Shown here: one piece after another, positions 1-54,428 of the stretch
Position numbering within the stretch: position 1 is the stretch's first letter
Layout: every line of letters begins with the position of its first letter
Origin: a virus
Reading direction: 5' to 3' (one strand)
IMG/VR virus record: IMGVR_UViG_3300021964_000091
Location: 1 to 54,428 of that record
Length of the DNA stretch: 54,428 nucleotides
Translations under genes and position numbers: made by a program
The notes under the pieces: model-generated
Told to the model about the DNA's origin: nothing
Databases searched by the model: none
Seen by the model: only the letters and a program-made list of their open reading frames with translations

Positions 1-362
1 GGAATTGTGTATGGACTGCCGGGGTAAGTACCTAATGGTCGGGTGGTTTCGCCTGTATTGTACCCTGTAGTATTTCTCCGACCTGCGTAAGTAGTGCCAA
101 AGCTAATACTACTGTCGTACCCGTAAGTATCACTGCCACTTGTACCAGCGGTAGCGTACCATTGAGCGTCAGTTATATACACTGTGTTAGAGCCACACGT
201 CATACGAATAACATTACCAGAAGCACTTTCTCCACCTAACGCCCTGACAAAATCAGTGGCTAAACGAGCCATACCACGAGAACCTGCGGTGGTACTTGAG
301 CCTGTATCAGTTAAACCTTGCGTAGGAGAATATAATGTACCTACAGCGGCTTCACCTAAACT
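1..362. repeat. Imperfect terminal repeat, left copy
   Basis: Bases 1-362 align without gaps to 54067-54428 with 12 mismatches (about 97% identical by my count). Mismatches are at 44, 90, 93, 96, 114, 119, 123, 156, 234, 267, 272 and 333. Nine are third codon positions of the fibre gene and silent; three are first positions (Thr/Ala, Tyr/His, Met/Leu). This looks like the overlap of a circular assembly made from two strains. An inexact match argues against an ordinary direct terminal repeat. Confidence 0.9.
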
Positions 363-1127
363 ATCACCAACAATTTCATAAGTAGAATTGTATGATCCGC
401 CTGTCCCTGCATGTCTATAGAACAGCATATAACCGTCAGCGTCTATATAAACTTGTTGGGCGGTGAATCCAGAAGATGTTTTACCTGTTATCCAGTATCT
501 TCCCGCTGTAAATGATGAGCCTAAAGCATCAATAATATCAGAACCATATTCAGGTGCTAAAGCTGCTGTTGAGCCATCGAGGACAACATTTGACATTTGC
601 TGCCAAGATGTACCATCCCAGTGTTTTATAACGTTATCAGAAGTATTATAGTACATATCTCCTGCATTTGGAGAACTAGGATTAGAAGAAGCATTAGGCA
701 CTCGAATACGACTACTATCAGCTAAAAATGTGCCATCATTTATATTATTTGAATTAAGGTCTAAATTACCGCCTAGCTGAGGAGTTGTGTCACTAACAAC
801 GTCAGTGCTAATATTATCAATCTGAGTTTGATAGTCATCAAACAAAGCTGCTGTTGGACGTAGTTCAAAACGATCACCGATTGCGTAAGCACGAGCCGTA
901 GTATTATCTTGTCCTCGTACTACTGTCATAGAGTCAGAAGAACGAGCAGTAACTTTTACAATTTCAATATTGTTAGATGTATCAACCAGTGTGCCAAAAA
1001 AATAGTCTCCTGCGCCAAGTGTAGGAAATCTAGCACCCTGTCCACTGTCGAGCGTAATCGTAGTATCCGTACTTGTGATACCTGCGGATATTGTTGCGTA
1101 TCCGTTATTAGTTACCTTTACGCCCAT
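1..1127 (-). CDS. Tail fibre protein, distal copy (3' end cut by the window edge)
   Basis: The reading frame starts at 1127 with ATG after a GGAG site and is open to base 1 without a stop, so the gene is cut by the left edge. The missing C-terminus is at 53985-54066: joining the ends through the 362-bp overlap gives 403 codons in frame including the stop. Residues 1-75 (MGVKVTNNGY..., GARFPTLGAGDYF, TARAYAIGDRFELR) closely resemble the N-terminus of the 334-aa fibre at 1482-2486 and probably form the virion attachment module. Residues about 90-180 hold features common in phage fibres (SDTTPQLGGNLDLN, an NAGDMYYNTSDNVIKHWDGT block). The distal part is Gly/Ser/Thr/Tyr-rich with no family recognised and is the likely receptor-binding region. 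Fibre role is inferred from composition and position. Confidence 0.8.
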   Translation of the reverse strand, partial: MGVKVTNNGYATISAGITSTDTTITLDSGQGARFPTLGAGDYFFGTLVDTSNNIEIVKVTARSSDSMTVVRGQDNTTARAYAIGDRFELRPTAALFDDYQTQIDNISTDVVSDTTPQLGGNLDLNSNNINDGTFLADSSRIRVPNASSNPSSPNAGDMYYNTSDNVIKHWDGTSWQQMSNVVLDGSTAALAPEYGSDIIDALGSSFTAGRYWITGKTSSGFTAQQVYIDADGYMLFYRHAGTGGSYNSTYEIVGDSLGEAAVGTLYSPTQGLTDTGSSTTAGSRGMARLATDFVRALGGESASGNVIRMTCGSNTVYITDAQWYATAGTSGSDTYGYDSSISFGTTYAGRRNTTGYNTGETTRPLGTYPGSPYTI

Positions 1128-1133
1128 ATCTCT

Positions 1134-1472
1134 TTACTCCGTAGGATTATATCCTGTCATCGCTGTAACCTCATCTTGAGTAAGGCCAAGGTCTAACAGT
1201 TTTTGATTTCCGTTTGCTGCGTCTGTTGTTTTCTTTGTTTCGGCAGCAATTTCATCAGTGTTTACTTCTTCTTGCGCTTGGCTTATCGCTTCCCAAGTAA
1301 CAGCAGCTGGCTTTGCGTCTGTTGACATAATGTTCTCATTGTCTGTGCTTTCTACAAACCATTCAACAGTATCTAAATCAGCAGATGATTGGATAATTGG
1401 TGTGTCTGGATGCGTTCTAAACGCAACATCAACATCTAATTTTGCTAGACATTTTGCTAAATCAATTACCAT
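1134..1472 (-). CDS. Hypothetical protein between the two fibre genes
   Basis: A 112-aa acidic protein, start ATG at 1472 preceded by AGGAGG. It lies between two fibre genes that share an N-terminal module, with 9 bp to the upstream fibre and 6 bp to the start of the next. The C-terminus (KLLDLGLTQDEVTAMTGYNP) looks like a short helical segment; the middle holds a TWEAISQAQEE stretch. Position suggests a fibre assembly chaperone or a fibre-associated protein, as often seen beside phage fibres, but I do not recognise a named family. Confidence 0.65.
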   Translation of the reverse strand: MVIDLAKCLAKLDVDVAFRTHPDTPIIQSSADLDTVEWFVESTDNENIMSTDAKPAAVTWEAISQAQEEVNTDEIAAETKKTTDAANGNQKLLDLGLTQDEVTAMTGYNPTE

Positions 1473-1481
1473 GCTCTCCTC

Positions 1482-2486
1482 CTATACTTCTATTTCCATT
1501 AAAGTAATTATGGTGTGACTGGTGTAATCAGCAAAACTAGTTCCACCGCCAGTCCTATTTATAAAGACAGAGTTTGTACCAGTACTACCACCGTTTAATT
1601 CTCTTACTACAAGCCTATATCTGATTGCCGTTGTGCTGCTGTTGTGGCTATCAATGATGTTTATACCAATGGCCTTTTGCGTGTCGTCTGCGCTCTCACC
1701 AGTGTATGAGTTAATACCCATTCGAGTGGAACCATGAAAAGCAACGCCACCTAAGCTTGATGATGTATTATCGCCATACACATAAACCAATCCTGTGCCA
1801 TCACTATTATCTCTTTGCATCATAAAAGATGGATGAAAGTTAGAGCCACCAGATACTGTAATACCTCCAGTAATTAGTATTTTAGATGTTGTTGATAGTG
1901 GGGTGATTGCCATATATCCACTAGAACCAACAGCTGTATAAGCGGTTACTGAGCTACCCGGTTTACCTATGTTTTGAGAAGTGGCGTGATAATGCACAGC
2001 TTGCAAAAATTTACTGCCAGTACCCCAAGATTCATTTGTGCCGTCAGTAGTTAGAACTTTTCCTGCGTTACCAGTTTGAGATGGCAACGAGTATGGGGTT
2101 ACTGTACCCCACGATGAGTTAGTCCCGTCAGTTGTTAGGTACTTACCACTGTTTGAAGTCTGTGAAGGTAGAGCAGTATCAATGTCAGTAGCATCAGTAA
2201 TACCCTGCGCTGTAACACGAAGTTCAATTCGATCTGCAATCGCATACGCTCTTGCTGTCGTGCTTTCTTGACCACGAGTTACAGTTAATACATCACTAGA
2301 ACGTGCAGTACATTTTACAATCTCAAGGTTGTTGGACGCGTCAATTAACGTTGCGTAGAAATAGTCACCAGCACCGAGAGATGGGAAACGTGCACCATGA
2401 CCACTTGCTACCGTAATACTAGTATCGGAACTTGTGATACTAGCAGCCAGAGTAGAATGGCCGTTATTACTAAATTTGACGCCCAT
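1482..2486 (-). CDS. Tail fibre protein, proximal copy
   Basis: A 334-aa protein with ATG at 2486 after AAGGAG. Residues 1-75 are a paralogue of the N-terminus of the fibre at 1127 (shared MGVK, GARFP, LGAGDYF, NNxEIVK, TARSSD, TARAYAI, DRxELR). Residues about 105-155 contain two copies of a 24-residue repeat with the shared core LPSQT-N-GK-LTTDGTN-SWGT, a motif frequent in phage fibres ahead of the distal domain. Residues about 160-334 form a different C-terminal domain, rich in beta-forming residues, unlike that of the other fibre. The two genes probably arose by duplication followed by swapping of the receptor-binding end. Fibre role is inferred from the motif and context. Confidence 0.75.
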   Translation of the reverse strand: MGVKFSNNGHSTLAASITSSDTSITVASGHGARFPSLGAGDYFYATLIDASNNLEIVKCTARSSDVLTVTRGQESTTARAYAIADRIELRVTAQGITDATDIDTALPSQTSNSGKYLTTDGTNSSWGTVTPYSLPSQTGNAGKVLTTDGTNESWGTGSKFLQAVHYHATSQNIGKPGSSVTAYTAVGSSGYMAITPLSTTSKILITGGITVSGGSNFHPSFMMQRDNSDGTGLVYVYGDNTSSSLGGVAFHGSTRMGINSYTGESADDTQKAIGINIIDSHNSSTTAIRYRLVVRELNGGSTGTNSVFINRTGGGTSFADYTSHTIITLMEIEV

Positions 2487-2497
2487 AATTTTACTCC

Positions 2498-2938
2498 TTA
2501 GTTAACAGTAACAGTCCAAGTAATACCTAAAGTATCAGCTGCACCTTTGTTAATTACAGAAAATACAGTTCTACAAAGCATATCACCACTTGAAGAAGCA
2601 TTAAAAATACCTGCTTCAGTGATTGCTCCTGTACCTGTACCTGCACCAAATGTTGCTACATAAGCAACTGCGTTACTAGTTACAGTAGTTGAAGTCAAAG
2701 AAACTCGACCAGCTTCTGTACCAAGTGTTGCGTCACCAGCTGCTGCTGCAGTAGTGCCTGTACCGATTGCCATATGGCTCATAGCGGTAGCAGTTGCATC
2801 TTTCATTCGTGATGCGATATACTCTTTACCGTCAGTAACGACGATGTTAGGAACAGTTATTTCTTTAGTAACGTTCCCTTCTGGATTTGTAACGGTGATC
2901 TTAAGTTCACCTGTTACTTTGATGTTGTCATTAATCAT
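2498..2938 (-). CDS. Small structural or fibre-associated protein
   Basis: 146 aa. The open frame extends further upstream, but ATG at 2938 lies 6 nt after GGAG, whereas the ATG at 2944 overlaps that site, so 2938 is chosen. The protein has a conserved-looking core (VVTDGKEYIASRM, MSHMAIGTGTTAA, TEAGIFNASSSGDMLCRTVF, ITWTVTV) that I recall in many phage structural clusters next to fibres; the TEAGIF and TWTV motifs suggest a beta-sandwich tail-associated protein. It lies between the repeat-rich fibre at 2953 and the fibre pair. Exact role unknown. Confidence 0.7.
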   Translation of the reverse strand: MINDNIKVTGELKITVTNPEGNVTKEITVPNIVVTDGKEYIASRMKDATATAMSHMAIGTGTTAAAAGDATLGTEAGRVSLTSTTVTSNAVAYVATFGAGTGTGAITEAGIFNASSSGDMLCRTVFSVINKGAADTLGITWTVTVN

Positions 2939-2952
2939 ACCCATCTCCTTTG

Positions 2953-4791
2953 TTAAACATAAGCTCCGGCACATAGCGGAGTTTCATTCATATAATGTCC
3001 ACCGCATGTACGATCTTCCGTATCAGTATACATAAAGTTGACAATTAGTCCAGCGTTTGTTAGCTCGCCGTAAGTTATTGTATCAGCATTAATAACTGCG
3101 TTGTTTATTCTTTCTGCAGCCCCTATAACACCCGTATTTGGTAGCTGTTTTATAGTATCTAAAGCACTGGTGTGCATGAACGTATAGTTCATGCTTGTAT
3201 GAAGCCCATTAACCTGTGCTTCGTAATCTACATCACGGAACCTAAAGGCACTTTGTACAAACTCAAGTGCATACCATCTGACTGCATCACCTCCTACACC
3301 ACCTAATAAACCTTCATTAAACATACCAGCGTAGTCTTCATTCATCAGATAACCGGTATCTACTAGTCGTTCTGCGTAATCATCACCTATACCTTTATGG
3401 TAACCACGGAGAGATGGTGACTCATTACCATCGTTCATGTAAGCAAAATCAGGGTATAGATAACTAGATTCACCAAGTATTAGATTTAAGTTAATACTTT
3501 CAGAAGCTGTTGCTGTGTCTGAATAGGCTACAGTTACAGCAAAAGTATTGATAGTTTCTGATGGACTAAACGCATCTGATAGTGGGTGTGTTGGACTAAA
3601 TACAGCAGACTCAGTTACTGAAACTGGATCAGCGTCAGCATCTGCGTCGCTACGATCAAAGTCCACATTCTCTGTAAACGTCTTAACATTAATTTCAGTA
3701 ACAGTTACAGAATCAGATTTAGCTAAGTTTACAGTAAACGCATCGATTGTTTCTGTTGGAGTACTAATAGAATCTGAAAACGCAGGTCTAACATCAAACT
3801 TAGTAATAGATTCACTAGGAGTTACAGTCTCAGTTTTAACAAGACTTGGATTATTTTTAATTCCTTCTACTGCTGTAACCGAATCAGTTTTAGGTATTTC
3901 AGGGTTTAAAGCAGGAGAATCTGAAGCTGTTGCTGTGTCTGCGACATCAGGTCGCGTAAAGTTTTTAGCTGTAGTTTCTGTAATACTTGGTGAATCTGTA
4001 AGTCCTTTAGTAACAGCAAACGTATTAATTTGTTCTGCTATGTTAATTGGATCAGGGTCTACATCATCGTCACTAGGGTCAAAGTCAACAGAAGAATTAA
4101 TAATTTTAATATTATCACCAGACATAGTGACCGAATCAGTTTTACCATCTGGTGTGATGGTCTTAGCCGCAGCTTCCGTGATACTAACAGTATCAGAAAA
4201 TTGAGTAGTAACATCGAACTGGTCTATAGCTTCAGACGCAGTCGCTGTATCTGCGACATTTTTTCCGATATCAAAATCATCAATAGCTTCAGAGGTAGAA
4301 ACAGAAGCTGTAATCCCCGGTTTAGTTGGGTGTTTAGCAGAAGATTCTATTACAGAAGTTTCATCGTTATCAGCTAATTCACCGACTGTAATTTCTTTAG
4401 CATCACTGTCAGACATAGTGACAGGTGTTGGATCAACGTCATCATCCGTTGGATCAAAGTCAATCGGGTTAGTAACAGCTTTAAATATACCTTCGTTGAC
4501 TGTTACCGAATCACTAGGGCTTAAGTTTATGTCTTTTTCTGGATCAGAATCAGACATTGTAATATCTTCATCTGGAAATTTATCAATTCTTAAAGCAGAT
4601 GACTCAGTTATATCTACTGATTGAGCAGGTAACGGACGTGTCTCAATTAGTTCATAAGTATATGAAATAGACGCACCGTCTGTAGAATAAGTTATATCTT
4701 GGTAAGAAGATGAGTAACTATAAGATGCTACACTAACAGTTACTGAGACGATGGCTGATAGTGTAATATTAGATACACTAACGTTAGCCAT
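2953..4791 (-). CDS. Repeat-rich fibre-like protein
   Basis: 612 aa. The start ATG at 4791 overlaps the stop of the upstream gene (TAATG). Residues about 55-455 are a long array of degenerate acidic Ser/Thr repeats of about 20-25 residues, with a recurring core like SDSVTVTE or ADTATASE followed by a Phe-containing joint (FDVT, FAVT). Several units carry an insert with an FDPSDDDVDP-like block. Such arrays predict an extended beta-rich rod. The last ~150 residues are non-repetitive with Tyr/Asn/Gly-rich sequence (YLYPDFAYMNDG, AGMFNEGLLGGVGGDAVRW) and several His and Cys, likely a globular tip. The Asp-rich joints could bind calcium. No named family recognised; fibre or head-fibre role inferred. 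Confidence 0.7.
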   Translation of the reverse strand: MANVSVSNITLSAIVSVTVSVASYSYSSSYQDITYSTDGASISYTYELIETRPLPAQSVDITESSALRIDKFPDEDITMSDSDPEKDINLSPSDSVTVNEGIFKAVTNPIDFDPTDDDVDPTPVTMSDSDAKEITVGELADNDETSVIESSAKHPTKPGITASVSTSEAIDDFDIGKNVADTATASEAIDQFDVTTQFSDTVSITEAAAKTITPDGKTDSVTMSGDNIKIINSSVDFDPSDDDVDPDPINIAEQINTFAVTKGLTDSPSITETTAKNFTRPDVADTATASDSPALNPEIPKTDSVTAVEGIKNNPSLVKTETVTPSESITKFDVRPAFSDSISTPTETIDAFTVNLAKSDSVTVTEINVKTFTENVDFDRSDADADADPVSVTESAVFSPTHPLSDAFSPSETINTFAVTVAYSDTATASESINLNLILGESSYLYPDFAYMNDGNESPSLRGYHKGIGDDYAERLVDTGYLMNEDYAGMFNEGLLGGVGGDAVRWYALEFVQSAFRFRDVDYEAQVNGLHTSMNYTFMHTSALDTIKQLPNTGVIGAAERINNAVINADTITYGELTNAGLIVNFMYTDTEDRTCGGHYMNETPLCAGAYV

Positions 4792-5123
4792 TAGAAATTA
4801 TCCCGTACTCTAAAGTTCAACGTATCGTAAACTGTTTGAACACTACCGTTGAAATTAATTATAATTTCACCTTCATATTCACCGGGGTCTACGTCCAGAA
4901 CTCCTCCTGAAAAATCAAAATAAACCTTACCGTCAGAGCCATCAGTAAGTTTAGTTGTAGTAATCGTAGATAGAGTAGTTGTACCGCCTTTAAGTTTAAA
5001 CTTAATAGTAACAGTAGTTGTAGCTGCTGATAAATCTAATGCAGCATTTCCTACATCATCTCTAAGTGTTAGAGTGATTTGAGGTAATTCATCTCCTTGA
5101 ACTAATTTAATTGTATCAGCCAT
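4791..5123 (-). CDS. Baseplate/fibre-type Ig-like structural protein
   Basis: 110 aa, ATG at 5123 after GAGG at 6-nt spacing. Its layout (KLVQGDELPQITLTLRD at the N-terminus, an alternating beta pattern, and PGEYEGEIII near the C-terminus) matches small Ig-like modules like the N-terminal domain of BppU-type phage baseplate upper proteins. It ends with a TAATG overlap onto the repeat-rich fibre, so the two are translationally coupled and may form one structure. Assignment is by pattern, not by alignment. Confidence 0.65.
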   Translation of the reverse strand: MADTIKLVQGDELPQITLTLRDDVGNAALDLSAATTTVTIKFKLKGGTTTLSTITTTKLTDGSDGKVYFDFSGGVLDVDPGEYEGEIIINFNGSVQTVYDTLNFRVRDNF

Positions 5124-5131
5124 AATCTACC

Positions 5132-5785
5132 TCACGCAAACCTCTGCATCTGTACACGCATAGATGCTTTAGATGCACCGAGATTAGTTCTTGCTCTACG
5201 CTCTGCAGTCTTCATAACAAACTGCTTAGCATGATATGTAGCTAACTCTCTATCACTCCATGTTCTATCTGGTAATACCAGTAAGTGTTGTAGTGCTCCG
5301 TGCATAATTACATTTTCTAATTCATCAAGAACTGTTTTATCCATCTTAGTAGCAGTTCTCAACGGTTTAAGACACACTATCATTCTAACATCATAAGTTA
5401 CAGAATTATCTGGAACTGGTGCTAAAGAAAAATGATCGGGGTCTAATTGTGTTACATACCTAGGTTCCGCCCTCTCATCGACAGCTTGATTAGGCCATTT
5501 AGGATACATGTCATACATCTGCTCTAGCGTTACCGGATTAAGTTTATTCTCATTCACAGTAGCCGTTAACACAGCATGAACTTCTGCGTCGTTAGGAGTG
5601 TCATACTCATAATCATACGCACCGGGAACTAAACGAATCCTTGGTTGTTCATACCGCCAAGCAAGTGTTTTTTCACACGCTTCTATTGCCGCATCACGAA
5701 CATATTGTTCTACAACTGGTGTAGGACAACCGGGAACGCTAGGCGACAACCTAGTAACAATACTTAAAAAAGTTCTATCAGCCAT
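5132..5785 (-). CDS. Head-tail adaptor-like protein
   Basis: 217 aa. Start ATG at 5785 overlaps the stop of the upstream adaptor (TAATG). The N-terminus (SPSVPGCPTPVVEQYVRDAAIEACEKTLAWR) is typical of a family found in podoviruses just after the capsid and first adaptor: a helical head, followed by beta-rich middle (LVPGAYDYEYDTPNDA) and a helical C-terminus (ELATYHAKQFVMKTAERRAR). Likely part of the connector below the portal. Function inferred from family pattern and gene order. Confidence 0.65.
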   Translation of the reverse strand: MADRTFLSIVTRLSPSVPGCPTPVVEQYVRDAAIEACEKTLAWRYEQPRIRLVPGAYDYEYDTPNDAEVHAVLTATVNENKLNPVTLEQMYDMYPKWPNQAVDERAEPRYVTQLDPDHFSLAPVPDNSVTYDVRMIVCLKPLRTATKMDKTVLDELENVIMHGALQHLLVLPDRTWSDRELATYHAKQFVMKTAERRARTNLGASKASMRVQMQRFA

Positions 5786-6429
5786 TAGACAACATCCTCC
5801 TCATCTAGCCCTGCTCGCTCAGTATCAGTTACTTCTCTACTTTGCGCAGCTACACCAAGAGACTGTGTAAACGACTGTTGGAATAACTGTGCACGTTTTG
5901 AATTAACGTGTTCGTTGTCAACAGACTCAGCCAAGAAAACCGTAGCATCAATCACAACAGGAAAATAAGCATCTGCTAATAGAGCTACAGTAGTAGTGCC
6001 ATCATAAGTTGGTGGCGTTTGTGCATATTCACCGACTAGCACTTGTCCGCTAGGGGCTTTCGGATAAATAAAAAATTTGTTTGCGTTTCTAACATGACGC
6101 ATATAGTTAACAGCAGCACCTGCAGCATCATTCATCCAAGAAGGGTATGCTTGATCTAGTGCTTCTCTGTTTGTTTCAATAATTCCGTTACCATTTTTAA
6201 CTGAGTAAATATCTATCAATCGAATAGAATCAGAAGGCATAGACTGAATAACAGAATCTGCAGTACAAGTGATGTCACCAATATAAGCAAAAAGATCAGG
6301 ACGCAACACAGCAATACGCTTAAGCGCTTGGTTTGCAAATCCTATCAGTACAGAATCAGAATAACGCTGTGGGCTATTTGTATCCTGTAGGATTCTTCTT
6401 ACCTCTGTAATGACATCATTTAATATCAT
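5785..6429 (-). CDS. Head-tail adaptor (DUF6682-like)
   Basis: 214 aa. It starts at 6429 with ATGA overlap to the upstream gene. The N-terminus (VITEVRRILQDTNSPQRYSDSVL..., NQALKRIAVLRPDLF) matches the pattern of the phage adaptor family I know as DUF6682: short helices, RxLQD, and a RYSD/RWSD motif. The middle has FFIYPKAPSGQVLVGEYAQTPP, a beta turn typical of these adaptors. Probably docks to the portal or to the 217-aa protein encoded immediately downstream. Confidence 0.7.
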   Translation of the reverse strand: MILNDVITEVRRILQDTNSPQRYSDSVLIGFANQALKRIAVLRPDLFAYIGDITCTADSVIQSMPSDSIRLIDIYSVKNGNGIIETNREALDQAYPSWMNDAAGAAVNYMRHVRNANKFFIYPKAPSGQVLVGEYAQTPPTYDGTTTVALLADAYFPVVIDATVFLAESVDNEHVNSKRAQLFQQSFTQSLGVAAQSREVTDTERAGLDEEDVV

Positions 6430-6665
6430 TTAGGCAATCCTTTACTTGCTTCTTCCGCAAGGACTTCAGGTGTAGAGTCTCCATCTTCTGGAATCTCTGT
6501 TTCTAAATTTACTTTAGCCTTACGAGTGCTTTGTTTTTTTGTAATAAACTTTTCTGGGAACGCTTGTTCCTCAGTAATTTCTTCAGTGTTAGGATTCTCA
6601 GCTAGAATTTCATTCCAACCGTAAATCTCACCATCTTTTATATTTCGTAACCATCGGCCTGCCAT
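6426..6665 (-). CDS. Small hypothetical protein
   Basis: 79 aa. Two adjacent ATGs exist (6668 and 6665); 6665 lies 6 nt after GGAG and overlaps the upstream TGA, so it is preferred. N-terminal RWLRNIKDGEIYGWNEILAENPN resembles the short Trp-containing module found in many phage small proteins; the C-terminal half is Glu-rich and probably disordered. It sits among small basic proteins between the decoration protein and the adaptors. Role unknown. Confidence 0.6.
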   Translation of the reverse strand: MAGRWLRNIKDGEIYGWNEILAENPNTEEITEEQAFPEKFITKKQSTRKAKVNLETEIPEDGDSTPEVLAEEASKGLPK

Positions 6666-6937
6666 CATGATCTCCTTAATGCTTTAACTCTTTTAGCTTC
6701 CCCTGCGGGTTGCCCCAAATTCTTTTTTTGTGCAATGCGACTTTTCTTTTCAGAAGCAGTAAGTTCGCTTGAAGTTTTAGGTGTGTCTTTAGATACTCGT
6801 TTAGATGGTCTACAATAAGGTGTACCTCGTTTTTCACCTTCACTACGACCGCAGGGTTTACCTGTACGAACATCTACCCACTTCTCCTTAAACCAGCGCT
6901 TAAGCTTTGCTCCTTCTTCAGTTTTGCGCACAGCCAT
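6665..6937 (-). CDS. Small basic protein, DUF5872-like
   Basis: 90 aa, very basic. The segment RWFKEKWVDVRTGKPCGRSE...TPYCRPSKRVSKDTPKT fits the DUF5872 pattern, known from marine phages and some giant viruses: a short domain with two conserved cysteines and a KPCGR...YCRPSKRVS signature. The C-terminal part is a Lys/Arg-rich tail. It is one of three adjacent small basic proteins with conserved Cys, all encoded after the capsid genes. Function unknown; nucleic-acid binding or packaging into the virion is a guess based on charge. Confidence 0.75.
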   Translation of the reverse strand: MAVRKTEEGAKLKRWFKEKWVDVRTGKPCGRSEGEKRGTPYCRPSKRVSKDTPKTSSELTASEKKSRIAQKKNLGQPAGEAKRVKALRRS

Positions 6938-6940
6938 ATC

Positions 6941-7108
6941 TTAACCTTTTTTAACACGTTTTGACGTCTTTGTATTCTTATTTTTAGAGTTTCCCCAATT
7001 AGACGCTCCAACTTTTCTACATTTAGCCAACGCACCTGACGCATAAGCAGAAGGCCAAACTTTATATGCTTTCTTTACTTTAAAATAACATGCGTCTTTA
7101 TTAGCCAT
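6941..7108 (-). CDS. Small basic protein with VWPSAYASGALAKCR motif
   Basis: 55 aa; short gene found by reading the minus strand between its neighbours. ATG at 7108, TAA at 6941-6943. The sequence begins MANKDACYFKVKK and carries YKVWPSAYASGALAKCRK and GASNWGN, a signature I recall from small conserved phage proteins, plus a Lys-rich tail. Two cysteines are spaced by about 22 residues. Ends 4 bp before the DUF5872-like gene. Function unknown. Confidence 0.75.
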   Translation of the reverse strand: MANKDACYFKVKKAYKVWPSAYASGALAKCRKVGASNWGNSKNKNTKTSKRVKKG

Positions 7109-7112
7109 AATA

Positions 7113-7355
7113 TCACCATTTCTTACACGACCAATATCGTGCTGTCATTTTTGACGGAGGGTTACTATCACAACCGTGTCTTGCTCGAAACGATTTACGA
7201 CGATTAGGCTGGTCTTTCTTAATAGTCATATTGGCATCACCAAACCGGATAATTTTTTCTTTTCCGTTTTGACATGCTTTCACAACAAACTTTTTACCGC
7301 CCTGTACTTGACGCTTTGGCTTATTACAAGCCATCTTTGATTTATCAATAGCCAC
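7113..7355 (-). CDS. Small basic conserved phage protein
   Basis: 80 aa, ATG at 7355 behind GGAGG. The core GKKFVVKACQNGKEKIIRFGDANMTIKKDQPNRRKSFRARHGCD...TARYWSCKKW matches a widespread small phage family of unknown role, with conserved IRFGDA, KSFRARHGCD and YWSCK motifs. Four cysteines could bind a metal. First gene after the hairpin that follows the decoration protein gene. Confidence 0.75.
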   Translation of the reverse strand: MAIDKSKMACNKPKRQVQGGKKFVVKACQNGKEKIIRFGDANMTIKKDQPNRRKSFRARHGCDSNPPSKMTARYWSCKKW

Positions 7356-7375
7356 CAGTCACCTCCTATAAGAGA

Positions 7376-7393
7376 GGGGGGCCGAAGCCCCCC
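7376..7393 (-). terminator. UUCG hairpin after the capsid/decoration genes
   Basis: On the minus strand this reads as a perfect 7-bp stem, GGGGGGC and GCCCCCC, closed by a TTCG tetraloop, the most stable RNA tetraloop. It is followed by TCTCTTATAGG with no clear U tract, so it may be a weak or partial terminator, or a 3' stabiliser of the capsid mRNA that lets less transcript continue into the small basic genes. Confidence 0.65.
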
Positions 7394-7400
7394 AATCTAT

Positions 7401-7865
7401 TTAAGAGCAGTCAACCATTACAACTGTTAGAGACATAACCGCTGCGTCTGCTGCGTTAACAGTAACAACATCGATTGTATCTTCTGCAGTGTAATACTTA
7501 CCATCTGCGTAGCCAGTAGGAGTACCTGCTGACGGAGCAAGAGAATAAGCTGCTGCCGCATTAGCGTTAACACCGTCAAGGTAGCCATCAGGGTCAGTGC
7601 CGTCACCGACATCAACCGTAAGAGTGCCACCTTCTGCAGTAGTAACATTTAGAACTACCGAAGTAACCAGCGTGTTAGCTGGAACTTTGATAACTTCTAG
7701 AACATCACCTGCAGTTAGTGCTGTTAGACCTGCTGCTGAACGTGCAGTAGTAATTGCTGCAAAGTTCAAGTCTACTGTAATTGCGGATACCTTGTTGATA
7801 CCTGCTGCAACGTGAGCTGCACCAGTTCCAAGTTGATAACCTTTTCCATCGTTATATGTAGCCAT
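7401..7865 (-). CDS. Probable capsid decoration / head-stabilising protein
   Basis: 154 aa, ATG at 7865 after AGGAGG. It immediately follows the major capsid gene, has an Ala/Thr/Val-rich beta-type composition and GDGTDPDGYLDGVN-type turns, and is followed by a strong hairpin. That position and composition are typical of capsid decoration proteins. No family name can be given from sequence alone. An anti-terminated small operon (capsid plus decoration) would give both high expression. Confidence 0.6.
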   Translation of the reverse strand: MATYNDGKGYQLGTGAAHVAAGINKVSAITVDLNFAAITTARSAAGLTALTAGDVLEVIKVPANTLVTSVVLNVTTAEGGTLTVDVGDGTDPDGYLDGVNANAAAAYSLAPSAGTPTGYADGKYYTAEDTIDVVTVNAADAAVMSLTVVMVDCS

Positions 7866-7878
7866 AGTTCAGTCCTCC

Positions 7879-8784
7879 TTATACGCTTACAACCATAGTT
7901 GCTAGAGCTTCTGGCTTAACTACTTTATAGCCATAAACTTGCAAACCACGGATGATGTTACCGAAAGTAGTCTCTGAACGGATAGTCTCCATATTTGTCA
8001 TCTGAGATGCAAAAGTGAAGCCCATCTTATGACCAGCAATACAGCTGAACTCAGAACCATTTTTATAAAGGTTGTGAGATACATAAACTGTGAATCGGTC
8101 AATCATACCAAGTCTACCGTTTCTCAAAGGTGAAGTGCTGTCACCAGTGATAGAAGCATCTTTCAAGTCTGATTGCTTGATAAGACCTGCCATCTTAGCT
8201 GGAATGATAAGGAAACGATCCTGTTCAGGACTATTAGCCTCATCCAACACAGTGCCTGCGTCGACGATAGAATCGATAACATTCGACTTAGTTAGAGACA
8301 ATGGACTACCTGCGACACCTAGGTTTAGGTTGCCAGAGATACGACCAGCTGAAGCACCTTTGTTAGCTGAAGATACATCAGTCAACAGATCAGTTAGAAC
8401 ACGCTGATCGATCTTGATCTTCATACGCTCGGAAGCGTCTTTAGACCACTGATCCATCATTGCGATGTCAGACTGAACTTGGTCAACATCATCTTCAACG
8501 CAAGCAAAGTACTCGCCTTTGTCGATAACAAGTTGAAGTTTCGCTTTGTCAGGGTTTTCAACTGCAAGAGTTTGTCCCTTAACATACGTTTTGATGGTGA
8601 TTTCTGGTGTAGTACGGATATTAACCGTATCTCCCATCTGACGGATTTCACCTTCATAATCCGTGTTCGAGATTGCTGCGAGCACTGTAGCGTCGTAGAA
8701 ATTCTCGATCAGCTTTCCACTCCAGATTTCTGGAATGAAGTTGCCGCTATAATCGGGGCGACCCCCTGATACTGCAAAAGCCAT
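7879..8784 (-). CDS. Major capsid protein
   Basis: 301 aa, ATG at 8784 after AAAGGAGG. N-terminal FIPEIWSGKLIENFYDATVLAAISNTDYEGEI, followed by GDTVNIRTTPEI and a DDVDQVQSD region, is the usual pattern of HK97-fold capsid proteins of the P22-coat-like type seen in many podoviruses. Later parts have ANSPEQDRFLIIPAKMAGLI and a C-terminal RGLQVYGYKVVKPEALATMVV strand. It lies directly after the scaffold gene, as expected, and ahead of a decoration-type gene. No maturation protease gene is seen nearby. Confidence 0.88.
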   Translation of the reverse strand: MAFAVSGGRPDYSGNFIPEIWSGKLIENFYDATVLAAISNTDYEGEIRQMGDTVNIRTTPEITIKTYVKGQTLAVENPDKAKLQLVIDKGEYFACVEDDVDQVQSDIAMMDQWSKDASERMKIKIDQRVLTDLLTDVSSANKGASAGRISGNLNLGVAGSPLSLTKSNVIDSIVDAGTVLDEANSPEQDRFLIIPAKMAGLIKQSDLKDASITGDSTSPLRNGRLGMIDRFTVYVSHNLYKNGSEFSCIAGHKMGFTFASQMTNMETIRSETTFGNIIRGLQVYGYKVVKPEALATMVVSV

Positions 8785-8800
8785 AATGACCTCCTTTTAA

Positions 8801-9808
8801 TTAAGCAGTTACGATGCGACCTTCCCGCTGTGCAGCGAAAATGTCACGTTCAATTCGACCCCTTTCATCTTCCCTGCCTTTAAACTTTCCTTTACGAACA
8901 TCTTCGAAAAATTTCGAAATATCCGCTGGGGAGTAGTTCTGACTTGCTTGAGTTGTAGGTTTACCAGAACGTCCACGTCCCGGTGCAACTTGTTTTTCAA
9001 GCTGAGAGTTTGAAGTTGGTCGGTTCTCACGAGCAGTTTCGGGTACTCCAAATTCCTTTTGCCAAGCCGCAAAGAAACTCGCTACACGTTTAACATCTAG
9101 ATTAGATTGTGCATCTTCTAGATACGTTTGACGACTAATACCAGTTAGAGGGTCGACTGCTAACAACCAAGACTGAAAGTCTGCGTTGTTATTAATGTCT
9201 TGCCAATTTGGTACCGCATTGGAAAGTCCAGACCAAAACGCTTGTTCGCTAGATGCTTTTTGCTGTGCTTGTACTTGATGTACTTGAGGCACAACACCTT
9301 GTATCTGCGCGATCATTTTCTCCAACTGTGCAATACGCCCATTTGCTGTATTGACTTCTTCCCTAGCTGCTCGACGCATGACGTCAATCGAATCCCCATA
9401 TTCCTTCATATCAGCATCCGTGATTAACGGATCGTTTGATACTTCAGGCTGAGCAGGAACTTGATTCTGCATAGTGCTAAGTAATTGTTCCAGTTGGGCT
9501 ACTCGGTTTTGCATTTCACGGTTGTTCGCATTTAAACGCGGAACATCTGCGTTATACATACCTTGTAACGTTTTGTACTTTTGTTCCCAAGTTTCTTTTG
9601 GTTTAGTGTCTGATTGATTTTGCTCAGAAACCTCAGACTCAGGTGCCTTTTCATTAACACTGTTGGAAGGCTGTTCTACAGGTTTCTCATCAGGTACTAC
9701 AGTTGCCTCGGCATTTTCTGCCTGTACGTTTTCTGTTTCGCCGTTGAGTTCCTTATACAATGCTTGTACTTCCTCAGACTGTTTTTGAACTTGCTTTGGT
9801 ATTCCCAT
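8801..9808 (-). CDS. Capsid scaffolding protein
   Basis: 335 aa, highly charged and Gln-rich. ATG at 9808 after AGGAG. Predicted layout: acidic disordered N-terminus (1-80), a coiled-coil region (about 80-180, with NREMQNRVAQLEQLLSTMQNQ and GRIAQLEKMIAQIQ), and a basic helical C-terminus (SPADISKFFEDVRKGKFKGRED). This is the standard scaffold architecture, with a C-terminal capsid-binding helix. The gene lies between portal and capsid, the usual location. Confidence 0.85.
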   Translation of the reverse strand: MGIPKQVQKQSEEVQALYKELNGETENVQAENAEATVVPDEKPVEQPSNSVNEKAPESEVSEQNQSDTKPKETWEQKYKTLQGMYNADVPRLNANNREMQNRVAQLEQLLSTMQNQVPAQPEVSNDPLITDADMKEYGDSIDVMRRAAREEVNTANGRIAQLEKMIAQIQGVVPQVHQVQAQQKASSEQAFWSGLSNAVPNWQDINNNADFQSWLLAVDPLTGISRQTYLEDAQSNLDVKRVASFFAAWQKEFGVPETARENRPTSNSQLEKQVAPGRGRSGKPTTQASQNYSPADISKFFEDVRKGKFKGREDERGRIERDIFAAQREGRIVTA

Positions 9809-9846
9809 AATCGCTCCTATCGGTGTGCGTAATTAAAAGCAGGCTG

Positions 9847-10065
9847 TCATTTTGACTTTGCCGCCATTTCAGGGGACTCTACTATGAGCTTAATTAGCTC
9901 TAACAAAACCTGACACCGCCCCTGTGCAAGTGCCACATTCTGTGTAGCGTTTGGTAGCCGCGATAACTCATCTGATCCCCATTCCTGAATAAACTGTGCG
10001 AACTCAGGATATTGGTGAACAATTTGAGCTACTGCTTTGACAACTTCAGGATCAGGTCTTTTCAT
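9847..10065 (-). CDS. Small protein between portal and scaffold
   Basis: 72 aa, overlapping the portal stop by ATGA. Sequence is helical (PEVVKAVAQIVHQYPEFAQFIQEW..., VALAQGRCQVLLELIKLIVESPE). I recall similar 70-aa proteins in the same place in other podovirus-like genomes, but not a name. A virion assembly role is inferred only from position. Confidence 0.7.
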   Translation of the reverse strand: MKRPDPEVVKAVAQIVHQYPEFAQFIQEWGSDELSRLPNATQNVALAQGRCQVLLELIKLIVESPEMAAKSK

Positions 10066-12095
10066 CTAACCCTCCCTGCGCCACCGTTGCCAACTGTGTT
10101 TGCTTCCATTCCACCCTTGGGAGAACCATCAGGCTGTACAGCTTGAGCTTCTGCCTGCTGTTGAGCAGCCATGATCTCAGCCTTAACTTTATCCTGATAA
10201 CCTTCTCTTTCCCTAGATGGAACAATATCATCCACAGGCATTTGCAACCCTTTGGCAATTTCACGAAGAATCGCGGAACGACCTTTCTTACCAACGATCT
10301 CCATATCGATTTCGTTGGCGGTTGCGTTAAGAAACTCAATTCGACGCATGTTGACAGTTTCCTTGACAGCAAGGTTAACTGCACCTTTCGGCATGATATC
10401 AACATCGCCTTTAATACTTTCGTCTTCATCATATCGCATGTTATACACAAATTGACGGTGAACAATAGGCTTAATAATGTCACTATCGATGTGCATAACT
10501 ACTTGACGTATCCCCTTACCGGCTGACCCCATCAACATAGATAACCCTGATGCAGTACGTCCTGCTCCCTGAACATTCAGGTCACCATAAACATAAGAGG
10601 GAATGCCTGAATGGTCATCAGCCAATTTGCTAAACTTGTCATATACAGCCATTAATGTATTTGCATTATCGTCTGGCTGAGTAAACCGAACTGCAGGAGA
10701 ACTAGAACCAAACGGATCATTAGTTACCTGCCAAATCTTCCAAGGATGTAGCTGAGTAATATCTTCATTAGGCGGGATACGCTCAAGATTAACTTCTACT
10801 TGAGGGCCTGATGAAATACCCATGTTATTAATTAGTGCACGAGCAGATGCGTTACATACGTTTTGCAAGTCTTGAATGATTTCTGGAATACCTTTACCCC
10901 AGAAAGAACCCGGCCCTTTAATGAATGATGTTTTAGCGTAAGGCTTTTCACCTAGCGGATCATAATTAAGTACAGCCTTAATAACGTAGTTACCTACGAT
11001 CCATACGTTAGCATCGTATTCACGAGCTTGGTCTTCAATTTCTTCTTCGTCCATACCCCATTCAACAAGCATCTTACCGCTGACTTTACCCCAGAACTCT
11101 AGAGCGTCATAAATGTCGGTAGGTCTTGACTCAGTATGGAACTTACGTTCTTCTTCATCTTTAAGTAATTCGACATCTTCGTTAACCCAAGATTGTCCAT
11201 TACCAATTTCTAAAACTTTTCGAATAGCATCTTCGTCATATCCGGGTACGCCGATCATATCCGCCAACTCTGAACGAGTTAGTGGATGATGTTCAAATAA
11301 ATAACCGTCCTTGATATTCGTAACACCCGGCTCAGGATAAATCTTAAATGGGTCTACTCGTTCAAACTCAGGTGCAATTACTTCAGTTGCCTCGACAGTA
11401 GTTCTACCATCAGGGTCTTTCGTATAACCTAACTTACGTTGTCTACGAACGACAGGCCCTTTAAGAAAAGCACATGGGTATGTAACTAGATCAGTGATAA
11501 ATTCGTTAAATGAATCTCCCCATCCACCTTGTGCAAACTGGTCAGAGATTTTAACTTTCATTTTTTTCGCACGGTTGTCTGCATCTTGCAGCAACTTAAA
11601 CCTGTAATCTTGCGCGAGCATTTCTTTCATCTCTGCAATATCACTAGGTGTAGGTGCTTGGCCTTTATCCTGTACCATCTTAATAACTTCAGCTGCAAAA
11701 ATATTTTGTAGTTCTGCAGTCTGGTCAGGTGATAAATCAGGAATAGGGGTTGGTTGCAAATCCCAAGGTGGGGTTCCTTGGTCGAGGAGTATATCACGCA
11801 ACCAACTTTCTGCTGCACGACATTTGACTTCTGTTATCATCATATAGATATCAGAGCCACCTTGTTCGTGAATCTGTTTTAATTTGTCTGCTTCGTATTC
11901 ACCATTACGTTGGCGTAATCCCCGAAGCATAATATTTTCGATTGGTTTCTTAGAACGCCTAGCTGCGTCCCAACAAGTTCTAAGGTAACCGGTAATTCCA
12001 AGAACAACACTATCCGCTTGACGCTCAGCGAGCGCCTTATCACGCATTTCTTTTTCGCGTTTCGTTAGGGTAGCGTTATCAATTACCTGTAGCAT
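10062..12095 (-). CDS. Portal protein
   Basis: 677 aa. ATG at 12095 after GAGG. The size, a long helical N-terminus, and the region with GPGSFWGKGIPEIIQDLQNVCNA, DDHSGIPSYVYGD and RTASGLSMLMGSAGKGIRQVV are those of large podovirus portal proteins; the GxGRTASGLSML block is characteristic of this portal class. The C-terminus (residues about 630-677) is Gln/Gly-rich. Gene order terminase-portal-scaffold-capsid supports the call. It forms the dodecameric DNA gate at one capsid vertex. Confidence 0.9.
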   Translation of the reverse strand: MLQVIDNATLTKREKEMRDKALAERQADSVVLGITGYLRTCWDAARRSKKPIENIMLRGLRQRNGEYEADKLKQIHEQGGSDIYMMITEVKCRAAESWLRDILLDQGTPPWDLQPTPIPDLSPDQTAELQNIFAAEVIKMVQDKGQAPTPSDIAEMKEMLAQDYRFKLLQDADNRAKKMKVKISDQFAQGGWGDSFNEFITDLVTYPCAFLKGPVVRRQRKLGYTKDPDGRTTVEATEVIAPEFERVDPFKIYPEPGVTNIKDGYLFEHHPLTRSELADMIGVPGYDEDAIRKVLEIGNGQSWVNEDVELLKDEEERKFHTESRPTDIYDALEFWGKVSGKMLVEWGMDEEEIEDQAREYDANVWIVGNYVIKAVLNYDPLGEKPYAKTSFIKGPGSFWGKGIPEIIQDLQNVCNASARALINNMGISSGPQVEVNLERIPPNEDITQLHPWKIWQVTNDPFGSSSPAVRFTQPDDNANTLMAVYDKFSKLADDHSGIPSYVYGDLNVQGAGRTASGLSMLMGSAGKGIRQVVMHIDSDIIKPIVHRQFVYNMRYDEDESIKGDVDIMPKGAVNLAVKETVNMRRIEFLNATANEIDMEIVGKKGRSAILREIAKGLQMPVDDIVPSREREGYQDKVKAEIMAAQQQAEAQAVQPDGSPKGGMEANTVGNGGAGRVR

Positions 12096-12104
12096 TTATA
12101 ACCT

Positions 12105-12260
12105 CTAGTCTTTTTCTTTTTTCTTTTCCAAAATTTCTAAGTCTTTCATCTTGACTACATCTTCGGGATCGTTCTTATCAGTATACACGACTCCTCCGTC
12201 CTTGTAGCTTCGGACTTTGACTTGTATTTGCTTGTAAGGTTTACCTTGTCCGCAATTCAT
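12105..12260 (-). CDS. Small hypothetical protein upstream of portal
   Basis: 51 aa; a short gene read on the minus strand. ATG at 12260 after a strong GGAGG with 6-nt spacing; TAG at 12105-12107. Sequence begins MNCGQGKPYKQIQVKVRSYKDGGVVY and ends in a Lys/Glu-rich stretch. First gene downstream of the promoter-like element at 12292-12319 and ends 9 bp before the portal start. No homologue recognised. Confidence 0.65.
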   Translation of the reverse strand: MNCGQGKPYKQIQVKVRSYKDGGVVYTDKNDPEDVVKMKDLEILEKKKEKD

Positions 12261-12291
12261 AATCAACCTCCAATAAGTATATATAGATCAT

Positions 12292-12319
12292 AGTATACAC
12301 ACAAGTTTGTTTTTGTCTA
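12292..12319 (-). promoter_or_regulatory. Sigma-70-like promoter for portal and downstream genes
   Basis: On the minus strand: TAGACA (12319-12314; 5 of 6 to TTGACA), a 16-nt spacer, then TATACT (12297-12292; 5 of 6 to TATAAT). It lies just after the terminator-like hairpin of the terminase gene and 31 nt before the next start codon. Placement between a terminator and a new gene block supports it. Confidence 0.6.
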
Positions 12320-12330
12320 ACACAAAAATA

Positions 12331-12362
12331 AACCCTCTACCGGGGCAAATCGATAGAGGGTT
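12331..12362 (-). terminator. Rho-independent-like terminator after large terminase
   Basis: A 9-bp perfect stem (AACCCTCTA at 12331-12339, TAGAGGGTT at 12354-12362) with a 14-nt loop. On the minus strand it is followed by TATTTTTGTGTT. It lies 45 bp after the terminase stop codon and separates packaging genes from the portal-capsid group. Confidence 0.75.
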
Positions 12363-12407
12363 AAAGAAGGTAATGTCAATGAAACGTTGGATGACACGCA
12401 TATAATA

Positions 12408-13787
12408 TCAAGTCCAGCCCGCCGCTGCAACCCTCTTGATTGCTCTTTTTTGATTAGTATACGCTGCATCGCTAGCATGATTGATGTGTAACATGAGATA
12501 TTGTAGCGCTTCTGCAACATGCGAATGCTTGTTCTTTTCGATGTTACCATTCTTGTGATGGAATCTATATCCACCCATCATGGCTGCTTTAAGCTGTGTA
12601 CACTTAGGGTCAAGTAGGAATGCAGCATCGCCGTCGACTTGCCTCATCAGATAGTCATCCACCGCAGACAAACGTGCTGACACGCTGTTTGTCTTAGCTG
12701 GCATAACTCGTAAACCTTCTGCCTTAATTATATCAACTGCACTTCGTTCATCAGTTTGTGCTCGTTGAATACCTGCGGGATCACATATCACTAGGACAGG
12801 TGCCGCTGAGAATCTTTCAAATATCATTGGTTTGAGAATGGTGCGGACGAAACGCTGAATGCCCATATCAAAGGAAACCGCCTCATCAAGTATCAACGTC
12901 CGCCCGCGAGGGTCTTGTTGCCCTATAACAGCTGCCGGTGTCAACCCCAAATCCATACCAATTACAACCGGACGTACTCCGTTTATGATTGGTCGAATAG
13001 GTTCTGACGCAATATGGTAGTCAGGTCTAAAGTATTTATACACAGGTTGTCCCGCAGAACTTAACCCATATTCCCCATCAATATACACACGAATGTATTC
13101 TTCTGAACGACCCTGTGTGTCGTAGTACCCATCGGGGAGATTCTCAACATTCTCTGCAAAGTGACTACGACCTGATGGTTGTTTAAACACATCCCATCCG
13201 TTGTCGTTAGGACTGACTCCATCTTTCGCATCGAGTCCTTCCATTTGATAGTACCACCAAGTGTCCATGGTCGGGGGGTTAGTATCGCCCCACATTCCAT
13301 GCCACGTCGGGCCACCATCTTTAGCCGAAGGGAAACGTCCAATACGTTTAGACATCGCATCAACAATGTCAGGGTGAATATCCCGACACTCGTTAAACCA
13401 TGCGAACGTTAATTCAAGTGAGTTCAAGTTTGCAACATCATCCGCATCGTCTAGCGCACGGAACATGATCTCACATTCTACATCACCCACCTTAAAGAAA
13501 TACGTCTTGGTGGTACGCATAAAGTTACCACATGAGCCGGGCGGAAACCAATCCAAGAATGTTTTGATTGTCGTATCCTGCAACTGACGTGCAGTTTCTC
13601 GGACAATCGCTACTCGTGATTTACGAATACCATTACTGCTTGGATTTTGCATCGACGCCCGACGCACAACTTCAAAACAACTCGCAACTGATTTACCCGA
13701 ACCAACAGGCCCCATAAGGACACGCATCTTCGAATTAGAGTTCATGAACTCTCGACAGGTTTTAGTTGGAGTGTAGTCTATATTCAT
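12408..13787 (-). CDS. Terminase large subunit
   Basis: 459 aa; ATPase and nuclease of the DNA packaging motor. Walker A is GPVGSGKS at residues 26-33; the Walker B region is ELTFAWFNECRDI with the catalytic Glu near 133. The RNase H-like nuclease has Asp279 (VIGMDLGLTP), Asp336 (VICDPAG) and a C-terminal SHVAEALQY motif at about 422-430, where family members usually show Asp or Glu. Start ATG at 13787 overlaps the stop of the 36-aa gene (TAATG) with no ribosome site of its own, so translation is coupled. It is followed by a strong terminator. Confidence 0.95.
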   Translation of the reverse strand: MNIDYTPTKTCREFMNSNSKMRVLMGPVGSGKSVASCFEVVRRASMQNPSSNGIRKSRVAIVRETARQLQDTTIKTFLDWFPPGSCGNFMRTTKTYFFKVGDVECEIMFRALDDADDVANLNSLELTFAWFNECRDIHPDIVDAMSKRIGRFPSAKDGGPTWHGMWGDTNPPTMDTWWYYQMEGLDAKDGVSPNDNGWDVFKQPSGRSHFAENVENLPDGYYDTQGRSEEYIRVYIDGEYGLSSAGQPVYKYFRPDYHIASEPIRPIINGVRPVVIGMDLGLTPAAVIGQQDPRGRTLILDEAVSFDMGIQRFVRTILKPMIFERFSAAPVLVICDPAGIQRAQTDERSAVDIIKAEGLRVMPAKTNSVSARLSAVDDYLMRQVDGDAAFLLDPKCTQLKAAMMGGYRFHHKNGNIEKNKHSHVAEALQYLMLHINHASDAAYTNQKRAIKRVAAAGWT

Positions 13788-13897
13788 TAAATAATAATTC
13801 CGCCAAGAATGAACGCAATCACTACTGCAGCAATAACTCCTTTATGAAGCTTCGCTCGCCTTACCCATTCTTGAGGTGTATGACCGAATACAATCAT
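13787..13897 (-). CDS. Tiny single-pass membrane protein
   Basis: 36 aa, ATG at 13897 after GGAGG (4-nt spacing), stop overlapping the terminase start. Charged N-terminus (MIVFGHTPQEWVRRAKLHK) followed by a hydrophobic segment VIAAVVIAFILGGIII to the end, one probable membrane helix with a cytoplasmic N-terminus. It is coupled on both sides (ATGA with the preceding gene). No function known; its good ribosome site may mainly serve to load ribosomes for the terminase. Confidence 0.7.
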   Translation of the reverse strand: MIVFGHTPQEWVRRAKLHKGVIAAVVIAFILGGIII

Positions 13898-14136
13898 GTT
13901 GCCTCCTTTTCATTTATTAATAATACAACATACTGAGTCGGCTGGTGCCGTTTCTTCAGTATCTTAGTTCTATATGATATACCTAACTTTAACAACTCGT
14001 AAGTAAAGTTGTCATAGTCAGCTAACTTATTAAACGATTGAGACTTGTGGCCTTCAAAACTTCCGCCGAACTCACTGAGAATCTTCAATCGCTTTTGTTT
14101 CTTCAATTGGCTCTGCGTCAATAACAGTAGCTGCAT
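13894..14136 (-). CDS. Hypothetical protein overlapping the small terminase 3' end
   Basis: 80 aa if it starts at ATG 14136, with no good ribosome site; a TTG near 14095 or a longer ATG at 14175 are alternatives. The last 65 bases of the small terminase overlap it in another frame. The non-overlapping part (FGGSFEGHKSQSFNKLADYDNFTYELLKLGISYRTKILKKR) looks like a real basic protein and ends with ATGA coupling to the 36-aa gene. Start uncertain; gene likely real because it fills the gap and is coupled. Confidence 0.5.
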   Translation of the reverse strand: MQLLLLTQSQLKKQKRLKILSEFGGSFEGHKSQSFNKLADYDNFTYELLKLGISYRTKILKKRHQPTQYVVLLINEKEAT

Positions 14137-14551
14137 GTTCTTGTCCGCCGAGGTTGATTGTAATTTTAACTCCACCGCCTGTCCCCTCTGTAGTTACATC
14201 ACCTTTAGGTTCAAGCCCGCCCCATTTGACTGTTGACTTAATTAAGTCTGCCTTCACTGCCGCCGAAGTATCTGGACTATGGATTAAACTCCAAGATGTT
14301 GTAAGTAGTTCTTCCGCCTGAGCACGAGCTTTTAACTTAAAGGTCATGCCTTTATCGCGGATTTCATCCCTATAACTTTCTACCTTCTTGAGAAAGACAG
14401 GGTCTTTATTGAATACAAGTATATCCGACACAGTAACTTTGTGCCGGTCTTTTACTTCATCTAAAGTCTCGCCGCTGCCTTCTAACATTAGTGCTGTATC
14501 AAAAGCTAGACGGTCTGACCACTTCGTGTGTTTTAAGGGCAATGTATCCAT
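14072..14551 (-). CDS. Probable terminase small subunit
   Basis: 159 aa. Residues 10-60 form an HTH-like helical region (LDEVKDRHKVTVSDILVFNKDP), then a helical middle (AQAEELLTTSWSLIHSPDTSAAVKADLIKSTVKWGGLEPKGD), then a beta-type GGGVKITINLGG strand and an acidic tail. This layout and its place just before the large terminase fit a small terminase that recognises phage DNA. It is the first gene of the late minus-strand block, and its start codon is only 9 nt after a -10 box, so its mRNA may have no leader. Confidence 0.7.
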   Translation of the reverse strand: MDTLPLKHTKWSDRLAFDTALMLEGSGETLDEVKDRHKVTVSDILVFNKDPVFLKKVESYRDEIRDKGMTFKLKARAQAEELLTTSWSLIHSPDTSAAVKADLIKSTVKWGGLEPKGDVTTEGTGGGVKITINLGGQEHAATVIDAEPIEETKAIEDSQ

Positions 14552-14560
14552 ATCTGAAAG

Positions 14561-14588
14561 ATTATGCCCAAAATTACCTAGCTGTCAA
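14561..14588 (-). promoter_or_regulatory. Late-block promoter, apparently leaderless
   Basis: On the minus strand: TTGACA (14588-14583, perfect), a 16-nt spacer, CATAAT (14566-14561, 5 of 6). The terminase start codon begins at 14551, nine bases downstream. With the usual transcription start 6-7 nt after the -10, the transcript would begin within about 3 nt of ATG, and no Shine-Dalgarno site fits. Initiation would then be leaderless. Confidence 0.7.
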
Positions 14589-14648
14589 GCGGAAGTGAAA
14601 CTTTACACGTTGATTTTTTGGGTCTTGTTATGTGAGGTTTACTTATAT

Positions 14649-14686
14649 GGGGGGGAGGGGTGCGTCGCGTGTCCATGTGCCCCCCC
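14649..14686. other. G7/C7 hairpin between divergent promoters
   Basis: G7 (14649-14655) pairs with C7 (14680-14686). The loop contains an A, then G4 and a CG-rich segment. There is no U tract on either side. It could block read-through between the divergent promoters, or be a protein or packaging site. It contrasts strongly with the AT-rich surroundings. Confidence 0.5.
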
Positions 14687-14746
14687 TGTCAATCAATTTA
14701 ATTTACTCAATAGGCAATAGATAAAACCCTAGTAAATAGGGCATAC

Positions 14747-14775
14747 TTGACAAAACTGTAAATTTAACTCATATT
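14747..14775 (+). promoter_or_regulatory. Early promoter for the plus-strand block
   Basis: Perfect TTGACA at 14747-14752, 17-nt spacer, CATATT at 14770-14775. The spacer holds ACTGTAAA and TAACT, also found at the same distances in the promoter-like element at 26057. It drives the first plus-strand gene, whose start is about 70 nt further on. Confidence 0.7.
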
Positions 14776-14781
14776 GGAATC

Positions 14782-14826
14782 ATCAACAAAACGTTGATAC
14801 CCGAACAGGTAGCGGGAATACTACCT
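14782..14826 (+). promoter_or_regulatory. Structured leader with competing hairpins
   Basis: Three inverted repeats in the leader: ATCAAC/GTTGAT (14782-14787 / 14793-14798), CCCG/CGGG (14800-14803 / 14813-14816) and AGGTAG/CTACCT (14807-14812 / 14821-14826). The last two overlap and cannot both form. The ribosome site GGAGG follows at once (14834-14838). This could modulate translation of the first early gene or be an operator; both are inferences. Confidence 0.45.
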
Positions 14827-14843
14827 AAATACTGGAGGTCTAC

Positions 14844-15137
14844 ATGAGTAGAATCTTTGAAGGTAATGTTAGCTTAGTCGCTAACACCAAGGGTGAGATT
14901 GCCCTGAAGCGCGACCTAAACGGCGCTTGGAATTCAACTAACGCTAAGGAACTGTATGCCAAGGCTCAGGAACTTAGCAAGGCGAAGAAAATGCCATTAC
15001 ATAAATGGTCTTTCTTCAAGGCTGACGGTGGAACTGATGTTCTACTAATGGCGGACAGATACGGTAATCCTAGGATTACAATCCTACCGCCTAAGGCTGA
15101 GGGTGCTACTAAGTCCAAAGTGACTAAGTTAGCGTAA
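14844..15137 (+). CDS. Small early protein, paralogue A
   Basis: 97 aa, ATG after CTGGAGG. It is a paralogue of the 96-aa protein at 16090: shared N-terminal IxEGNVS, NTK, KxDxNG, a central AKK, a RxGxP motif and the C-terminal TKSKxxKLA. Charged, alpha/beta-looking, no membrane segment. As first gene behind the early promoter it is likely made early and in quantity. The family is not recognised by name; a small DNA-binding or host-takeover protein is possible, but not shown. Confidence 0.75.
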   Translation: MSRIFEGNVSLVANTKGEIALKRDLNGAWNSTNAKELYAKAQELSKAKKMPLHKWSFFKADGGTDVLLMADRYGNPRITILPPKAEGATKSKVTKLA

Positions 15138-15144
15138 CGCAACA

Positions 15145-15166
15145 GGGGAGGGGTAACTCCCTCCCC
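15145..15166 (+). other. 8-bp hairpin between early genes
   Basis: GGGGAGGG (15145-15152) pairs with CCCTCCCC (15159-15166) around a 6-nt loop, just after the stop of paralogue A. No U tract follows, so it is more likely an mRNA stabiliser or processing stem than a terminator. Confidence 0.55.
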
Positions 15167-15186
15167 ACCTAACCGGAGACAATGAT

Positions 15187-15384
15187 ATGTCAATGAAGGA
15201 TAGTAAAAGAGAATACCGAGTAGATTGGATTGAATACGGAAACCTTTACTCAAGATGGTATTACAGAGAAGCCGACGCGAAGAATCTAGCATTCCAGCTG
15301 ACGCATGACCCAGAGATCGAAGCAGAAAACATAATGATCTCTCACAATCCAGCAAGGAAGCAACAACTAAGCTGGAACTTCTAA
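15187..15384 (+). CDS. Small early hypothetical protein
   Basis: 65 aa, ATG at 15187 (a second ATG at 15193), behind CCGGAGA. Sequence is polar and Trp/Tyr-rich (YRVDWIEYGNLYSRWYYREADAKNLAFQL), with a helical DAKNLAFQLTHDPEIEAENI part. It lies between paralogue A and a strong terminator, so these two genes form a short early transcript. Function unknown. Confidence 0.7.
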   Translation: MSMKDSKREYRVDWIEYGNLYSRWYYREADAKNLAFQLTHDPEIEAENIMISHNPARKQQLSWNF

Positions 15385-15391
15385 AACAACT

Positions 15392-15423
15392 GAGGGAATC
15401 CGAACAGGGTTCCCTCTTTTTTT
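15392..15423 (+). terminator. Strong intrinsic terminator of the first early transcript
   Basis: A 10-bp stem (GAGGGAATCC, 15392-15401; GGGTTCCCTC, 15407-15416, with one T-G pair), a GAACA loop, then seven T. This is a classic Rho-independent terminator and ends the two-gene early unit just before the candidate origin. Confidence 0.9.
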
Positions 15424-16089
15424 GTGCCCAATCCACAGACAAACAACTAGATCGATGTAGGTTTTGGTTCTTATTTATTTTTTAATAATATATATCCCAT
15501 ACGTCGGGGGGTTTTGGCTCGCCATTACCTGAAGTTACAACTGGTATTGGTACTAAACTTGACAAGATGATGGTACTTTTGGTGTAAACTTTGGAACTAT
15601 CTAGTATCTAAACGCTAACTTGACACAACTTATAGAGATTTAGATACCAAAAGTTTACATCTTGACACCTGTAAACCCTTAAGAAACCTAGGTTTACACC
15701 ATATGTGCTCAAGAAAACTATCTAAACTATCTAAAATATCTATATAATTTACATACATCATTCACCAAAAGCATTTCTCTTGTGAAATATAGGAATCGCG
15801 GTAGCCAAGGATTACCTAATTTCTTTTAGATATTCTAGATACTTCCTCTCAACACGTTGAGATACAAAGGGAAATGCTATCTGATATCCAATATAAACCA
15901 CAACATACACTCAGATAGTGCCAACACCTAGTAGATAATTACTTGTTTAAACCTTACGCTTTCTCTGTGTACGGGGCCAAACTTGACAAATCGCCGACGC
16001 TGAGCCAAACTGGTCGGGCTTTCGGGGTTCCGAGATTATTCGGGATTCCAAAGCAACTTAACCTATGAACTTTACAAAGGAGGTCTATC
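15424..16089. other. Candidate replication origin / regulatory region
   Basis: A 665-bp stretch with no credible gene. It is AT-rich and full of short repeats: four TTGACA boxes (15559, 15620, 15662, 15983), four GTAAAC/GTTTAC elements in both orientations (15582-15589, 15652-15659, 15670-15677, 15691-15698), the middle two inverted pairs making stems, and ATCTA units at 15599, 15606 and three exactly 9 bp apart (15720, 15729, 15738). Further inverted repeats: CTCAAC/GTTGAG (15849-15862) and CTATCTGA/TCAGATAG (15877-15884 / 15911-15918). Iteron-like repeats beside AT-rich DNA fit an origin. The last 100 bp are GC-richer and lead to a gene. Confidence 0.55.
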
Positions 16090-16380
16090 ATGGCTAAGAT
16101 TTACGAAGGTAATGTATCTATCTTTAAGAACACTAAGGATAAGATCGTTGTTAAGGCTGACCCTAATGGTCAGTTCAATGCTGATTCAGTTGATGCTCTT
16201 GCAAAAACTATGACTGAGATTGGTACTGCTAAGAAGTGCGAGGTAAACTTCTTCATACCTGACACTAATACTAGTGACTTGAAAGCAATGCTTTTAGTCA
16301 ATCGTTGGGGTCAACCGTATGTAGCATTCTTACCTAACGGTACTACTGCAACTAAGAGCAAGATTGAGAAACTTGCTTAA
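16090..16380 (+). CDS. Small early protein, paralogue B
   Basis: 96 aa, ATG after an excellent AAAGGAGG. Paralogue of the protein at 14844 with conserved ends (IYEGNVS and TKSKIEKLA), NTK, KxDPNG and RWGQP in between. The two copies flank the candidate origin, and each is followed by a hairpin terminator, so each appears to be expressed separately. No family name recognised. Confidence 0.75.
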   Translation: MAKIYEGNVSIFKNTKDKIVVKADPNGQFNADSVDALAKTMTEIGTAKKCEVNFFIPDTNTSDLKAMLLVNRWGQPYVAFLPNGTTATKSKIEKLA

Positions 16381-16388
16381 GCGATTCA

Positions 16389-16419
16389 GGGAAGGTGGTT
16401 TCATACTGCCTTCCCTTTT
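16389..16419 (+). terminator. Terminator after paralogue B
   Basis: A 7-bp stem (GGGAAGG, 16389-16395; CCTTCCC, 16409-16415) followed by TTTTCGTG. It probably acts as a partial terminator so that paralogue B is made in excess of the downstream genes. Confidence 0.7.
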
Positions 16420-16452
16420 CGTGTTTCTAAATTTAATTCAAGGAGGTATTCA

Positions 16453-16653
16453 ATGACGCATTGTGTCTATTGTTCTACGGAAGTTAATGACAAGCGTGTA
16501 AAGTTAGGATACAATACTTGTATGATTTGTGGAGATAAAGAAGCAAAGTCAAAAGTTTTTACAGTGCTTCCTCTGCATAAATCTAATTACATGCTAGTTA
16601 CCAATCGGGAGGACTTGATTGGTTTCAACACTAAGGGAGGTATAGTCAAATGA
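16453..16653 (+). CDS. Small zinc-ribbon protein
   Basis: 66 aa, ATG after AAGGAGG. Two CxxC pairs (CVYC at 4-7, CMIC at 23-26) form a probable zinc ribbon; the C-terminal part (VLPLHKSNYMLVTNREDLIGFNTKGG) matches a small conserved phage pattern. It could bind nucleic acid or the host RNA polymerase, but nothing in the sequence shows which. Coupled by ATGA to the following 34-aa gene. Confidence 0.75.
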   Translation: MTHCVYCSTEVNDKRVKLGYNTCMICGDKEAKSKVFTVLPLHKSNYMLVTNREDLIGFNTKGGIVK

Positions 16654-16754
16654 AAGATAGTTTATTTTTCTGGATAGTATTCGGTGCCATGGCATCAGCA
16701 GTGGTAACACTGATTGATATATGGTTCGAGTTAGGATGGTTCTATGTTTACTAA
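16650..16754 (+). CDS. Tiny membrane protein
   Basis: 34 aa; ATG overlaps the preceding TGA and is preceded by GGGAGG. One hydrophobic stretch (LFFWIVFGAMASAVVTLIDI) followed by WFELGWFYVY. Overlaps the next gene by 11 bp. Its chain of overlaps with neighbours supports it as a real gene. Function unknown. Confidence 0.65.
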   Translation: MKDSLFFWIVFGAMASAVVTLIDIWFELGWFYVY

Positions 16755-16923
16755 GATACTTAGTTTCATAGGGTCATCCCTAGTAGTCGTTGCATTCAGT
16801 CTATTGATGCTGTTCGTATTAATCAACTTCATGTTGGGTTGTGAAAGTTGGGATGAACAGTATTGGACTGCTTACAACAGTTGTATAACCCCAACCCAAT
16901 TTATAGGAGCATTCCTACCATGA
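16744..16923 (+). CDS. Small membrane protein
   Basis: 59 aa; read between the 34-aa and 59-aa neighbours, overlapping both. One strong membrane segment (FIGSSLVVVAFSLLMLFVLINFML), then a short periplasmic tail with two cysteines (GCESWDEQYW...NSCITP) that might form a disulphide. Function unknown; an early inner-membrane protein could act in superinfection exclusion, which is a guess. Confidence 0.65.
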   Translation: MFTKILSFIGSSLVVVAFSLLMLFVLINFMLGCESWDEQYWTAYNSCITPTQFIGAFLP

Positions 16924-17099
16924 GTAAGACTGCATTGAAACTTTTCATGCTACGGCATTCGAAAGGTGGAGCGTTAGTGAAAGACAGTGAAGGCAATCCG
17001 CTGTATTTCCACGACAAGATGATTGCCAAAAGAAGCAGGAAGGATAACCAAGTTGTTACCTATGGCCCTGACCATCGTAAGTTTAAAGGAGGTGAATGA
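16920..17099 (+). CDS. Small basic hypothetical protein
   Basis: 59 aa from the ATG at 16920, which overlaps the previous stop (ATGA); an earlier in-frame ATG at 16863 lies inside the previous gene. Sequence (KLFMLRHSKGGALVKDSEGNPLYFHDKMIAKRSR...VTYGPDHRKF) is basic and carries a short beta-hairpin-like core. It ends overlapping the AAA+ ATPase start. Function unknown; possibly belongs functionally to the ATPase operon. Confidence 0.7.
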   Translation: MSKTALKLFMLRHSKGGALVKDSEGNPLYFHDKMIAKRSRKDNQVVTYGPDHRKFKGGE

Positions 17100-18091
17100 T
17101 GCGAGCCACGTTAATGAAACAAACAATTAAATCTTTGTTCCCTACACAAAGAACAATGGCTATCGAAGGTAGCCCCGGTGGTGGTAAGACTACCATCTGT
17201 GAAGAAGTTGCCAAGGAATTGCAGGTAGGTTTCATCGAGAAACATATGCCTACAATGCTAGTGGAGGACTTCGGTATCATGTATCCCAATGGGGATGACA
17301 TGTTACACTACAAACTACCTGACTGGTATCCGTCAGATGACAGAACGGATATACCTGACACAGGTATCTTGTGTTTCGATGATAGAAACCAAGCCAATGC
17401 AGACTTGCAGAAAGTATTGGCTAACATCTGTCAAGCACGAAACCTACACGGTAAACCACTGAAGAAAGGTTGGATGGTTGTCTCGACAGGTAACCGACAG
17501 TCTGACAGGGCAGGTGCTAACCGTGTTCTTTCTCATCTGCGTAACCGTGAGACTGTATATGAACTAGAGACACACCTTGATGACTGGTGTTCTTGGGCTA
17601 TCGACCATGGTGTCAAGCCTGAGGTTATCTCGTTTATTCGTTTCCGTCCTAACCTGTTACATGACTTTGATCCACAGCGTGACCAAAACCCTACACCACG
17701 TTCATGGGTAGAGGGTGTATCCAATGCCATTGGTATTGTGCCTGTTGATGCAGAGTATGAAACATTCAAGGGTGCAGTCGGTGAAGGTGCGGCGGCAGAG
17801 TTCGTTGGATTCGTGAAGATATACCGAAAACTACCGAACCCTGACAACATCATCATGAACCCTACAACATCTGAAGTTCCTGATGACCCTGCTACGTTGT
17901 ATGCACTGTCTGGTGCTATCGCTGAACGTGCAACTGTCAACAACTTTGAGCGTGTTTGTACCTATGCCGAACGTATGCCACCTGAGTTCAGTGTTCTTAG
18001 TGTCTCGTATGCTAGCCGGAAGAACCCTGACTTGGCTACTACCCAAGCGTTTACGAAGTGGGCGGTTAACCATCAAGATGTATTGTTCTAA
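17099..18091 (+). CDS. MoxR-type AAA+ ATPase
   Basis: 330 aa from ATG 17099, 6 nt after GGAGG (ATG 17096 is also possible). Walker A is GSPGGGKT at 24-31; Walker B is ILCFDD near 90-95 with Asp-Asp where Asp-Glu is usual; sensor 1 Asn in VVSTGNR near 132; an Arg-rich SHLRNR segment follows. This is the MoxR/AAA_5 class that works as a chaperone with VWA partner proteins, remodelling protein complexes. The VWA partner is encoded at 19356 in the same operon. Stop overlaps the next gene (TAATG). Confidence 0.85.
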   Translation: MRATLMKQTIKSLFPTQRTMAIEGSPGGGKTTICEEVAKELQVGFIEKHMPTMLVEDFGIMYPNGDDMLHYKLPDWYPSDDRTDIPDTGILCFDDRNQANADLQKVLANICQARNLHGKPLKKGWMVVSTGNRQSDRAGANRVLSHLRNRETVYELETHLDDWCSWAIDHGVKPEVISFIRFRPNLLHDFDPQRDQNPTPRSWVEGVSNAIGIVPVDAEYETFKGAVGEGAAAEFVGFVKIYRKLPNPDNIIMNPTTSEVPDDPATLYALSGAIAERATVNNFERVCTYAERMPPEFSVLSVSYASRKNPDLATTQAFTKWAVNHQDVLF

Positions 18092-18519
18092 TGGGATACA
18101 GAAGTAACGTCTGTATTGCTATTGCCTTTGACAGTGTTTCCAAGATGCAATCCTTCCTAACGGCTAGGAAGATTAATGGTACTTGGAAGCACTCTGACTA
18201 CGCATCACTTGATGAGTGGACAGTAGGGCATGGTGATAACTTTGGCATTCTTTGTTTCGAAGCAACGGATGTCAAATGGTATGACGATTATGAAGATGTC
18301 AAATGGTTCAAAGGTATCAGGGAAGATGCCGTTGAAAACTTTGCGGCAAATGCAAAAGAACTACGAGTTGGTGAAGATACCAACGATGTAGAGGAGGAAT
18401 GGTATGGCGAAGATGACCGCCTTGCTGATGTCCTCAACGACTATGTCTACATGAATCGATACTATGTGAAAGACATAGAAACTAAACCTATGAAGGAGGT
18501 TTTCAATGAAACTAAGTGA
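18091..18519 (+). CDS. MGYRS-type conserved phage protein
   Basis: 142 aa. Begins MGYRSNVCIAIAF, a signature of a small phage family widely seen but without a known role; the middle (WYDDYEDVKWF) is acidic and aromatic. TAATG coupled to the AAA+ ATPase and overlapping the next gene by 14 bp, so it belongs to the ATPase/VWA operon. Possible substrate recognition or immunity role is not supported by any motif. Confidence 0.75.
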   Translation: MGYRSNVCIAIAFDSVSKMQSFLTARKINGTWKHSDYASLDEWTVGHGDNFGILCFEATDVKWYDDYEDVKWFKGIREDAVENFAANAKELRVGEDTNDVEEEWYGEDDRLADVLNDYVYMNRYYVKDIETKPMKEVFNETK

Positions 18520-19366
18520 TAAGGCACTGCTAGTGCAACTGAATGTATCACAGTGGACTGCTCGTAAGTATGACAAGAGAGCCACTGAACAGGTTGCACA
18601 ACAAAACAATACTGCCATTGGTGCAGGCAGGTATAACAAATCGCTGTTACCTATGAATGATTATCTCGATAATGTTCATAAGAAAACAACAGCAATCAGA
18701 GCAAAGTATTATGCCAATACCCTACCATGGGGTATCGAAGGCACAATGCTACTACCATCTGCAAACTATCTGAACTTCATGACTGAGTTCAGGAAAGAGA
18801 AAGCAGAATGGCAACAACTTGTGGATACATTTTGGAATGAGTATCCACGATTGAAGCAAGACGCACAACGATACTTGGGTAATCTATACAACGCAAGTGA
18901 CTACCCAATGCTTCACGATATACAGCGTAGATTCAATATGGATTTGGCTGTATTCCCTGTGCCATCTAACGACTTCCGTGTTCAGATATCAGACGATGAG
19001 TTATCTCGTATTCAATCTGATGTTGAAGCACGAGTTCAGGATGCGGCACAACAAGCGATGAAGGAAGCATGGCAAAGGCTGTATGACAAAGTCAAACATA
19101 TGGCTGAGAAACTTGCTGATCCCAAGGCTGTGTTCAGAGATACATTGGTTGAGAATACCAAGGAAGTATGTGCTGTCTTATCAAGACTTAACTTTGCTGA
19201 TGACCCTAACTTGGAAGCCTTACGACAACAAGTTGAGAGTTCATTGGCTAACAACCACCCTGATAGTCTGCGTAATGACCCTGACTTGAGACGTGATAAA
19301 GCGGCTGAAGCCAAGGCAATCATGGACAAGATGGGTGCATTTATGGGAGGTAACAATGGAAGTTGA
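18506..19366 (+). CDS. Partner protein of the MoxR/VWA pair (DUF3150-like pattern)
   Basis: 286 aa, ATG after AAGGAGG. N-terminal LVQLNVSQWTARKYDKRATEQVA and LPWGIEGTMLLPSANYLNF are motifs I recall from proteins encoded between MoxR ATPases and VWA proteins in phages and plasmids, often labelled DUF3150; the label is from memory. Mostly helical, with a long C-terminal helical region (SDVEARVQDAAQQAMKEAWQRLYDKVKHM). Probably a third subunit of the same complex. Confidence 0.7.
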   Translation: MKLSDKALLVQLNVSQWTARKYDKRATEQVAQQNNTAIGAGRYNKSLLPMNDYLDNVHKKTTAIRAKYYANTLPWGIEGTMLLPSANYLNFMTEFRKEKAEWQQLVDTFWNEYPRLKQDAQRYLGNLYNASDYPMLHDIQRRFNMDLAVFPVPSNDFRVQISDDELSRIQSDVEARVQDAAQQAMKEAWQRLYDKVKHMAEKLADPKAVFRDTLVENTKEVCAVLSRLNFADDPNLEALRQQVESSLANNHPDSLRNDPDLRRDKAAEAKAIMDKMGAFMGGNNGS

Positions 19367-20456
19367 GAAGCGAATCAGTAAAGCAAAGACTGCATTGATT
19401 CTTGAGCATCCGTTCATTGGTAGTGTTGCACTTAACATGCCAATGTCCATTGATAACTCTGTCCCTACTGCGGCTACCAATGGTAAGCGTGTGGTATTCA
19501 ACGAGGATTTCTGCAATGGTTTGAACGATGAGGAACTTAAGTTCCTTGTCGCTCACGAATGTATGCACCCTATGTTGGAACACAATTTCCGTAGAGGTGA
19601 GAGAGACCCACGCAAATGGAATCAAGCGGCTGACTATGTCATCAACAAACTACTGACTGATGAGGGTATCGGTAAGATGCCACCTCAAGGTTTGCTTGAT
19701 GACAACATATACAATGCAGGTAAAGGTACTAGCGATGGTATCTTTAATATCCTACCTGAATCACAGGATGGTGAGAATGATCCACTAGATAACTGTGAAG
19801 ATGGACAGGGTAGTCCTGCTGAACAAGCACAACAACAAGCAGAATGGAAAGTCAAAGTAGCACAAGCGGCACAAGCCGCTAAGATGATGGGCAAACTCAG
19901 TGCTAATCTTGAACGACTAGTCGGTGAGATACTTACACCCAAGGTTGATTGGCGTGATGTCTTACAGAGATTTGTTGTCAAGTGTAGGTCTGACCAACGC
20001 TCATGGGCTAGACCGAATAGACGATTCATATCTCAAGGTTTGTATTTACCTAGTGTATCGGGCGAAACGCTAGGTGAAATTGCTTTTGCTGTCGACTGTT
20101 CAGGCTCTATTGGTCAAGATGAAATCAACCAATATGCCAGTGAGATAGTCACAGTATGGCAAGACCATAGACCGACTAAGGTTCACATCATCTACTTTGA
20201 CAGTGAAGTCTGTCACTATGATGAGTTCGGTCAAGACGATGAACCAATAATCAAACCGCATGGTGGAGGTGGCACTGCGTTCAGTCCTGTATTCAGATAC
20301 ATGGAGGAACACGGTATCAACCCTGTTGCCTGTGTGTTTCTAACTGACCTTTGCTGTAATGACTTCGGTGATGCACCTGACTACCCAGTCCTATGGGTGT
20401 CAACACATTCAGACGAAGCACCATTCGGTGAGGTTGTAATGATGGAAGGTAAATAA
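19356..20456 (+). CDS. Metallopeptidase-like and VWA domain protein (DUF2201 type)
   Basis: 366 aa from ATG 19356, 5 nt after GGGAGG; a longer in-frame start at 19293 lies inside the previous gene. The N-terminal domain has HECMH at 67-71 (HExxH zinc site) followed by WNQAADYVIN, as in the DUF2201 N-terminal metallopeptidase-like domain. After an acidic/Gln-rich linker (135-175) comes a VWA domain with a MIDAS motif DCSGS at 247-251, GGGGT near 303-307 and TD at 330-331. MoxR-VWA pairs act as metal- and ATP-dependent chaperones. Here the N-terminal zinc site keeps its key residues, so protease activity is possible. Confidence 0.85.
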   Translation: MEVEKRISKAKTALILEHPFIGSVALNMPMSIDNSVPTAATNGKRVVFNEDFCNGLNDEELKFLVAHECMHPMLEHNFRRGERDPRKWNQAADYVINKLLTDEGIGKMPPQGLLDDNIYNAGKGTSDGIFNILPESQDGENDPLDNCEDGQGSPAEQAQQQAEWKVKVAQAAQAAKMMGKLSANLERLVGEILTPKVDWRDVLQRFVVKCRSDQRSWARPNRRFISQGLYLPSVSGETLGEIAFAVDCSGSIGQDEINQYASEIVTVWQDHRPTKVHIIYFDSEVCHYDEFGQDDEPIIKPHGGGGTAFSPVFRYMEEHGINPVACVFLTDLCCNDFGDAPDYPVLWVSTHSDEAPFGEVVMMEGK

Positions 20457-20665
20457 TGGGTAATGTTAAACAACTCTGCATTGAAGCGGAGTCATTGTTG
20501 GTTACATGTCTCGATGAATGGGGCATGACCAACGAACAAGCCTTTGCAAAGATACGCAAAGACTTAGGGGCTATGGCAGAAAGTCATGTCCGTGAACTTG
20601 TAACCAAATGGAACGAAGGAGATAACTATGGCAACAGTACGATTCAGCCAACAACTAAAAGATAA
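20456..20665 (+). CDS. Small hypothetical protein in the VWA operon
   Basis: 69 aa, TAATG-coupled to the VWA gene and overlapping the next by 38 bp. Helical sequence (CIEAESLLVTCLDEWGMTNEQAFAKIRKDLGAMAESHV). No motif recognised. Its coupling suggests that it is made together with the VWA complex. Confidence 0.65.
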   Translation: MGNVKQLCIEAESLLVTCLDEWGMTNEQAFAKIRKDLGAMAESHVRELVTKWNEGDNYGNSTIQPTTKR

Positions 20666-21302
20666 TATCCGTAGTAATGCTCGGAGATTATATAAACAAA
20701 CAATAGATAATGCTAAGAAAGATGTGCCTACACATTGGGCAGACAAGATATATGAATGTCTTTTTCCTGCTGATGTTATTGCTAAGTTCAATGCACTACC
20801 TGATTACGCATTGAGATCAAACGATAGTATATCGTTTAGTGGTTTTGAACATGCACCTAATGATGTGTATCAAACTGCCGAACATAAGATAGATACATGG
20901 ACTTGTAGTGATGTTACATTAACCTTCAGTAGTCCTCGTAGGTTTCCTCATAACCAACCTAAAGAAGTTATGGGGTTTGAAACAGGATACAGGTCTAAAG
21001 CAGACTTCAATGATACCCGATGGGATTGGTTGAAACCTGAGTTTAAAGAATACACTCGCAAGATATTTGAAGCCGAAGCAAAGGAAGCAAAGTTTCTTGA
21101 TGGTGTAGATAAACTCACACAAACATATACCACATTGGCACCTGCCTTGAAAGCATGGCCTGCACTGTGGGATTTACTAGATGATGATGTCAAAGAACGT
21201 CACAAGAAAGTAGTAGAACGTGGTACTAAAGATGTAGGTGAACTTGATGTTGACCTAAACGATATGACTGCGGCTGTAACTTTCTCAAAACTAACACGCT
21301 AG
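20628..21302 (+). CDS. Hypothetical phage protein (Nmad5-like at low confidence)
   Basis: 224 aa, ATG after GAAGGAGA. Begins TVRFSQQLKDNIRSNARRLYKQTI and ends with a helix plus VDLNDMTAAVTFSKL; the middle has KAWPALWDLLDD. The helical N-terminus with an RxxI...A segment, the WPALWDLL block and the final short motif resemble proteins placed in the Nmad5 group (nucleotide-modification-associated), but I cannot confirm it. No catalytic residues can be named. Lies in the AAA+/VWA operon. Confidence 0.6.
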   Translation: MATVRFSQQLKDNIRSNARRLYKQTIDNAKKDVPTHWADKIYECLFPADVIAKFNALPDYALRSNDSISFSGFEHAPNDVYQTAEHKIDTWTCSDVTLTFSSPRRFPHNQPKEVMGFETGYRSKADFNDTRWDWLKPEFKEYTRKIFEAEAKEAKFLDGVDKLTQTYTTLAPALKAWPALWDLLDDDVKERHKKVVERGTKDVGELDVDLNDMTAAVTFSKLTR

Positions 21303-21311
21303 GAGGTGTAA

Positions 21312-22223
21312 ATGTATACATGGTGGACGAGTGATAGGTCTCTCAATACCTATGAAGAAATGCTAGCGGCATTTAAAACAGCACGAAACCCTTTAAAAGG
21401 TAAACCAGTTAACCATAACTGGCGACTGTATATGCTAGAAGATAACAAAACAATCAGGATAAATTGTGAAGGCTATGGTAGTGAACCACTAGCCGACGTA
21501 ACACCTGACAATATCATAACCTTTATTGCTAGGGATAATCATATGTATACGATGGCACAGACTTATGTGTCCTCATTTTATAGATGGTTTCCGTTTCTAG
21601 TTCAGCGACATCGTAAAGGTTTATATCGTATTGGTTCATCCAAGAAGATAGATAATGCAATGAGTAATCTCAAAGAAGGTGATAGTCATTACACTCAATT
21701 TAATAAAGTGATGCACGATATGCCTTCATACTTCAAGGGATTGCAGTTCAACTTGTTGACAGGTGATTGTCTTAACCAGAAACCAGATGACAAGTTCATC
21801 GAGCGCCCTGCACAGCGTAAAGAATGGCGTAGACATCTTACCCAATTCAAGAAAGGTTTGAAAGCAAGGGCTAAAGTTCATGCACTTGATGGTATTGCAC
21901 AAGAAGTTCTGAACGAATCACAGGCTCAGAACAGGTGGGATAGGAAGAAACCTGATTGGTCAGCAGATGAATGGCAAGACTTGTTAGAGAATAGTATCCG
22001 TAAGAATGTATTTCCTAGAGAAATACTCAAGGGTTTTATTCAAACAACAATGAGTTCATATAACCCTGCAATACCTAGCCCCAAAGAAATTATGGATACC
22101 GTAGATAAAGTCATGAATGACTTAAGTATCCCAATGCGTAGACGATTCAATGTGTTCGAGCAAGAAGGACACGATGAACAGAAGTATGAGTCTTATGCAG
22201 GCGGTTACAAAGAGGTATCTTAA
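21312..22223 (+). CDS. Hypothetical protein of the AAA+/VWA operon
   Basis: 303 aa, ATG after AGGAGG. Large polar protein with many aromatic residues (MYTWWTSDRSLNTYEEML, YVSSFYRWFPFLVQRHRKGLYRIG). A basic helical stretch follows (AQRKEWRRHLTQFKKGLKARAKVHA). No known domain seen. In the same operon as the MoxR and VWA genes, directly upstream of the HslV-like gene. Could be a substrate, scaffold or inhibitor for that complex. Confidence 0.65.
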   Translation: MYTWWTSDRSLNTYEEMLAAFKTARNPLKGKPVNHNWRLYMLEDNKTIRINCEGYGSEPLADVTPDNIITFIARDNHMYTMAQTYVSSFYRWFPFLVQRHRKGLYRIGSSKKIDNAMSNLKEGDSHYTQFNKVMHDMPSYFKGLQFNLLTGDCLNQKPDDKFIERPAQRKEWRRHLTQFKKGLKARAKVHALDGIAQEVLNESQAQNRWDRKKPDWSADEWQDLLENSIRKNVFPREILKGFIQTTMSSYNPAIPSPKEIMDTVDKVMNDLSIPMRRRFNVFEQEGHDEQKYESYAGGYKEVS

Positions 22224-22224
22224 T

Positions 22225-22695
22225 ATGACTGTTCTAGTATGGGATGGTTCTAGTCTTGCAACTGATAGACAAGCCAATGATGGTTCCGCTAAATGGGAAT
22301 CATCAAAGGCATGGTATGTCACCATTGATAATGAAGTCTGTATTGTGTCGGGAGTGGGGCTACTCGATGACATAATAAAGATGCGTGAATGGATCAAACA
22401 AAGTGGCATACCTCAGGAGTTCCCTGCGTTAACAAGTAAGTCAGAACTTATTGTGGTGCGTAGGGACACAGGGCTGTGGTTGTATGAAGGGATACCTTTC
22501 CCTGTACATTGCGGCTTTAACGCTCGTGCCTTTGGTCACGGTAAAGACTTTGCATATGGTGCGGTTGCTATGGGTGCAAATGCACAGCAAGCAGTCGAAG
22601 CATCTAACATGTTTTGTTTACATTGTGGTAAAGGTGTGGAAGTATTTAACTTAAATGGAGAAGGTAATGAAAAAGAAAACAACAAAGAGGGATAA
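22225..22695 (+). CDS. HslV/proteasome-like Ntn hydrolase
   Basis: 156 aa from ATG 22225; the open frame runs further upstream but that part overlaps the previous gene. After Met removal the N-terminal Thr of TVLVWDGSSLATDRQAND would be the nucleophile. Asp13 and Lys27 fall where HslV has Asp17 and Lys33, and GVGLLDD matches the conserved Gly turn. The C-terminal half has GHGKDFAYGAVAMGANAQQAVEAS, the ASGS/YALGAMxxGA-type pattern of HslV-like phage proteins. It probably folds as a beta-type proteasome subunit. Active as a protease only if it oligomerises; partner ATPase would be the MoxR or a host protein. Confidence 0.75.
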   Translation: MTVLVWDGSSLATDRQANDGSAKWESSKAWYVTIDNEVCIVSGVGLLDDIIKMREWIKQSGIPQEFPALTSKSELIVVRRDTGLWLYEGIPFPVHCGFNARAFGHGKDFAYGAVAMGANAQQAVEASNMFCLHCGKGVEVFNLNGEGNEKENNKEG

Positions 22696-23101
22696 GGTTA
22701 ACGCCTATATCTCTAAGCATCCTAATGCTACTGCAACACAAGTAGCAAAGGCAACAGGAGTATCTTATAACTACTGTTGGTCTGTTATGAAAACACCTAA
22801 CAAAGAAGTTAGGAAGGAGGTGGTGTCTAATAAGACGCCTAGGTTTCGTAGCGAAGTCCTCTTTACAGCAGAACAACTCGTCAGCAAAGATAGAGAGAAA
22901 GAACATGGGAATGCCAGTGACAACTGGCAGGCTATTAGTGGCCTTTGGTCTAGTTATCTTGGGTATCATATACCTGTTGAATCAGTTCCTATAATGCTAC
23001 TGCTAATCAAAGTAGCAAGGCTGCGTCAGAACAAGACAAACACAGACAACTATGTTGACATATGTGGATACTCTGCATTGGCGGCTGAACAAGTGAGGTA
23101 A
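22667..23101 (+). CDS. HTH plus DUF6378-domain protein
   Basis: 144 aa from ATG 22667, 6 nt after GGAG. N-terminal part (KVNAYISKHPNATATQVAKATGVSYNYCWSVM) is a winged-helix-like HTH. The C-terminal part (LFTAEQLVSKDREKEHGNASDNWQAISGLWSSYLG, MLLLIKVARLRQNKTNTDNYVDICGYSALAAE) matches the DUF6378 pattern common in phages, of unknown role but related in layout to MazG-like helical folds. Overlaps the Ntn hydrolase by 29 bp and ends 3 bp before polymerase. Confidence 0.8.
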   Translation: MKKKTTKRDKVNAYISKHPNATATQVAKATGVSYNYCWSVMKTPNKEVRKEVVSNKTPRFRSEVLFTAEQLVSKDREKEHGNASDNWQAISGLWSSYLGYHIPVESVPIMLLLIKVARLRQNKTNTDNYVDICGYSALAAEQVR

Positions 23102-23104
23102 AGG

Positions 23105-24979
23105 ATGGATATCATAACCATAGATTTTGAAACTTATTATGACCGAGAGTTCTCGCTGTCTAAGATGACAACCGAAGCATACATTCGGGATGATAGGTTT
23201 GAAGTCATTGGTGTAGGTATAAAAGTTAATAACCATCCTACCGATTGGTACAGTGGTAATGATGTGGGCAAGTTCCTTAAGTCTCTTGATTATTCAGACA
23301 AGGGGATACTTGCTCACAACTGTGTGTTCGATGGTGCAATACTATCGTGGAAGTATGGTATCAAACCTAAGTTTTGGTTAGATACTTTATCTATGGCTAG
23401 ACCTTTTCACAATGCAACTGTGGGAGGTTCACTCAAAGCCTTAGTAAATCACTATGGTATTGGTAAGAAAGGGGATGAAGTTATCCAAGCCCTAGGTAAA
23501 AGGCGTAAGGATTTCACACCCGAAGAACTAGATAGGTATGCAAGTTATTGTGTCAACGATGTTGACCTTACCTATAAGTTATTCAAGATTCTTGCGAAGA
23601 AGTTTCCACCATCTGAACTCATGGTCATTGACCAAACCATGAGGATGTATACCGAACCAACAGTAGAATTAGATAGTGAGGTGTTATCCTCGCATCTTGA
23701 GCAAGTAAAAGCAAACAAACAGAAACTTATTGCTGACCTGTCGCTCAATGGTTTGAGTCAGGAGAGAGTCAAGAAGGCTCTGATGTCTAACCAAATCTTT
23801 GCGAAGTTACTACAAACAGTAGGAGTAGAACCCCCTACTAAGATAAGTCTACGCACAGGCAAGGAGACCTTTGCGTTTGCTAAAACAGATAAGGAGTTCA
23901 CTGCCTTACTAGAACATCCTGACGTGCGTGTGCAGAATCTCGTGGCGGCGAGGCTCGGCACCAAGTCCACAATAGAGGAGACCCGAACCGAGAACCTTAT
24001 TAAAGTATCGGAGCGAGGTCGCCTACCTATTATGCTTAATTATTATGGGGCACACACAGGTAGGTTTAGTGGTGGTGACAAACTCAACTTGCAGAACCTA
24101 CCCCGTAACGGTGCTATTCGTAAGTCAATCACTGCCCCATTGGGTGAGAGTATGATTGCTTGTGATTCATCACAGATAGAAGCACGAATGGTTGCTTATG
24201 TATCGGGTCAAGAGGATTTACTAGAAGCATTCCGTGAAGGTCGTGATGTGTATAGTGAGTTTGCAAGTGAAGTATATGGCAAGAAAGTGACGAAAGATGA
24301 CAAGGTAGAACGCTTTGTTGGTAAGACCTGCATACTAGGATTAGGTTATGGTATGGGTCACGTTAAGTTTCGTAACACTCTTGCTTTGGGTATGGGTGGT
24401 ATGTCGGTACAGATCGACGAGAACGAAGCACAAAGGATTGTAAACTTATATAGGAATAAGAACCATAAGATTGCTTCCTTTTGGAATAGATGTAACCACT
24501 CATTATCAGAGATTGTAGCAGGCAGAACTGGGCAACTATGTGACATTGTAAGTTATGACGCTGAAGGTATTGTGTTACCTAATGGATTACGACTTACATA
24601 TCCTGCGTTGCGTAGAGGTGATGACGGCTATGAATATATCAATGACGCAAGAACATTCCGTAAGTTAGTACATAAAAGAATTATGACTGGCGAGCAGATT
24701 GATATAGACTGGACAAAAATATACGGTGGTAAAGTAACAGAGAACATTGTTCAGGCACTTGCTCGTATAGTTATTACAGAGCAGATGGCGTCTATTGGTA
24801 GACATTACCACGTTGCGTTTCAGGTTCATGATGAGATTATCATCACGGCCCCGGACGAAAAGCTGACACACGCACAGGAACTTGTTCTCAGAAAGATGTC
24901 GACTGCCCCAACATGGGCACCAACATTACCTGTTGCTTGCGAACTAGGTGTCGGTAAAAATTATGGAGAAGCTAAATGA
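23105..24979 (+). CDS. DNA polymerase, family A
   Basis: 624 aa. N-terminal 3'-5' exonuclease: Asp7-Glu9 (IDFET), NCVFDG near 72, and YCVNDVD near 148. Polymerase motif A is DSSQIEARM with Asp354, motif B is RFVGKTCILGLGYG with Lys407 and Tyr415, motif C is VHDEI with Asp576. At the position of E. coli Phe762 it has Leu411. Length is typical for phage PolA without the 5' exonuclease. The gene is coupled (ATGA) to a small gene downstream. Replicates the phage genome with the primase-helicase at 30081. Confidence 0.95.
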   Translation: MDIITIDFETYYDREFSLSKMTTEAYIRDDRFEVIGVGIKVNNHPTDWYSGNDVGKFLKSLDYSDKGILAHNCVFDGAILSWKYGIKPKFWLDTLSMARPFHNATVGGSLKALVNHYGIGKKGDEVIQALGKRRKDFTPEELDRYASYCVNDVDLTYKLFKILAKKFPPSELMVIDQTMRMYTEPTVELDSEVLSSHLEQVKANKQKLIADLSLNGLSQERVKKALMSNQIFAKLLQTVGVEPPTKISLRTGKETFAFAKTDKEFTALLEHPDVRVQNLVAARLGTKSTIEETRTENLIKVSERGRLPIMLNYYGAHTGRFSGGDKLNLQNLPRNGAIRKSITAPLGESMIACDSSQIEARMVAYVSGQEDLLEAFREGRDVYSEFASEVYGKKVTKDDKVERFVGKTCILGLGYGMGHVKFRNTLALGMGGMSVQIDENEAQRIVNLYRNKNHKIASFWNRCNHSLSEIVAGRTGQLCDIVSYDAEGIVLPNGLRLTYPALRRGDDGYEYINDARTFRKLVHKRIMTGEQIDIDWTKIYGGKVTENIVQALARIVITEQMASIGRHYHVAFQVHDEIIITAPDEKLTHAQELVLRKMSTAPTWAPTLPVACELGVGKNYGEAK

Positions 24980-25185
24980 GTAAGAAAGATAATACATTAA
25001 AGGTTATCAAGGAACTTACCGAGACTGTTTCTTCTACCAATGAAGAAGACTTAGGTGACCTTGTAGTACTTGTAAAAGTTAAGGGTCAGTATGTAAGGTT
25101 TTCTACAAAGATAGATGATACTGTGGGTCTTGTAGGTTTTATTGAAACACTTAAGCACGACGTTCTAAGGAGGGCGGCAGGCTAG
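24976..25185 (+). CDS. Small hypothetical protein
   Basis: 69 aa, ATGA overlap with the polymerase and TAGTG overlap with the next gene. Sequence has a beta strand pair (DLVVLVKVKGQYVRFSTKID) and a helical C-terminus (VGLVGFIETLKHDVLRRAAG). No family recognised. Position suggests a replication accessory protein. Confidence 0.65.
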   Translation: MSKKDNTLKVIKELTETVSSTNEEDLGDLVVLVKVKGQYVRFSTKIDDTVGLVGFIETLKHDVLRRAAG

Positions 25186-25400
25186 TGTTAGATACCTCAA
25201 CGTGTCCATCTTGGGCTGTGTTTGTTGGTGTAAACTTGTTGACAGATAAATTAGTTTACGAGGATGAAGCCAAGGTCATAGCCCATTACTGGATTATTGA
25301 GGGTGAAGATGAAGTATGGTTAATGAATTACCGTACAAACAAGATACATATATTTAACTATCAAGAAGGAGAGTGGGTACCCTATGCAACAAGACATTAA
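25185..25400 (+). CDS. Small hypothetical protein with GTG start
   Basis: 71 aa. The start is GTG, overlapping the preceding TAG, with AGGAGG upstream. Sequence is beta-rich and aromatic (SWAVFVGVNLLTDKLVY, VWLMNYRTNKIHIFNYQEGEWVPY), suggesting a small beta-barrel. Overlaps the nuclease start by 17 bp. No family recognised. Confidence 0.6.
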   Translation: MLDTSTCPSWAVFVGVNLLTDKLVYEDEAKVIAHYWIIEGEDEVWLMNYRTNKIHIFNYQEGEWVPYATRH

Positions 25401-26055
25401 ATTAGCACACTCTTATTCATCTATTAAGATGTTTGAGAACTGCCCTAAAAGATACTACCATCAGCGAATAACTAAAGAAGTAACTGACACTGGTAGTGAT
25501 GCAACAAGACACGGTGAGCGTATTCACGCAGACCTAGAACACCGTTTAGTAAATCAAAAACCTCTTACATATGACACAGAACAGTACGAAGTATTGTGTC
25601 AAACCATTGAAGTACTTGCTACTGGTGGTGAGTTACATGCAGAACGCCAGCTCTGCTTGAATGAAAACCTTACACCAACATCTTGGTACGCAGGTGACGC
25701 ATGGCTACGATCCATTCTTGACGTTCTGATTCTTAAAGATGATGAAGCAATCGTAATGGATTGGAAGACAGGTAAACGAAGACCTGACTTTACACAGCTA
25801 CAACTATTCGCATTACAAGTATTCAAACATTTCCCTGAGATTAAATCTGTCAAGTCCTCATTCGTATGGTTACGAGATATGGAAATGGATACAGAAGTAT
25901 TCACTGTCGATAAGACTAACCTTATGTGGGCTGATATGCTCTCTCGTATAGAACGAATACAGCAATCACTAGACAATGATAACTGGCCTGCTAAACCTAG
26001 CGGTCTATGTAACTGGTGTCCTGCAAAAAATATTTGTGAATATGCTAAAATATAA
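25384..26055 (+). CDS. Cas4/RecB-like PD-(D/E)XK exonuclease with Fe-S cysteines
   Basis: 223 aa. N-terminal SYSSIKMFENCPKRYY, His48 (GERIH), Glu87, Asp113, then MDWKTG with Asp126 and Lys128, then a QLQLFAL helix near 138-144: the standard motif order of the RecB nuclease family. Four cysteines (20, 209, 212, 218), one at the N-terminus and three in SGLCNWCPAKNICEY at the C-terminus, fit an Fe-S cluster as in Cas4 and AddB. Likely a 5'-3' exonuclease for recombination or host DNA degradation. No cas genes nearby. Works probably with the helicase at 26371. Confidence 0.85.
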   Translation: MQQDIKLAHSYSSIKMFENCPKRYYHQRITKEVTDTGSDATRHGERIHADLEHRLVNQKPLTYDTEQYEVLCQTIEVLATGGELHAERQLCLNENLTPTSWYAGDAWLRSILDVLILKDDEAIVMDWKTGKRRPDFTQLQLFALQVFKHFPEIKSVKSSFVWLRDMEMDTEVFTVDKTNLMWADMLSRIERIQQSLDNDNWPAKPSGLCNWCPAKNICEYAKI

Positions 26056-26056
26056 G

Positions 26057-26086
26057 TTGACAATACTGTAAAGGTAACTATATAAT
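26057..26086 (+). promoter_or_regulatory. Consensus sigma-70 promoter overlapping a start codon
   Basis: TTGACA (26057-26062), 18-nt spacer, TATAAT (26081-26086): both boxes perfect. The start codon of the nuclease gene (26085-26087) overlaps the -10 box, so RNA from this promoter would lack that start. It shares ACTGTAAA and TAACT with the early promoter at 14747. It probably serves the helicase and later genes. Confidence 0.7.
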
Positions 26087-26384
26087 GGCTACTACACCCG
26101 AAGGGAGGATTAAAAACAAACTTGACAAGATGTTAAAGTCTGAGAGAGTATGGTTTTATTCCCCACAGGCAGGGCCTTTTGGTCGTGCAGGTGTTCCCGA
26201 TAGAGTAGCTATCCTAGGTGGTCGCTTTATTGGGATAGAGTGTAAGGCGGACAGGACAAAGAAACCCACCGCCTTACAACTTAAATGTATGAAGGAGATT
26301 GAGATGGCAGGTGGCAAATGTTTCGTGGTCTATGATGATGAGACCATCGATGAAGTAAGAGAGTTTATTAATGCTAGTCGTTGA
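26085..26384 (+). CDS. VRR-NUC nuclease
   Basis: 99 aa. Motifs GVPDRVAILGGRFIGIECKAD: Asp39, Glu52 and Lys54, with Gln65 in TALQLKCM, and AGGKCFVV after it, the VRR-NUC signature (PD-(D/E)XK superfamily, structure-selective or nicking nucleases). Full length for the single-domain phage form. The stop overlaps the helicase start by 14 bp, a common VRR-NUC-helicase arrangement in phages. AAAGG lies 10 nt upstream, a weak ribosome site. Confidence 0.88.
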   Translation: MATTPEGRIKNKLDKMLKSERVWFYSPQAGPFGRAGVPDRVAILGGRFIGIECKADRTKKPTALQLKCMKEIEMAGGKCFVVYDDETIDEVREFINASR

Positions 26385-27921
26385 ACAAGCACAAGCTTTA
26401 GCACTAAACCTAAAGCATCCTAACAAGGTGTTGGAGTGTATTCCAACGGCCAAGAAGATGTCGTATAACGGAACAGAACTTGTTGTTACACCTCATCGTA
26501 ATGATGAAGTTAAGATACTGCGTAACCTAGGCATCAAAGCACCTGCACCTATACTACATTATTATAAATGGTCGGGTAGGTTTGAACCCTATGACCATCA
26601 AAAGATGACATCTGCTTTTCTGACAATGAATAGGAGAGCGTTGGTACTGAATGAGATCGGTACAGGTAAGACACAGTCTGCACTTTGGGCGGCTGATTAT
26701 CTTATACAAATAGGTGTCGTAAGTAAAGTTTTAATTATATCCCCACTGTCTACCCTTGAACGAGTATGGGGTGACAGTATCTTTATGAACTTCCCACATC
26801 TTAGGTCAGTAACTTTACACGGAACAAGTGAACGTAGAAAGAAACTACTAAAGACTGACTGTCATTTTTACATCATAAACCATGATGGATTCCCTATTAT
26901 ATTAGATGAAGTTAAAGATATGTTTGACCTTATCATCATTGATGAGGCGGCTGTCTATCGCAACCCATCTACTAATCGTTTCAAACTGCTCAGGAAGTTT
27001 ATGGCTCAGCACATCACAACACGTTTGTGGTTGATGACAGGTACACCCACGCCGAATGCACCGACAGACGCATGGGCATTGGCTAAACTTGCAGACAGTC
27101 CGAACTTGACACAAACGTATACAGCGTTTAGAGAAGCTGTTATGATGAAGGTCGGACAATGGAAATGGATACCACGCCCTGAGTCTATCGAGGTTGTAAA
27201 GTATATGTTAACCCCTGCTGTAAGATACACTAGGGATGAATGCTTTGACCTACCTGATACCGTATTCCAAACACGGAAAGTTGAACTTACCAAAGATCAG
27301 AAAGAACACTATCAAAAAATGCTTAAGCACTTCATTACAGAACATACCGCAGGTGAAACTATTACTGCTGTAAACGAGGCTGTAAAGTTGCAGAAGCTAG
27401 TACAGATATCTTGTGGTGTTGTCTATGGTGATGACGGACAACACATTGAGGTTGATTGTAAACCTAGAGTTAACATCGTTAAGGAGGTGATAGATGAAGT
27501 AGGTGGTAAGGTAATAGTTTTTGTACCCTTAACAGGTACATTAAGAATGCTAGAGAGGGAACTCTCTAAGCAATGGAGTGTTAGTGTAGTCAATGGGGAG
27601 GTCTCAGCTACCAAGCGTAATGAGATATTCCATAACTTCCAACACGCAAAAGACCCTCACGTTTTGATTGCTCACCCTGCGACTATGGCTCATGGGCTAA
27701 CCTTGACTGCCGCATCTACGGTGATCTGGTATGGGCCAGTAACAAGCAACGAACAATATGTTCAGGCGAATGGTCGAATCGAGAGGATAGGTAAGAAGCA
27801 TGTCTCTAACATCGTACATATAGAAGCAACAGAACTAGAGTACAGGATGTATGACAGGCTTAAAAATAAACAAAAACTACAGGGTCTGTTGCTTGACCTT
27901 ATAGAAAATGAAACGAGGTAA
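26371..27921 (+). CDS. SNF2-like DEAD-box (SF2) helicase
   Basis: 516 aa. Motif I is NEIGTGKT at 94-101, motif Ia ISPLSTLERVW near 123, motif II DEAA at 191-194, motif III TGTP at 223-226. The C-terminal RecA domain has QANGRIERIGKK as motif VI. The Gln before the motif I (FEPYDHQ) and the motif VI with GR-ER-G are SNF2-like. It probably remodels or unwinds branched DNA or displaces proteins. Acts with the adjacent VRR-NUC and Cas4-like nucleases as a DNA-processing set. Confidence 0.9.
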   Translation: MLVVEQAQALALNLKHPNKVLECIPTAKKMSYNGTELVVTPHRNDEVKILRNLGIKAPAPILHYYKWSGRFEPYDHQKMTSAFLTMNRRALVLNEIGTGKTQSALWAADYLIQIGVVSKVLIISPLSTLERVWGDSIFMNFPHLRSVTLHGTSERRKKLLKTDCHFYIINHDGFPIILDEVKDMFDLIIIDEAAVYRNPSTNRFKLLRKFMAQHITTRLWLMTGTPTPNAPTDAWALAKLADSPNLTQTYTAFREAVMMKVGQWKWIPRPESIEVVKYMLTPAVRYTRDECFDLPDTVFQTRKVELTKDQKEHYQKMLKHFITEHTAGETITAVNEAVKLQKLVQISCGVVYGDDGQHIEVDCKPRVNIVKEVIDEVGGKVIVFVPLTGTLRMLERELSKQWSVSVVNGEVSATKRNEIFHNFQHAKDPHVLIAHPATMAHGLTLTAASTVIWYGPVTSNEQYVQANGRIERIGKKHVSNIVHIEATELEYRMYDRLKNKQKLQGLLLDLIENETR

Positions 27922-27925
27922 TGAC

Positions 27926-28339
27926 ATGACTGACTTAGTTTTGACTGTTGATACAGTCATCGATACATACCTTAAGCTACGCAACAAGAAGGAATCCATT
28001 GAGTCTGAGACTAAAGAAAGAGTCAAAGGTATCAAGGAGAATATGGCAAAGCTTGAGGGGTGGATTAAAGAACAAGCAGACAATCAAGGTGTAAAGTCTT
28101 TTAAAACTGACCATGGTACTGCGTTCTTAACCACTACTGATTTCGCACAGGTTGCAGATTGGGATGCAGTGCTGTCCTTTATTAAGGATAACGATGCTTT
28201 CGATATGCTTGAGAAGCGAGTTAGTAAGACTGCTGTACGAGGTTATATCGATAAGAATAAAACCGTACCATCAGGTGTGAACTACGGAACACGCATAGAT
28301 GTAAACGTCCGTAAACCAGTAGCGAAGGCGGATGAGTGA
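27926..28339 (+). CDS. Coiled-coil hypothetical protein, recombination-associated
   Basis: 137 aa from ATG 27926, 7 nt after GAGG (a longer ATG at 27908 exists). N-terminal helix with DTYLKLRNKKESIESETKERVKGIKENMAKLEG looks like a coiled coil; C-terminal FKTDHGTAFLTTTDFAQVADWDAVLSFI is a pattern common in phage proteins near single-strand-binding genes. Layout is reminiscent of Gam-like nuclease inhibitors, but no specific residues support that. Confidence 0.7.
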   Translation: MTDLVLTVDTVIDTYLKLRNKKESIESETKERVKGIKENMAKLEGWIKEQADNQGVKSFKTDHGTAFLTTTDFAQVADWDAVLSFIKDNDAFDMLEKRVSKTAVRGYIDKNKTVPSGVNYGTRIDVNVRKPVAKADE

Positions 28340-29034
28340 TGATTGGTTCTAAACTATCCATAAAGAACTCACGCTTTCATATCGTGACTGATGCAGGTGA
28401 CGCTCAACTTACCACAACAAATCTGAACGTGGTGATTGTTGGTGCTAACCCGCGTCTGTCTAAAGTATGGTATGCAGGTGATTACACTGTGGATAGGGAA
28501 TCATCTACACCTGACTGCTTCTCTCTTAACGGTGAAACTCCTAGCGATAGGAGTGAGTTAAAACAGAATGACCTATGTGCATCATGTCCACAAAACGCAT
28601 GGGGTTCTAAGATTACGCCTGAAGGACGCAAGGTTAAAGCTTGCGCTGACCAAAAGCGATTAGCTTTGGTAATGGCGGATAAGACAGATGGAGATATCTA
28701 TCTGTTACAAGTCACGCCTTCTTCTCTTGGCAATCTTAATGCTTATCAGAAGACTCTACAAACTAGGGGTATTGCACCTGACATTGCAATCACCACGATA
28801 TCGTTCGATACGAATGTATCTTTCCCTAAGTTGAAGTTCTCCTTTGGAGGTTTCAACACTGAGAAGATGCAACGTAATGTCGATAAGTTGATAGGGACTG
28901 ATAGCGTCAAGGTTATTACAGGAGAAGTTGCTGTCGTGAGTGGGCAAACACCTACCGCTTCTGACTTTGGATTTACAGAAGAAGTAGGTTTCAATCAAAC
29001 TGAACATGAACTAGGAGGTTCAAATGGCAAATAA
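28339..29034 (+). CDS. Zinc-site protein in the single-strand-binding gene group
   Basis: 231 aa from ATG 28339 (TGATG overlap; a GTG at 28336 is in frame). Central LKQNDLCASCPQNAWGSK...GRKVKACADQKRLALV has three closely spaced Cys and one later, a probable zinc knuckle. The rest is beta-rich (SKLSIKNSRFHIVTDAG). The final part FGFTEEVGFNQ repeats in the next protein (FGFGEEVGFTMDEE), suggesting the same interaction tail in both. Likely DNA-binding, related to replication. Overlaps the next gene by 11 bp. Confidence 0.7.
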   Translation: MIGSKLSIKNSRFHIVTDAGDAQLTTTNLNVVIVGANPRLSKVWYAGDYTVDRESSTPDCFSLNGETPSDRSELKQNDLCASCPQNAWGSKITPEGRKVKACADQKRLALVMADKTDGDIYLLQVTPSSLGNLNAYQKTLQTRGIAPDIAITTISFDTNVSFPKLKFSFGGFNTEKMQRNVDKLIGTDSVKVITGEVAVVSGQTPTASDFGFTEEVGFNQTEHELGGSNGK

Positions 29035-29749
29035 ATCTTTTACAACCGCAAAGGGTGTGGCTTACTACCCTTATATCTCTGCTCCCGATACGAAGTTCGA
29101 TGAGCAAGGACATTACAAAGTAAACCTGTGTCTTTCAAAAGAAGATGCAAAGCCTGTAACTGATCTCATTCAAGCTGAGATTCTTGCAGGTATTAAATCT
29201 TTGAAAGAAGCGAAGCCTAATAAAGCAATTAAGCAAGCACCACTACCATTTAGTGATGAGTTGGATGAGGAAACTGGTGAACCCACTGGTAATGTAATCA
29301 TCAAGTTCAAATCTAAAGCGGCATATAAACCTGCTGTGTTTGATGCTAAGGGTCAGATGATGCCTAAGCACAACATCTATGGTGGCTCTGTTGTTAAGGT
29401 AAATGGTGGCTGTGCTTTCTACGAATCACCATCTGTTGGTGCAGGTGTAACCCTACGTCTGAGAGCAGTACAGGTGATTGAATATGTAGAAGGCTCAAGC
29501 GGTGCAGGTAAGTTCGGCTTTGGTGAAGAAGTTGGTTTCACTATGGACGAAGAAGTTGAGACAGAAGATACTAACGTGTCTATTGAAGTCAACGAAACAG
29601 TTGCACCTAAAGCACCTGAACCTGTTGTGGCTAAACCTACACCGAAACCTGTAGTCGAAGAACCAAAGCCTGCACCTAAAGCAAGTGCAGAAGCTGATGA
29701 TCTTGCGGCACAGATTGCGGCTCTTGTAGGAGAGCATGCTGATGACTAA
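29024..29749 (+). CDS. Single-stranded DNA-binding protein (T7 gp2.5 / DUF2815-like)
   Basis: 241 aa, ATG after AGGAGG. Core (AYYPYISAPDTKFDEQGHYKVNLCLSKEDA, YKPAVFDAKGQMM, GGSVVKVNGGCAFYESPSVGAGVTLRLRAVQV) fits the DUF2815/gp2.5-like OB-fold pattern. It is followed by an acidic and Pro/Lys/Glu-rich linker and an acidic C-terminal tail (EHADD), typical for recruiting polymerase and other replication proteins. The FGFGEEVGF segment is shared with the preceding protein. Function by family pattern. Confidence 0.8.
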   Translation: MANKSFTTAKGVAYYPYISAPDTKFDEQGHYKVNLCLSKEDAKPVTDLIQAEILAGIKSLKEAKPNKAIKQAPLPFSDELDEETGEPTGNVIIKFKSKAAYKPAVFDAKGQMMPKHNIYGGSVVKVNGGCAFYESPSVGAGVTLRLRAVQVIEYVEGSSGAGKFGFGEEVGFTMDEEVETEDTNVSIEVNETVAPKAPEPVVAKPTPKPVVEEPKPAPKASAEADDLAAQIAALVGEHADD

Positions 29750-30026
29750 TCCTTCTCCTCTAGACTTCAAAAAAGTTGAAGCTTTGAGGAAGCATATGCT
29801 TCTTACAACCTCCAATATGGCTGAGTTGTTAGAGGTGTCTCGTATGACTTACTACGGATGGGTAAAAGGTAAGCCCATCCGTCAGAAGAATGATGATAAA
29901 GTACGAGAAATCTTAAGGAAAATGCTGTCTATTCTTAATGATGGATGGCCTCAACCTGAGATTATTGCACTGGAACAGAAGGAACGCTTCAAGAGGCTTC
30001 TTGAGATTTTTAAAGAAAACGAGTAA
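29742..30026 (+). CDS. Small HTH regulator-like protein
   Basis: 94 aa from ATG 29742 (ATG at 29736 is an alternative; neither spacing to GGAG is ideal). The segment LDFKKVEALRKHMLLTTSNMAELLEVSRMTYYGWVKGK is an HTH of the XRE/Cro type. The remaining part is a helix. It overlaps the single-strand-binding gene and may regulate the plus-strand block or the switch to late genes. No second regulator was found, so a lysogeny role is unsupported. Confidence 0.75.
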   Translation: MTNPSPLDFKKVEALRKHMLLTTSNMAELLEVSRMTYYGWVKGKPIRQKNDDKVREILRKMLSILNDGWPQPEIIALEQKERFKRLLEIFKENE

Positions 30027-30036
30027 ACTGACCAAA

Positions 30037-30056
30037 GGGAGGGAATATTCCCTCCC
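30037..30056. other. Perfect 20-bp palindrome before the primase gene
   Basis: A perfect inverted repeat at 30037-30056 (10-bp arms, GGGAGGGAAT on the left), nested in a second repeat GACC (30030-30033) / GGTC (30060-30063). It has no U tract, so not a clear terminator. It lies between the HTH gene and the primase-helicase start and could be an operator for that HTH protein or an RNA stem. Confidence 0.6.
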
Positions 30057-30080
30057 GAAGGTCATGAAGGTAGGGCAAAT

Positions 30081-32936
30081 ATGAACACGTTGGAGTTTCT
30101 TCAGCGAGTCCTGCCGGACGAAGGATACTATGTTACTACTGTCATCAACCCTAATGGGAGACAGCAAGGATTCTTCAACACGGTAGAGGAACTCGCAAAA
30201 ATATGTGAGAGATTAGATAAGACAAATAATAATACTTACTTTGCTATCTCCGCATTTAGAGAAAAGGGTAATAGAAAACAGGATAACGTCAGGGCTACCA
30301 AGGTAGTAGCTATTGATGTTGACTGTGGTGAATCAAAACCATTTCCTTCTTGGAAGGAAGGGCTTGTAGCACTAGGTAAATTTGTAGATGAACTGAGTTT
30401 ACCTAAACCTATGATAATCCATTCGGGTAATGGGCTACATGTATACTGGGTATTAGAAGAAGAACTAGAACCCGAAGAATGGAAACCTCTAGCCGAAGCT
30501 ATGAAGCAGGCGGCTATCTCAAAAAAGTTTGAAATCGATGCAGGACTTACCGCTAATAGTGCGTTGGTCTTACGTCCTGTAGGAACACACAATCCTAAGA
30601 ACGGCAACGAGGTGAAGTTGTTGGTGGATGCTGAGCCTGTCAAAAGTTTGACACTCAAGGATAAGCTATCTTATTACTACAAAGCACCCGCTGCAGCTCA
30701 CGAAGGTCACACTCGTGACAACACATTGTTAGACAACTTAGCAGTTAAGAAAGAGTTTCCTCCTGCTGTTGGGTCTGTTGTTGCTAGTAAGTGTAAACAG
30801 ATTGAATGGGCTGTCGATAACCAAGACAAAGTAGATGAACCATTATGGTATGACTTAATCGGAGTCGCCGCATACTGCGTTGATCCTGAGAACACAGCGT
30901 TAGAATGGAGTAAAGGTCATACTAAATACAGTGAGAAGGATACCATACAGAAACTTACTCACTGGAGAGAGTCCGCTACTGGCCCGGCAACATGTCAGAA
31001 GTTCGAGAATGATAGACCGAATGGATGCCGTGGTTGTAAATACAAAGGCAAGATTGGATCACCTGCTAGATTAGGTGTTCAATATCAAGAAGTAGCTGTA
31101 TCACAGGAAGCACCTGATACAGATGCAAACTCTATCCCAATTCCAAAACCATTCAAACGTACTAGAGATGGTATCAAAGTTACCATTGATGACACTGATA
31201 TAGATGTCTGTAAGTTTGATATATATCCTGTAGCTTATGGTTATGATGAATCATTAGGCTATGAGACTGTTAGATTCCACTGGCATAGAACACACATTGG
31301 ATGGACAGAACTTGTTTTACGACAAGCGTACCTAACAGAAGGCAACCGAGAATTTGCTACAGCAATAGCAGATCAAGGGATAGTGTTATATAACAAAAGA
31401 CAAACGGAGTATTTTCAGCTTATGTTACGATCATATATGGACGAGCTGAGACAAATCCGTAAGATGACTAACCTGTATTCCACTATGGGTTGGAAAGAAA
31501 AGAACACGGCATTTGTCTTAGGCAACACTTTAATAAGACGCGATGCCGATGGCATTGTGAATGAAGAAACAATTAACCTTGCGTCTACAGTTCAAAGACA
31601 AGGCGCAGAGTTATACAATCTCAAGGGTTCATTAGAACAGTGGATTGCACTCACCAGCATACTAGAGAAAGGACATTTGTACACACATATGTTTGCACTA
31701 GGTGTTGGATTCTCTGCACCACTTTATAATTTTACTGGACTCAAAGGTTTGACTGTGTCCCTTTACGGCCCTACCGGAGGTGGTAAAACCCTCGCACAGT
31801 ATTGGGCGCAGTCAATTTATGGTAACCCTGACAAGCTACATTTTGCGGCTAAGTATACGCAGAATAGTTTGTTCACTAGGCTAGGGACTTACGCCAACTT
31901 ACCTCTGACTATCGATGAGGTAACTATGATGAACGATAAGGAAGTCGGTGACTTCTGTTATTGGGTATCACAAGGTAGAGATAAGGCTAGGCTTAACCGT
32001 AATGCAGAGGAACGTGATGCTAAGACATGGGCTACACCTGTTATAGTATCCACCAACAAGTCTCTACAAAGTAAGCTGATTGCTTCTGGTCTGGATACAG
32101 ATGCACAGATGGCTAGATTACTAGAACTTACCATCCCTGCTACACCTATATTCACTAGAGGAACAGATGTTGGTAAAAAAATATACGAGTCTATCCATGC
32201 AAACTACGGTCATGTAGGTAGAATATTTCTAAAGAAGTTAGTAGAGATGGGCGAGGAAGGTATATCCGCCGTTATTGCTGAAGCATCACAGAACTTTAGA
32301 AAGAAATATAAAGCTAACTTCTCAGGTCAAGAACGGTATTGGGAACAAGCAATCATCTTATCAGACTTAGCTATGTCATTAGCTGATGAATGGAATCTAA
32401 TACAGTTTGATTATCACCAGTCGACTGAGTGGGTATTGTCTCAGATTGGCGCTATCCGTAGAACAGTTCAAGAGAATCAGGTTGATGCGTTTGATCTGAT
32501 AGCAGAATACATGGCTGACTCTGCTGATTCACAAGTAACAATCATGCACACATCAGGTCAGAAACCACAGCCTGATTTCAGTCGTATGCCTAGAAACGAT
32601 ATCCGTGTACGTCTTGATGTCTATCGTAAATCAGCGGCAGACCCGTTTGATAAAGGCACGATGATGATAGACCGTACTCATTTCCGTAAGTGGTTATCAG
32701 TACGCGGAGCTGACTACAAGACATTCAAACAGGAACTTACTGAGGAGAATGCAGTTGCTACTCCTAAGTCAGAGAAAGCATCAATGGGTAAAGATACACC
32801 AGTTAAACTAGCACAGACTTATGTGATTGGTTTAAACCTGACTCACCCACGCTTTCAAAACTTATTAGAGAATGCTGATGTAGCGGCTGATGACTTAGCT
32901 TATGGTCAATTACAGGTGGTGAAGAATGATTCTTGA
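30081..32936 (+). CDS. Primase-helicase (AEP primase plus DUF927-type ATPase)
   Basis: 951 aa. N-terminal AEP primase: DVD at 79-81 (VVAIDVDCG), the SGNGLHVYW motif at 115-123 with His120, and LRPVGTHNPKN near 190. The middle has a Cys-rich stretch (CQKFENDRPNGCRGCKYKG) that may bind zinc. The C-terminal DUF927-like P-loop domain has Walker A GPTGGGKT at 563-570 and Walker B LTIDEVTMM. It combines priming and helicase in one protein, as in many phages that lack separate ones. Provides replisome function with PolA. Confidence 0.85.
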   Translation: MNTLEFLQRVLPDEGYYVTTVINPNGRQQGFFNTVEELAKICERLDKTNNNTYFAISAFREKGNRKQDNVRATKVVAIDVDCGESKPFPSWKEGLVALGKFVDELSLPKPMIIHSGNGLHVYWVLEEELEPEEWKPLAEAMKQAAISKKFEIDAGLTANSALVLRPVGTHNPKNGNEVKLLVDAEPVKSLTLKDKLSYYYKAPAAAHEGHTRDNTLLDNLAVKKEFPPAVGSVVASKCKQIEWAVDNQDKVDEPLWYDLIGVAAYCVDPENTALEWSKGHTKYSEKDTIQKLTHWRESATGPATCQKFENDRPNGCRGCKYKGKIGSPARLGVQYQEVAVSQEAPDTDANSIPIPKPFKRTRDGIKVTIDDTDIDVCKFDIYPVAYGYDESLGYETVRFHWHRTHIGWTELVLRQAYLTEGNREFATAIADQGIVLYNKRQTEYFQLMLRSYMDELRQIRKMTNLYSTMGWKEKNTAFVLGNTLIRRDADGIVNEETINLASTVQRQGAELYNLKGSLEQWIALTSILEKGHLYTHMFALGVGFSAPLYNFTGLKGLTVSLYGPTGGGKTLAQYWAQSIYGNPDKLHFAAKYTQNSLFTRLGTYANLPLTIDEVTMMNDKEVGDFCYWVSQGRDKARLNRNAEERDAKTWATPVIVSTNKSLQSKLIASGLDTDAQMARLLELTIPATPIFTRGTDVGKKIYESIHANYGHVGRIFLKKLVEMGEEGISAVIAEASQNFRKKYKANFSGQERYWEQAIILSDLAMSLADEWNLIQFDYHQSTEWVLSQIGAIRRTVQENQVDAFDLIAEYMADSADSQVTIMHTSGQKPQPDFSRMPRNDIRVRLDVYRKSAADPFDKGTMMIDRTHFRKWLSVRGADYKTFKQELTEENAVATPKSEKASMGKDTPVKLAQTYVIGLNLTHPRFQNLLENADVAADDLAYGQLQVVKNDS

Positions 32937-33372
32937 AGCCGCCACTGCAATGATATGTATGGCTCACGCCATATACTTTGAAGCTAGGTCTGAGTCTACT
33001 GCGGCACAACTTGCTGTGGCACATGTAATCTTTAATAGGGTTGAAGACCCTAGGTTTCCTAACACTGTGTGTGAGGTTGTAACCGAAGGATTACGCCACG
33101 GTTCAGGTGTAATGAAAAGACATAAGTGCCAGTTCAGTTTCTATTGCGACGGAAAACCCGAACAAATTTCCGAACAAATAGCATACAGAAAAGCAGAGTT
33201 AATAGCATACTCAGCCTTAGATACTTACGCACAGTATGATATTACTGATGGAGCCACACATTATCATGCTGATTATGTGGCACCTGCATGGGCTACCGCA
33301 GATAGATTTACTAAGACTACTTGTATAGATAAACATTGTTTCTATAGATTAGAAACTACTGCAAATCGCTAG
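32926..33372 (+). CDS. SleB-type cell wall hydrolase
   Basis: 148 aa; last plus-strand gene. The pattern YFEARSESTAAQLAVAHVIFNRVEDPRFPNTVCEVV and KCQFSFYCDG matches the Hydrolase_2 (SleB/CwlJ) family, with the catalytic Glu in FEARSE. The C-terminus has DGATHYHADYVAPAWA, typical of the family. No signal peptide stands out, although residues 1-16 are mildly hydrophobic. It is a second cell wall enzyme, distinct from the GH108 endolysin at 49566. Its 3' end overlaps the opposing 2672-aa gene by 17 bp. Confidence 0.85.
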   Translation: MILEAATAMICMAHAIYFEARSESTAAQLAVAHVIFNRVEDPRFPNTVCEVVTEGLRHGSGVMKRHKCQFSFYCDGKPEQISEQIAYRKAELIAYSALDTYAQYDITDGATHYHADYVAPAWATADRFTKTTCIDKHCFYRLETTANR

Positions 33373-36300
33373 GGTCTATACCATATAGTTGCATTAGATC
33401 ATCGATCTCCTGCCTGATATTCTTAGGCGCAAACTTCTTATATCGTAGGATAGTTGGGTTCTTAGCCGCATTGTATGAACGGTTAGCAGACCTAATGAAT
33501 CCTTTGAACTCAAACTCTGTACCTTTATGGTATCGGTTATGCTCGTTCACATCCTGAATAATTCTGTTCATTTCTGCTACATCATTATTTAATTTAGCTT
33601 TTACATATTGCTGAGTGTAAGCCATCTTAAGTGATTTCACATAAGCATCAGTATGTTTTCCTATCCTAACCACATCATTCTGCAGCGTAGCGATTGCAGG
33701 ATAGAAGCCCATCATACGAGCAATAGCAGTCGTTAATGGTACTTCGTTAGAGATTACATTACCTTTGGAATTGGTAATCCTTCCATCGTTTAGATATGTC
33801 CAACCATCAGCCATACCTCGGACTGCTGATACAGGAGAATCACGCAGGATATCTACAAAGTTTGTAGTGTCATCCTTAAGTCCTAATACTTCAGCACCAT
33901 ACTTAGCTAGTTGACCACCTGTAGCAAACATACCTTGGATACCGTTATATACAGGGCCAAGGAAGTTCTCAGCTTCACGCCATGGGTCTGCACCTGCTTT
34001 AAGTGCGCCTGATAGTGGGATCAAATCACCAAAACCTAGTCGAGTAGATATGGTTGCACCAGTGAATCGGTCTATGAAACCACGCATTAATACTTGTGAT
34101 GACCCCGGATACACACTGTCAAAGAACGTGGCAAGTTCTTTCTCTATGCTTGCCATCTTAATACCGAACATCTGAGCAAGAGTATCAACCAAATCCATTA
34201 GGTCATCTGCAAATGGTAGTCCTTTCAATCCTGATGCAAACAGTAGCATACCTAGGAATATTGCACGTTCCTTAGTAGCCATTCCTCTCATCAACTGAAC
34301 GCTGATAATAACGAATTGTTTATACATAAATACATATTGGAGTACGTTACCACGAGCCATCTCTGGTCGGTTATACATAGCGTATTCACCTTGAGATGTG
34401 TTCACAGCTTTACGTCCAAATTCTGACGCACGTTCCTGTGCTTCAGCTTGTGTAGCACCTGCCGCTAGTTGTCTTTCTCTTTCAAGTCTATAAGCCGCCA
34501 TGAATGTAGTTCTACGGTTCATCTGCTCTGTGTAAGAGAACATAGACATCCATGCTTTAATAGCAGATGCAGTCTTATTACTATTCACACCACCCCTAGC
34601 AGTACCTACTAGTGCATTGAATTGTGCCGCTTGTAGTACGCCTTCTGCTGTAGCATCTCGTAAGGCTATGGCTTCGTCTTCTGATAGACCATGTTTCTGC
34701 TGTAGTTCTGTGTTGTTAGCAACCTCATTAACATAACTATAATTAGCAAGATTCTTATTCCACATATTACCTGATGATCTCATCATGGCTGCTGCCGATA
34801 AAGTCATACCAAATCCACCACCATAACCACGTTTAGGGTTATAGGTACTTAGATAAGGGATAGAGTGGGTTACCATTGAGATGGCGTTAATAGCTGCTGT
34901 AGCTACTGATCCACCCAACTGGAATAAGACAGCAAACAATTTGAAACGAGAACCGACTTCACCTGACAACATATCTTCTGTTGACTGATCGATGTTAGCC
35001 GCGTCAGAGTACCAAGCAAGAAGTCGTTTAGCTTCTTCTCTATAGTTTTCACCTCGGCCTTCAGTCTGTGCTTTTTTAGACTGTCTGGTTCCATCACCAT
35101 TTGCTTTACCATATAGATTAACAGTTTTACTTCTACCTACATCAGCACTGTATTGGTACATAGCTGCATAAGCATCGTATTCTTGGCGAGCAATCTTAAT
35201 TCTTTCAGGGTTACCCTGTCTTTCTGCTCTGAGCATAGCATCTTCAAGACGCTTAAGTTTCTCAGGGTTACCTCTCCACATGCTGTTATCAAGCATGATT
35301 CGATTTAGTTTGTGGCGATAAAAAGTCTTACCGGCAATATGACCTTGAGTCTCAAGATGCTCGGATACACTACGAACTACGTCAGTATCCCATCCTGCTA
35401 CGCCTGAACGTTGTAGGCTACGTCTTGCTCGTTCACCCTGTTTAGTCAAGGCAACAACAATACGCTCACGTTCTTGTGGAGTAATATTAACACTCAATCT
35501 CTGCAATACATCTACGAACTCACTTAGGTTTACTGTGTGAGTCATAGGTTGTGACTGTCTAGCTGTACCAAACTCAGCTTCAAATGTTACTTTAACTTCG
35601 TTTCCGTCGTTATCTAGAACAGTAAACTGTTTACCACCGAATGATTCATCTAAAGCACGTTGAATTTCTCTAGCATCTGCACGACTATTTACTTGGTAGT
35701 AAGGCATAGAACTCTTGTATGCCTCGTCCATATTAACTGCTTTGCCATTAGCCATAGCTTTAACCATGACCTGATACTTACCACGTCTAGTGAATGGTAC
35801 ATATGCACCCATGATAGTACGCTTAGCTAGGAACTCAGCATTAGCATTCTTAACATCTAACAGGTAGATATTCTGGATTGCATTAGTAATATTGTAGGCT
35901 TGGTTCTCACTTAATCCCAACGCATTAAGTCTTTCTAGACCATCAATAATATCTTGGAACTCATCACCTTGGAACTGCTCTGTATTATCAGTGCCTGCTT
36001 TCCAGTCATTAAGTTTGTTTTGATTCCACATTGCACGGTTGATAGCCGCAATAAAGGTCTTAGCTTTCTCAATAGATGCTTCTTTATACTTAAGACCTGC
36101 GCCTTCCTGAACCGCACCTTCTTTATAAAGACGTGTGTATTCATCAATAACTCTACGCAGAGTCTGTATTTCTACAGTAGTAGGAGCGTTACCAGCAGAC
36201 CCAACAACATTTTTAAATCCTTCCAGTGCTTCGTTCTTCTGATCTAATGCAGCACCAAGGTTGGCTTCAAGCACATCAAGTGCAGCTTGGTTTACCGCAG

Positions 36301-39300
36301 CCCTTTGTTCTTGGTAGATACGCCACACATTATCAGTAATAGCAAACGCAGGTTTGTAGACAGAAGGTTGTGTGTTCTCTTGTCCTTCAACAATATCTAG
36401 TACTACTTCAATACCGTTAGTAAATTCATCTCTAGTTACTTCTCCTGCCTGCCTGATTCTTTCAAAAGCATTAGGATCAATAACAATATTTCCGTTAGCG
36501 TCAGCTACAGCAAGGTTAGGCATATCACGAATCATTTGTTCCGTGGTTGCTTTACCTTTAAACAATGCTGCATAAGCTAGTAGTTCACCAGCTTGTTGTA
36601 GTTCTTCAGTAGTAGGGCCTCCACCAAATCCAAACCATTCAGGTGTGTGAGAGAAGGCAGTAAGTTTTTCATACTCAGCATGTAGTCGTTTAACCCTAGC
36701 TGACTGTTGTTGGAAAATCTTAAATACTTCTGAAAGACCTTCACTACGCAAAGCCATATTATCTAGAGTCTGTACTTTCTCTAAGGCTTCACCTAACCAG
36801 TTTGCTAGGTCTCTAGTATTAGTTACATCTTTAGCTCGTTTAGCTAGTTCAGATACACCTGTAAAACTACCATACTGACCTGCTTTCTTATTCAAACCAA
36901 ACTGGCTGAACAATGTAGAAGCTAGGTCAGCACGGTCATCTTCAAGGGAGAAGCGTCCATACATGCTGTCCTGTGTTAGTCTTTCTAAGTTTTTACTTAG
37001 CTGTCGACCATTGACAAAGAATCCGCCACCTGAGCGTAAGTTTCTACGAGATTGACTAATCAGGTACCGGGACATGTCATCACCGAACGTAACCCCAAAC
37101 TTGTTGAGGAAGTTCTTAACAGCAGCCCAAAATCTGGCTACGAAATGTACATCCATATAGGCCGCAGCATCAGCCATTGCTTCTTCAATAGCCTCGTGCA
37201 TATCCATACCTGCTTCCATCTTACGATCAGCAACAGCACGGATATGGCCTTCAGTTCTATAAATATCTCTGAGGATAGCATTGAGCCTTCTGTCAGGCAT
37301 GAATGCTCTAAATCCAAAGTGACCTAGTGTTTCGTGGGCTACAACAAACTGAACCTGTTGCTCAGTTTTAGCGTAGTCAGCAAAGATAATAATCTGGTCA
37401 CCAACTGAGAAACCTACAGCCGGTGTAGTTTCAAAGTCAGGTCGGCTACGCATAGCCCTGTTAAATAACTCAGGGTTAGTTTGTCTAAGTTCTGCCACAT
37501 TCTGAACAACAGTGACAGTTGGTTTAATCTTAAGACCTTTAAGAACCTTGTTAACAATTAATTTAATCTTACCTTTAGGCACAGGGTTTTGGATTACAGA
37601 ACCATCTTCTGCTCTGTAGAAGTTACCATCTTCATCATCAAACGCACCAAACATTTCATCGTCACTCTTACTACGAGTATCCAATGTCATTTCTTCGGCT
37701 TGTCTTAATGCTTCTAGTTGTTCTCTTTCACGCTCAGCAGCTTTAAGTCTTGCTGCTTTCATTTGAGCCTGACGTTCTTTCAACTGTTCTTGGGTATATT
37801 CCTTAGTAGTAGGTACAAGCCTACCATCACCTGACCCTACAAGTTTAAGTTCACCGTTCTCATTAAAGTATTCTTTAAGCTTAGGCCCTCTACCCATACG
37901 ATATTCAGGGTCTGCTTTAGCAAACAACTGGTTAAGCCTAATAATTTCTTTAGAATTTCTACGCTTAATTTGGTTAATTGCTTGATCTCTAATCTGTAGA
38001 TCAATCTGTTTCTCAAGCTCTTGACTTGCAGCAAACTGCACCTGCTCTGAAGTTTCCTCAATAACAGCAGGTTCTTGAACTTGTTCTTGTTCTACCTGAG
38101 CGATTGGTTCTGCTACAACCTCTGCTTGTTTAGCTTTATACCACTTAGGCATTGCTCTCATTGGAGCTTTAATAGCATCTAATAGATTACGCTGAGCACC
38201 AAAGGTTACCCATGCTTTATCCTTACCACGATAAGTTCCTGTAAGATTGTCGTTTAGATTCGCGCCAGCAACAAAGGCTTCATCAATAGCTTTCCATTGT
38301 TTCTCACTAAATTGAGTGTTGTTTATATAAGCTAATGCTCTGTCTCTAATACTAAGACCACCACCTGCGGTTTTCTTACCGAGGTTAGAATCAGTATTAA
38401 ACAGTGCATAATCAAGAATAGTTTCAGCTGCGTATGCAAAAGTGGTTGCATCAGTGGCAGTATCAAAAAAGGTTACCGCTTCCTCTAGTTCTTGTAGAGG
38501 AGTTAGTTCCATATCAGCACGAGCTTTGTCATAAATTTCTTTAGTCTGCTCGTAAGTAATAGAACCACTATTTACTAGCTGTTCAAACTCTTGCCTCTGT
38601 GCAGCAGGGATATCATCAAGTGGGATATCTGTAACACCCATGTCTTCCCATGCTTCATACGGAGAATCGTATGCAGTTACACTAGATACGGCGGCTTCTT
38701 CTTTGACAGCGGGTCTGCTATCCTGTTGCCTTTCTTGTTGTGCTTGATCTGTTGGTTGCGGAGTTTGTTCTTGTTTAGCTCTTTGCTCTGCAACTTGTTC
38801 CGTGATCTGTTCTTGGCTAGCAATCTCGCTCGCTTTCGTTTTTCTGAGTCGCTGAGCTTTCCTACCCGTTGTGGTAGTTGTCTGTTCTCCGGTGTCTCTG
38901 ACTCGAATTGGTTCGCCAGCTTGGGGTTGTTCGCGTACATCCACTTCCGCTGGGCTTCGCTCTTGAACGGCATCTTCACCCCTCCTTAATGTTGTAGCCG
39001 CAGGAGCTACAGGAGCTGCAGGCTCGTCAAAAGGTAGTGTCAGTTGACCAGCGGCTTCTAGTTCAGCGGCAGTTGGTTGTTGTGGTTCTGCAGCGACAGG
39101 TTGTGGCTGTCTCTGTAACCTTCTCAATCCGTATGGAACAGCAAACCCCGGCAGACTTGGCTGCACAGGTTCTCTAGCTGCTGATACCATTGGCATCTTA
39201 AGCTGAGCATTTTCCTCAGCTAATCTTTCATTCTCTGCAATAATCTGTTCGATCCTTGCAGTTTCTAATTCTTTAATCTGTTGTTCTTGACGCTGACGTA

Positions 39301-41374
39301 AAGCTTCATCGAACTGACGTTGACGTTCAGCACGAGTTCTTTCAGCTTCTAATTCTTGTTTAACAATTTCAGCTTCCTGTATAGCCTGCTGAGTTTCAAC
39401 CTTCTGTTGTTCTTCACGAGCTAATGCAGCCTGAAGCATCTGCTGACCCATAGCAGTTTGTTGTGTTTCTGGTTGCTGCGCTGCAACCTTCGTAGCTGCA
39501 ATCGTTGGGTCTTCTAATGGTAGCTGTTGCTGACCAGTAACTTGGTCTTCTAATACCTGATTTGACGTAGGTACAGCCTGTCCTGCAGGATCAACTACAA
39601 CTGTTTGGTTATTTAAAGCCTGTTCTATTGTGTTATTTGTGCCACCCTGTTGCTCATTTGCAACAGTAGGTGCCTGTGTTGTGACAGGTTGTTGTGGTGT
39701 AACTGTCGGTGTTGCTGCCGGGGCCTGATTTTGTCCCATTTCTTCAGCAGAAAACAACTCCATTTGAGTTCCACTAGGGGCTGGGAGGGCACCTGCAACA
39801 GAGGGAGGAGCTGGCAATGCGCCTGCAACCGTGCCACCTAGTGGATTCGGATTAGGATTCTCTGGATCAACTGGGGTAGTACTAGAAGATGGTTCAGGAT
39901 TCTGTTCAATCTGTAGTAGATTGGTTGCTTCACCCTTCTTAAGGGTATTAGCTACTGAACCTATTGGGCCACCTACTGCAGCACCTGCCGCAAAAGCATT
40001 AATAAGTCTGTTAATTACTTGTTTATCATTTAAATCAAACTGGTCTGTACCTGCAAGTAAGATAGTTTCTTGAGCAGCTTCTGTTACACCTTCAAGAGTA
40101 GCGCCTACTGCGAAACCTTTACCTGCTCGCTTAGCGATTCCACCCCTAGCCATAGCAGCTGGAGATAGTACAGAATTAGGTACACCAAAGATTTTACCAG
40201 CTAAGAAAAATTCTGATAGAGATTCTAAAGCAGCATATGGAATAGCACCTAATGCGGCTGTATATCGGTCACCTACACCTGTATCTCTTACTTCACCATA
40301 GATATCACCAAGGCCAATACCATAAGAACTAACGCCTGATCCTATTGCTGCACCGCCTACTATAGCTTGGTTTCTACCAACTCTATTAGCTTTTTGTGCA
40401 CCTGCTAGGATTGCGTCATCAATCTGTGATTTGATACCAAAAGTATTTCGTTTAAGTGCTGCTTGTCCTGCAGGGTTGACTACAAAAATCTTAGGATTCT
40501 TAAGCTGTGCTACACCAGTAAGACCTGCAACTTCACGAAGAAGTTTTCTCTCACCATTACTAAGAGCTTCACCTTTCATATACTTTTTAGCAGCTACAAG
40601 AACTGCTCGTTTGAAAGACTCTTTACCCATAGTAGTTAGGATTGCACCACCTACAGCACCGAATGGGGTACCAGTTGTAACAGCACCAACCCCTGCACCT
40701 ACTAGTGCAGATGCAACAGACTCAATAAGCATTGGCCCTTGCTGTGCAAGGTTAGCTACAAACCAATCGAGCGCACCATGAGATTCAGAATCACCAAATT
40801 CTATATTAGTAAATTCACGTTGGAATGGTTGGTTATAGTACAGTTCTTTAACTGCTTCATTAACCCAAGCCTGACCTGTTTCTTCTGCACCAAAAAACTG
40901 AGCAGCTCTACCACCAAGAAGTTTTAGATTACTACCACCAATTTCAAAGTTACGTTTCATCAGCGTACCCCAATCAGGGTTTCTGATTCCGCCTATATAC
41001 TCATCATAAACTTGTGGTTCTACAACCTGCCAGTTATAACCAGCGGGTGCATCGGCTCTTGGCTGTTGGATATAAGGTACTGAATCCATTGCTGACTGTG
41101 CATCATCAGCATCAAACATAGCACCATTCACAAACATCTTGTTAGCATTAGGATCATAAAGAACCTGAGGCCCAGACGTTTTAGGCTTAAGCATCTCAGG
41201 CATTTCAAACTGAGATGATTTAATAATGGCTTCACCTAATGCGGCTGTATCCGCCATAGATGTATTAAGGTTACCTACGCCAATATCTGGTTGGGGATCG
41301 TAAGGATTACCTACTGGATTTATATCCATGGCATTTAGTGGAATGCTGCCGAATGAGAGTCCAGCTTTTGCCAT
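33356..41374 (-). CDS. Giant internal virion / polyvalent protein with zincin domain
   Basis: 2672 aa, ATG at 41374 after GGAGC. The N-terminal third has hydrophobic Gly/Ala-rich stretches (about 210-260 and 450-490). Residues about 500-900 are Gln/Glu/Pro-rich and coiled-coil-like. At 1347-1352 is HETLGH, a zinc-metalloprotease motif, followed by EEAMAD near 1397, a candidate third ligand. The C-terminal region around 2284 (TEQMNRRTTFMAAY) resembles the large polyvalent protein-associated domain 38 pattern. Giant ejected proteins of short-tailed phages form the channel for DNA entry; polyvalent proteins carry enzymes into the host. A separate gene (38677-38973) is nested inside. The last stop overlaps the convergent SleB gene. 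Confidence 0.85.
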   Translation of the reverse strand: MAKAGLSFGSIPLNAMDINPVGNPYDPQPDIGVGNLNTSMADTAALGEAIIKSSQFEMPEMLKPKTSGPQVLYDPNANKMFVNGAMFDADDAQSAMDSVPYIQQPRADAPAGYNWQVVEPQVYDEYIGGIRNPDWGTLMKRNFEIGGSNLKLLGGRAAQFFGAEETGQAWVNEAVKELYYNQPFQREFTNIEFGDSESHGALDWFVANLAQQGPMLIESVASALVGAGVGAVTTGTPFGAVGGAILTTMGKESFKRAVLVAAKKYMKGEALSNGERKLLREVAGLTGVAQLKNPKIFVVNPAGQAALKRNTFGIKSQIDDAILAGAQKANRVGRNQAIVGGAAIGSGVSSYGIGLGDIYGEVRDTGVGDRYTAALGAIPYAALESLSEFFLAGKIFGVPNSVLSPAAMARGGIAKRAGKGFAVGATLEGVTEAAQETILLAGTDQFDLNDKQVINRLINAFAAGAAVGGPIGSVANTLKKGEATNLLQIEQNPEPSSSTTPVDPENPNPNPLGGTVAGALPAPPSVAGALPAPSGTQMELFSAEEMGQNQAPAATPTVTPQQPVTTQAPTVANEQQGGTNNTIEQALNNQTVVVDPAGQAVPTSNQVLEDQVTGQQQLPLEDPTIAATKVAAQQPETQQTAMGQQMLQAALAREEQQKVETQQAIQEAEIVKQELEAERTRAERQRQFDEALRQRQEQQIKELETARIEQIIAENERLAEENAQLKMPMVSAAREPVQPSLPGFAVPYGLRRLQRQPQPVAAEPQQPTAAELEAAGQLTLPFDEPAAPVAPAATTLRRGEDAVQERSPAEVDVREQPQAGEPIRVRDTGEQTTTTTGRKAQRLRKTKASEIASQEQITEQVAEQRAKQEQTPQPTDQAQQERQQDSRPAVKEEAAVSSVTAYDSPYEAWEDMGVTDIPLDDIPAAQRQEFEQLVNSGSITYEQTKEIYDKARADMELTPLQELEEAVTFFDTATDATTFAYAAETILDYALFNTDSNLGKKTAGGGLSIRDRALAYINNTQFSEKQWKAIDEAFVAGANLNDNLTGTYRGKDKAWVTFGAQRNLLDAIKAPMRAMPKWYKAKQAEVVAEPIAQVEQEQVQEPAVIEETSEQVQFAASQELEKQIDLQIRDQAINQIKRRNSKEIIRLNQLFAKADPEYRMGRGPKLKEYFNENGELKLVGSGDGRLVPTTKEYTQEQLKERQAQMKAARLKAAEREREQLEALRQAEEMTLDTRSKSDDEMFGAFDDEDGNFYRAEDGSVIQNPVPKGKIKLIVNKVLKGLKIKPTVTVVQNVAELRQTNPELFNRAMRSRPDFETTPAVGFSVGDQIIIFADYAKTEQQVQFVVAHETLGHFGFRAFMPDRRLNAILRDIYRTEGHIRAVADRKMEAGMDMHEAIEEAMADAAAYMDVHFVARFWAAVKNFLNKFGVTFGDDMSRYLISQSRRNLRSGGGFFVNGRQLSKNLERLTQDSMYGRFSLEDDRADLASTLFSQFGLNKKAGQYGSFTGVSELAKRAKDVTNTRDLANWLGEALEKVQTLDNMALRSEGLSEVFKIFQQQSARVKRLHAEYEKLTAFSHTPEWFGFGGGPTTEELQQAGELLAYAALFKGKATTEQMIRDMPNLAVADANGNIVIDPNAFERIRQAGEVTRDEFTNGIEVVLDIVEGQENTQPSVYKPAFAITDNVWRIYQEQRAAVNQAALDVLEANLGAALDQKNEALEGFKNVVGSAGNAPTTVEIQTLRRVIDEYTRLYKEGAVQEGAGLKYKEASIEKAKTFIAAINRAMWNQNKLNDWKAGTDNTEQFQGDEFQDIIDGLERLNALGLSENQAYNITNAIQNIYLLDVKNANAEFLAKRTIMGAYVPFTRRGKYQVMVKAMANGKAVNMDEAYKSSMPYYQVNSRADAREIQRALDESFGGKQFTVLDNDGNEVKVTFEAEFGTARQSQPMTHTVNLSEFVDVLQRLSVNITPQERERIVVALTKQGERARRSLQRSGVAGWDTDVVRSVSEHLETQGHIAGKTFYRHKLNRIMLDNSMWRGNPEKLKRLEDAMLRAERQGNPERIKIARQEYDAYAAMYQYSADVGRSKTVNLYGKANGDGTRQSKKAQTEGRGENYREEAKRLLAWYSDAANIDQSTEDMLSGEVGSRFKLFAVLFQLGGSVATAAINAISMVTHSIPYLSTYNPKRGYGGGFGMTLSAAAMMRSSGNMWNKNLANYSYVNEVANNTELQQKHGLSEDEAIALRDATAEGVLQAAQFNALVGTARGGVNSNKTASAIKAWMSMFSYTEQMNRRTTFMAAYRLERERQLAAGATQAEAQERASEFGRKAVNTSQGEYAMYNRPEMARGNVLQYVFMYKQFVIISVQLMRGMATKERAIFLGMLLFASGLKGLPFADDLMDLVDTLAQMFGIKMASIEKELATFFDSVYPGSSQVLMRGFIDRFTGATISTRLGFGDLIPLSGALKAGADPWREAENFLGPVYNGIQGMFATGGQLAKYGAEVLGLKDDTTNFVDILRDSPVSAVRGMADGWTYLNDGRITNSKGNVISNEVPLTTAIARMMGFYPAIATLQNDVVRIGKHTDAYVKSLKMAYTQQYVKAKLNNDVAEMNRIIQDVNEHNRYHKGTEFEFKGFIRSANRSYNAAKNPTILRYKKFAPKNIRQEIDDLMQLYGIDPSDLQ
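38677..38973 (-). CDS. Small conserved phage protein nested out of frame in the giant gene
   Basis: 98 aa read in another frame of the same strand as the 2672-aa gene. ATG at 38973 is preceded by TAAGGAGG with 7-nt spacing, the strongest kind of ribosome site. The N-terminus (MPFKSEAQRKWMYANNPKLANQFESETPENRQLP) matches a small stand-alone protein very common in phages (PFKSxxQRxWMyanxPxxAxxw), of unknown role. The giant protein frame here (residues 801-899) is a low-complexity Gln/Glu/Arg linker, so it can tolerate a second code. The last ~40 residues are Lys/Asn-rich and may be less constrained. Confidence 0.8.
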   Translation of the reverse strand: MPFKSEAQRKWMYANNPKLANQFESETPENRQLPQRVGKLSDSEKRKRARLLAKNRSRNKLQSKELNKNKLRNQQIKHNKKGNRIADPLSKKKPPYLV

Positions 41375-41375
41375 G

Positions 41376-44141
41376 TTATTTTGCTCCGCTATTTATAACA
41401 CTCTGTACATTTGATGTTAAATATGGGTTGCCTGATGAAGCTGACCCAGAGATTAAACTTATTCCATCAGCAAGAGATATTTTCTTAGTTCCCGGTGCAT
41501 AGTACTTATCACCATTAGGTTTAGTATGTTCCATCATTGGGTCAAATAAGTAAACCTCAGAACCTATTTGCACAATACCTTTACCAGAACCATCACCAAT
41601 AGCTTTAAACTCACCTTTCATCATCTTAATCTGCTCTAGTAACGCATTAGCTTTGGATGTTAGTTCTTTATCGACTTTGAGTTTGATAAGGTCTGCATTA
41701 ATTTTTTGTTGTTCTTTCGTCATATCTAGTTGTGCATCAAAAATCTTCATAGATTTCTCAGCAGCAACTTGGTTAATCTGAGTCTTGTATGATGAATCGA
41801 ACTGAAGCTGAGCTAAGTGAGATATCTCTCGCATGCTCATACCTTCTTGTACCACAGTACCATCCATCTGCAGATTAAACTTACCATCAGAACGTGGGAC
41901 AATTCGTACATCCCTGCCTGAATACATAGACCAAACCATAGATAGACGGTTGGTGTTATTACCGTACCTTAAATCATTAAGACCCTGCATACCTTGCAGA
42001 TAAATCATACCCTGATCTATCTTAGTTACAGTATCCCTAGCAGTTACAAGGCTAGTTAGCATACCTTCTGCTGCTTCTTTATACTTAAGGAAGTTATCTA
42101 TATCACCTGAAATTCTGTAGATTTCTGCAATTCGTTTATATTCCTGTGATTTCTTCTGAGCAATTTGAAAAATCTGAACTGCTTCAGTTCTAGTTTTCTT
42201 AGCTTGCTCCATATCATAAGTAACTTTTGATGGATTCTGTATATAAATCGCAGGGGTATCAATACTTTTGTCTTTGGGTGTATCACCAGAACCTAAGTTA
42301 CCGCTGCCTAGATCAACACCAACTTGGTCACCAGTGGTGACTTTAGTATCTTTACCTGAATCAACTGTTTGTAGAGAACTAACATTGTCAGTAGCAACAG
42401 CTGTGTTATTTGCATTATTAGACTTAGCTTCTGTTTCTACTTTAGTTGTAACTTGATCGCCTACACCAGCGCTTAGCTTAACTTTAAGCTGGTTATATTC
42501 TGTAATAAGTTTTGAATTTTCAGCAGCCGAAATATTTGGATCAGCAAGTAACTTACCAATCTCATTCATACGATCCATCGCCGCTTTTCTGTCATCACCT
42601 GTAATAGCAGGTAATTTCAAACCAGCTTGGGCTTCTGTGTCTTTTGTAGTAGAATCAGGAAGAATGGTTACATTCTCTGGTGTATATGTAGAACTGCTAG
42701 CTGTAGCACCAAACGCAGTTGGAAACTGATCCAACATACCGTTGTAGATTCTAATTACTGCAGAGTTATAATCATTATTTGTAAGCGACCCATCATTAGC
42801 TACAGAAGGAGTACCTCGTTGAAGGGTTCCTTCCATACCACCTTGGTAACCTGCAGCAAGCAAGTTCTTAGGTACACCAATATATTCACCATACTTCAGA
42901 TATAAGATACCTGCAGCTATCTGGTGTTGAGGATTAGTTGGGTCTAACGATGCAGCAAGCTGTTGAACCTGCTGTGAAATTCCATATTTTTTAATATTTG
43001 TTGGGTTTGTGTACCAACCTTTCATTTGTTGGAACGTAGAATCAGCGACCTGCATAGGCCCTTGAATGGTAACTTTACTACCATTCTTAAGTTCAAACTC
43101 TTTAGGTGCTGTATCAACCCTACCAAAATCTGATTCAATACCTAGAATTGCTAGAGAAAACGCAGTATCAAAACCAATTATCTTAGAGTAATTTAATACA
43201 TCTGTAGATGATGGTTGACTAAATCCTGTAGTTAAATCTTTAAGCCTAGCTGTAACAATAGTATCTGCTGTCTTAGCTGATTTCTTTGTAACAGCTCTAT
43301 CTTCTCTTAGAGGTGCTTCTTTAACAAAAGTTTTGTGGTAACCAATAGGGTCTAGTGCAGCCCATTGCAGTTGATTAGGGTTTTGTTGAAAATATTTTTT
43401 AGCATCATCAGAATCATACCAGTCAAATGCTTCTTTACTTGCTTTACGCTGTTCTACTTCATCAGGATCATCAAAGAAATAACCATACATACGCCCAGCA
43501 GGAGAAGATGCAAGCATATCTCCATAACCTGTAGCAATACGATCTCTGATTTTCATCATGATGGCATTGAAGTCACTATTAGCAAACATCTTATCAAGAC
43601 TTTGCATAAACTGAGATGACTCAGTATCAACCTGAGTAATATCAGGAGTGCCACTCATACCGACTTTTGACATATCAAAGTCAGCTTCAGGGTTATAATC
43701 AGGGATAGTCAGGTGACTAGGTTGTACGTTAGTCCCTTCTAAATAATTTTCTTTACCTGTTTTAGTTTCAGCACCTTCAATGGTTTTAGTACCATCTTGG
43801 TTCTCAGTAATTTTAGGCCCAACTGCATCAGGTACAACTGGTTTAGTGCCGTCCCCTTCTGTACTAGGTACAACAATTTTCTCTGGCCCTTTAGGTTTTT
43901 CTTCAGGTGGAGGAGGTGGAATATAAAGTTGATCCGAACCAAATCCACTAGAATCTAGATTAGGCTGATTGCGCAAGGCAATATCAGGCAGCTGCACTCC
44001 GGGTGCATAGTCCTGCATATTAATACGGGTTTGGTTTTTACGTTGTAAATCCTGAAGATCACTCTCCAGTCTTGCACCACGATTAAAAGCGTCAGAGTCT
44101 TGACCTAACGCAGTTCCTACAAACCCTCGCAATCCTGCCAT
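41376..44141 (-). CDS. Internal virion protein with lytic transglycosylase domain
   Basis: 921 aa, ATG at 44141 after GGGG, upstream of the giant gene by 1 bp. Residues about 325-440 form an SLT-type lytic transglycosylase: AILGIESDFGR with catalytic Glu336, GPMQVADSTFQQMK, and QHQIAAGILYLKYGEYIGVPKNLLAAGYQGG. Flanking regions are Pro/Gly/Lys-rich and then a long helical part with coiled coils. Such ejected proteins cut the peptidoglycan during DNA entry (like T7 gp16). Position before the giant protein agrees. Confidence 0.88.
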   Translation of the reverse strand: MAGLRGFVGTALGQDSDAFNRGARLESDLQDLQRKNQTRINMQDYAPGVQLPDIALRNQPNLDSSGFGSDQLYIPPPPPEEKPKGPEKIVVPSTEGDGTKPVVPDAVGPKITENQDGTKTIEGAETKTGKENYLEGTNVQPSHLTIPDYNPEADFDMSKVGMSGTPDITQVDTESSQFMQSLDKMFANSDFNAIMMKIRDRIATGYGDMLASSPAGRMYGYFFDDPDEVEQRKASKEAFDWYDSDDAKKYFQQNPNQLQWAALDPIGYHKTFVKEAPLREDRAVTKKSAKTADTIVTARLKDLTTGFSQPSSTDVLNYSKIIGFDTAFSLAILGIESDFGRVDTAPKEFELKNGSKVTIQGPMQVADSTFQQMKGWYTNPTNIKKYGISQQVQQLAASLDPTNPQHQIAAGILYLKYGEYIGVPKNLLAAGYQGGMEGTLQRGTPSVANDGSLTNNDYNSAVIRIYNGMLDQFPTAFGATASSSTYTPENVTILPDSTTKDTEAQAGLKLPAITGDDRKAAMDRMNEIGKLLADPNISAAENSKLITEYNQLKVKLSAGVGDQVTTKVETEAKSNNANNTAVATDNVSSLQTVDSGKDTKVTTGDQVGVDLGSGNLGSGDTPKDKSIDTPAIYIQNPSKVTYDMEQAKKTRTEAVQIFQIAQKKSQEYKRIAEIYRISGDIDNFLKYKEAAEGMLTSLVTARDTVTKIDQGMIYLQGMQGLNDLRYGNNTNRLSMVWSMYSGRDVRIVPRSDGKFNLQMDGTVVQEGMSMREISHLAQLQFDSSYKTQINQVAAEKSMKIFDAQLDMTKEQQKINADLIKLKVDKELTSKANALLEQIKMMKGEFKAIGDGSGKGIVQIGSEVYLFDPMMEHTKPNGDKYYAPGTKKISLADGISLISGSASSGNPYLTSNVQSVINSGAK

Positions 44142-44151
44142 CTTTTTCCCC

Positions 44152-45456
44152 CTAAGCGATCGCCTGATAAGATGAAGTATCTAGACCTGTACCCTTGGTG
44201 TTAATTCCTTTTTCATCTTTAGGCACAGTATCTTCTAGTGCTTTTTTATCTTTACTAGAATTACCAGACGTTGTTGCTAACCTTCCAAAGAAGCTAGTAA
44301 TATTTTCTCGCTGCTTATCAGCTTCGCCTCTACGAGCCGAGTACATGTTGCCTAGGTTTGCTAGTGCATTAGCATATGTAGCATCTGCTCCGGGGATCAT
44401 ACCGTAACCAGTTTTCATTGCTGCGTCTTTAGAAGTCATACCTTTTTGGAATCCGGTATCATAAGCAGACTGAACATTTCTTGCAGAATCAAGAGCAAAT
44501 CGTCTTTCTTCTGCTGCATTTCTGCCTGTGCTACGGAAGTCAGTAAGTCCTGCTGTACGTCTGTACTCTCTCATTTTACGCTCAGACTCAACCGCAGCCT
44601 TATTAGCTGCTTGTAGACCGAAGTATTCTGGAGAGAAATAACCAGCTTGTACAAGATATTGTTTAGCTGCGTCCATCTTAGCATTAAACGCTGCTTCGTT
44701 AGTTTCTTTAAGGACAGCAAGTTCTTGCTTGTACTGATCCATAACCTGTTGTTCTTCTGCTGATAGTTCAGGCATTGACCCCGGAGGAATCAAAGCAGTT
44801 GCAAGCAACTGACCACCTGCCATCAATGTCATGTTAGCAAGAGTATCTGGATTAGTAACTTTATCTATGACTGTCGAAGGAACTTCACTAAGTTTTTCTA
44901 AAAATCCTTTCTTAGCTGCATCTGTTTCTACTGTAGTTTTTACAAGTGTACCGTCAGTTTGCGTTCCTCCTGTTTGTACTACTTGTCCGTCTGTTTGAAC
45001 CATAGTACCATCAGCCGCTGGTTGACCACTAAAGTTAGTACCAAGATATCTATCTGCAGTAGCACTGACACCACCTTGCGGTGTACCAAATGTACCTGCT
45101 GATGCTGACCTGTAACCGCCGAAGCCGCCACCAAGGGCACCCATAATAGCTCCAGCTTTAACACTTTGACCTGTAACTTTAGCTGTGACAGCACCTAGGG
45201 CTGCGCCTGTAATTGCTGAACTAATAACTGCGCCTGCAGTCGTAGTCATTGCGGCACCTAATGCGGTACCCGCAAGCATACTAGAAGCAGCAATCGAGCT
45301 AGCAATAGCTGGGGCTGCAACTGGGATAATAATAGCTGCTGCTACTGCAACAACTTTTTTGACACCACCTCCGTGTTCGGTAGGTTGTATCGGATATATA
45401 GGAGTAGTGCCAGCTGTGGGGCCAACTGAAACTACTAATGGGTTTATAGTTTGCAT
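44152..45456 (-). CDS. Hydrophobic internal virion protein
   Basis: 434 aa, ATG at 45456 after GGAGG. Residues about 33-120 are extremely hydrophobic and Ala/Gly-rich (KKVVAVAAAIIIPVAAPAIASSIAASSMLAGTALGAAM...), probably several membrane-spanning helices. A Gly/Thr-rich linker follows (FGGYRSASAGTFGTPQGG), then helical and charged sequence. It likely forms part of the trans-envelope ejection channel with the neighbouring large virion proteins. No family name recognised. Confidence 0.7.
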   Translation of the reverse strand: MQTINPLVVSVGPTAGTTPIYPIQPTEHGGGVKKVVAVAAAIIIPVAAPAIASSIAASSMLAGTALGAAMTTTAGAVISSAITGAALGAVTAKVTGQSVKAGAIMGALGGGFGGYRSASAGTFGTPQGGVSATADRYLGTNFSGQPAADGTMVQTDGQVVQTGGTQTDGTLVKTTVETDAAKKGFLEKLSEVPSTVIDKVTNPDTLANMTLMAGGQLLATALIPPGSMPELSAEEQQVMDQYKQELAVLKETNEAAFNAKMDAAKQYLVQAGYFSPEYFGLQAANKAAVESERKMREYRRTAGLTDFRSTGRNAAEERRFALDSARNVQSAYDTGFQKGMTSKDAAMKTGYGMIPGADATYANALANLGNMYSARRGEADKQRENITSFFGRLATTSGNSSKDKKALEDTVPKDEKGINTKGTGLDTSSYQAIA

Positions 45457-45459
45457 AGT

Positions 45460-45939
45460 TTAGACCTCCGTTAAATCCTGTCGTAATTGGACATAATGAC
45501 GTTCGAACCCTTGTGATAGTAAAATTCTTTCCATCGCTGGATGTACCGAACATTCAATTTTTCTTACACCACACACTTTCGCCCAACTACAAACATCTTT
45601 CCAATACATTTGTATCAGGTTTTTTAAGTCTTTTCCACCTAAAGCTACAACATTCATAGCTGTAAACCTAGGATAATTTACAAGTTCCAAAACTATTACT
45701 AGTTTAACACTAGGAACTTCAGTCTCATCGTTTTTCGCAACAATGATAAAGACTTCACCTTTCAGTGCTCTGGTATATAAATCTTCCACAAGCATCTCAC
45801 CGTGCATTGCACGTTTGATACATTCATCAATTAGCGGTGCACATTGCCCCCAGTACTTATCAATCAGTTCCTTAGTCGATAACAACTGAGGTTCATATTT
45901 TAGTTCTGGTTCTTCTTTATGCACTACTTGTAAGCTCAT
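45460..45939 (-). CDS. GNAT-like acetyltransferase-fold protein
   Basis: 159 aa, ATG at 45939 with ATGA overlap to the previous gene. Central GEVFIIVAKND, then VKLVIVLELVNYPRFTAMNVVALGGKDLKNLIQMYWKDVCSWAKVCGVRKIECSVHPAMERILLSQGFE: the beta-strand, pyrophosphate-loop-like GGKD and Gx(I/V)xxxx pattern of GNAT folds, as in N-acetyltransferase-like proteins among podovirus internal proteins. Enzymatic activity uncertain. In the same block as the internal virion proteins. Confidence 0.7.
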   Translation of the reverse strand: MSLQVVHKEEPELKYEPQLLSTKELIDKYWGQCAPLIDECIKRAMHGEMLVEDLYTRALKGEVFIIVAKNDETEVPSVKLVIVLELVNYPRFTAMNVVALGGKDLKNLIQMYWKDVCSWAKVCGVRKIECSVHPAMERILLSQGFERHYVQLRQDLTEV

Positions 45940-46838
45940 GCTGTGTCTGATCCTTTTTTGTTTTCTTTCTCTGCTAACATCTTATCAAAGAAGTCAGTGC
46001 CTTTACGCTTCACAATATCTTTAGGGATAACGTATTCACCACCTTCTACTTCGATCTCACCGCCGCCTTTCATTTTTACACGCACACCACCTTCATCATG
46101 TGATGGGCCATTGACCATACCGCCGTATTCCATTTCTTGAACTGGAGCTTGGGGTTGTGGCATAGGGGGTTGTTGTGCCTGTCCGTCAAACTGAACATCT
46201 GCTTCCATTGATTTAGCTGCTGCAAGAATTGCAATAATCAAACCTTGGTCATACTCTGCAGGTAGATCAGCGTCAGTTGCGATACCTCTAGCAATAGCCA
46301 TTTGTCTAATCTGCGGATACATCTCAGGATTTTGCATTACAGTTTTTGCTAACTGTATAATGGTGTTAAGTTCGTTAGGGTCTAATTCCCCTGATTGAAT
46401 ACCTGCTTCAATACCTGCTCGTAGTCTAGCTACAATTTCAGGATTCTGCGATAGCATTTCATTAACTTGCATTTCCAACATCTGAGGATTCATCATTGGT
46501 GCGCTTTGTGGCTGCACACCTGCAGGTCTAACAGGCATACCCATTGGGCCTACCATGCCGCCTTCTTCATATGTTGGTTGCATTCTAAAATCTAGTACTG
46601 GATAATTAGGGTCTTGCGCCACAGTACCAGTTTGTATTGGTTGTACAGCCCCTTCAGCAATTCCTGCTGCGGGCATTTCGATTAAACTTTGGATAGACGC
46701 AGGTAAATCCAAAGAAGTCGAAGACGGAACAGCACCCATAGCACCAGCTACACCACCGCCCACTGAACCGGACGGACTAACTGCTGCGTTTGGATCAGTA
46801 GCTATTCCGGGTATTGGTTGGTCAGTATAGTTTGCCAT
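45936..46838 (-). CDS. Virion-associated protein with C-terminal GPSHDEGGV motif
   Basis: 300 aa. Long Pro/Gly/Gln-rich N-terminus, a helical middle (EMQVNEMLSQNPEIVARLRAGIEAGIQ...) and a C-terminal domain with EYGGMVNGPSHDEGGVRVKMKGGGEIEVEGGEYVIPKDIVKRKG, ending in DFFDKMLAEKE. This C-terminal motif recurs in phage structural proteins and suggests a short beta-roll. ATGA overlap with the GNAT-like gene. Role in the virion is inferred from location. Confidence 0.7.
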   Translation of the reverse strand: MANYTDQPIPGIATDPNAAVSPSGSVGGGVAGAMGAVPSSTSLDLPASIQSLIEMPAAGIAEGAVQPIQTGTVAQDPNYPVLDFRMQPTYEEGGMVGPMGMPVRPAGVQPQSAPMMNPQMLEMQVNEMLSQNPEIVARLRAGIEAGIQSGELDPNELNTIIQLAKTVMQNPEMYPQIRQMAIARGIATDADLPAEYDQGLIIAILAAAKSMEADVQFDGQAQQPPMPQPQAPVQEMEYGGMVNGPSHDEGGVRVKMKGGGEIEVEGGEYVIPKDIVKRKGTDFFDKMLAEKENKKGSDTA

Positions 46839-46842
46839 TAGC

Positions 46843-47193
46843 CTACTCTCCTTTTATTTGTTTAATAAGTGCATTTAACACCGCCCTAGTATACGCTAGG
46901 TCATTTGCTAAAGTTTGCACATCTGTAATAAGTTTACCATAATCTTCAAGACCTGCTACCTCTTGACTACTAATAGTAAACCCAGCGCCTTTTGCACTTA
47001 CTTGTTTCATGTCTTGTTCAGACATTTGCTTAATGGTAACCTGACCTTGAGTAACTGCTTTACTCTGAAGATCAGACTCACCACGAAGTCCTGTTAACAG
47101 CTCCACATTCTCTTTCACAGAGCTAATCAAAATACTTTGCCAGTCAGTTATACCTCCTTGTGGTACTGCTGGTATTGCTGTAAATCTAGCCAT
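46843..47193 (-). CDS. Small virion-block hypothetical protein
   Basis: 116 aa. The start at 47193 overlaps the preceding stop (TAATG). Mostly helical, amphipathic sequence: LISSVKENVELLTGLRGE, TIKQMSEQDMKQVSAKGAG, ISSQEVAGLEDYGKLITDVQTLANDLAYTRAVLN. No motif recognised. Lies between the tail tubular protein and the internal virion proteins. Confidence 0.65.
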   Translation of the reverse strand: MARFTAIPAVPQGGITDWQSILISSVKENVELLTGLRGESDLQSKAVTQGQVTIKQMSEQDMKQVSAKGAGFTISSQEVAGLEDYGKLITDVQTLANDLAYTRAVLNALIKQIKGE

Positions 47194-49565
47194 TACACCG
47201 CCCTCAATCCATAAGGCGTTTCACCAAAGTGAATAGCTCTAATTCTAGACGAACCAGATACACCTACTTCGAATGTATCCGATCTGTAGCCACTAGGCAA
47301 TCTAAATATATCACTAGAGCTTACAGTTGCTTGAAATACCAAGGTTTTATCTGCCCATAGTTTAAATGTAACAGGTAACACACCTGTCAAGTCTTTTAGA
47401 GTACGAGTCATACCATCCCCGTTTATAGGAAAAGCATTAAGAGTTCCAATATTATTTACAGCTACGCCTGCATCAGTGTAGTCAGTAGGCCCATTGAGTG
47501 GAGCTAATTGGATTGATTTAGCCCATATAGCGTTATTATAAGCAGGGACACTGTTATTATAAGCTTGGATATTTGCAGCTTCAGCGTCAGGAGTTTGGAA
47601 GTCTGCGATAACTCTAGCAGCACCTAAGTTAATATAGTCCTTAGTTACTAGTGTTTTAGATTTCCATTCAAGCGGAGAAAGAACTTGGTTTACATTATCC
47701 CATTCATAGATATCTCCATTACTACCTGCGACATAATACATGATTCCTGTTTCTGTATCGGTATAAGCAGCAGTAAATTGATATTCAATACTTACAAAAA
47801 ACCCACCTACTTTATCATCACGTTCAAAAATAAATGAACTAGAACTATGTGACCCAAAATATTTACCATTATAAAAATGACCTATAAGAGTAGACGGGTC
47901 TAAAGTATCATTCCATGTATCCCAATCGTGGACAAACTTAGTAATAAGGTCAATACCTGTAGATGGTGAGAATACAGCAAGACCACCGTGAGTAGCCCAT
48001 ACAATACCATAACCCATATTAACAACTGATCGTTTAGATAAACATGGATACAGTGTATCAATACGAGATGACACCATAGTTGCTGGGTCGTTACCAGAAA
48101 CTTGGTATGGATAATCTTTTGTTAGAACCGTAACATAACCTGCGTTTGGCTGAATAGCTACAATCTCAGACTCAAACGTCATTCTATATATTTCAGGCCA
48201 AGCATGTGGTTTATCAGGAAATGAAAAACATAACTGGTTACTAGTAAATCCTACAAGAATATTATTATGTGCTGCTTTAAGACCCTGCATATTAGAAGGT
48301 GGTGCATCATAATTTTCTGATGGAACAATCGTTGTTAGACCTGATACAAGAAAGTCATCAGTAAAATTATAACTGCCATCACCCCAGTATCTAGCCGAGC
48401 TGGTAGCAAGTTCAGAAACATCGTGATACATAGTGCCAGAAGTGGCAGCTGTAGTACCTACATCAGTAGCAGTTTGAGCATACTTAATAGTATAGTCGTC
48501 AACTACTTCTGTAACTACGCCGCCTGTAATATCAAAAGAAGAATCTGAACAACCACTTATTTTAAATCGGTCATCTACAATAAAATTATGATGATCATCA
48601 AACTTAACAGTAGACACGTTACTTGTTCTAGAAACTTCAGTTACAGTTCTAGGAAACCATAAAGTTCCTAACAAGAAGTAATCGGTAACAGAAGCTGATA
48701 CAACACTTCGATAAAGTCTAATACCTCTAATAAAATTCTGTCCTGATGGCGGAGCAGTAGGTAAACTACTTACAGTAGAACCTTGTCCTTCTTTAATATA
48801 AGACTCGTTAGAAGGTAAACTTGGTATGGATTCTTCGTTCCATGGTGTTACCCATGTATATATGTAAGTTCTAATTTGTGTATTACCCGCAAGATCAGCT
48901 CGACCTGTAGTGTTTGCAGTTTTAGATACTGCGTCACCGGGGCTAAAGTATTGGAAGTCAGTAGAGTTAATAACTGTAATCTCTACGTTAGTAGCATTAA
49001 AAGACTTAGCTTCATCAGAAGTACCAAAGTCACGAACAGTTACAACGTTACCTGAACGAAGGTTATGTGCAGAACCACCATAAAACGTAGCTGTGTTACC
49101 TGAGTCACGTTCATAATGCGTAGAACTAACCACACTAAAAGATACTGCTGTGTTAACAGGCTCAGTATCAGGTAGTGGTAAACCTAGTTCATAATAACCA
49201 TTAGTAACAGGATAAGGCTCACTACCATCTGTTGCTAACTCATAGTTAGATACTTTAGGTACACCATCGCCTGTATAATAAAACCGTTGCTCATCATCTC
49301 CTGCGTCACTAGCAGTAGCGATGTCGACTTCAGTAAGCCACGATAACCAGACATTAGCATTAGTTGATGGATTTTTAAGCGCATGTAAAGTCTTAATAGT
49401 TCCTGTACGCTCTGTGCTATCAACTATCACAGGTGTACGGTAAGGCAACAGATCACCTGAATACAACTTTACATTAAAAGCTGTTTGTGCTGCGCCATCA
49501 GGTAACAACTCAGAAGAAATCTTCGGAGCTTCACCTAGGAACTTAATTAACTTTACTGATGCCAT
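47193..49565 (-). CDS. Tail tubular protein B-like (790 aa)
   Basis: 790 aa, close to the 794 aa of T7 gp12. Starts with SVKLIKFLGEAPKISSELLPDGAAQTAFNVKLYSGDLLPYR, the typical beginning of podovirus nozzle proteins (residues that fix the protein to the tail tube), and continues as a beta-rich protein with many aromatic and Asp/Gly turns. ATG at 49565 after GGAG. Likely forms the tail nozzle through which DNA exits. Direct neighbour of lysis genes on one side and internal virion proteins on the other. Confidence 0.75.
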   Translation of the reverse strand: MASVKLIKFLGEAPKISSELLPDGAAQTAFNVKLYSGDLLPYRTPVIVDSTERTGTIKTLHALKNPSTNANVWLSWLTEVDIATASDAGDDEQRFYYTGDGVPKVSNYELATDGSEPYPVTNGYYELGLPLPDTEPVNTAVSFSVVSSTHYERDSGNTATFYGGSAHNLRSGNVVTVRDFGTSDEAKSFNATNVEITVINSTDFQYFSPGDAVSKTANTTGRADLAGNTQIRTYIYTWVTPWNEESIPSLPSNESYIKEGQGSTVSSLPTAPPSGQNFIRGIRLYRSVVSASVTDYFLLGTLWFPRTVTEVSRTSNVSTVKFDDHHNFIVDDRFKISGCSDSSFDITGGVVTEVVDDYTIKYAQTATDVGTTAATSGTMYHDVSELATSSARYWGDGSYNFTDDFLVSGLTTIVPSENYDAPPSNMQGLKAAHNNILVGFTSNQLCFSFPDKPHAWPEIYRMTFESEIVAIQPNAGYVTVLTKDYPYQVSGNDPATMVSSRIDTLYPCLSKRSVVNMGYGIVWATHGGLAVFSPSTGIDLITKFVHDWDTWNDTLDPSTLIGHFYNGKYFGSHSSSSFIFERDDKVGGFFVSIEYQFTAAYTDTETGIMYYVAGSNGDIYEWDNVNQVLSPLEWKSKTLVTKDYINLGAARVIADFQTPDAEAANIQAYNNSVPAYNNAIWAKSIQLAPLNGPTDYTDAGVAVNNIGTLNAFPINGDGMTRTLKDLTGVLPVTFKLWADKTLVFQATVSSSDIFRLPSGYRSDTFEVGVSGSSRIRAIHFGETPYGLRAV

Positions 49566-50075
49566 CTACACCATCTCCAATGCTTGGTCTAGAGTTTCTT
49601 TATTTCTTCTAGTCCAACCTATTCCAAATGTATCAAAAGTTCTAAGATTTTCATAGAACTCTTGTCGTGCCGAGTGCATTTTCTTTATTACATCGTGCAC
49701 ATCAGCTTCGTAAACTTTCTCTAATGTCTTAGGCCCTATAGCTCCATCAGGCGAAGAACCCACAATACGTTGTAGTGCCTTAACCGATCTTCCCGGCCCA
49801 CTGTTTACAGCCCAGTCAAACACAGACCAATCTATACCACTAGGTAATTCATCACCCCATATTCTATCCCAGTATTTATGTTTATAAACAGGAGCTACAT
49901 CTTCAGGAGTAAGGTTTCTCATTTCATCTTCTGTTACATCACGACTCATATACTCCTCATAAGTCGCTAGTGTAACACCTAGATTAGTCATACCACCGGG
50001 ATCACGAGGGTGGTCTACAAAACCACCTTCGTGTCTCAATAACATATCTAAGCAATGACCAAAGTTTTCCTTCAT
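49566..50075 (-). CDS. Endolysin, GH108 family
   Basis: 169 aa. LLRHEGGFVDHPRDPGGMTNLGVTLATY is the GH108 (ZliS-like) signature with the catalytic Glu16 in HEGG. The C-terminus carries GPGRSVKALQRIVGSSPDGAIGPKTLEKV, a peptidoglycan-binding-like helical domain typical of these enzymes. Stop overlaps the nozzle gene start by none, and its start overlaps the holin stop (ATGA). It cleaves muramic acid-glucosamine bonds at the end of infection. Needs the holin to reach the wall, as it has no signal peptide. Confidence 0.92.
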   Translation of the reverse strand: MKENFGHCLDMLLRHEGGFVDHPRDPGGMTNLGVTLATYEEYMSRDVTEDEMRNLTPEDVAPVYKHKYWDRIWGDELPSGIDWSVFDWAVNSGPGRSVKALQRIVGSSPDGAIGPKTLEKVYEADVHDVIKKMHSARQEFYENLRTFDTFGIGWTRRNKETLDQALEMV

Positions 50076-50476
50076 TTAGTTAACCCTTTTGATTTTTCAT
50101 AACTTCTAAGGCCACCCAAACCGAGCATACCTAGTAGGACAGTCATCAAGCTGTCCATATCAAATGCGGGTAATTCTGGTATTTCTACCCCAGCCCACCC
50201 AGCACCGAATAAAATGATAGGATTAAGTACAAAATGATACCCAAGTGCAACAGCGCAAATCCAGCCAACAAAAGGCCTCCAGCCCGCCACAAAAAGACTT
50301 CTATGTTGGGCTTCTGCTTTATTAACTTCCACCTGTGCCATAGCTGCTTCATGTGCTTGTTTCTCAGCCATTGTTGCAATCTCATGCGCTAGCCTCGCTT
50401 TCTGGTCTTTATCCTCTATAAATTTATCAAGTAGACCAGTAACTGGCCCAACTAAACTACTTACTAGGCTTAACAT
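50072..50476 (-). CDS. Holin (3-TM family)
   Basis: 134 aa, ATG at 50476 after AGGAGG. A central motif HRSLFVAGWRPFVGWICAVALGYHFVLNPI matches the Holin_3TMs pattern (GWRPFxGW), with hydrophobic helices at about 60-80, 85-105 and near 115-125. N-terminal half is charged and coiled-coil-like (KARLAHEIATMAEKQAHEAAMAQVEVNKAEAQ). Coupled by ATGA to the endolysin, the classic lysis cassette. Opens pores for the endolysin. Confidence 0.9.
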   Translation of the reverse strand: MLSLVSSLVGPVTGLLDKFIEDKDQKARLAHEIATMAEKQAHEAAMAQVEVNKAEAQHRSLFVAGWRPFVGWICAVALGYHFVLNPIILFGAGWAGVEIPELPAFDMDSLMTVLLGMLGLGGLRSYEKSKGLTK

Positions 50477-50789
50477 TGTTTCCTCCTTTTCCTATATTCG
50501 TGAAGCCAAAGTAGGCCCCAACGAGTGCAGCAATGGAAACATAGTAAATGTTAGCCATAGCAGCTAATAAATTAGCAGCAGAATCAAGGCCAATGAGACT
50601 AGATAGAAAAACACCAGAAGGATAAACAAGCATGCCAACAAGAGAAAACCACGCCATTTTGCGTTGACTGTCTCTCTTAGCATCTTCATCTTCAAGTCTT
50701 TTTCTTTCGAACTCGATTTGCATTTTCTGCCATTCTTCTTTGTCAATGACGCCATTCTTGTCCTCATCTATACTATCGAAGTGCGTCAC
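50457..50789 (-). CDS. EF-hand membrane protein in the lysis cassette
   Basis: 110 aa with a GTG start at 50789 (GTGA overlap; GGAG 8 nt upstream). Residues 8-19 form a canonical EF-hand loop: Asp8, Asp10, Asn12, Gly13, Ile15, Asp16 and Glu19. A charged helix follows (KMQIEFERKRLEDEDAKRDSQ), then two hydrophobic helices (AWFSLVGMLVYPSGVFLSSLIG; ANIYYVSIAALVGAYFGF). It overlaps the holin by 20 bp. A calcium-binding membrane protein here could regulate the holin or act as a second holin; I know no such family in detail. Confidence 0.75.
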   Translation of the reverse strand: MTHFDSIDEDKNGVIDKEEWQKMQIEFERKRLEDEDAKRDSQRKMAWFSLVGMLVYPSGVFLSSLIGLDSAANLLAAMANIYYVSIAALVGAYFGFTNIGKGGNNVKPSK

Positions 50790-51244
50790 TTCCCCATCTC
50801 CTTAAGTAATGGGTTTTCCAAAGCACGTTCTAGCTTTTTATTAACCCGTTCTTCCATTGACGTAAGTTTTTCATCTATCGACGAAGTCCTTTCATCAAAC
50901 CATTTTTTAGCTTCCTGAATAGAAATCCTATTCTCGCTTTCCATATCACGAAGTCTGCGCTCCACATCACCGATTGCTTTTTCAACTTGAATAACATCGG
51001 ATCGTAAATCGTCTTTAATATCTTTTGCATAATCTATTGCCTCATCTAGTTTAACCATTGCTGTTTCTATCTTTGTTTCCACAGCTCCTATATCTAGATT
51101 GGCGAGCTTGTCTTTCATATCCGTATAGTCTTTATACACTTCGAACCCGCCGTACAAAGTACCTATCATAGTTCCTAAGGCCATAAGGATAGCTAACCCT
51201 TTCCCGCCTTTTACCTTTACTCCACCTACATCTAGTTCTGCCAT
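50786..51244 (-). CDS. Membrane-anchored coiled-coil protein
   Basis: 152 aa from ATG 51244, 7 nt after GGTGG (the open frame continues further to 51268). It has one N-terminal hydrophobic helix (GLAILMALGTMIGTLYGGFEVY) and then a long coiled coil (IETAMVKLDEAIDYAKDIKDDLRSD..., DERTSSIDEKLTSMEERVNKKLERALE). This shape is that of an inner-membrane spanin component; the partner could be one of the secreted proteins at 51232-53212. Spanin role is inference only. Confidence 0.65.
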   Translation of the reverse strand: MAELDVGGVKVKGGKGLAILMALGTMIGTLYGGFEVYKDYTDMKDKLANLDIGAVETKIETAMVKLDEAIDYAKDIKDDLRSDVIQVEKAIGDVERRLRDMESENRISIQEAKKWFDERTSSIDEKLTSMEERVNKKLERALENPLLKEMGK

Positions 51245-52683
51245 TGCATATCCACCATTTCGTTCCACAAATAATCTGCGGCACCTGTGTAATATTCAGC
51301 ATACGGATTATCGTAAGTTTTACCACCATCTAGTTCGTAAGGTGGGTAAAATTGGTTATCAACTAAAGTTATTTGTTGGTATTCATTAAAGCTTCTAACA
51401 GCATCAGATTGCTGCATGACTGCAATTCTGACTGACTCCATGACCGTGCTGTAGGCGGCAGTTTGACTGTTACTAGATTTACTTCCCCCGTCTCCTTTAG
51501 TTCGTTCTTGTGAAACACTTTTCTGTTCTCCATCTCCTTTTTCGTTAGAGGCACTTTCATTTGGAGCGTTGGTACTTTTAGGTGCTTCTGTTTCTCGAAC
51601 AGCATTCTGTTGTTGACTACTCTCCCCATCGGATTCCCTTTCTTCAATTTGAGCTACTTGTTGTGGTTCTGAATCAAACGACTCAACCTCAGTAATCTTA
51701 ATTTCAAAATCACCTGTAGGAGTATCCATCACTTCTACCTCAAAACTAGCCATACCGCCGTCGAAAGTATCAAGTTCTAATTCAAACGTCATACCTACGT
51801 CAGCTGTATAATCGGTATAATCTACTTCTATAGGTGGAGGTATATATTGTGAGTCGTATTCATACTCTGTAGTTTGTTTAATAGTTATCATCTCAGCTTG
51901 AGTAATAACCTGATTAATAACTTCAGTTATATAATCATACGTTAAATTGAAGAATACGTCTGAAAAACCGGGGCCATAATAATCTTGGTAATATCCTGCA
52001 TCCATCCCATATAGTTCTAACTCAGCACTATTAAATGTAAGTGACCTTACATCTTGAGAGAATGAATAGTTTTGGGAACCTTGCCAGTTAATACTGTTGT
52101 AGTTATGAGTATAAGTATTCTGTAAGACACCATCATCATAGAGTCTTACTGTTATTTTAAATTCATCTTGACAGTCGCCTGTCGTATTAGAGCATGTAGG
52201 TAAAGTAGCATTAGACTGGTGAGAATAAACTGTAGCACCGTAGTCTATTTCTTTTTTGTTATCGTAGTTAGAAACATCAATATCGTAAGTTCTACCACCT
52301 CCGCCTGTTTGCTGGTTTCCTGTACAAACTTCAATGTTAGCGTCGTAACAACTTGTTGACATGTTTGTGTCAGTCACAACACCGGTATTAATAAGTTGAT
52401 TTGTTTTTTCTTCTACAACAGTTACTGTTTCATATGATGTTTGGTTAACAGTTTCTACTATTGTCTCAGTATAAGTATATGTATAAGTCGTTTCTAAAAA
52501 ATCACCCACCATTTCTTCTTGGGTGTTTGTAAGAGCTGGTACAACAGTAACACCAGTGACAGTTCCCCCGTTAGGGCCTGTGCCTCCTACGTTGTACTGT
52601 TGATCGTAAGCACTAGAGGAGGAGCAATAAAGCAGCAATCCCGCCAAAAATGGCAAGACCAGACTTGTCTTTAGACTTGGCAT
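51232..52683 (-). CDS. Secreted repetitive protein with signal peptide
   Basis: 483 aa, ATG at 52683 after GGAGG (6-nt spacing). Residues 1-25 (KTSLVLPFLAGLLLYCSSSSA) form a signal peptide with a possible cut after SSSSA; a Cys in LLYCS is only a poor lipobox. The mature part is Thr/Tyr/Val-rich beta sequence (TYTYTYTETIVETVNQTSY) with CYDANIEVCTG and CSNTTGDCQDEF cysteine pairs, then a Ser/Glu/Lys-rich low-complexity linker (about 355-405). Its start overlaps the previous gene by 71 bp in another frame. No family known; may be an outer-surface or lysis-stage protein. Confidence 0.7.
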   Translation of the reverse strand: MPSLKTSLVLPFLAGLLLYCSSSSAYDQQYNVGGTGPNGGTVTGVTVVPALTNTQEEMVGDFLETTYTYTYTETIVETVNQTSYETVTVVEEKTNQLINTGVVTDTNMSTSCYDANIEVCTGNQQTGGGGRTYDIDVSNYDNKKEIDYGATVYSHQSNATLPTCSNTTGDCQDEFKITVRLYDDGVLQNTYTHNYNSINWQGSQNYSFSQDVRSLTFNSAELELYGMDAGYYQDYYGPGFSDVFFNLTYDYITEVINQVITQAEMITIKQTTEYEYDSQYIPPPIEVDYTDYTADVGMTFELELDTFDGGMASFEVEVMDTPTGDFEIKITEVESFDSEPQQVAQIEERESDGESSQQQNAVRETEAPKSTNAPNESASNEKGDGEQKSVSQERTKGDGGSKSSNSQTAAYSTVMESVRIAVMQQSDAVRSFNEYQQITLVDNQFYPPYELDGGKTYDNPYAEYYTGAADYLWNEMVDMQWQN

Positions 52684-53212
52684 CTATATCCTCCTGTGGT
52701 TCTTCGGGTTTTAAATAATCACTGTTGTTCCTTTGCGTAGTAATAAGAGTCGGGGGTTTATACTCGGAGTCTTCCCAAGCTTCTGTTGCAGCTTTACCTA
52801 TCTTACCTAGATATGGACATGGTGTTCCTGCCATCCACATGCCGTCCCAGACACGTTTATCCTGACAAAGAACAGACACAGCTGCTACTTTCATACCCAT
52901 TCCATATAAAGAACGAGCAAGTTTTAGACGCTCGCAGTTTTCGTCGGTAACAGTTTGACCTGTTGCAAAACCAAGTATCTGTGTTTGTACTGCTACTGAA
53001 GAAGCAGAAGTACATACATCTTGGTTATTAATAACAATAGAAGGAGCTGAAGCTGTAGGTGGAGTTTTATCTACAGTTGTTGTACCAGTAACGGTACTAG
53101 AGATAGTATTAGTTTCTGCCATTGCTGTATTTGTAAGCAATGCCAAAGCGCCTCCCAAGACTATGGAGATGCTTAACAGAAAAAGTTTTGCTCCCCAAGT
53201 CATTCGACGCAT
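52613..53212 (-). CDS. Secreted protein with conserved Cys core and C-terminal TM
   Basis: 199 aa, ATG at 53212 after GGGAG. Signal peptide at 1-32 (AKLFLLSISIVLGGALALLTNTAMA, cleavage after AMA). The core VINNQDVCTSASSVAVQTQILGFATGQTVTDENCERLKLARSLYGMGMKVAAVSVLCQDKRVWDGMWMAGTPCPYLGKIG has four cysteines and matches a conserved protein I recall from cyanophage-like genomes, of unknown role. C-terminal FGGIAALLLLL is a membrane segment. Its last 71 bp also encode the start of the 483-aa protein. Confidence 0.75.
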   Translation of the reverse strand: MRRMTWGAKLFLLSISIVLGGALALLTNTAMAETNTISSTVTGTTTVDKTPPTASAPSIVINNQDVCTSASSVAVQTQILGFATGQTVTDENCERLKLARSLYGMGMKVAAVSVLCQDKRVWDGMWMAGTPCPYLGKIGKAATEAWEDSEYKPPTLITTQRNNSDYLKPEEPQEDIDAKSKDKSGLAIFGGIAALLLLL

Positions 53213-53226
53213 TCATTTTCTCCCAG

Positions 53227-53358
53227 TTATTTTTTAAGTTTAAGGCACTTACCAGCTTTTTTACATTTCGCTGGAGCTGGGCAAGTACTGCATGGTTTAA
53301 AGACAACGCCGCCTTTTTTATAAGCCATGCCTTTTGATTTAGTTTTCTTTTTATCCAT
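53227..53358 (-). CDS. Tiny basic Cys-rich protein
   Basis: 43 aa; short gene read on the minus strand between neighbours. ATG at 53358, TAA at 53227-53229. Sequence MDKKKTKSKGMAYKKGGVVFKPCSTCPAPAKCKKAGKCLKLKK with Cys at 23, 26, 32 and 38 (CxxC plus two more), probably a metal-binding knuckle on a Lys-rich chain. Very basic, like the small proteins at 6665-7355. Function unknown. Confidence 0.65.
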   Translation of the reverse strand: MDKKKTKSKGMAYKKGGVVFKPCSTCPAPAKCKKAGKCLKLKK

Positions 53359-53359
53359 A

Positions 53360-53536
53360 TTACACTCCGATCATAATTGCGGATAAGATTGATGTTAGTC
53401 CTACGATCATTGCACCCGCTGCAATGAGCATAATTTTTTCAAGGCGTTCAATTCGAAACAGAATCATTTCATACCTTTCAGCACAAACTGCTTCGTGTTT
53501 TAATAGTTCTGTTTCTACTTCAGCCACTTTAGTCAT
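53360..53536 (-). CDS. Small single-pass membrane protein
   Basis: 58 aa. ATG at 53536, overlapping the end of the upstream 60-aa gene by 8 bp; TAA at 53360-53362. N-terminal charged helix (VAEVETELLKHEAVCAERYEMILFRIERLEKI) followed by a membrane helix (MLIAAGAMIVGLTSILSAIMIGV). This pattern (a short soluble helix and one TM) is common in phage lysis-region genes. No family recognised. Confidence 0.7.
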   Translation of the reverse strand: MTKVAEVETELLKHEAVCAERYEMILFRIERLEKIMLIAAGAMIVGLTSILSAIMIGV

Positions 53537-53711
53537 CTTTACCTAATCTCATAGCAGCTAATACGGCTGCTGTTTGATCCTCTACTTTCACTTCCGGTTC
53601 TTCTGGAAGTTCTGGTTCTTCCACCATTACACTACCTTCAGGCACAGGGTCTTCAGTTCTAACAAAAGCCCCGTTAGGTAACATCCATAATGGTGTGCGT
53701 TTTACTGTCAT
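53529..53711 (-). CDS. Small acidic hypothetical protein
   Basis: 60 aa from ATG 53711, which lies 1 bp after the preceding stop; the open frame extends upstream to 53810, but that region overlaps the previous gene. Sequence (KRTPLWMLPNGAFVRTEDPVPEGSVMVEEPELPEEPEV) is Pro/Glu-rich with a C-terminal helix (QTAAVLAAMRLGKDD). No family recognised. Lies between the fibre and the membrane protein genes. Confidence 0.65.
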   Translation of the reverse strand: MTVKRTPLWMLPNGAFVRTEDPVPEGSVMVEEPELPEEPEVKVEDQTAAVLAAMRLGKDD

Positions 53712-53712
53712 C

Positions 53713-53985
53713 TTAATCCTTTGGATACTTATCTTTAATTGCTTGAATTTTTGATTCCATATCTGCAGGGAATACACCCGCGTGAAATAACGCATCCAGC
53801 TGATCGCCAATAGGTGGGTATTCAGCTGCTCTGTTTTCTCTAACTTCCTCGTTACGAAAAGCTGTGTTTAATTCTGCATGGTCAGCAACAACAATTTCTG
53901 TTCCATCAGTTAAATATACTTTGTCAGCACTTGCTGTGTTGACATTTTCTAATATGGTTTTAGCGATAGTGTTGTAGTTAACCAT
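53713..53985 (-). CDS. Fibre-adjacent protein with YPPIGDQLDAL motif
   Basis: 90 aa from ATG 53985, which overlaps the fibre stop (TAATG); an earlier in-frame start at 54024 lies inside the fibre gene. The C-terminal part AAEYPPIGDQLDALFHAGVFPADMESKIQAIKDKYPK is a motif found in many phage proteins next to fibre genes, including short stand-alone ones. Usually taken as a fibre- or tail-associated chaperone or assembly factor; here the tight coupling to the fibre gene supports that. Confidence 0.75.
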   Translation of the reverse strand: MVNYNTIAKTILENVNTASADKVYLTDGTEIVVADHAELNTAFRNEEVRENRAAEYPPIGDQLDALFHAGVFPADMESKIQAIKDKYPKD

Positions 53986-54428
53986 TAGTATTGCCTCACC
54001 CAAATTGTTGTATCTTTGTGCCAAGTCCCATCATAGCCGCCTGAGTAAGTAGTGCCTTGATAATACGGAATTGTGTATGGACTGCCGGGGTAAGTACCTA
54101 ATGGTCGGGCGGTTTCGCCTGTATTGTACCCTGTAGTATTTCTCCGACCTGCGTAGGTGGTTCCAAAGCTAATACTACTATCGTGCCCATAAGTATCACT
54201 GCCACTTGTACCAGCGGTAGCATACCATTGAGCGTCAGTTATATACACTGTGTTAGAGCCACACGTCATACGAATAACATTACCAGAAGCACTTTCTCCG
54301 CCTAACGCCCTGACAAAATCAGTGGCTAAACGGGCCAGACCACGAGAACCTGCGGTGGTACTTGAGCCTGTATCAGTTAAACCTTGCGTAGGAGAATACA
54401 ATGTACCTACAGCGGCTTCACCTAAACT
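53985..54428 (-). CDS. Tail fibre protein, C-terminal part (5' end cut by the window edge)
   Basis: An open frame running off the right edge and ending at 53985. Its codons match the fibre gene at 1-1127 in frame across the 362-bp overlap; together they form one 402-aa protein. The unique part is the last 27 residues or so, including TTYSGGYDGTWHKDTTIWVRQY. The three amino-acid differences between the copies (Thr/Ala, Tyr/His, Met/Leu) are in the distal region. This is not a separate gene but the second end of the same fibre. Confidence 0.85.
   Translation of the reverse strand, partial: SLGEAAVGTLYSPTQGLTDTGSSTTAGSRGLARLATDFVRALGGESASGNVIRMTCGSNTVYITDAQWYATAGTSGSDTYGHDSSISFGTTYAGRRNTTGYNTGETARPLGTYPGSPYTIPYYQGTTYSGGYDGTWHKDTTIWVRQY
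54067..54428. repeat. Imperfect terminal repeat, right copy
   Basis: Right-hand copy of the 362-bp end overlap; see the left copy at 1-362. Identical coordinates offset by 54066. The sequence after the overlap would join to base 363 of the window. Confidence 0.9.

What the first reader, a model, noticed from the sequence alone, without database searches (positions are those of the whole stretch)
17099..22695. AAA+ MoxR, VWA metallopeptidase-like protein and HslV-like Ntn hydrolase in one phage operon
Seen: overlapping plus-strand genes for a MoxR ATPase (Walker A GSPGGGKT), a 286-aa partner, a protein with both HECMH and a DCSGS MIDAS motif, and, further on in the same direction, a 156-aa protein whose N-terminal Thr, Asp13 and Lys27 match the HslV catalytic pattern. 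Known: MoxR-VWA pairs are chaperones that remodel complexes; HslV needs an AAA+ partner. Inference: the set could form a phage-encoded unfolding and proteolysis machine, or the Ntn protein could be a dodecameric partner for a host ATPase. I do not know of a described phage complex with this combination.
Basis: partly seen in the sequence, partly recalled or inferred. Interest (0 to 1): 0.75.

Follow-up and report, generated by a model that had tools for sequence, protein, structure and literature searches.

The report
Phage remodelling chaperone beside mini-proteasome gene
An uncultured phage carries a conserved three-gene ATP-driven protein-remodelling set next to a small proteasome-like protease gene; both are known kinds of phage protein, and the protease comes and goes while the three-gene set stays, so they are probably two separate devices rather than one protein-shredding machine.

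Summary
The sequence observation is right. The window encodes a MoxR-clade AAA+ ATPase, a 286-aa protein, a zincin (HECMH) plus VWA/MIDAS protein, and a proteasome-fold Ntn hydrolase with Thr1/Asp13/Lys27; all catalytic positions are conserved across the lineage. The Ntn model (pLDDT 90) aligns its Thr onto HslV Thr1 (Z 17).

The proposed four-part unfolding-and-proteolysis machine is not supported. [quoted passage not shown] The MoxR plus metallopeptidase-VWA pair is published too (N4 gp24/gp25; jumbo phages). In this uncultured phage lineage all four genes keep one order, but 13 of 47 contigs fetched without reference to PPH lack it while keeping MoxR-P286-VWA; the tree needs 4-6 PPH gains or losses. 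Nine isolate MoxR/VWA phages lack PPH, and seven isolate PPH phages lack a MoxR/VWA pair. Conjugative plasmids and a cyanophage carry the trio without PPH. No AAA+ partner has a proteasome-docking tail.

Best reading: a portable MoxR-P286-VWA remodelling machine acting outside virion assembly, plus an optional small Ntn protease. The less-described part is the third subunit (P286) and the trio's sharing by phages and conjugative plasmids.

The parts
17096..18091 (+). MoxR-clade AAA+ ATPase (331 aa), N4 gp24-like
   Evidence: phrog_1297 1e-70; best solved relatives by profile are midasin chains; Walker A K31, Walker B D95, sensor N133, Arg R151 invariant in 74 rows, Walker B acid is Asp (DD) in all 74
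18091..18519 (+). 142-aa ORF, accessory, no family match
   Evidence: no Pfam/PHROG/PADLOC match; missing between MoxR and P286 in the closest relatives, present in some others such as L043, L048-L053
18506..19366 (+). P286, third member of the trio (DUF3150-like helical protein)
   Evidence: 34% identical to a protein annotated DUF3150 in Synechococcus phage MinM2 and 33-40% to plasmid proteins; weak PF11348 match in 4 of 22 members, best E 0.003
19353..20456 (+). zincin metallopeptidase domain (HExxH) fused to VWA domain with complete MIDAS (367 aa counted from 19353), N4 gp25-like
   Evidence: PF13203, PF09967; phrog_1314 3e-103; all ligand positions 88/88
20456..20665 (+). 69-aa ORF of unknown function
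   Evidence: syntenic in close relatives
20628..21302 (+). P224, unknown function, retained whether or not PPH is present
21312..22223 (+). P303, unknown function, retained whether or not PPH is present
22225..22695 (+). PPH-type proteasome-fold Ntn hydrolase (156 aa; Thr1, Asp13, Lys27 after Met removal); facultative
   Evidence: phrog_1040 5e-14; AF2 pLDDT 90; HslV Z 17, model residue 2 aligned to HslV residue 1; catalytic positions invariant
22655..23101 (+). P148, HTH plus DUF6378
   Evidence: PF19905 2e-25
23105..24979 (+). family A DNA polymerase; right-hand border of the slot that does or does not hold PPH
   Evidence: phrog_17 3e-84

Best explanation
Two separable devices lie in one early/replication operon. 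(1) MoxR, P286 and the zincin-VWA protein form a three-part remodelling chaperone: the VWA MIDAS grips an acidic group on a client, P286 acts as a subunit or adaptor, the MoxR ring spends ATP to pull the client or its complex apart, and the HExxH domain may clip it. Shown: co-inheritance of the three genes and intact active sites; inferred: the complex, the client and the cleavage. (2) The Ntn protein is a PPH: a small, compact proteasome-fold threonine protease, exposed by removal of the start Met, working without a dedicated phage AAA+ partner (alone, or with a host ATPase such as HslU). Shown: fold, catalytic residues, gain/loss independent of the trio; inferred: protease activity and oligomer.
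For: Trio without PPH: 13 of 47 P286-fetched contigs spanning VWA to PolA lack PPH, confirmed on the ORFs of the slot and in whole records up to 57 kb with five positive controls. The trio tree needs 6 changes of PPH state, at least 4 by well supported branches. Trio on conjugative plasmids: all 20 listed P286 matches have the VWA match directly beside them; in all five plasmid regions read the order is ATP-binding protein, P286 homologue, VWA-like; no PPH match in the plasmid collection nor in the two plasmids searched whole. Trio in cyanophage Pra-JY27 without PPH. PPH without MoxR/VWA pair: seven isolate phages. PPH diverges faster than the trio (mean pairwise identity 0.51 versus 0.67-0.70) and its identities correlate least with MoxR's (r 0.54). 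No HbYX-like tail on any AAA+/VWA/P286 protein. Literature: CbbQ/CbbO shows the VWA-adaptor mechanism with no role found for the AAA+ pore (PMC4660213).
Against: Within this lineage PPH always sits at the same place downstream of the trio, and no PPH-bearing contig that reached the VWA position lacked the trio, so a lineage-specific link is not excluded. AAA+ rings can dock without HbYX tails (HslU itself does). PPH-minus records are metagenomic and some are fragments. The P286 model is poor (pTM 0.50), so its adaptor role is a guess.
Confidence: 0.7

Rival explanations
1. One reading: MoxR unfolds clients and feeds them to a PPH ring; one phage unfolding and proteolysis machine with VWA and P286 as adaptors.
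For: Conserved order MoxR-P286-VWA-P224-P303-PPH-PolA down to about 40% PPH identity; Thr1 and catalytic residues intact.
Against: Trio kept without PPH in 13 of 47 contigs, on plasmids and in other phages; PPH kept without MoxR/VWA in seven isolate phages; three other genes between; no HbYX tail. MoxR-clade ATPases are known as remodellers, not feeders of proteolytic chambers (established knowledge).
Confidence: 0.1
2. PPH is a peptidase partner for a host ATPase (HslU or another), degrading host or defence proteins.
For: HslV is among its closest solved folds; PPH found in many unrelated phages without their own partner.
Against: PPH lacks the second helix of HslV (PMC8665760), so the ring and docking surface may differ; nothing here tests binding.
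Confidence: 0.3
3. The MoxR-VWA-metallopeptidase pair serves virion assembly and processing of structural proteins (proposal of PMC7824862 for jumbo phages).
For: Published proposal by analogy with an archaeal virus; zincin domain intact.
Against: Conjugative plasmids, which make no virion, carry the same trio; here it sits beside DNA polymerase on the strand opposite to the head and tail genes.
Confidence: 0.2
4. The trio is an intracellular conflict system like the MoxR-vWA ternary systems of PMC7159879, carried by mobile elements against host or competitors.
For: MoxR plus VWA plus a third protein; mobile distribution.
Against: No PADLOC model covers P286 or VWA, and MoxR gives only weak P-loop matches; no variable effector domain fused to the VWA; strongly conserved, slowly evolving.
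Confidence: 0.15

Closest known systems
[quoted passage not shown] phrog_1040
   Same: Compact size, Thr/Ser1-Asp-Lys triad, no propeptide, no second helix, phage-borne
   Different: Here it shares an operon with a MoxR AAA+ gene; that study found no co-occurring AAA+ genes
N4 gp24/gp25 (phrog_1297/phrog_1314) and the jumbo-phage MoxR plus metallopeptidase-vWA pair (PMC4193335, PMC7824862)
   Same: MoxR ATPase next to a protein with N-terminal zincin and C-terminal VWA, in the early/replication part of the genome
   Different: A third conserved gene, P286, lies between them here and on plasmids; N4 has no recognisable P286
HslV/HslU
   Same: HslV fold and catalytic residues
   Different: No HslU-type partner found beside it; PPH is smaller
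CbbQ/CbbO, RavA/ViaA, midasin
   Same: MoxR-clade AAA+ with MIDAS-bearing VWA partner or domain
   Different: No zincin domain described in these partners, to my knowledge; clients differ

Membership tests
PPH (proteasome homolog of phages) | Thr/Ser at mature position 1 with Asp17- and Lys33-equivalents | tested here: met
   80/80 rows for all three positions; model residue 2 aligned to HslV residue 1
PPH (proteasome homolog of phages) | proteasome fold lacking helix H2, no propeptide, compact C-terminus | tested here: met
   helices only at 47-59, 107-115, 120-130; start Met directly before Thr/Ser; residues 146-156 disordered; definition in PMC8665760
PPH (proteasome homolog of phages) | membership in the published PPH sequence cluster | tested here: inconclusive
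   matches phrog_1040 and isolate phage HslV-family proteins, but the published alignments are not held here
PPH (proteasome homolog of phages) | peptidase activity and oligomer | not testable with these tools
   needs purified protein
HslV proper | recognised by curated Pfam models (proteasome family) | tested here: not met
   0 of 23 members match any Pfam family at 0.01
HslV proper | HslU partner encoded nearby | tested here: inconclusive
   none among the nine operon proteins scanned; host unknown
N4 gp24/gp25-type MoxR plus metallopeptidase-VWA pair | MoxR ATPase and zincin-VWA protein of phrog_1297 and phrog_1314 with intact motifs, neighbouring | tested here: met
Proteasome-type AAA+ unfoldase | C-terminal HbYX docking motif | tested here: not met
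   0 of 109 MoxR, 0 of 121 P286, 0 of 120 VWA tails; MoxR ends mostly QDVLF
DUF3150 (for P286) | PF11348 match above the curated cut-off | tested here: inconclusive
   sub-threshold for the window protein (14.6 against 24.9 bits); 4 of 22 members match weakly; homologue annotated DUF3150
MoxR-vWA ternary conflict systems (VMAP type) | variable effector domains fused C-terminal to the VWA | tested here: not met
   VWA-like domain runs to residue 365 of 367

The most novel reading that the evidence does not exclude
In this phage lineage PPH has been recruited as a lineage-specific proteolytic partner of the MoxR-P286-VWA machine, which would be the first proteasome homologue driven by a MoxR-clade ATPase.
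Probability: 0.08. Interest if true: 0.85.

Novelty: new variant of a known kind. Interest (0 to 1): 0.4.

Why it matters
It gives a clean natural test of partnership: phages of one lineage with and without PPH but with the same MoxR machine. It also shows that the poorly understood MoxR plus metallopeptidase-VWA pair, a core gene pair of N4-like phages with unknown function, exists as a three-gene unit shared by phages and conjugative plasmids, which argues against a purely virion-building role and points to a task that both kinds of element need inside the host.

Tried and rejected
Nucleotide search for close isolate phages: none. Sequence-only Pfam recognition of the Ntn protein: none. Scan of genome contigs with P286: nine pattern matches, none a relative, so no host was inferred. 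P286 fold: pTM 0.50 and no Foldseek match below E 0.1, so no fold is claimed. A replacement gene in the PPH slot of PPH-minus contigs was looked for; a zinc-ribbon-like ORF occurs there, but L166 has that ORF and PPH together, so it is not a replacement. Literature search for DUF3150 with phage: none. The PPH tree with isolates is too short and long-branched to date transfers.

Full report
WHAT IS THERE. The window is a 54.4 kb linear uncultured viral contig with structural genes mostly on the minus strand and a plus-strand early/replication operon of roughly 14-33 kb. The finding's genes are real: MoxR 17096-18091, P286 18506-19366, VWA 19353-20456 and the Ntn gene 22225-22695.

NTN PROTEIN. 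It matches phrog_1040, 'peptidase HslV family', and 48 isolate phage records at 22-31% identity. An AlphaFold2 model from 23 lineage sequences has pLDDT 90.3; Foldseek's best solved match is HslV at 7e-9 and VIA-align gives Z 17.1 to E. coli HslV over 141 residues, with model residue 2 aligned to HslV residue 1. Thr/Ser2, Asp14 and Lys28 are present in 80 of 80 distinct rows, and of the 88 homologues checked for the start (isolates included) all begin Met/Val(GTG start)-Thr/Ser, 69 with a Shine-Dalgarno-like core, so removal of the initiator would expose the nucleophile. The model has three helices and lacks the second one, which is the published hallmark of PPH and RPC (PMC8665760). I therefore file it as PPH, with the caveat that the published alignments could not be used.

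MOXR, P286, VWA. MoxR and VWA belong to phrog_1297 and phrog_1314, the families of N4 gp24 and gp25, core genes of N4-like phages (PMC4193335). The VWA protein has a zincin domain and a VWA domain with all five MIDAS positions invariant in 88 rows. The pair with N-terminal metallopeptidase has been described in jumbo phages and proposed to act in virion assembly (PMC7824862). P286 was not found in N4-like phages, but has homologues in cyanophages (34%, one annotated DUF3150) and in 44 plasmid records (33-40% in the best rows). In the five plasmid regions read, the order is ATP-binding protein, P286 homologue, VWA-like protein, in three of them just upstream of VirB-type secretion genes; profile searches confirm the three assignments for two of them. 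All 20 listed P286 plasmid matches lie beside a VWA match. MoxR-P286-VWA is thus a portable trio.

DO THE FOUR GO TOGETHER? In the window's lineage, yes as to position: contigs fetched with PPH show MoxR-P286-VWA-P224-P303-PPH-PolA throughout. That sample was chosen by PPH, so I fetched contigs by P286 instead: of 47 spanning VWA to PolA, 13 have no PPH although P286, VWA, P224 and P303 (and MoxR, where the contig reaches it) are kept. Reading the ORFs in the slot and searching 11 of the whole records, five of them 47-57 kb, with two PPH models found none, while five positive controls rang. On a tree of P286 plus VWA, PPH presence needs 6 changes, at least 4 forced by well supported branches. 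Among isolates, nine MoxR/VWA phages have no PPH and seven PPH phages have no MoxR/VWA pair (one weak P-loop match in Siara). PPH evolves faster than the trio and its divergence tracks MoxR's least. No trio protein ends in a proteasome-docking HbYX motif.

MECHANISM. By analogy with CbbQ/CbbO, where the VWA MIDAS binds the client and the AAA+ hexamer remodels it without a demonstrated role of the pore (PMC4660213), the trio most likely remodels a specific complex; P286 as adaptor and clipping by the zincin are inference. Plasmids make no virions, so a virion-only role is unlikely for the trio; a task shared by incoming phage and conjugative plasmid DNA, such as clearing or rebuilding a host nucleoprotein or membrane complex, fits better but is untested. 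PPH most likely is an independent small threonine protease, alone or with a host ATPase.

NOVELTY. Both parts are known kinds. New here, as far as the literature searched shows: the conserved trio with P286 across phages and plasmids, and a phage lineage in which a PPH gene sits in a facultative slot beside an AAA+ machine, a context which the PPH paper did not find. The one-machine view keeps a small probability, because within the lineage no PPH-bearing contig that reached the VWA position lacked the trio.

Noticed in passing
window 17096-18091, residues 95-96: MoxR of this lineage has Asp-Asp at Walker B (LCFDDRN) in 74 of 74 rows where most other phage MoxR proteins aligned have Asp-Glu; the usual catalytic Glu is replaced.
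   Followed up: partly
window 17096-18091, C-terminus: MoxR ends in QDVLF in 81 of 109 lineage members; an unusually conserved C-terminal tail that is not HbYX.
   Followed up: no
window 14844-15137 and 16090-16380: Two paralogous 96-97 aa genes (about 35-39% identical) upstream of the operon, both kept in relatives.
   Followed up: no
L176, L178, L179: On Burkholderia/Paraburkholderia conjugative plasmids the MoxR-P286-VWA trio lies just upstream of VirB-type secretion genes.
   Followed up: partly
L085 about 9311 and L100 about 8566: A homologue of the window's endolysin-like gene (32926-33372) lies between P303 and PPH (L085) or between P224 and P303 (L100), showing that genes move into this stretch.
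   Followed up: no
L147, L158, L159, L161, L163, L164, L166, L169, after P303: A zinc-ribbon-like ORF (CPxCK...CxCG) follows P303 in many PPH-minus contigs and also in the PPH-plus contig L166.
   Followed up: partly
window 33356-41374 (-): A 2672-aa protein on the structural strand; not identified.
   Followed up: no

What the first reader, a model, noticed from the sequence alone, without database searches (positions are those of the whole stretch)
38677..38973. A conserved small phage gene nested out of frame inside a 2672-aa virion protein gene
Seen: within the giant gene, in the same strand but another frame, an ATG at 38973 sits 7 nt after TAAGGAGG and opens a 98-codon frame starting PFKSEAQRKWMYANNPKLANQFESETP. 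Known: very similar proteins occur as stand-alone phage genes. In the giant protein frame this stretch (residues 801-899) is a Gln/Glu/Arg linker without recognisable fold. The two codes therefore overlap where one is permissive. Inference: either the small gene was captured when two neighbouring genes fused across it, or it arose by overprinting. Fusion is attractive because the small gene would once have stood between two virion genes.
Basis: partly seen in the sequence, partly recalled or inferred. Interest (0 to 1): 0.85.

Follow-up and report, generated by a model that had tools for sequence, protein, structure and literature searches.

The report
Conserved small gene inside giant gene
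Many uncultured phages, and at least one cultured phage group, carry a small, probably translated gene hidden in a second reading frame inside a very large virion-protein gene; other phages carry the same small gene on its own, so one stretch of DNA is kept by selection to spell two proteins at once.

Summary
The 98-codon ORF (38677-38973, minus strand, +1 to the 2672-aa giant ORF) is real and almost certainly a gene. It recurs, always in +1, in about 50 distinct homologous giant (PLxRFG-type) genes whose core domains are as little as 30% identical. It also recurs in other hosts: a second giant family that includes the cultured Elemovirus phages of Flavobacterium, and a ~400-aa gene between portal and capsid genes. 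The start codon is conserved. A Shine-Dalgarno core precedes 50 of 50 starts in giant genes, against 9.6% of other +1 ATGs. Between close relatives, giant-frame third positions fall from ~45% to 9-16% divergence over the ORF. The +1 frame is open in 61/61 nested but 2/54 stand-alone copies. Stand-alone homologues (PHROG_1375-like, function unknown) are common; several lie next to portal or giant genes, one is fused to a MuF head protein. A tree test mildly rejects a single nested clade (p=0.03). Which frame is older is unsettled: breadth of distribution favours the small gene, a confounded codon-usage test favours the giant frame. Split giants exist, but none has the small gene between its parts. 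Likely role (inferred): a small basic helical head/ejection protein co-expressed with the giant.

The parts
38677..38973 (-). nested small ORF, 98 codons plus stop, +1 relative to the giant ORF; PHROG_1375-like small phage protein
38981..38988 (-). Shine-Dalgarno sequence TAAGGAGG, 7 nt before the nested ATG
   Evidence: duplex energy -12.6 kcal/mol, in the top 0.13% of other +1 ATGs inside giant genes
38839..38973 (-). first 45 codons: conserved domain FKSEAQRKWMYANxPxxAxxxExxTPxxxxLPxRV; helical hairpin at residues 6-15 and 17-26
   Evidence: alignment; AlphaFold2 pLDDT about 90-96 in the first 20 residues
38734..38850 (-). predicted long basic helix, residues 42-80 of the small protein; absent or shorter in many relatives
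33356..41374 (-). host gene: 2672-aa giant virion-type protein
33464..34957 (-). PLxRFG domain (NCBIfam NF032893) at the C-terminus of the giant, residues 2140-2637
   Evidence: E 2.4e-54, above curated cut-off
41376..44141 (-). 921-aa gene directly upstream of the giant in the same run of genes; no family match
47193..49565 (-). internal virion protein (phrog_511) in the same late gene run
   Evidence: E 4.3e-108

Best explanation
The ORF is a genuine gene nested in the giant gene. Ribosomes initiate inside the giant's mRNA at the strong internal Shine-Dalgarno site and translate the small protein in the +1 frame, while other ribosomes read through in the giant frame, where the same bases encode a tolerant acidic, polar linker. 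Shown by sequence: conserved start, Shine-Dalgarno site and open frame, and selection in both frames across many lineages. Inferred: actual translation. Origin (inferred, about 0.6): the small gene is the older, mobile element of late gene clusters, standing next to portal or giant genes; host genes have grown across it more than once, always in +1, because that frame of this Lys/Arg-rich gene reads as an acidic, Cys-free linker. Function (inferred, about 0.4): a small basic helical head or ejection-apparatus protein produced together with the internal protein it serves.
For: Nested in the +1 frame in about 50 distinct PLxRFG-type giant genes and 11 other host ORFs, plus Elemovirus MT497067 and MW202828. 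Among giant loci covering the site, 65 have it and 11 lack it; 32 versus 6 clusters at 80% identity. Start codon ATG/GTG at or within two codons of the conserved first residue. Shine-Dalgarno core 50/50 versus 384/3995 control ATGs. Codon-position rates follow the small frame: small pos3 > pos1 > pos2, the reverse of host-only coding; its wobble is less free than in stand-alone copies. Window versus L004/L009: giant third-position divergence 0.09-0.16 inside the first 45 codons, 0.41-0.51 outside. +1 frame open 61/61 nested versus 2/54 stand-alone. Nested copies not one clade, AU p=0.03. Same giant family with the small gene nested or stand-alone directly behind it. Stand-alone or fused copies next to portal, or on a MuF protein.
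Against: No expression data were available. Several giants lack the ORF (L003, L011, L012, L019, L142, L149, L162, L010), with no copy elsewhere in those records, some of which are partial, so it is dispensable or replaceable. Codon usage fits the giant frame better than the small frame in 40 of 49 cases, which by the usual criterion would make the giant frame older; in an overlap both measures are distorted. The AU p-value is marginal and rests on 46 columns. Shine-Dalgarno signals are weak in the non-PLxRFG hosts (4 of 11). Many stand-alone copies are not near portal or giant genes.
Confidence: 0.85

Rival explanations
1. Birth inside, then escape: the small protein arose de novo by overprinting in an ancestral giant gene and was later copied out as a stand-alone gene.
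For: Codon usage fits the giant frame better than the small frame. Nested copies are very common in one giant family and in one frame. The two giant families may share a remote N-terminal relation (L099 vs L110, E about 8e-6), which would allow one ancient nesting.
Against: The nested copies do not form one clade. The ~400-aa host gene is unrelated to the giants and overlaps the small gene only in a low-complexity N-terminal part.
Confidence: 0.25
2. The nested frame is expressed by ribosomal frameshifting from the giant frame, giving a truncated giant with a small-domain tail.
For: The relative frame is constant (+1), as a frameshift would need.
Against: Upstream in-frame stops lie within a few to tens of codons in most cases, so only a short window could be used. 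A start codon is retained at the conserved place and a Shine-Dalgarno core precedes it in 50 of 50 giants. Stand-alone homologues begin at the same methionine.
Confidence: 0.04
3. Chance ORF: an open frame in a compositionally permissive linker with accidental resemblance.
For: The linker is permissive: 2.7% of synonymous resamples stay open for 98 codons.
Against: Family score 92.6 bits versus at most 43 in 5,000 resamples; conservation across giants as little as 30% identical; third-position suppression.
Confidence: 0.01
4. A double-coding cassette (both frames together) moved between host genes, rather than separate overprinting events.
For: Always the same frame in three host types. The host-frame peptide DAVQ(E/K)xSxxEVDVRExxxDG is alike between host genes that are otherwise unrelated.
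Against: Host-frame likeness is expected as a by-product of small-frame conservation. The nested copy of L073 groups with stand-alone L076/L077 rather than with copies nested in PLxRFG giants.
Confidence: 0.15
5. Fusion exactly: two virion genes flanking the small gene fused across it.
For: The nested site lies in the linker between an N-terminal domain and the core of the giant, and two relatives are split near there.
Against: In split L018 the small ORF sits within the N-terminal part, and in split L077 behind the last part. The split in L010/L018 looks like a shared insertion of tail-type genes.
Confidence: 0.2

Closest known systems
Embedded two-component spanins Rz/Rz1 of lambda and T7 (PMC6139136)
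   Same: Small phage gene wholly nested in the +1 frame of a larger gene, with its own start; often missed by gene callers; embedded, overlapped and separated architectures exist.
   Different: No lipoprotein signal or membrane segment here; the host is a giant virion-type gene; the same small family occurs both nested and separate, which the spanin survey did not find within one family.
PHROG_1375 (small phage proteins, unknown function)
   Same: Same N-terminal motif; 12 of 14 aligned relatives match it, best E 1.4e-4.
   Different: The window protein itself matches only at E 0.46 and has a longer basic tail; the nested members looked at are not annotated.
PLxRFG-domain giant virion proteins (NCBIfam NF032893; F116/H66-type phages)
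   Same: The host gene is a member.
   Different: tblastn with the small ORF found no copy in F116-type phages; the nested gene has not been described for this family as far as searched.
Overprinted genes of small viruses (reviewed in PMC8227390)
   Same: Dual coding, internal +1 overlap, a disordered partner, synonymous-site suppression.
   Different: There the inner gene is usually the young, orphan one; here the inner gene has the wider distribution.

Membership tests
nested (overprinted) same-strand gene | wholly contained in another ORF in a different frame | tested here: met
nested (overprinted) same-strand gene | conserved open frame and start across diverged relatives | tested here: met
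nested (overprinted) same-strand gene | selection on the inner frame (codon-position and synonymous-site pattern) | tested here: met
nested (overprinted) same-strand gene | both products made | not testable with these tools
   no proteomics or ribosome profiling held; only initiation signals
PHROG_1375 | profile match | tested here: inconclusive
   window protein E 0.46; 12 of 14 aligned relatives match, best 1.4e-4
PLxRFG giant (NF032893), host gene | domain above curated cut-off | tested here: met
   185 bits against cut-off 100
embedded o-spanin (Rz1-like) | lipoprotein signal and lipobox Cys | tested here: not met
   the 98-aa sequence has no Cys at all
embedded o-spanin (Rz1-like) | host gene is an i-spanin with an N-terminal membrane segment in the lysis cassette | tested here: not met
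   host is a PLxRFG giant

The most novel reading that the evidence does not exclude
A widespread small phage gene has been overprinted repeatedly and independently by unrelated large virion genes, always in the same relative frame. Here the pre-existing inner gene shapes the host protein's linker, which is the reverse of ordinary overprinting, and the nesting is kept because it couples production of a head/ejection co-factor to its giant partner.
Probability: 0.4. Interest if true: 0.88.

Novelty: new variant of a known kind. Interest (0 to 1): 0.74.

Why it matters
It adds a very widely conserved, generally unannotated nested gene to dsDNA phages, where long same-strand overlaps are rarely established. 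Because the same small gene exists nested in three host types and also free-standing, the usual question of which frame is older can be tested with real outgroups instead of composition alone. It also flags a small protein family associated with portal, MuF and internal virion proteins as a candidate unrecognised head or ejection component, and shows how standard gene calling misses such genes, including in the cultured Elemovirus.

Tried and rejected
Pfam and PDB sequence searches with the small family gave nothing credible. PDB fold search: no match. BFVD fold search matched with confidence only uncharacterised 44-85 aa phage proteins, so it gives no function. tblastn of the full 98 aa against annotated phages: no match; the 39-aa domain was needed. 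The genome-contig scan gave four weak stand-alone-type hits, none nested in a long gene. Codon-usage dating of the two frames was done but is confounded by the overlap. Literature: nothing found on this motif, and no match for a nested gene in PLxRFG giants. Compositional phase bias (PMC2542354) was considered for the constant +1: by that model start codons are commoner in phase 1, but here the start belongs to a homologous gene, and the +2 reading would be Cys/Arg-rich, which I find the better reason. Searches failed on bad arguments and were replaced.

Full report
OBSERVATION. The window is an IMG/VR virus record of 54,428 bases. On the minus strand the ORF 33356-41374 encodes a 2672-aa protein. 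Inside it, in the +1 frame, ATG at 38973 opens 98 codons ending with a stop at 38677; TAAGGAGG (38988-38981) stands 7 nt upstream. The giant residues over it, 801-899, are DAVQERSPAEVDVREQPQAGEPIRVRDTGEQ..., a polar acidic linker.

IS IT MORE THAN CHANCE? Four tests agree. (1) Keeping the giant's amino acids and resampling synonymous codons 20,000 times, 2.7% stay open for 98 codons, and the best of 5,000 scores 43 bits on the small-family profile against 92.6 for the real one. (2) In pairs of nested copies, the small frame's third position varies most and its second least in every divergence band for the giants. If only the giant frame were selected, the giant third position, which is the small second position, should vary most, as it does in a control domain of the giants. 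(3) Between the window and its close relatives L004 and L009, giant third-position divergence is 0.41-0.51 in the flanking parts of the gene and 0.09-0.16 over the first 45 nested codons; four-fold sites show the same drop, and over the rest of the ORF 0 of 16 four-fold site comparisons in three pairs differ. (4) The +1 host frame is open in 50/50 copies in giants and 11/11 in other hosts, but in only 2/54 stand-alone copies, where 3.6% is expected from codon choice. So both frames are constrained.

START SIGNALS. In each of the 50 distinct nested copies in giants a start codon (ATG, in a few GTG) sits at, or within two codons of, the conserved first residue. In-frame stops lie a few to tens of codons upstream in most, which leaves little room for frameshift expression. 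A Shine-Dalgarno core lies 3-16 nt upstream in 50 of 50, against 384 of 3,995 other +1 ATGs in giant genes; the window's site is stronger than 99.87% of sampled controls. Related copies are not independent data points, but clustering at 80% identity still leaves 32 clusters with the ORF and 6 with giants that only lack it (one cluster is mixed).

HOW WIDE IS IT? Giants fetched from IMG/VR (some loci came through the small ORF) carry the ORF in 65 loci and lack it in 11 that cover the site; nested giants are as little as 30% identical in their C-terminal domain. The window giant and those of L086, L103 and L112 belong to the PLxRFG family (NF032893). The same small ORF, again always +1, is nested in a second group of giants: L056 (3315 aa), L073 (1983 aa), the cultured Elemovirus phages of Flavobacterium (3694 aa, MT497067, annotated only as 'structural protein') and MW202828 (3859 aa). 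It is also nested in a ~400-aa gene between portal and major capsid genes, the usual place of a scaffolding protein. Giants without it have no copy elsewhere in the record searched, though some records are partial.

RELATIVES OUTSIDE. Their family matches PHROG_1375, function unknown. In several phages the stand-alone gene lies directly after a portal gene (L081, L061; L066 at 335 nt) or 270 nt after the large terminase gene (L117). In L037 the domain is near the N-terminus of a 1197-aa protein that follows the portal and carries a C39-type peptidase, a MuF domain and an HNH domain. In the second giant family the small gene stands immediately behind the giant in L076, L118 and L110, and behind the last piece of a giant split in three in L077. 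So within one family of giants the gene is nested in some and adjacent in others.

HOW DID IT GET THERE? A tree of 93 domains on 46 columns mixes nested and stand-alone copies (15 changes, at least 4 forced by well supported branches), and forcing the nested copies into one clade is rejected with p-AU 0.03, a modest result. By the distribution criterion (PMC8227390) the small gene is the older code and the giant's linker the newer. By the codon-usage criterion the giant frame looks older (small frame fits worse in 40 of 49), but both frames are distorted by the overlap, so I give this less weight. The constant +1 fits the fact that +1 reading of this Lys/Arg-rich gene gives an acidic, polar, Cys-free peptide, whereas +2 gives a Cys/Arg-rich one. 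The ~400-aa host looks like an N-terminal extension across a small gene that in other phages stands free after the portal.

WHAT DOES IT DO? AlphaFold2 gives a confident helical hairpin (residues 6-15 and 17-26) followed by a long helix (42-80) in the window protein. No solved structure or characterised relative was found. The neighbourhoods (portal, MuF, internal virion giants) and the basic charge suggest a head or ejection-apparatus component; this is inference from context only.

NOVELTY. Nested phage genes are a known kind; the closest is Rz1 in the +1 frame of Rz (PMC6139136). What is new here, as far as I could search, is this gene itself, its breadth, its recurrence in three kinds of host gene in one frame, and a natural comparison set of free-standing homologues.

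Noticed in passing
L010 12590-15680; L018 5280-9250: Two related giants are split at the same linker by a shared insertion of tail-type genes (first inserted genes 47% identical).
   Followed up: partly
L037 5938-9528 (and L038): The small domain is near the N-terminus of a 1197-aa protein with C39-type peptidase, MuF and HNH domains directly after the portal gene, perhaps a head-packaged effector.
   Followed up: partly
window 37313-37339 (minus strand; giant residues 1346-1354): Motif AHETLGHFG in the giant core, mostly invariant across 12 aligned relatives, resembling a zinc-metallopeptidase active site; not tested.
   Followed up: no
L006 and L010, giant linker just before the nested site: MORN-like repeats (YANGDVFEGTF...) occur in the linker of some giants.
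   Followed up: no
L188 9001 and L187 8001 (MW202828.1, MT497067.1): The nested small ORF is missing from the annotation of these public phage genomes; stand-alone copies in C75C1, P-RSP2 and S-CBS2 are also unannotated (L185, L186, L194).
   Followed up: yes
L136 1-600; L150 about 6380-6480: Giant ORF broken between two frames at one point, either sequencing error or decay.
   Followed up: no
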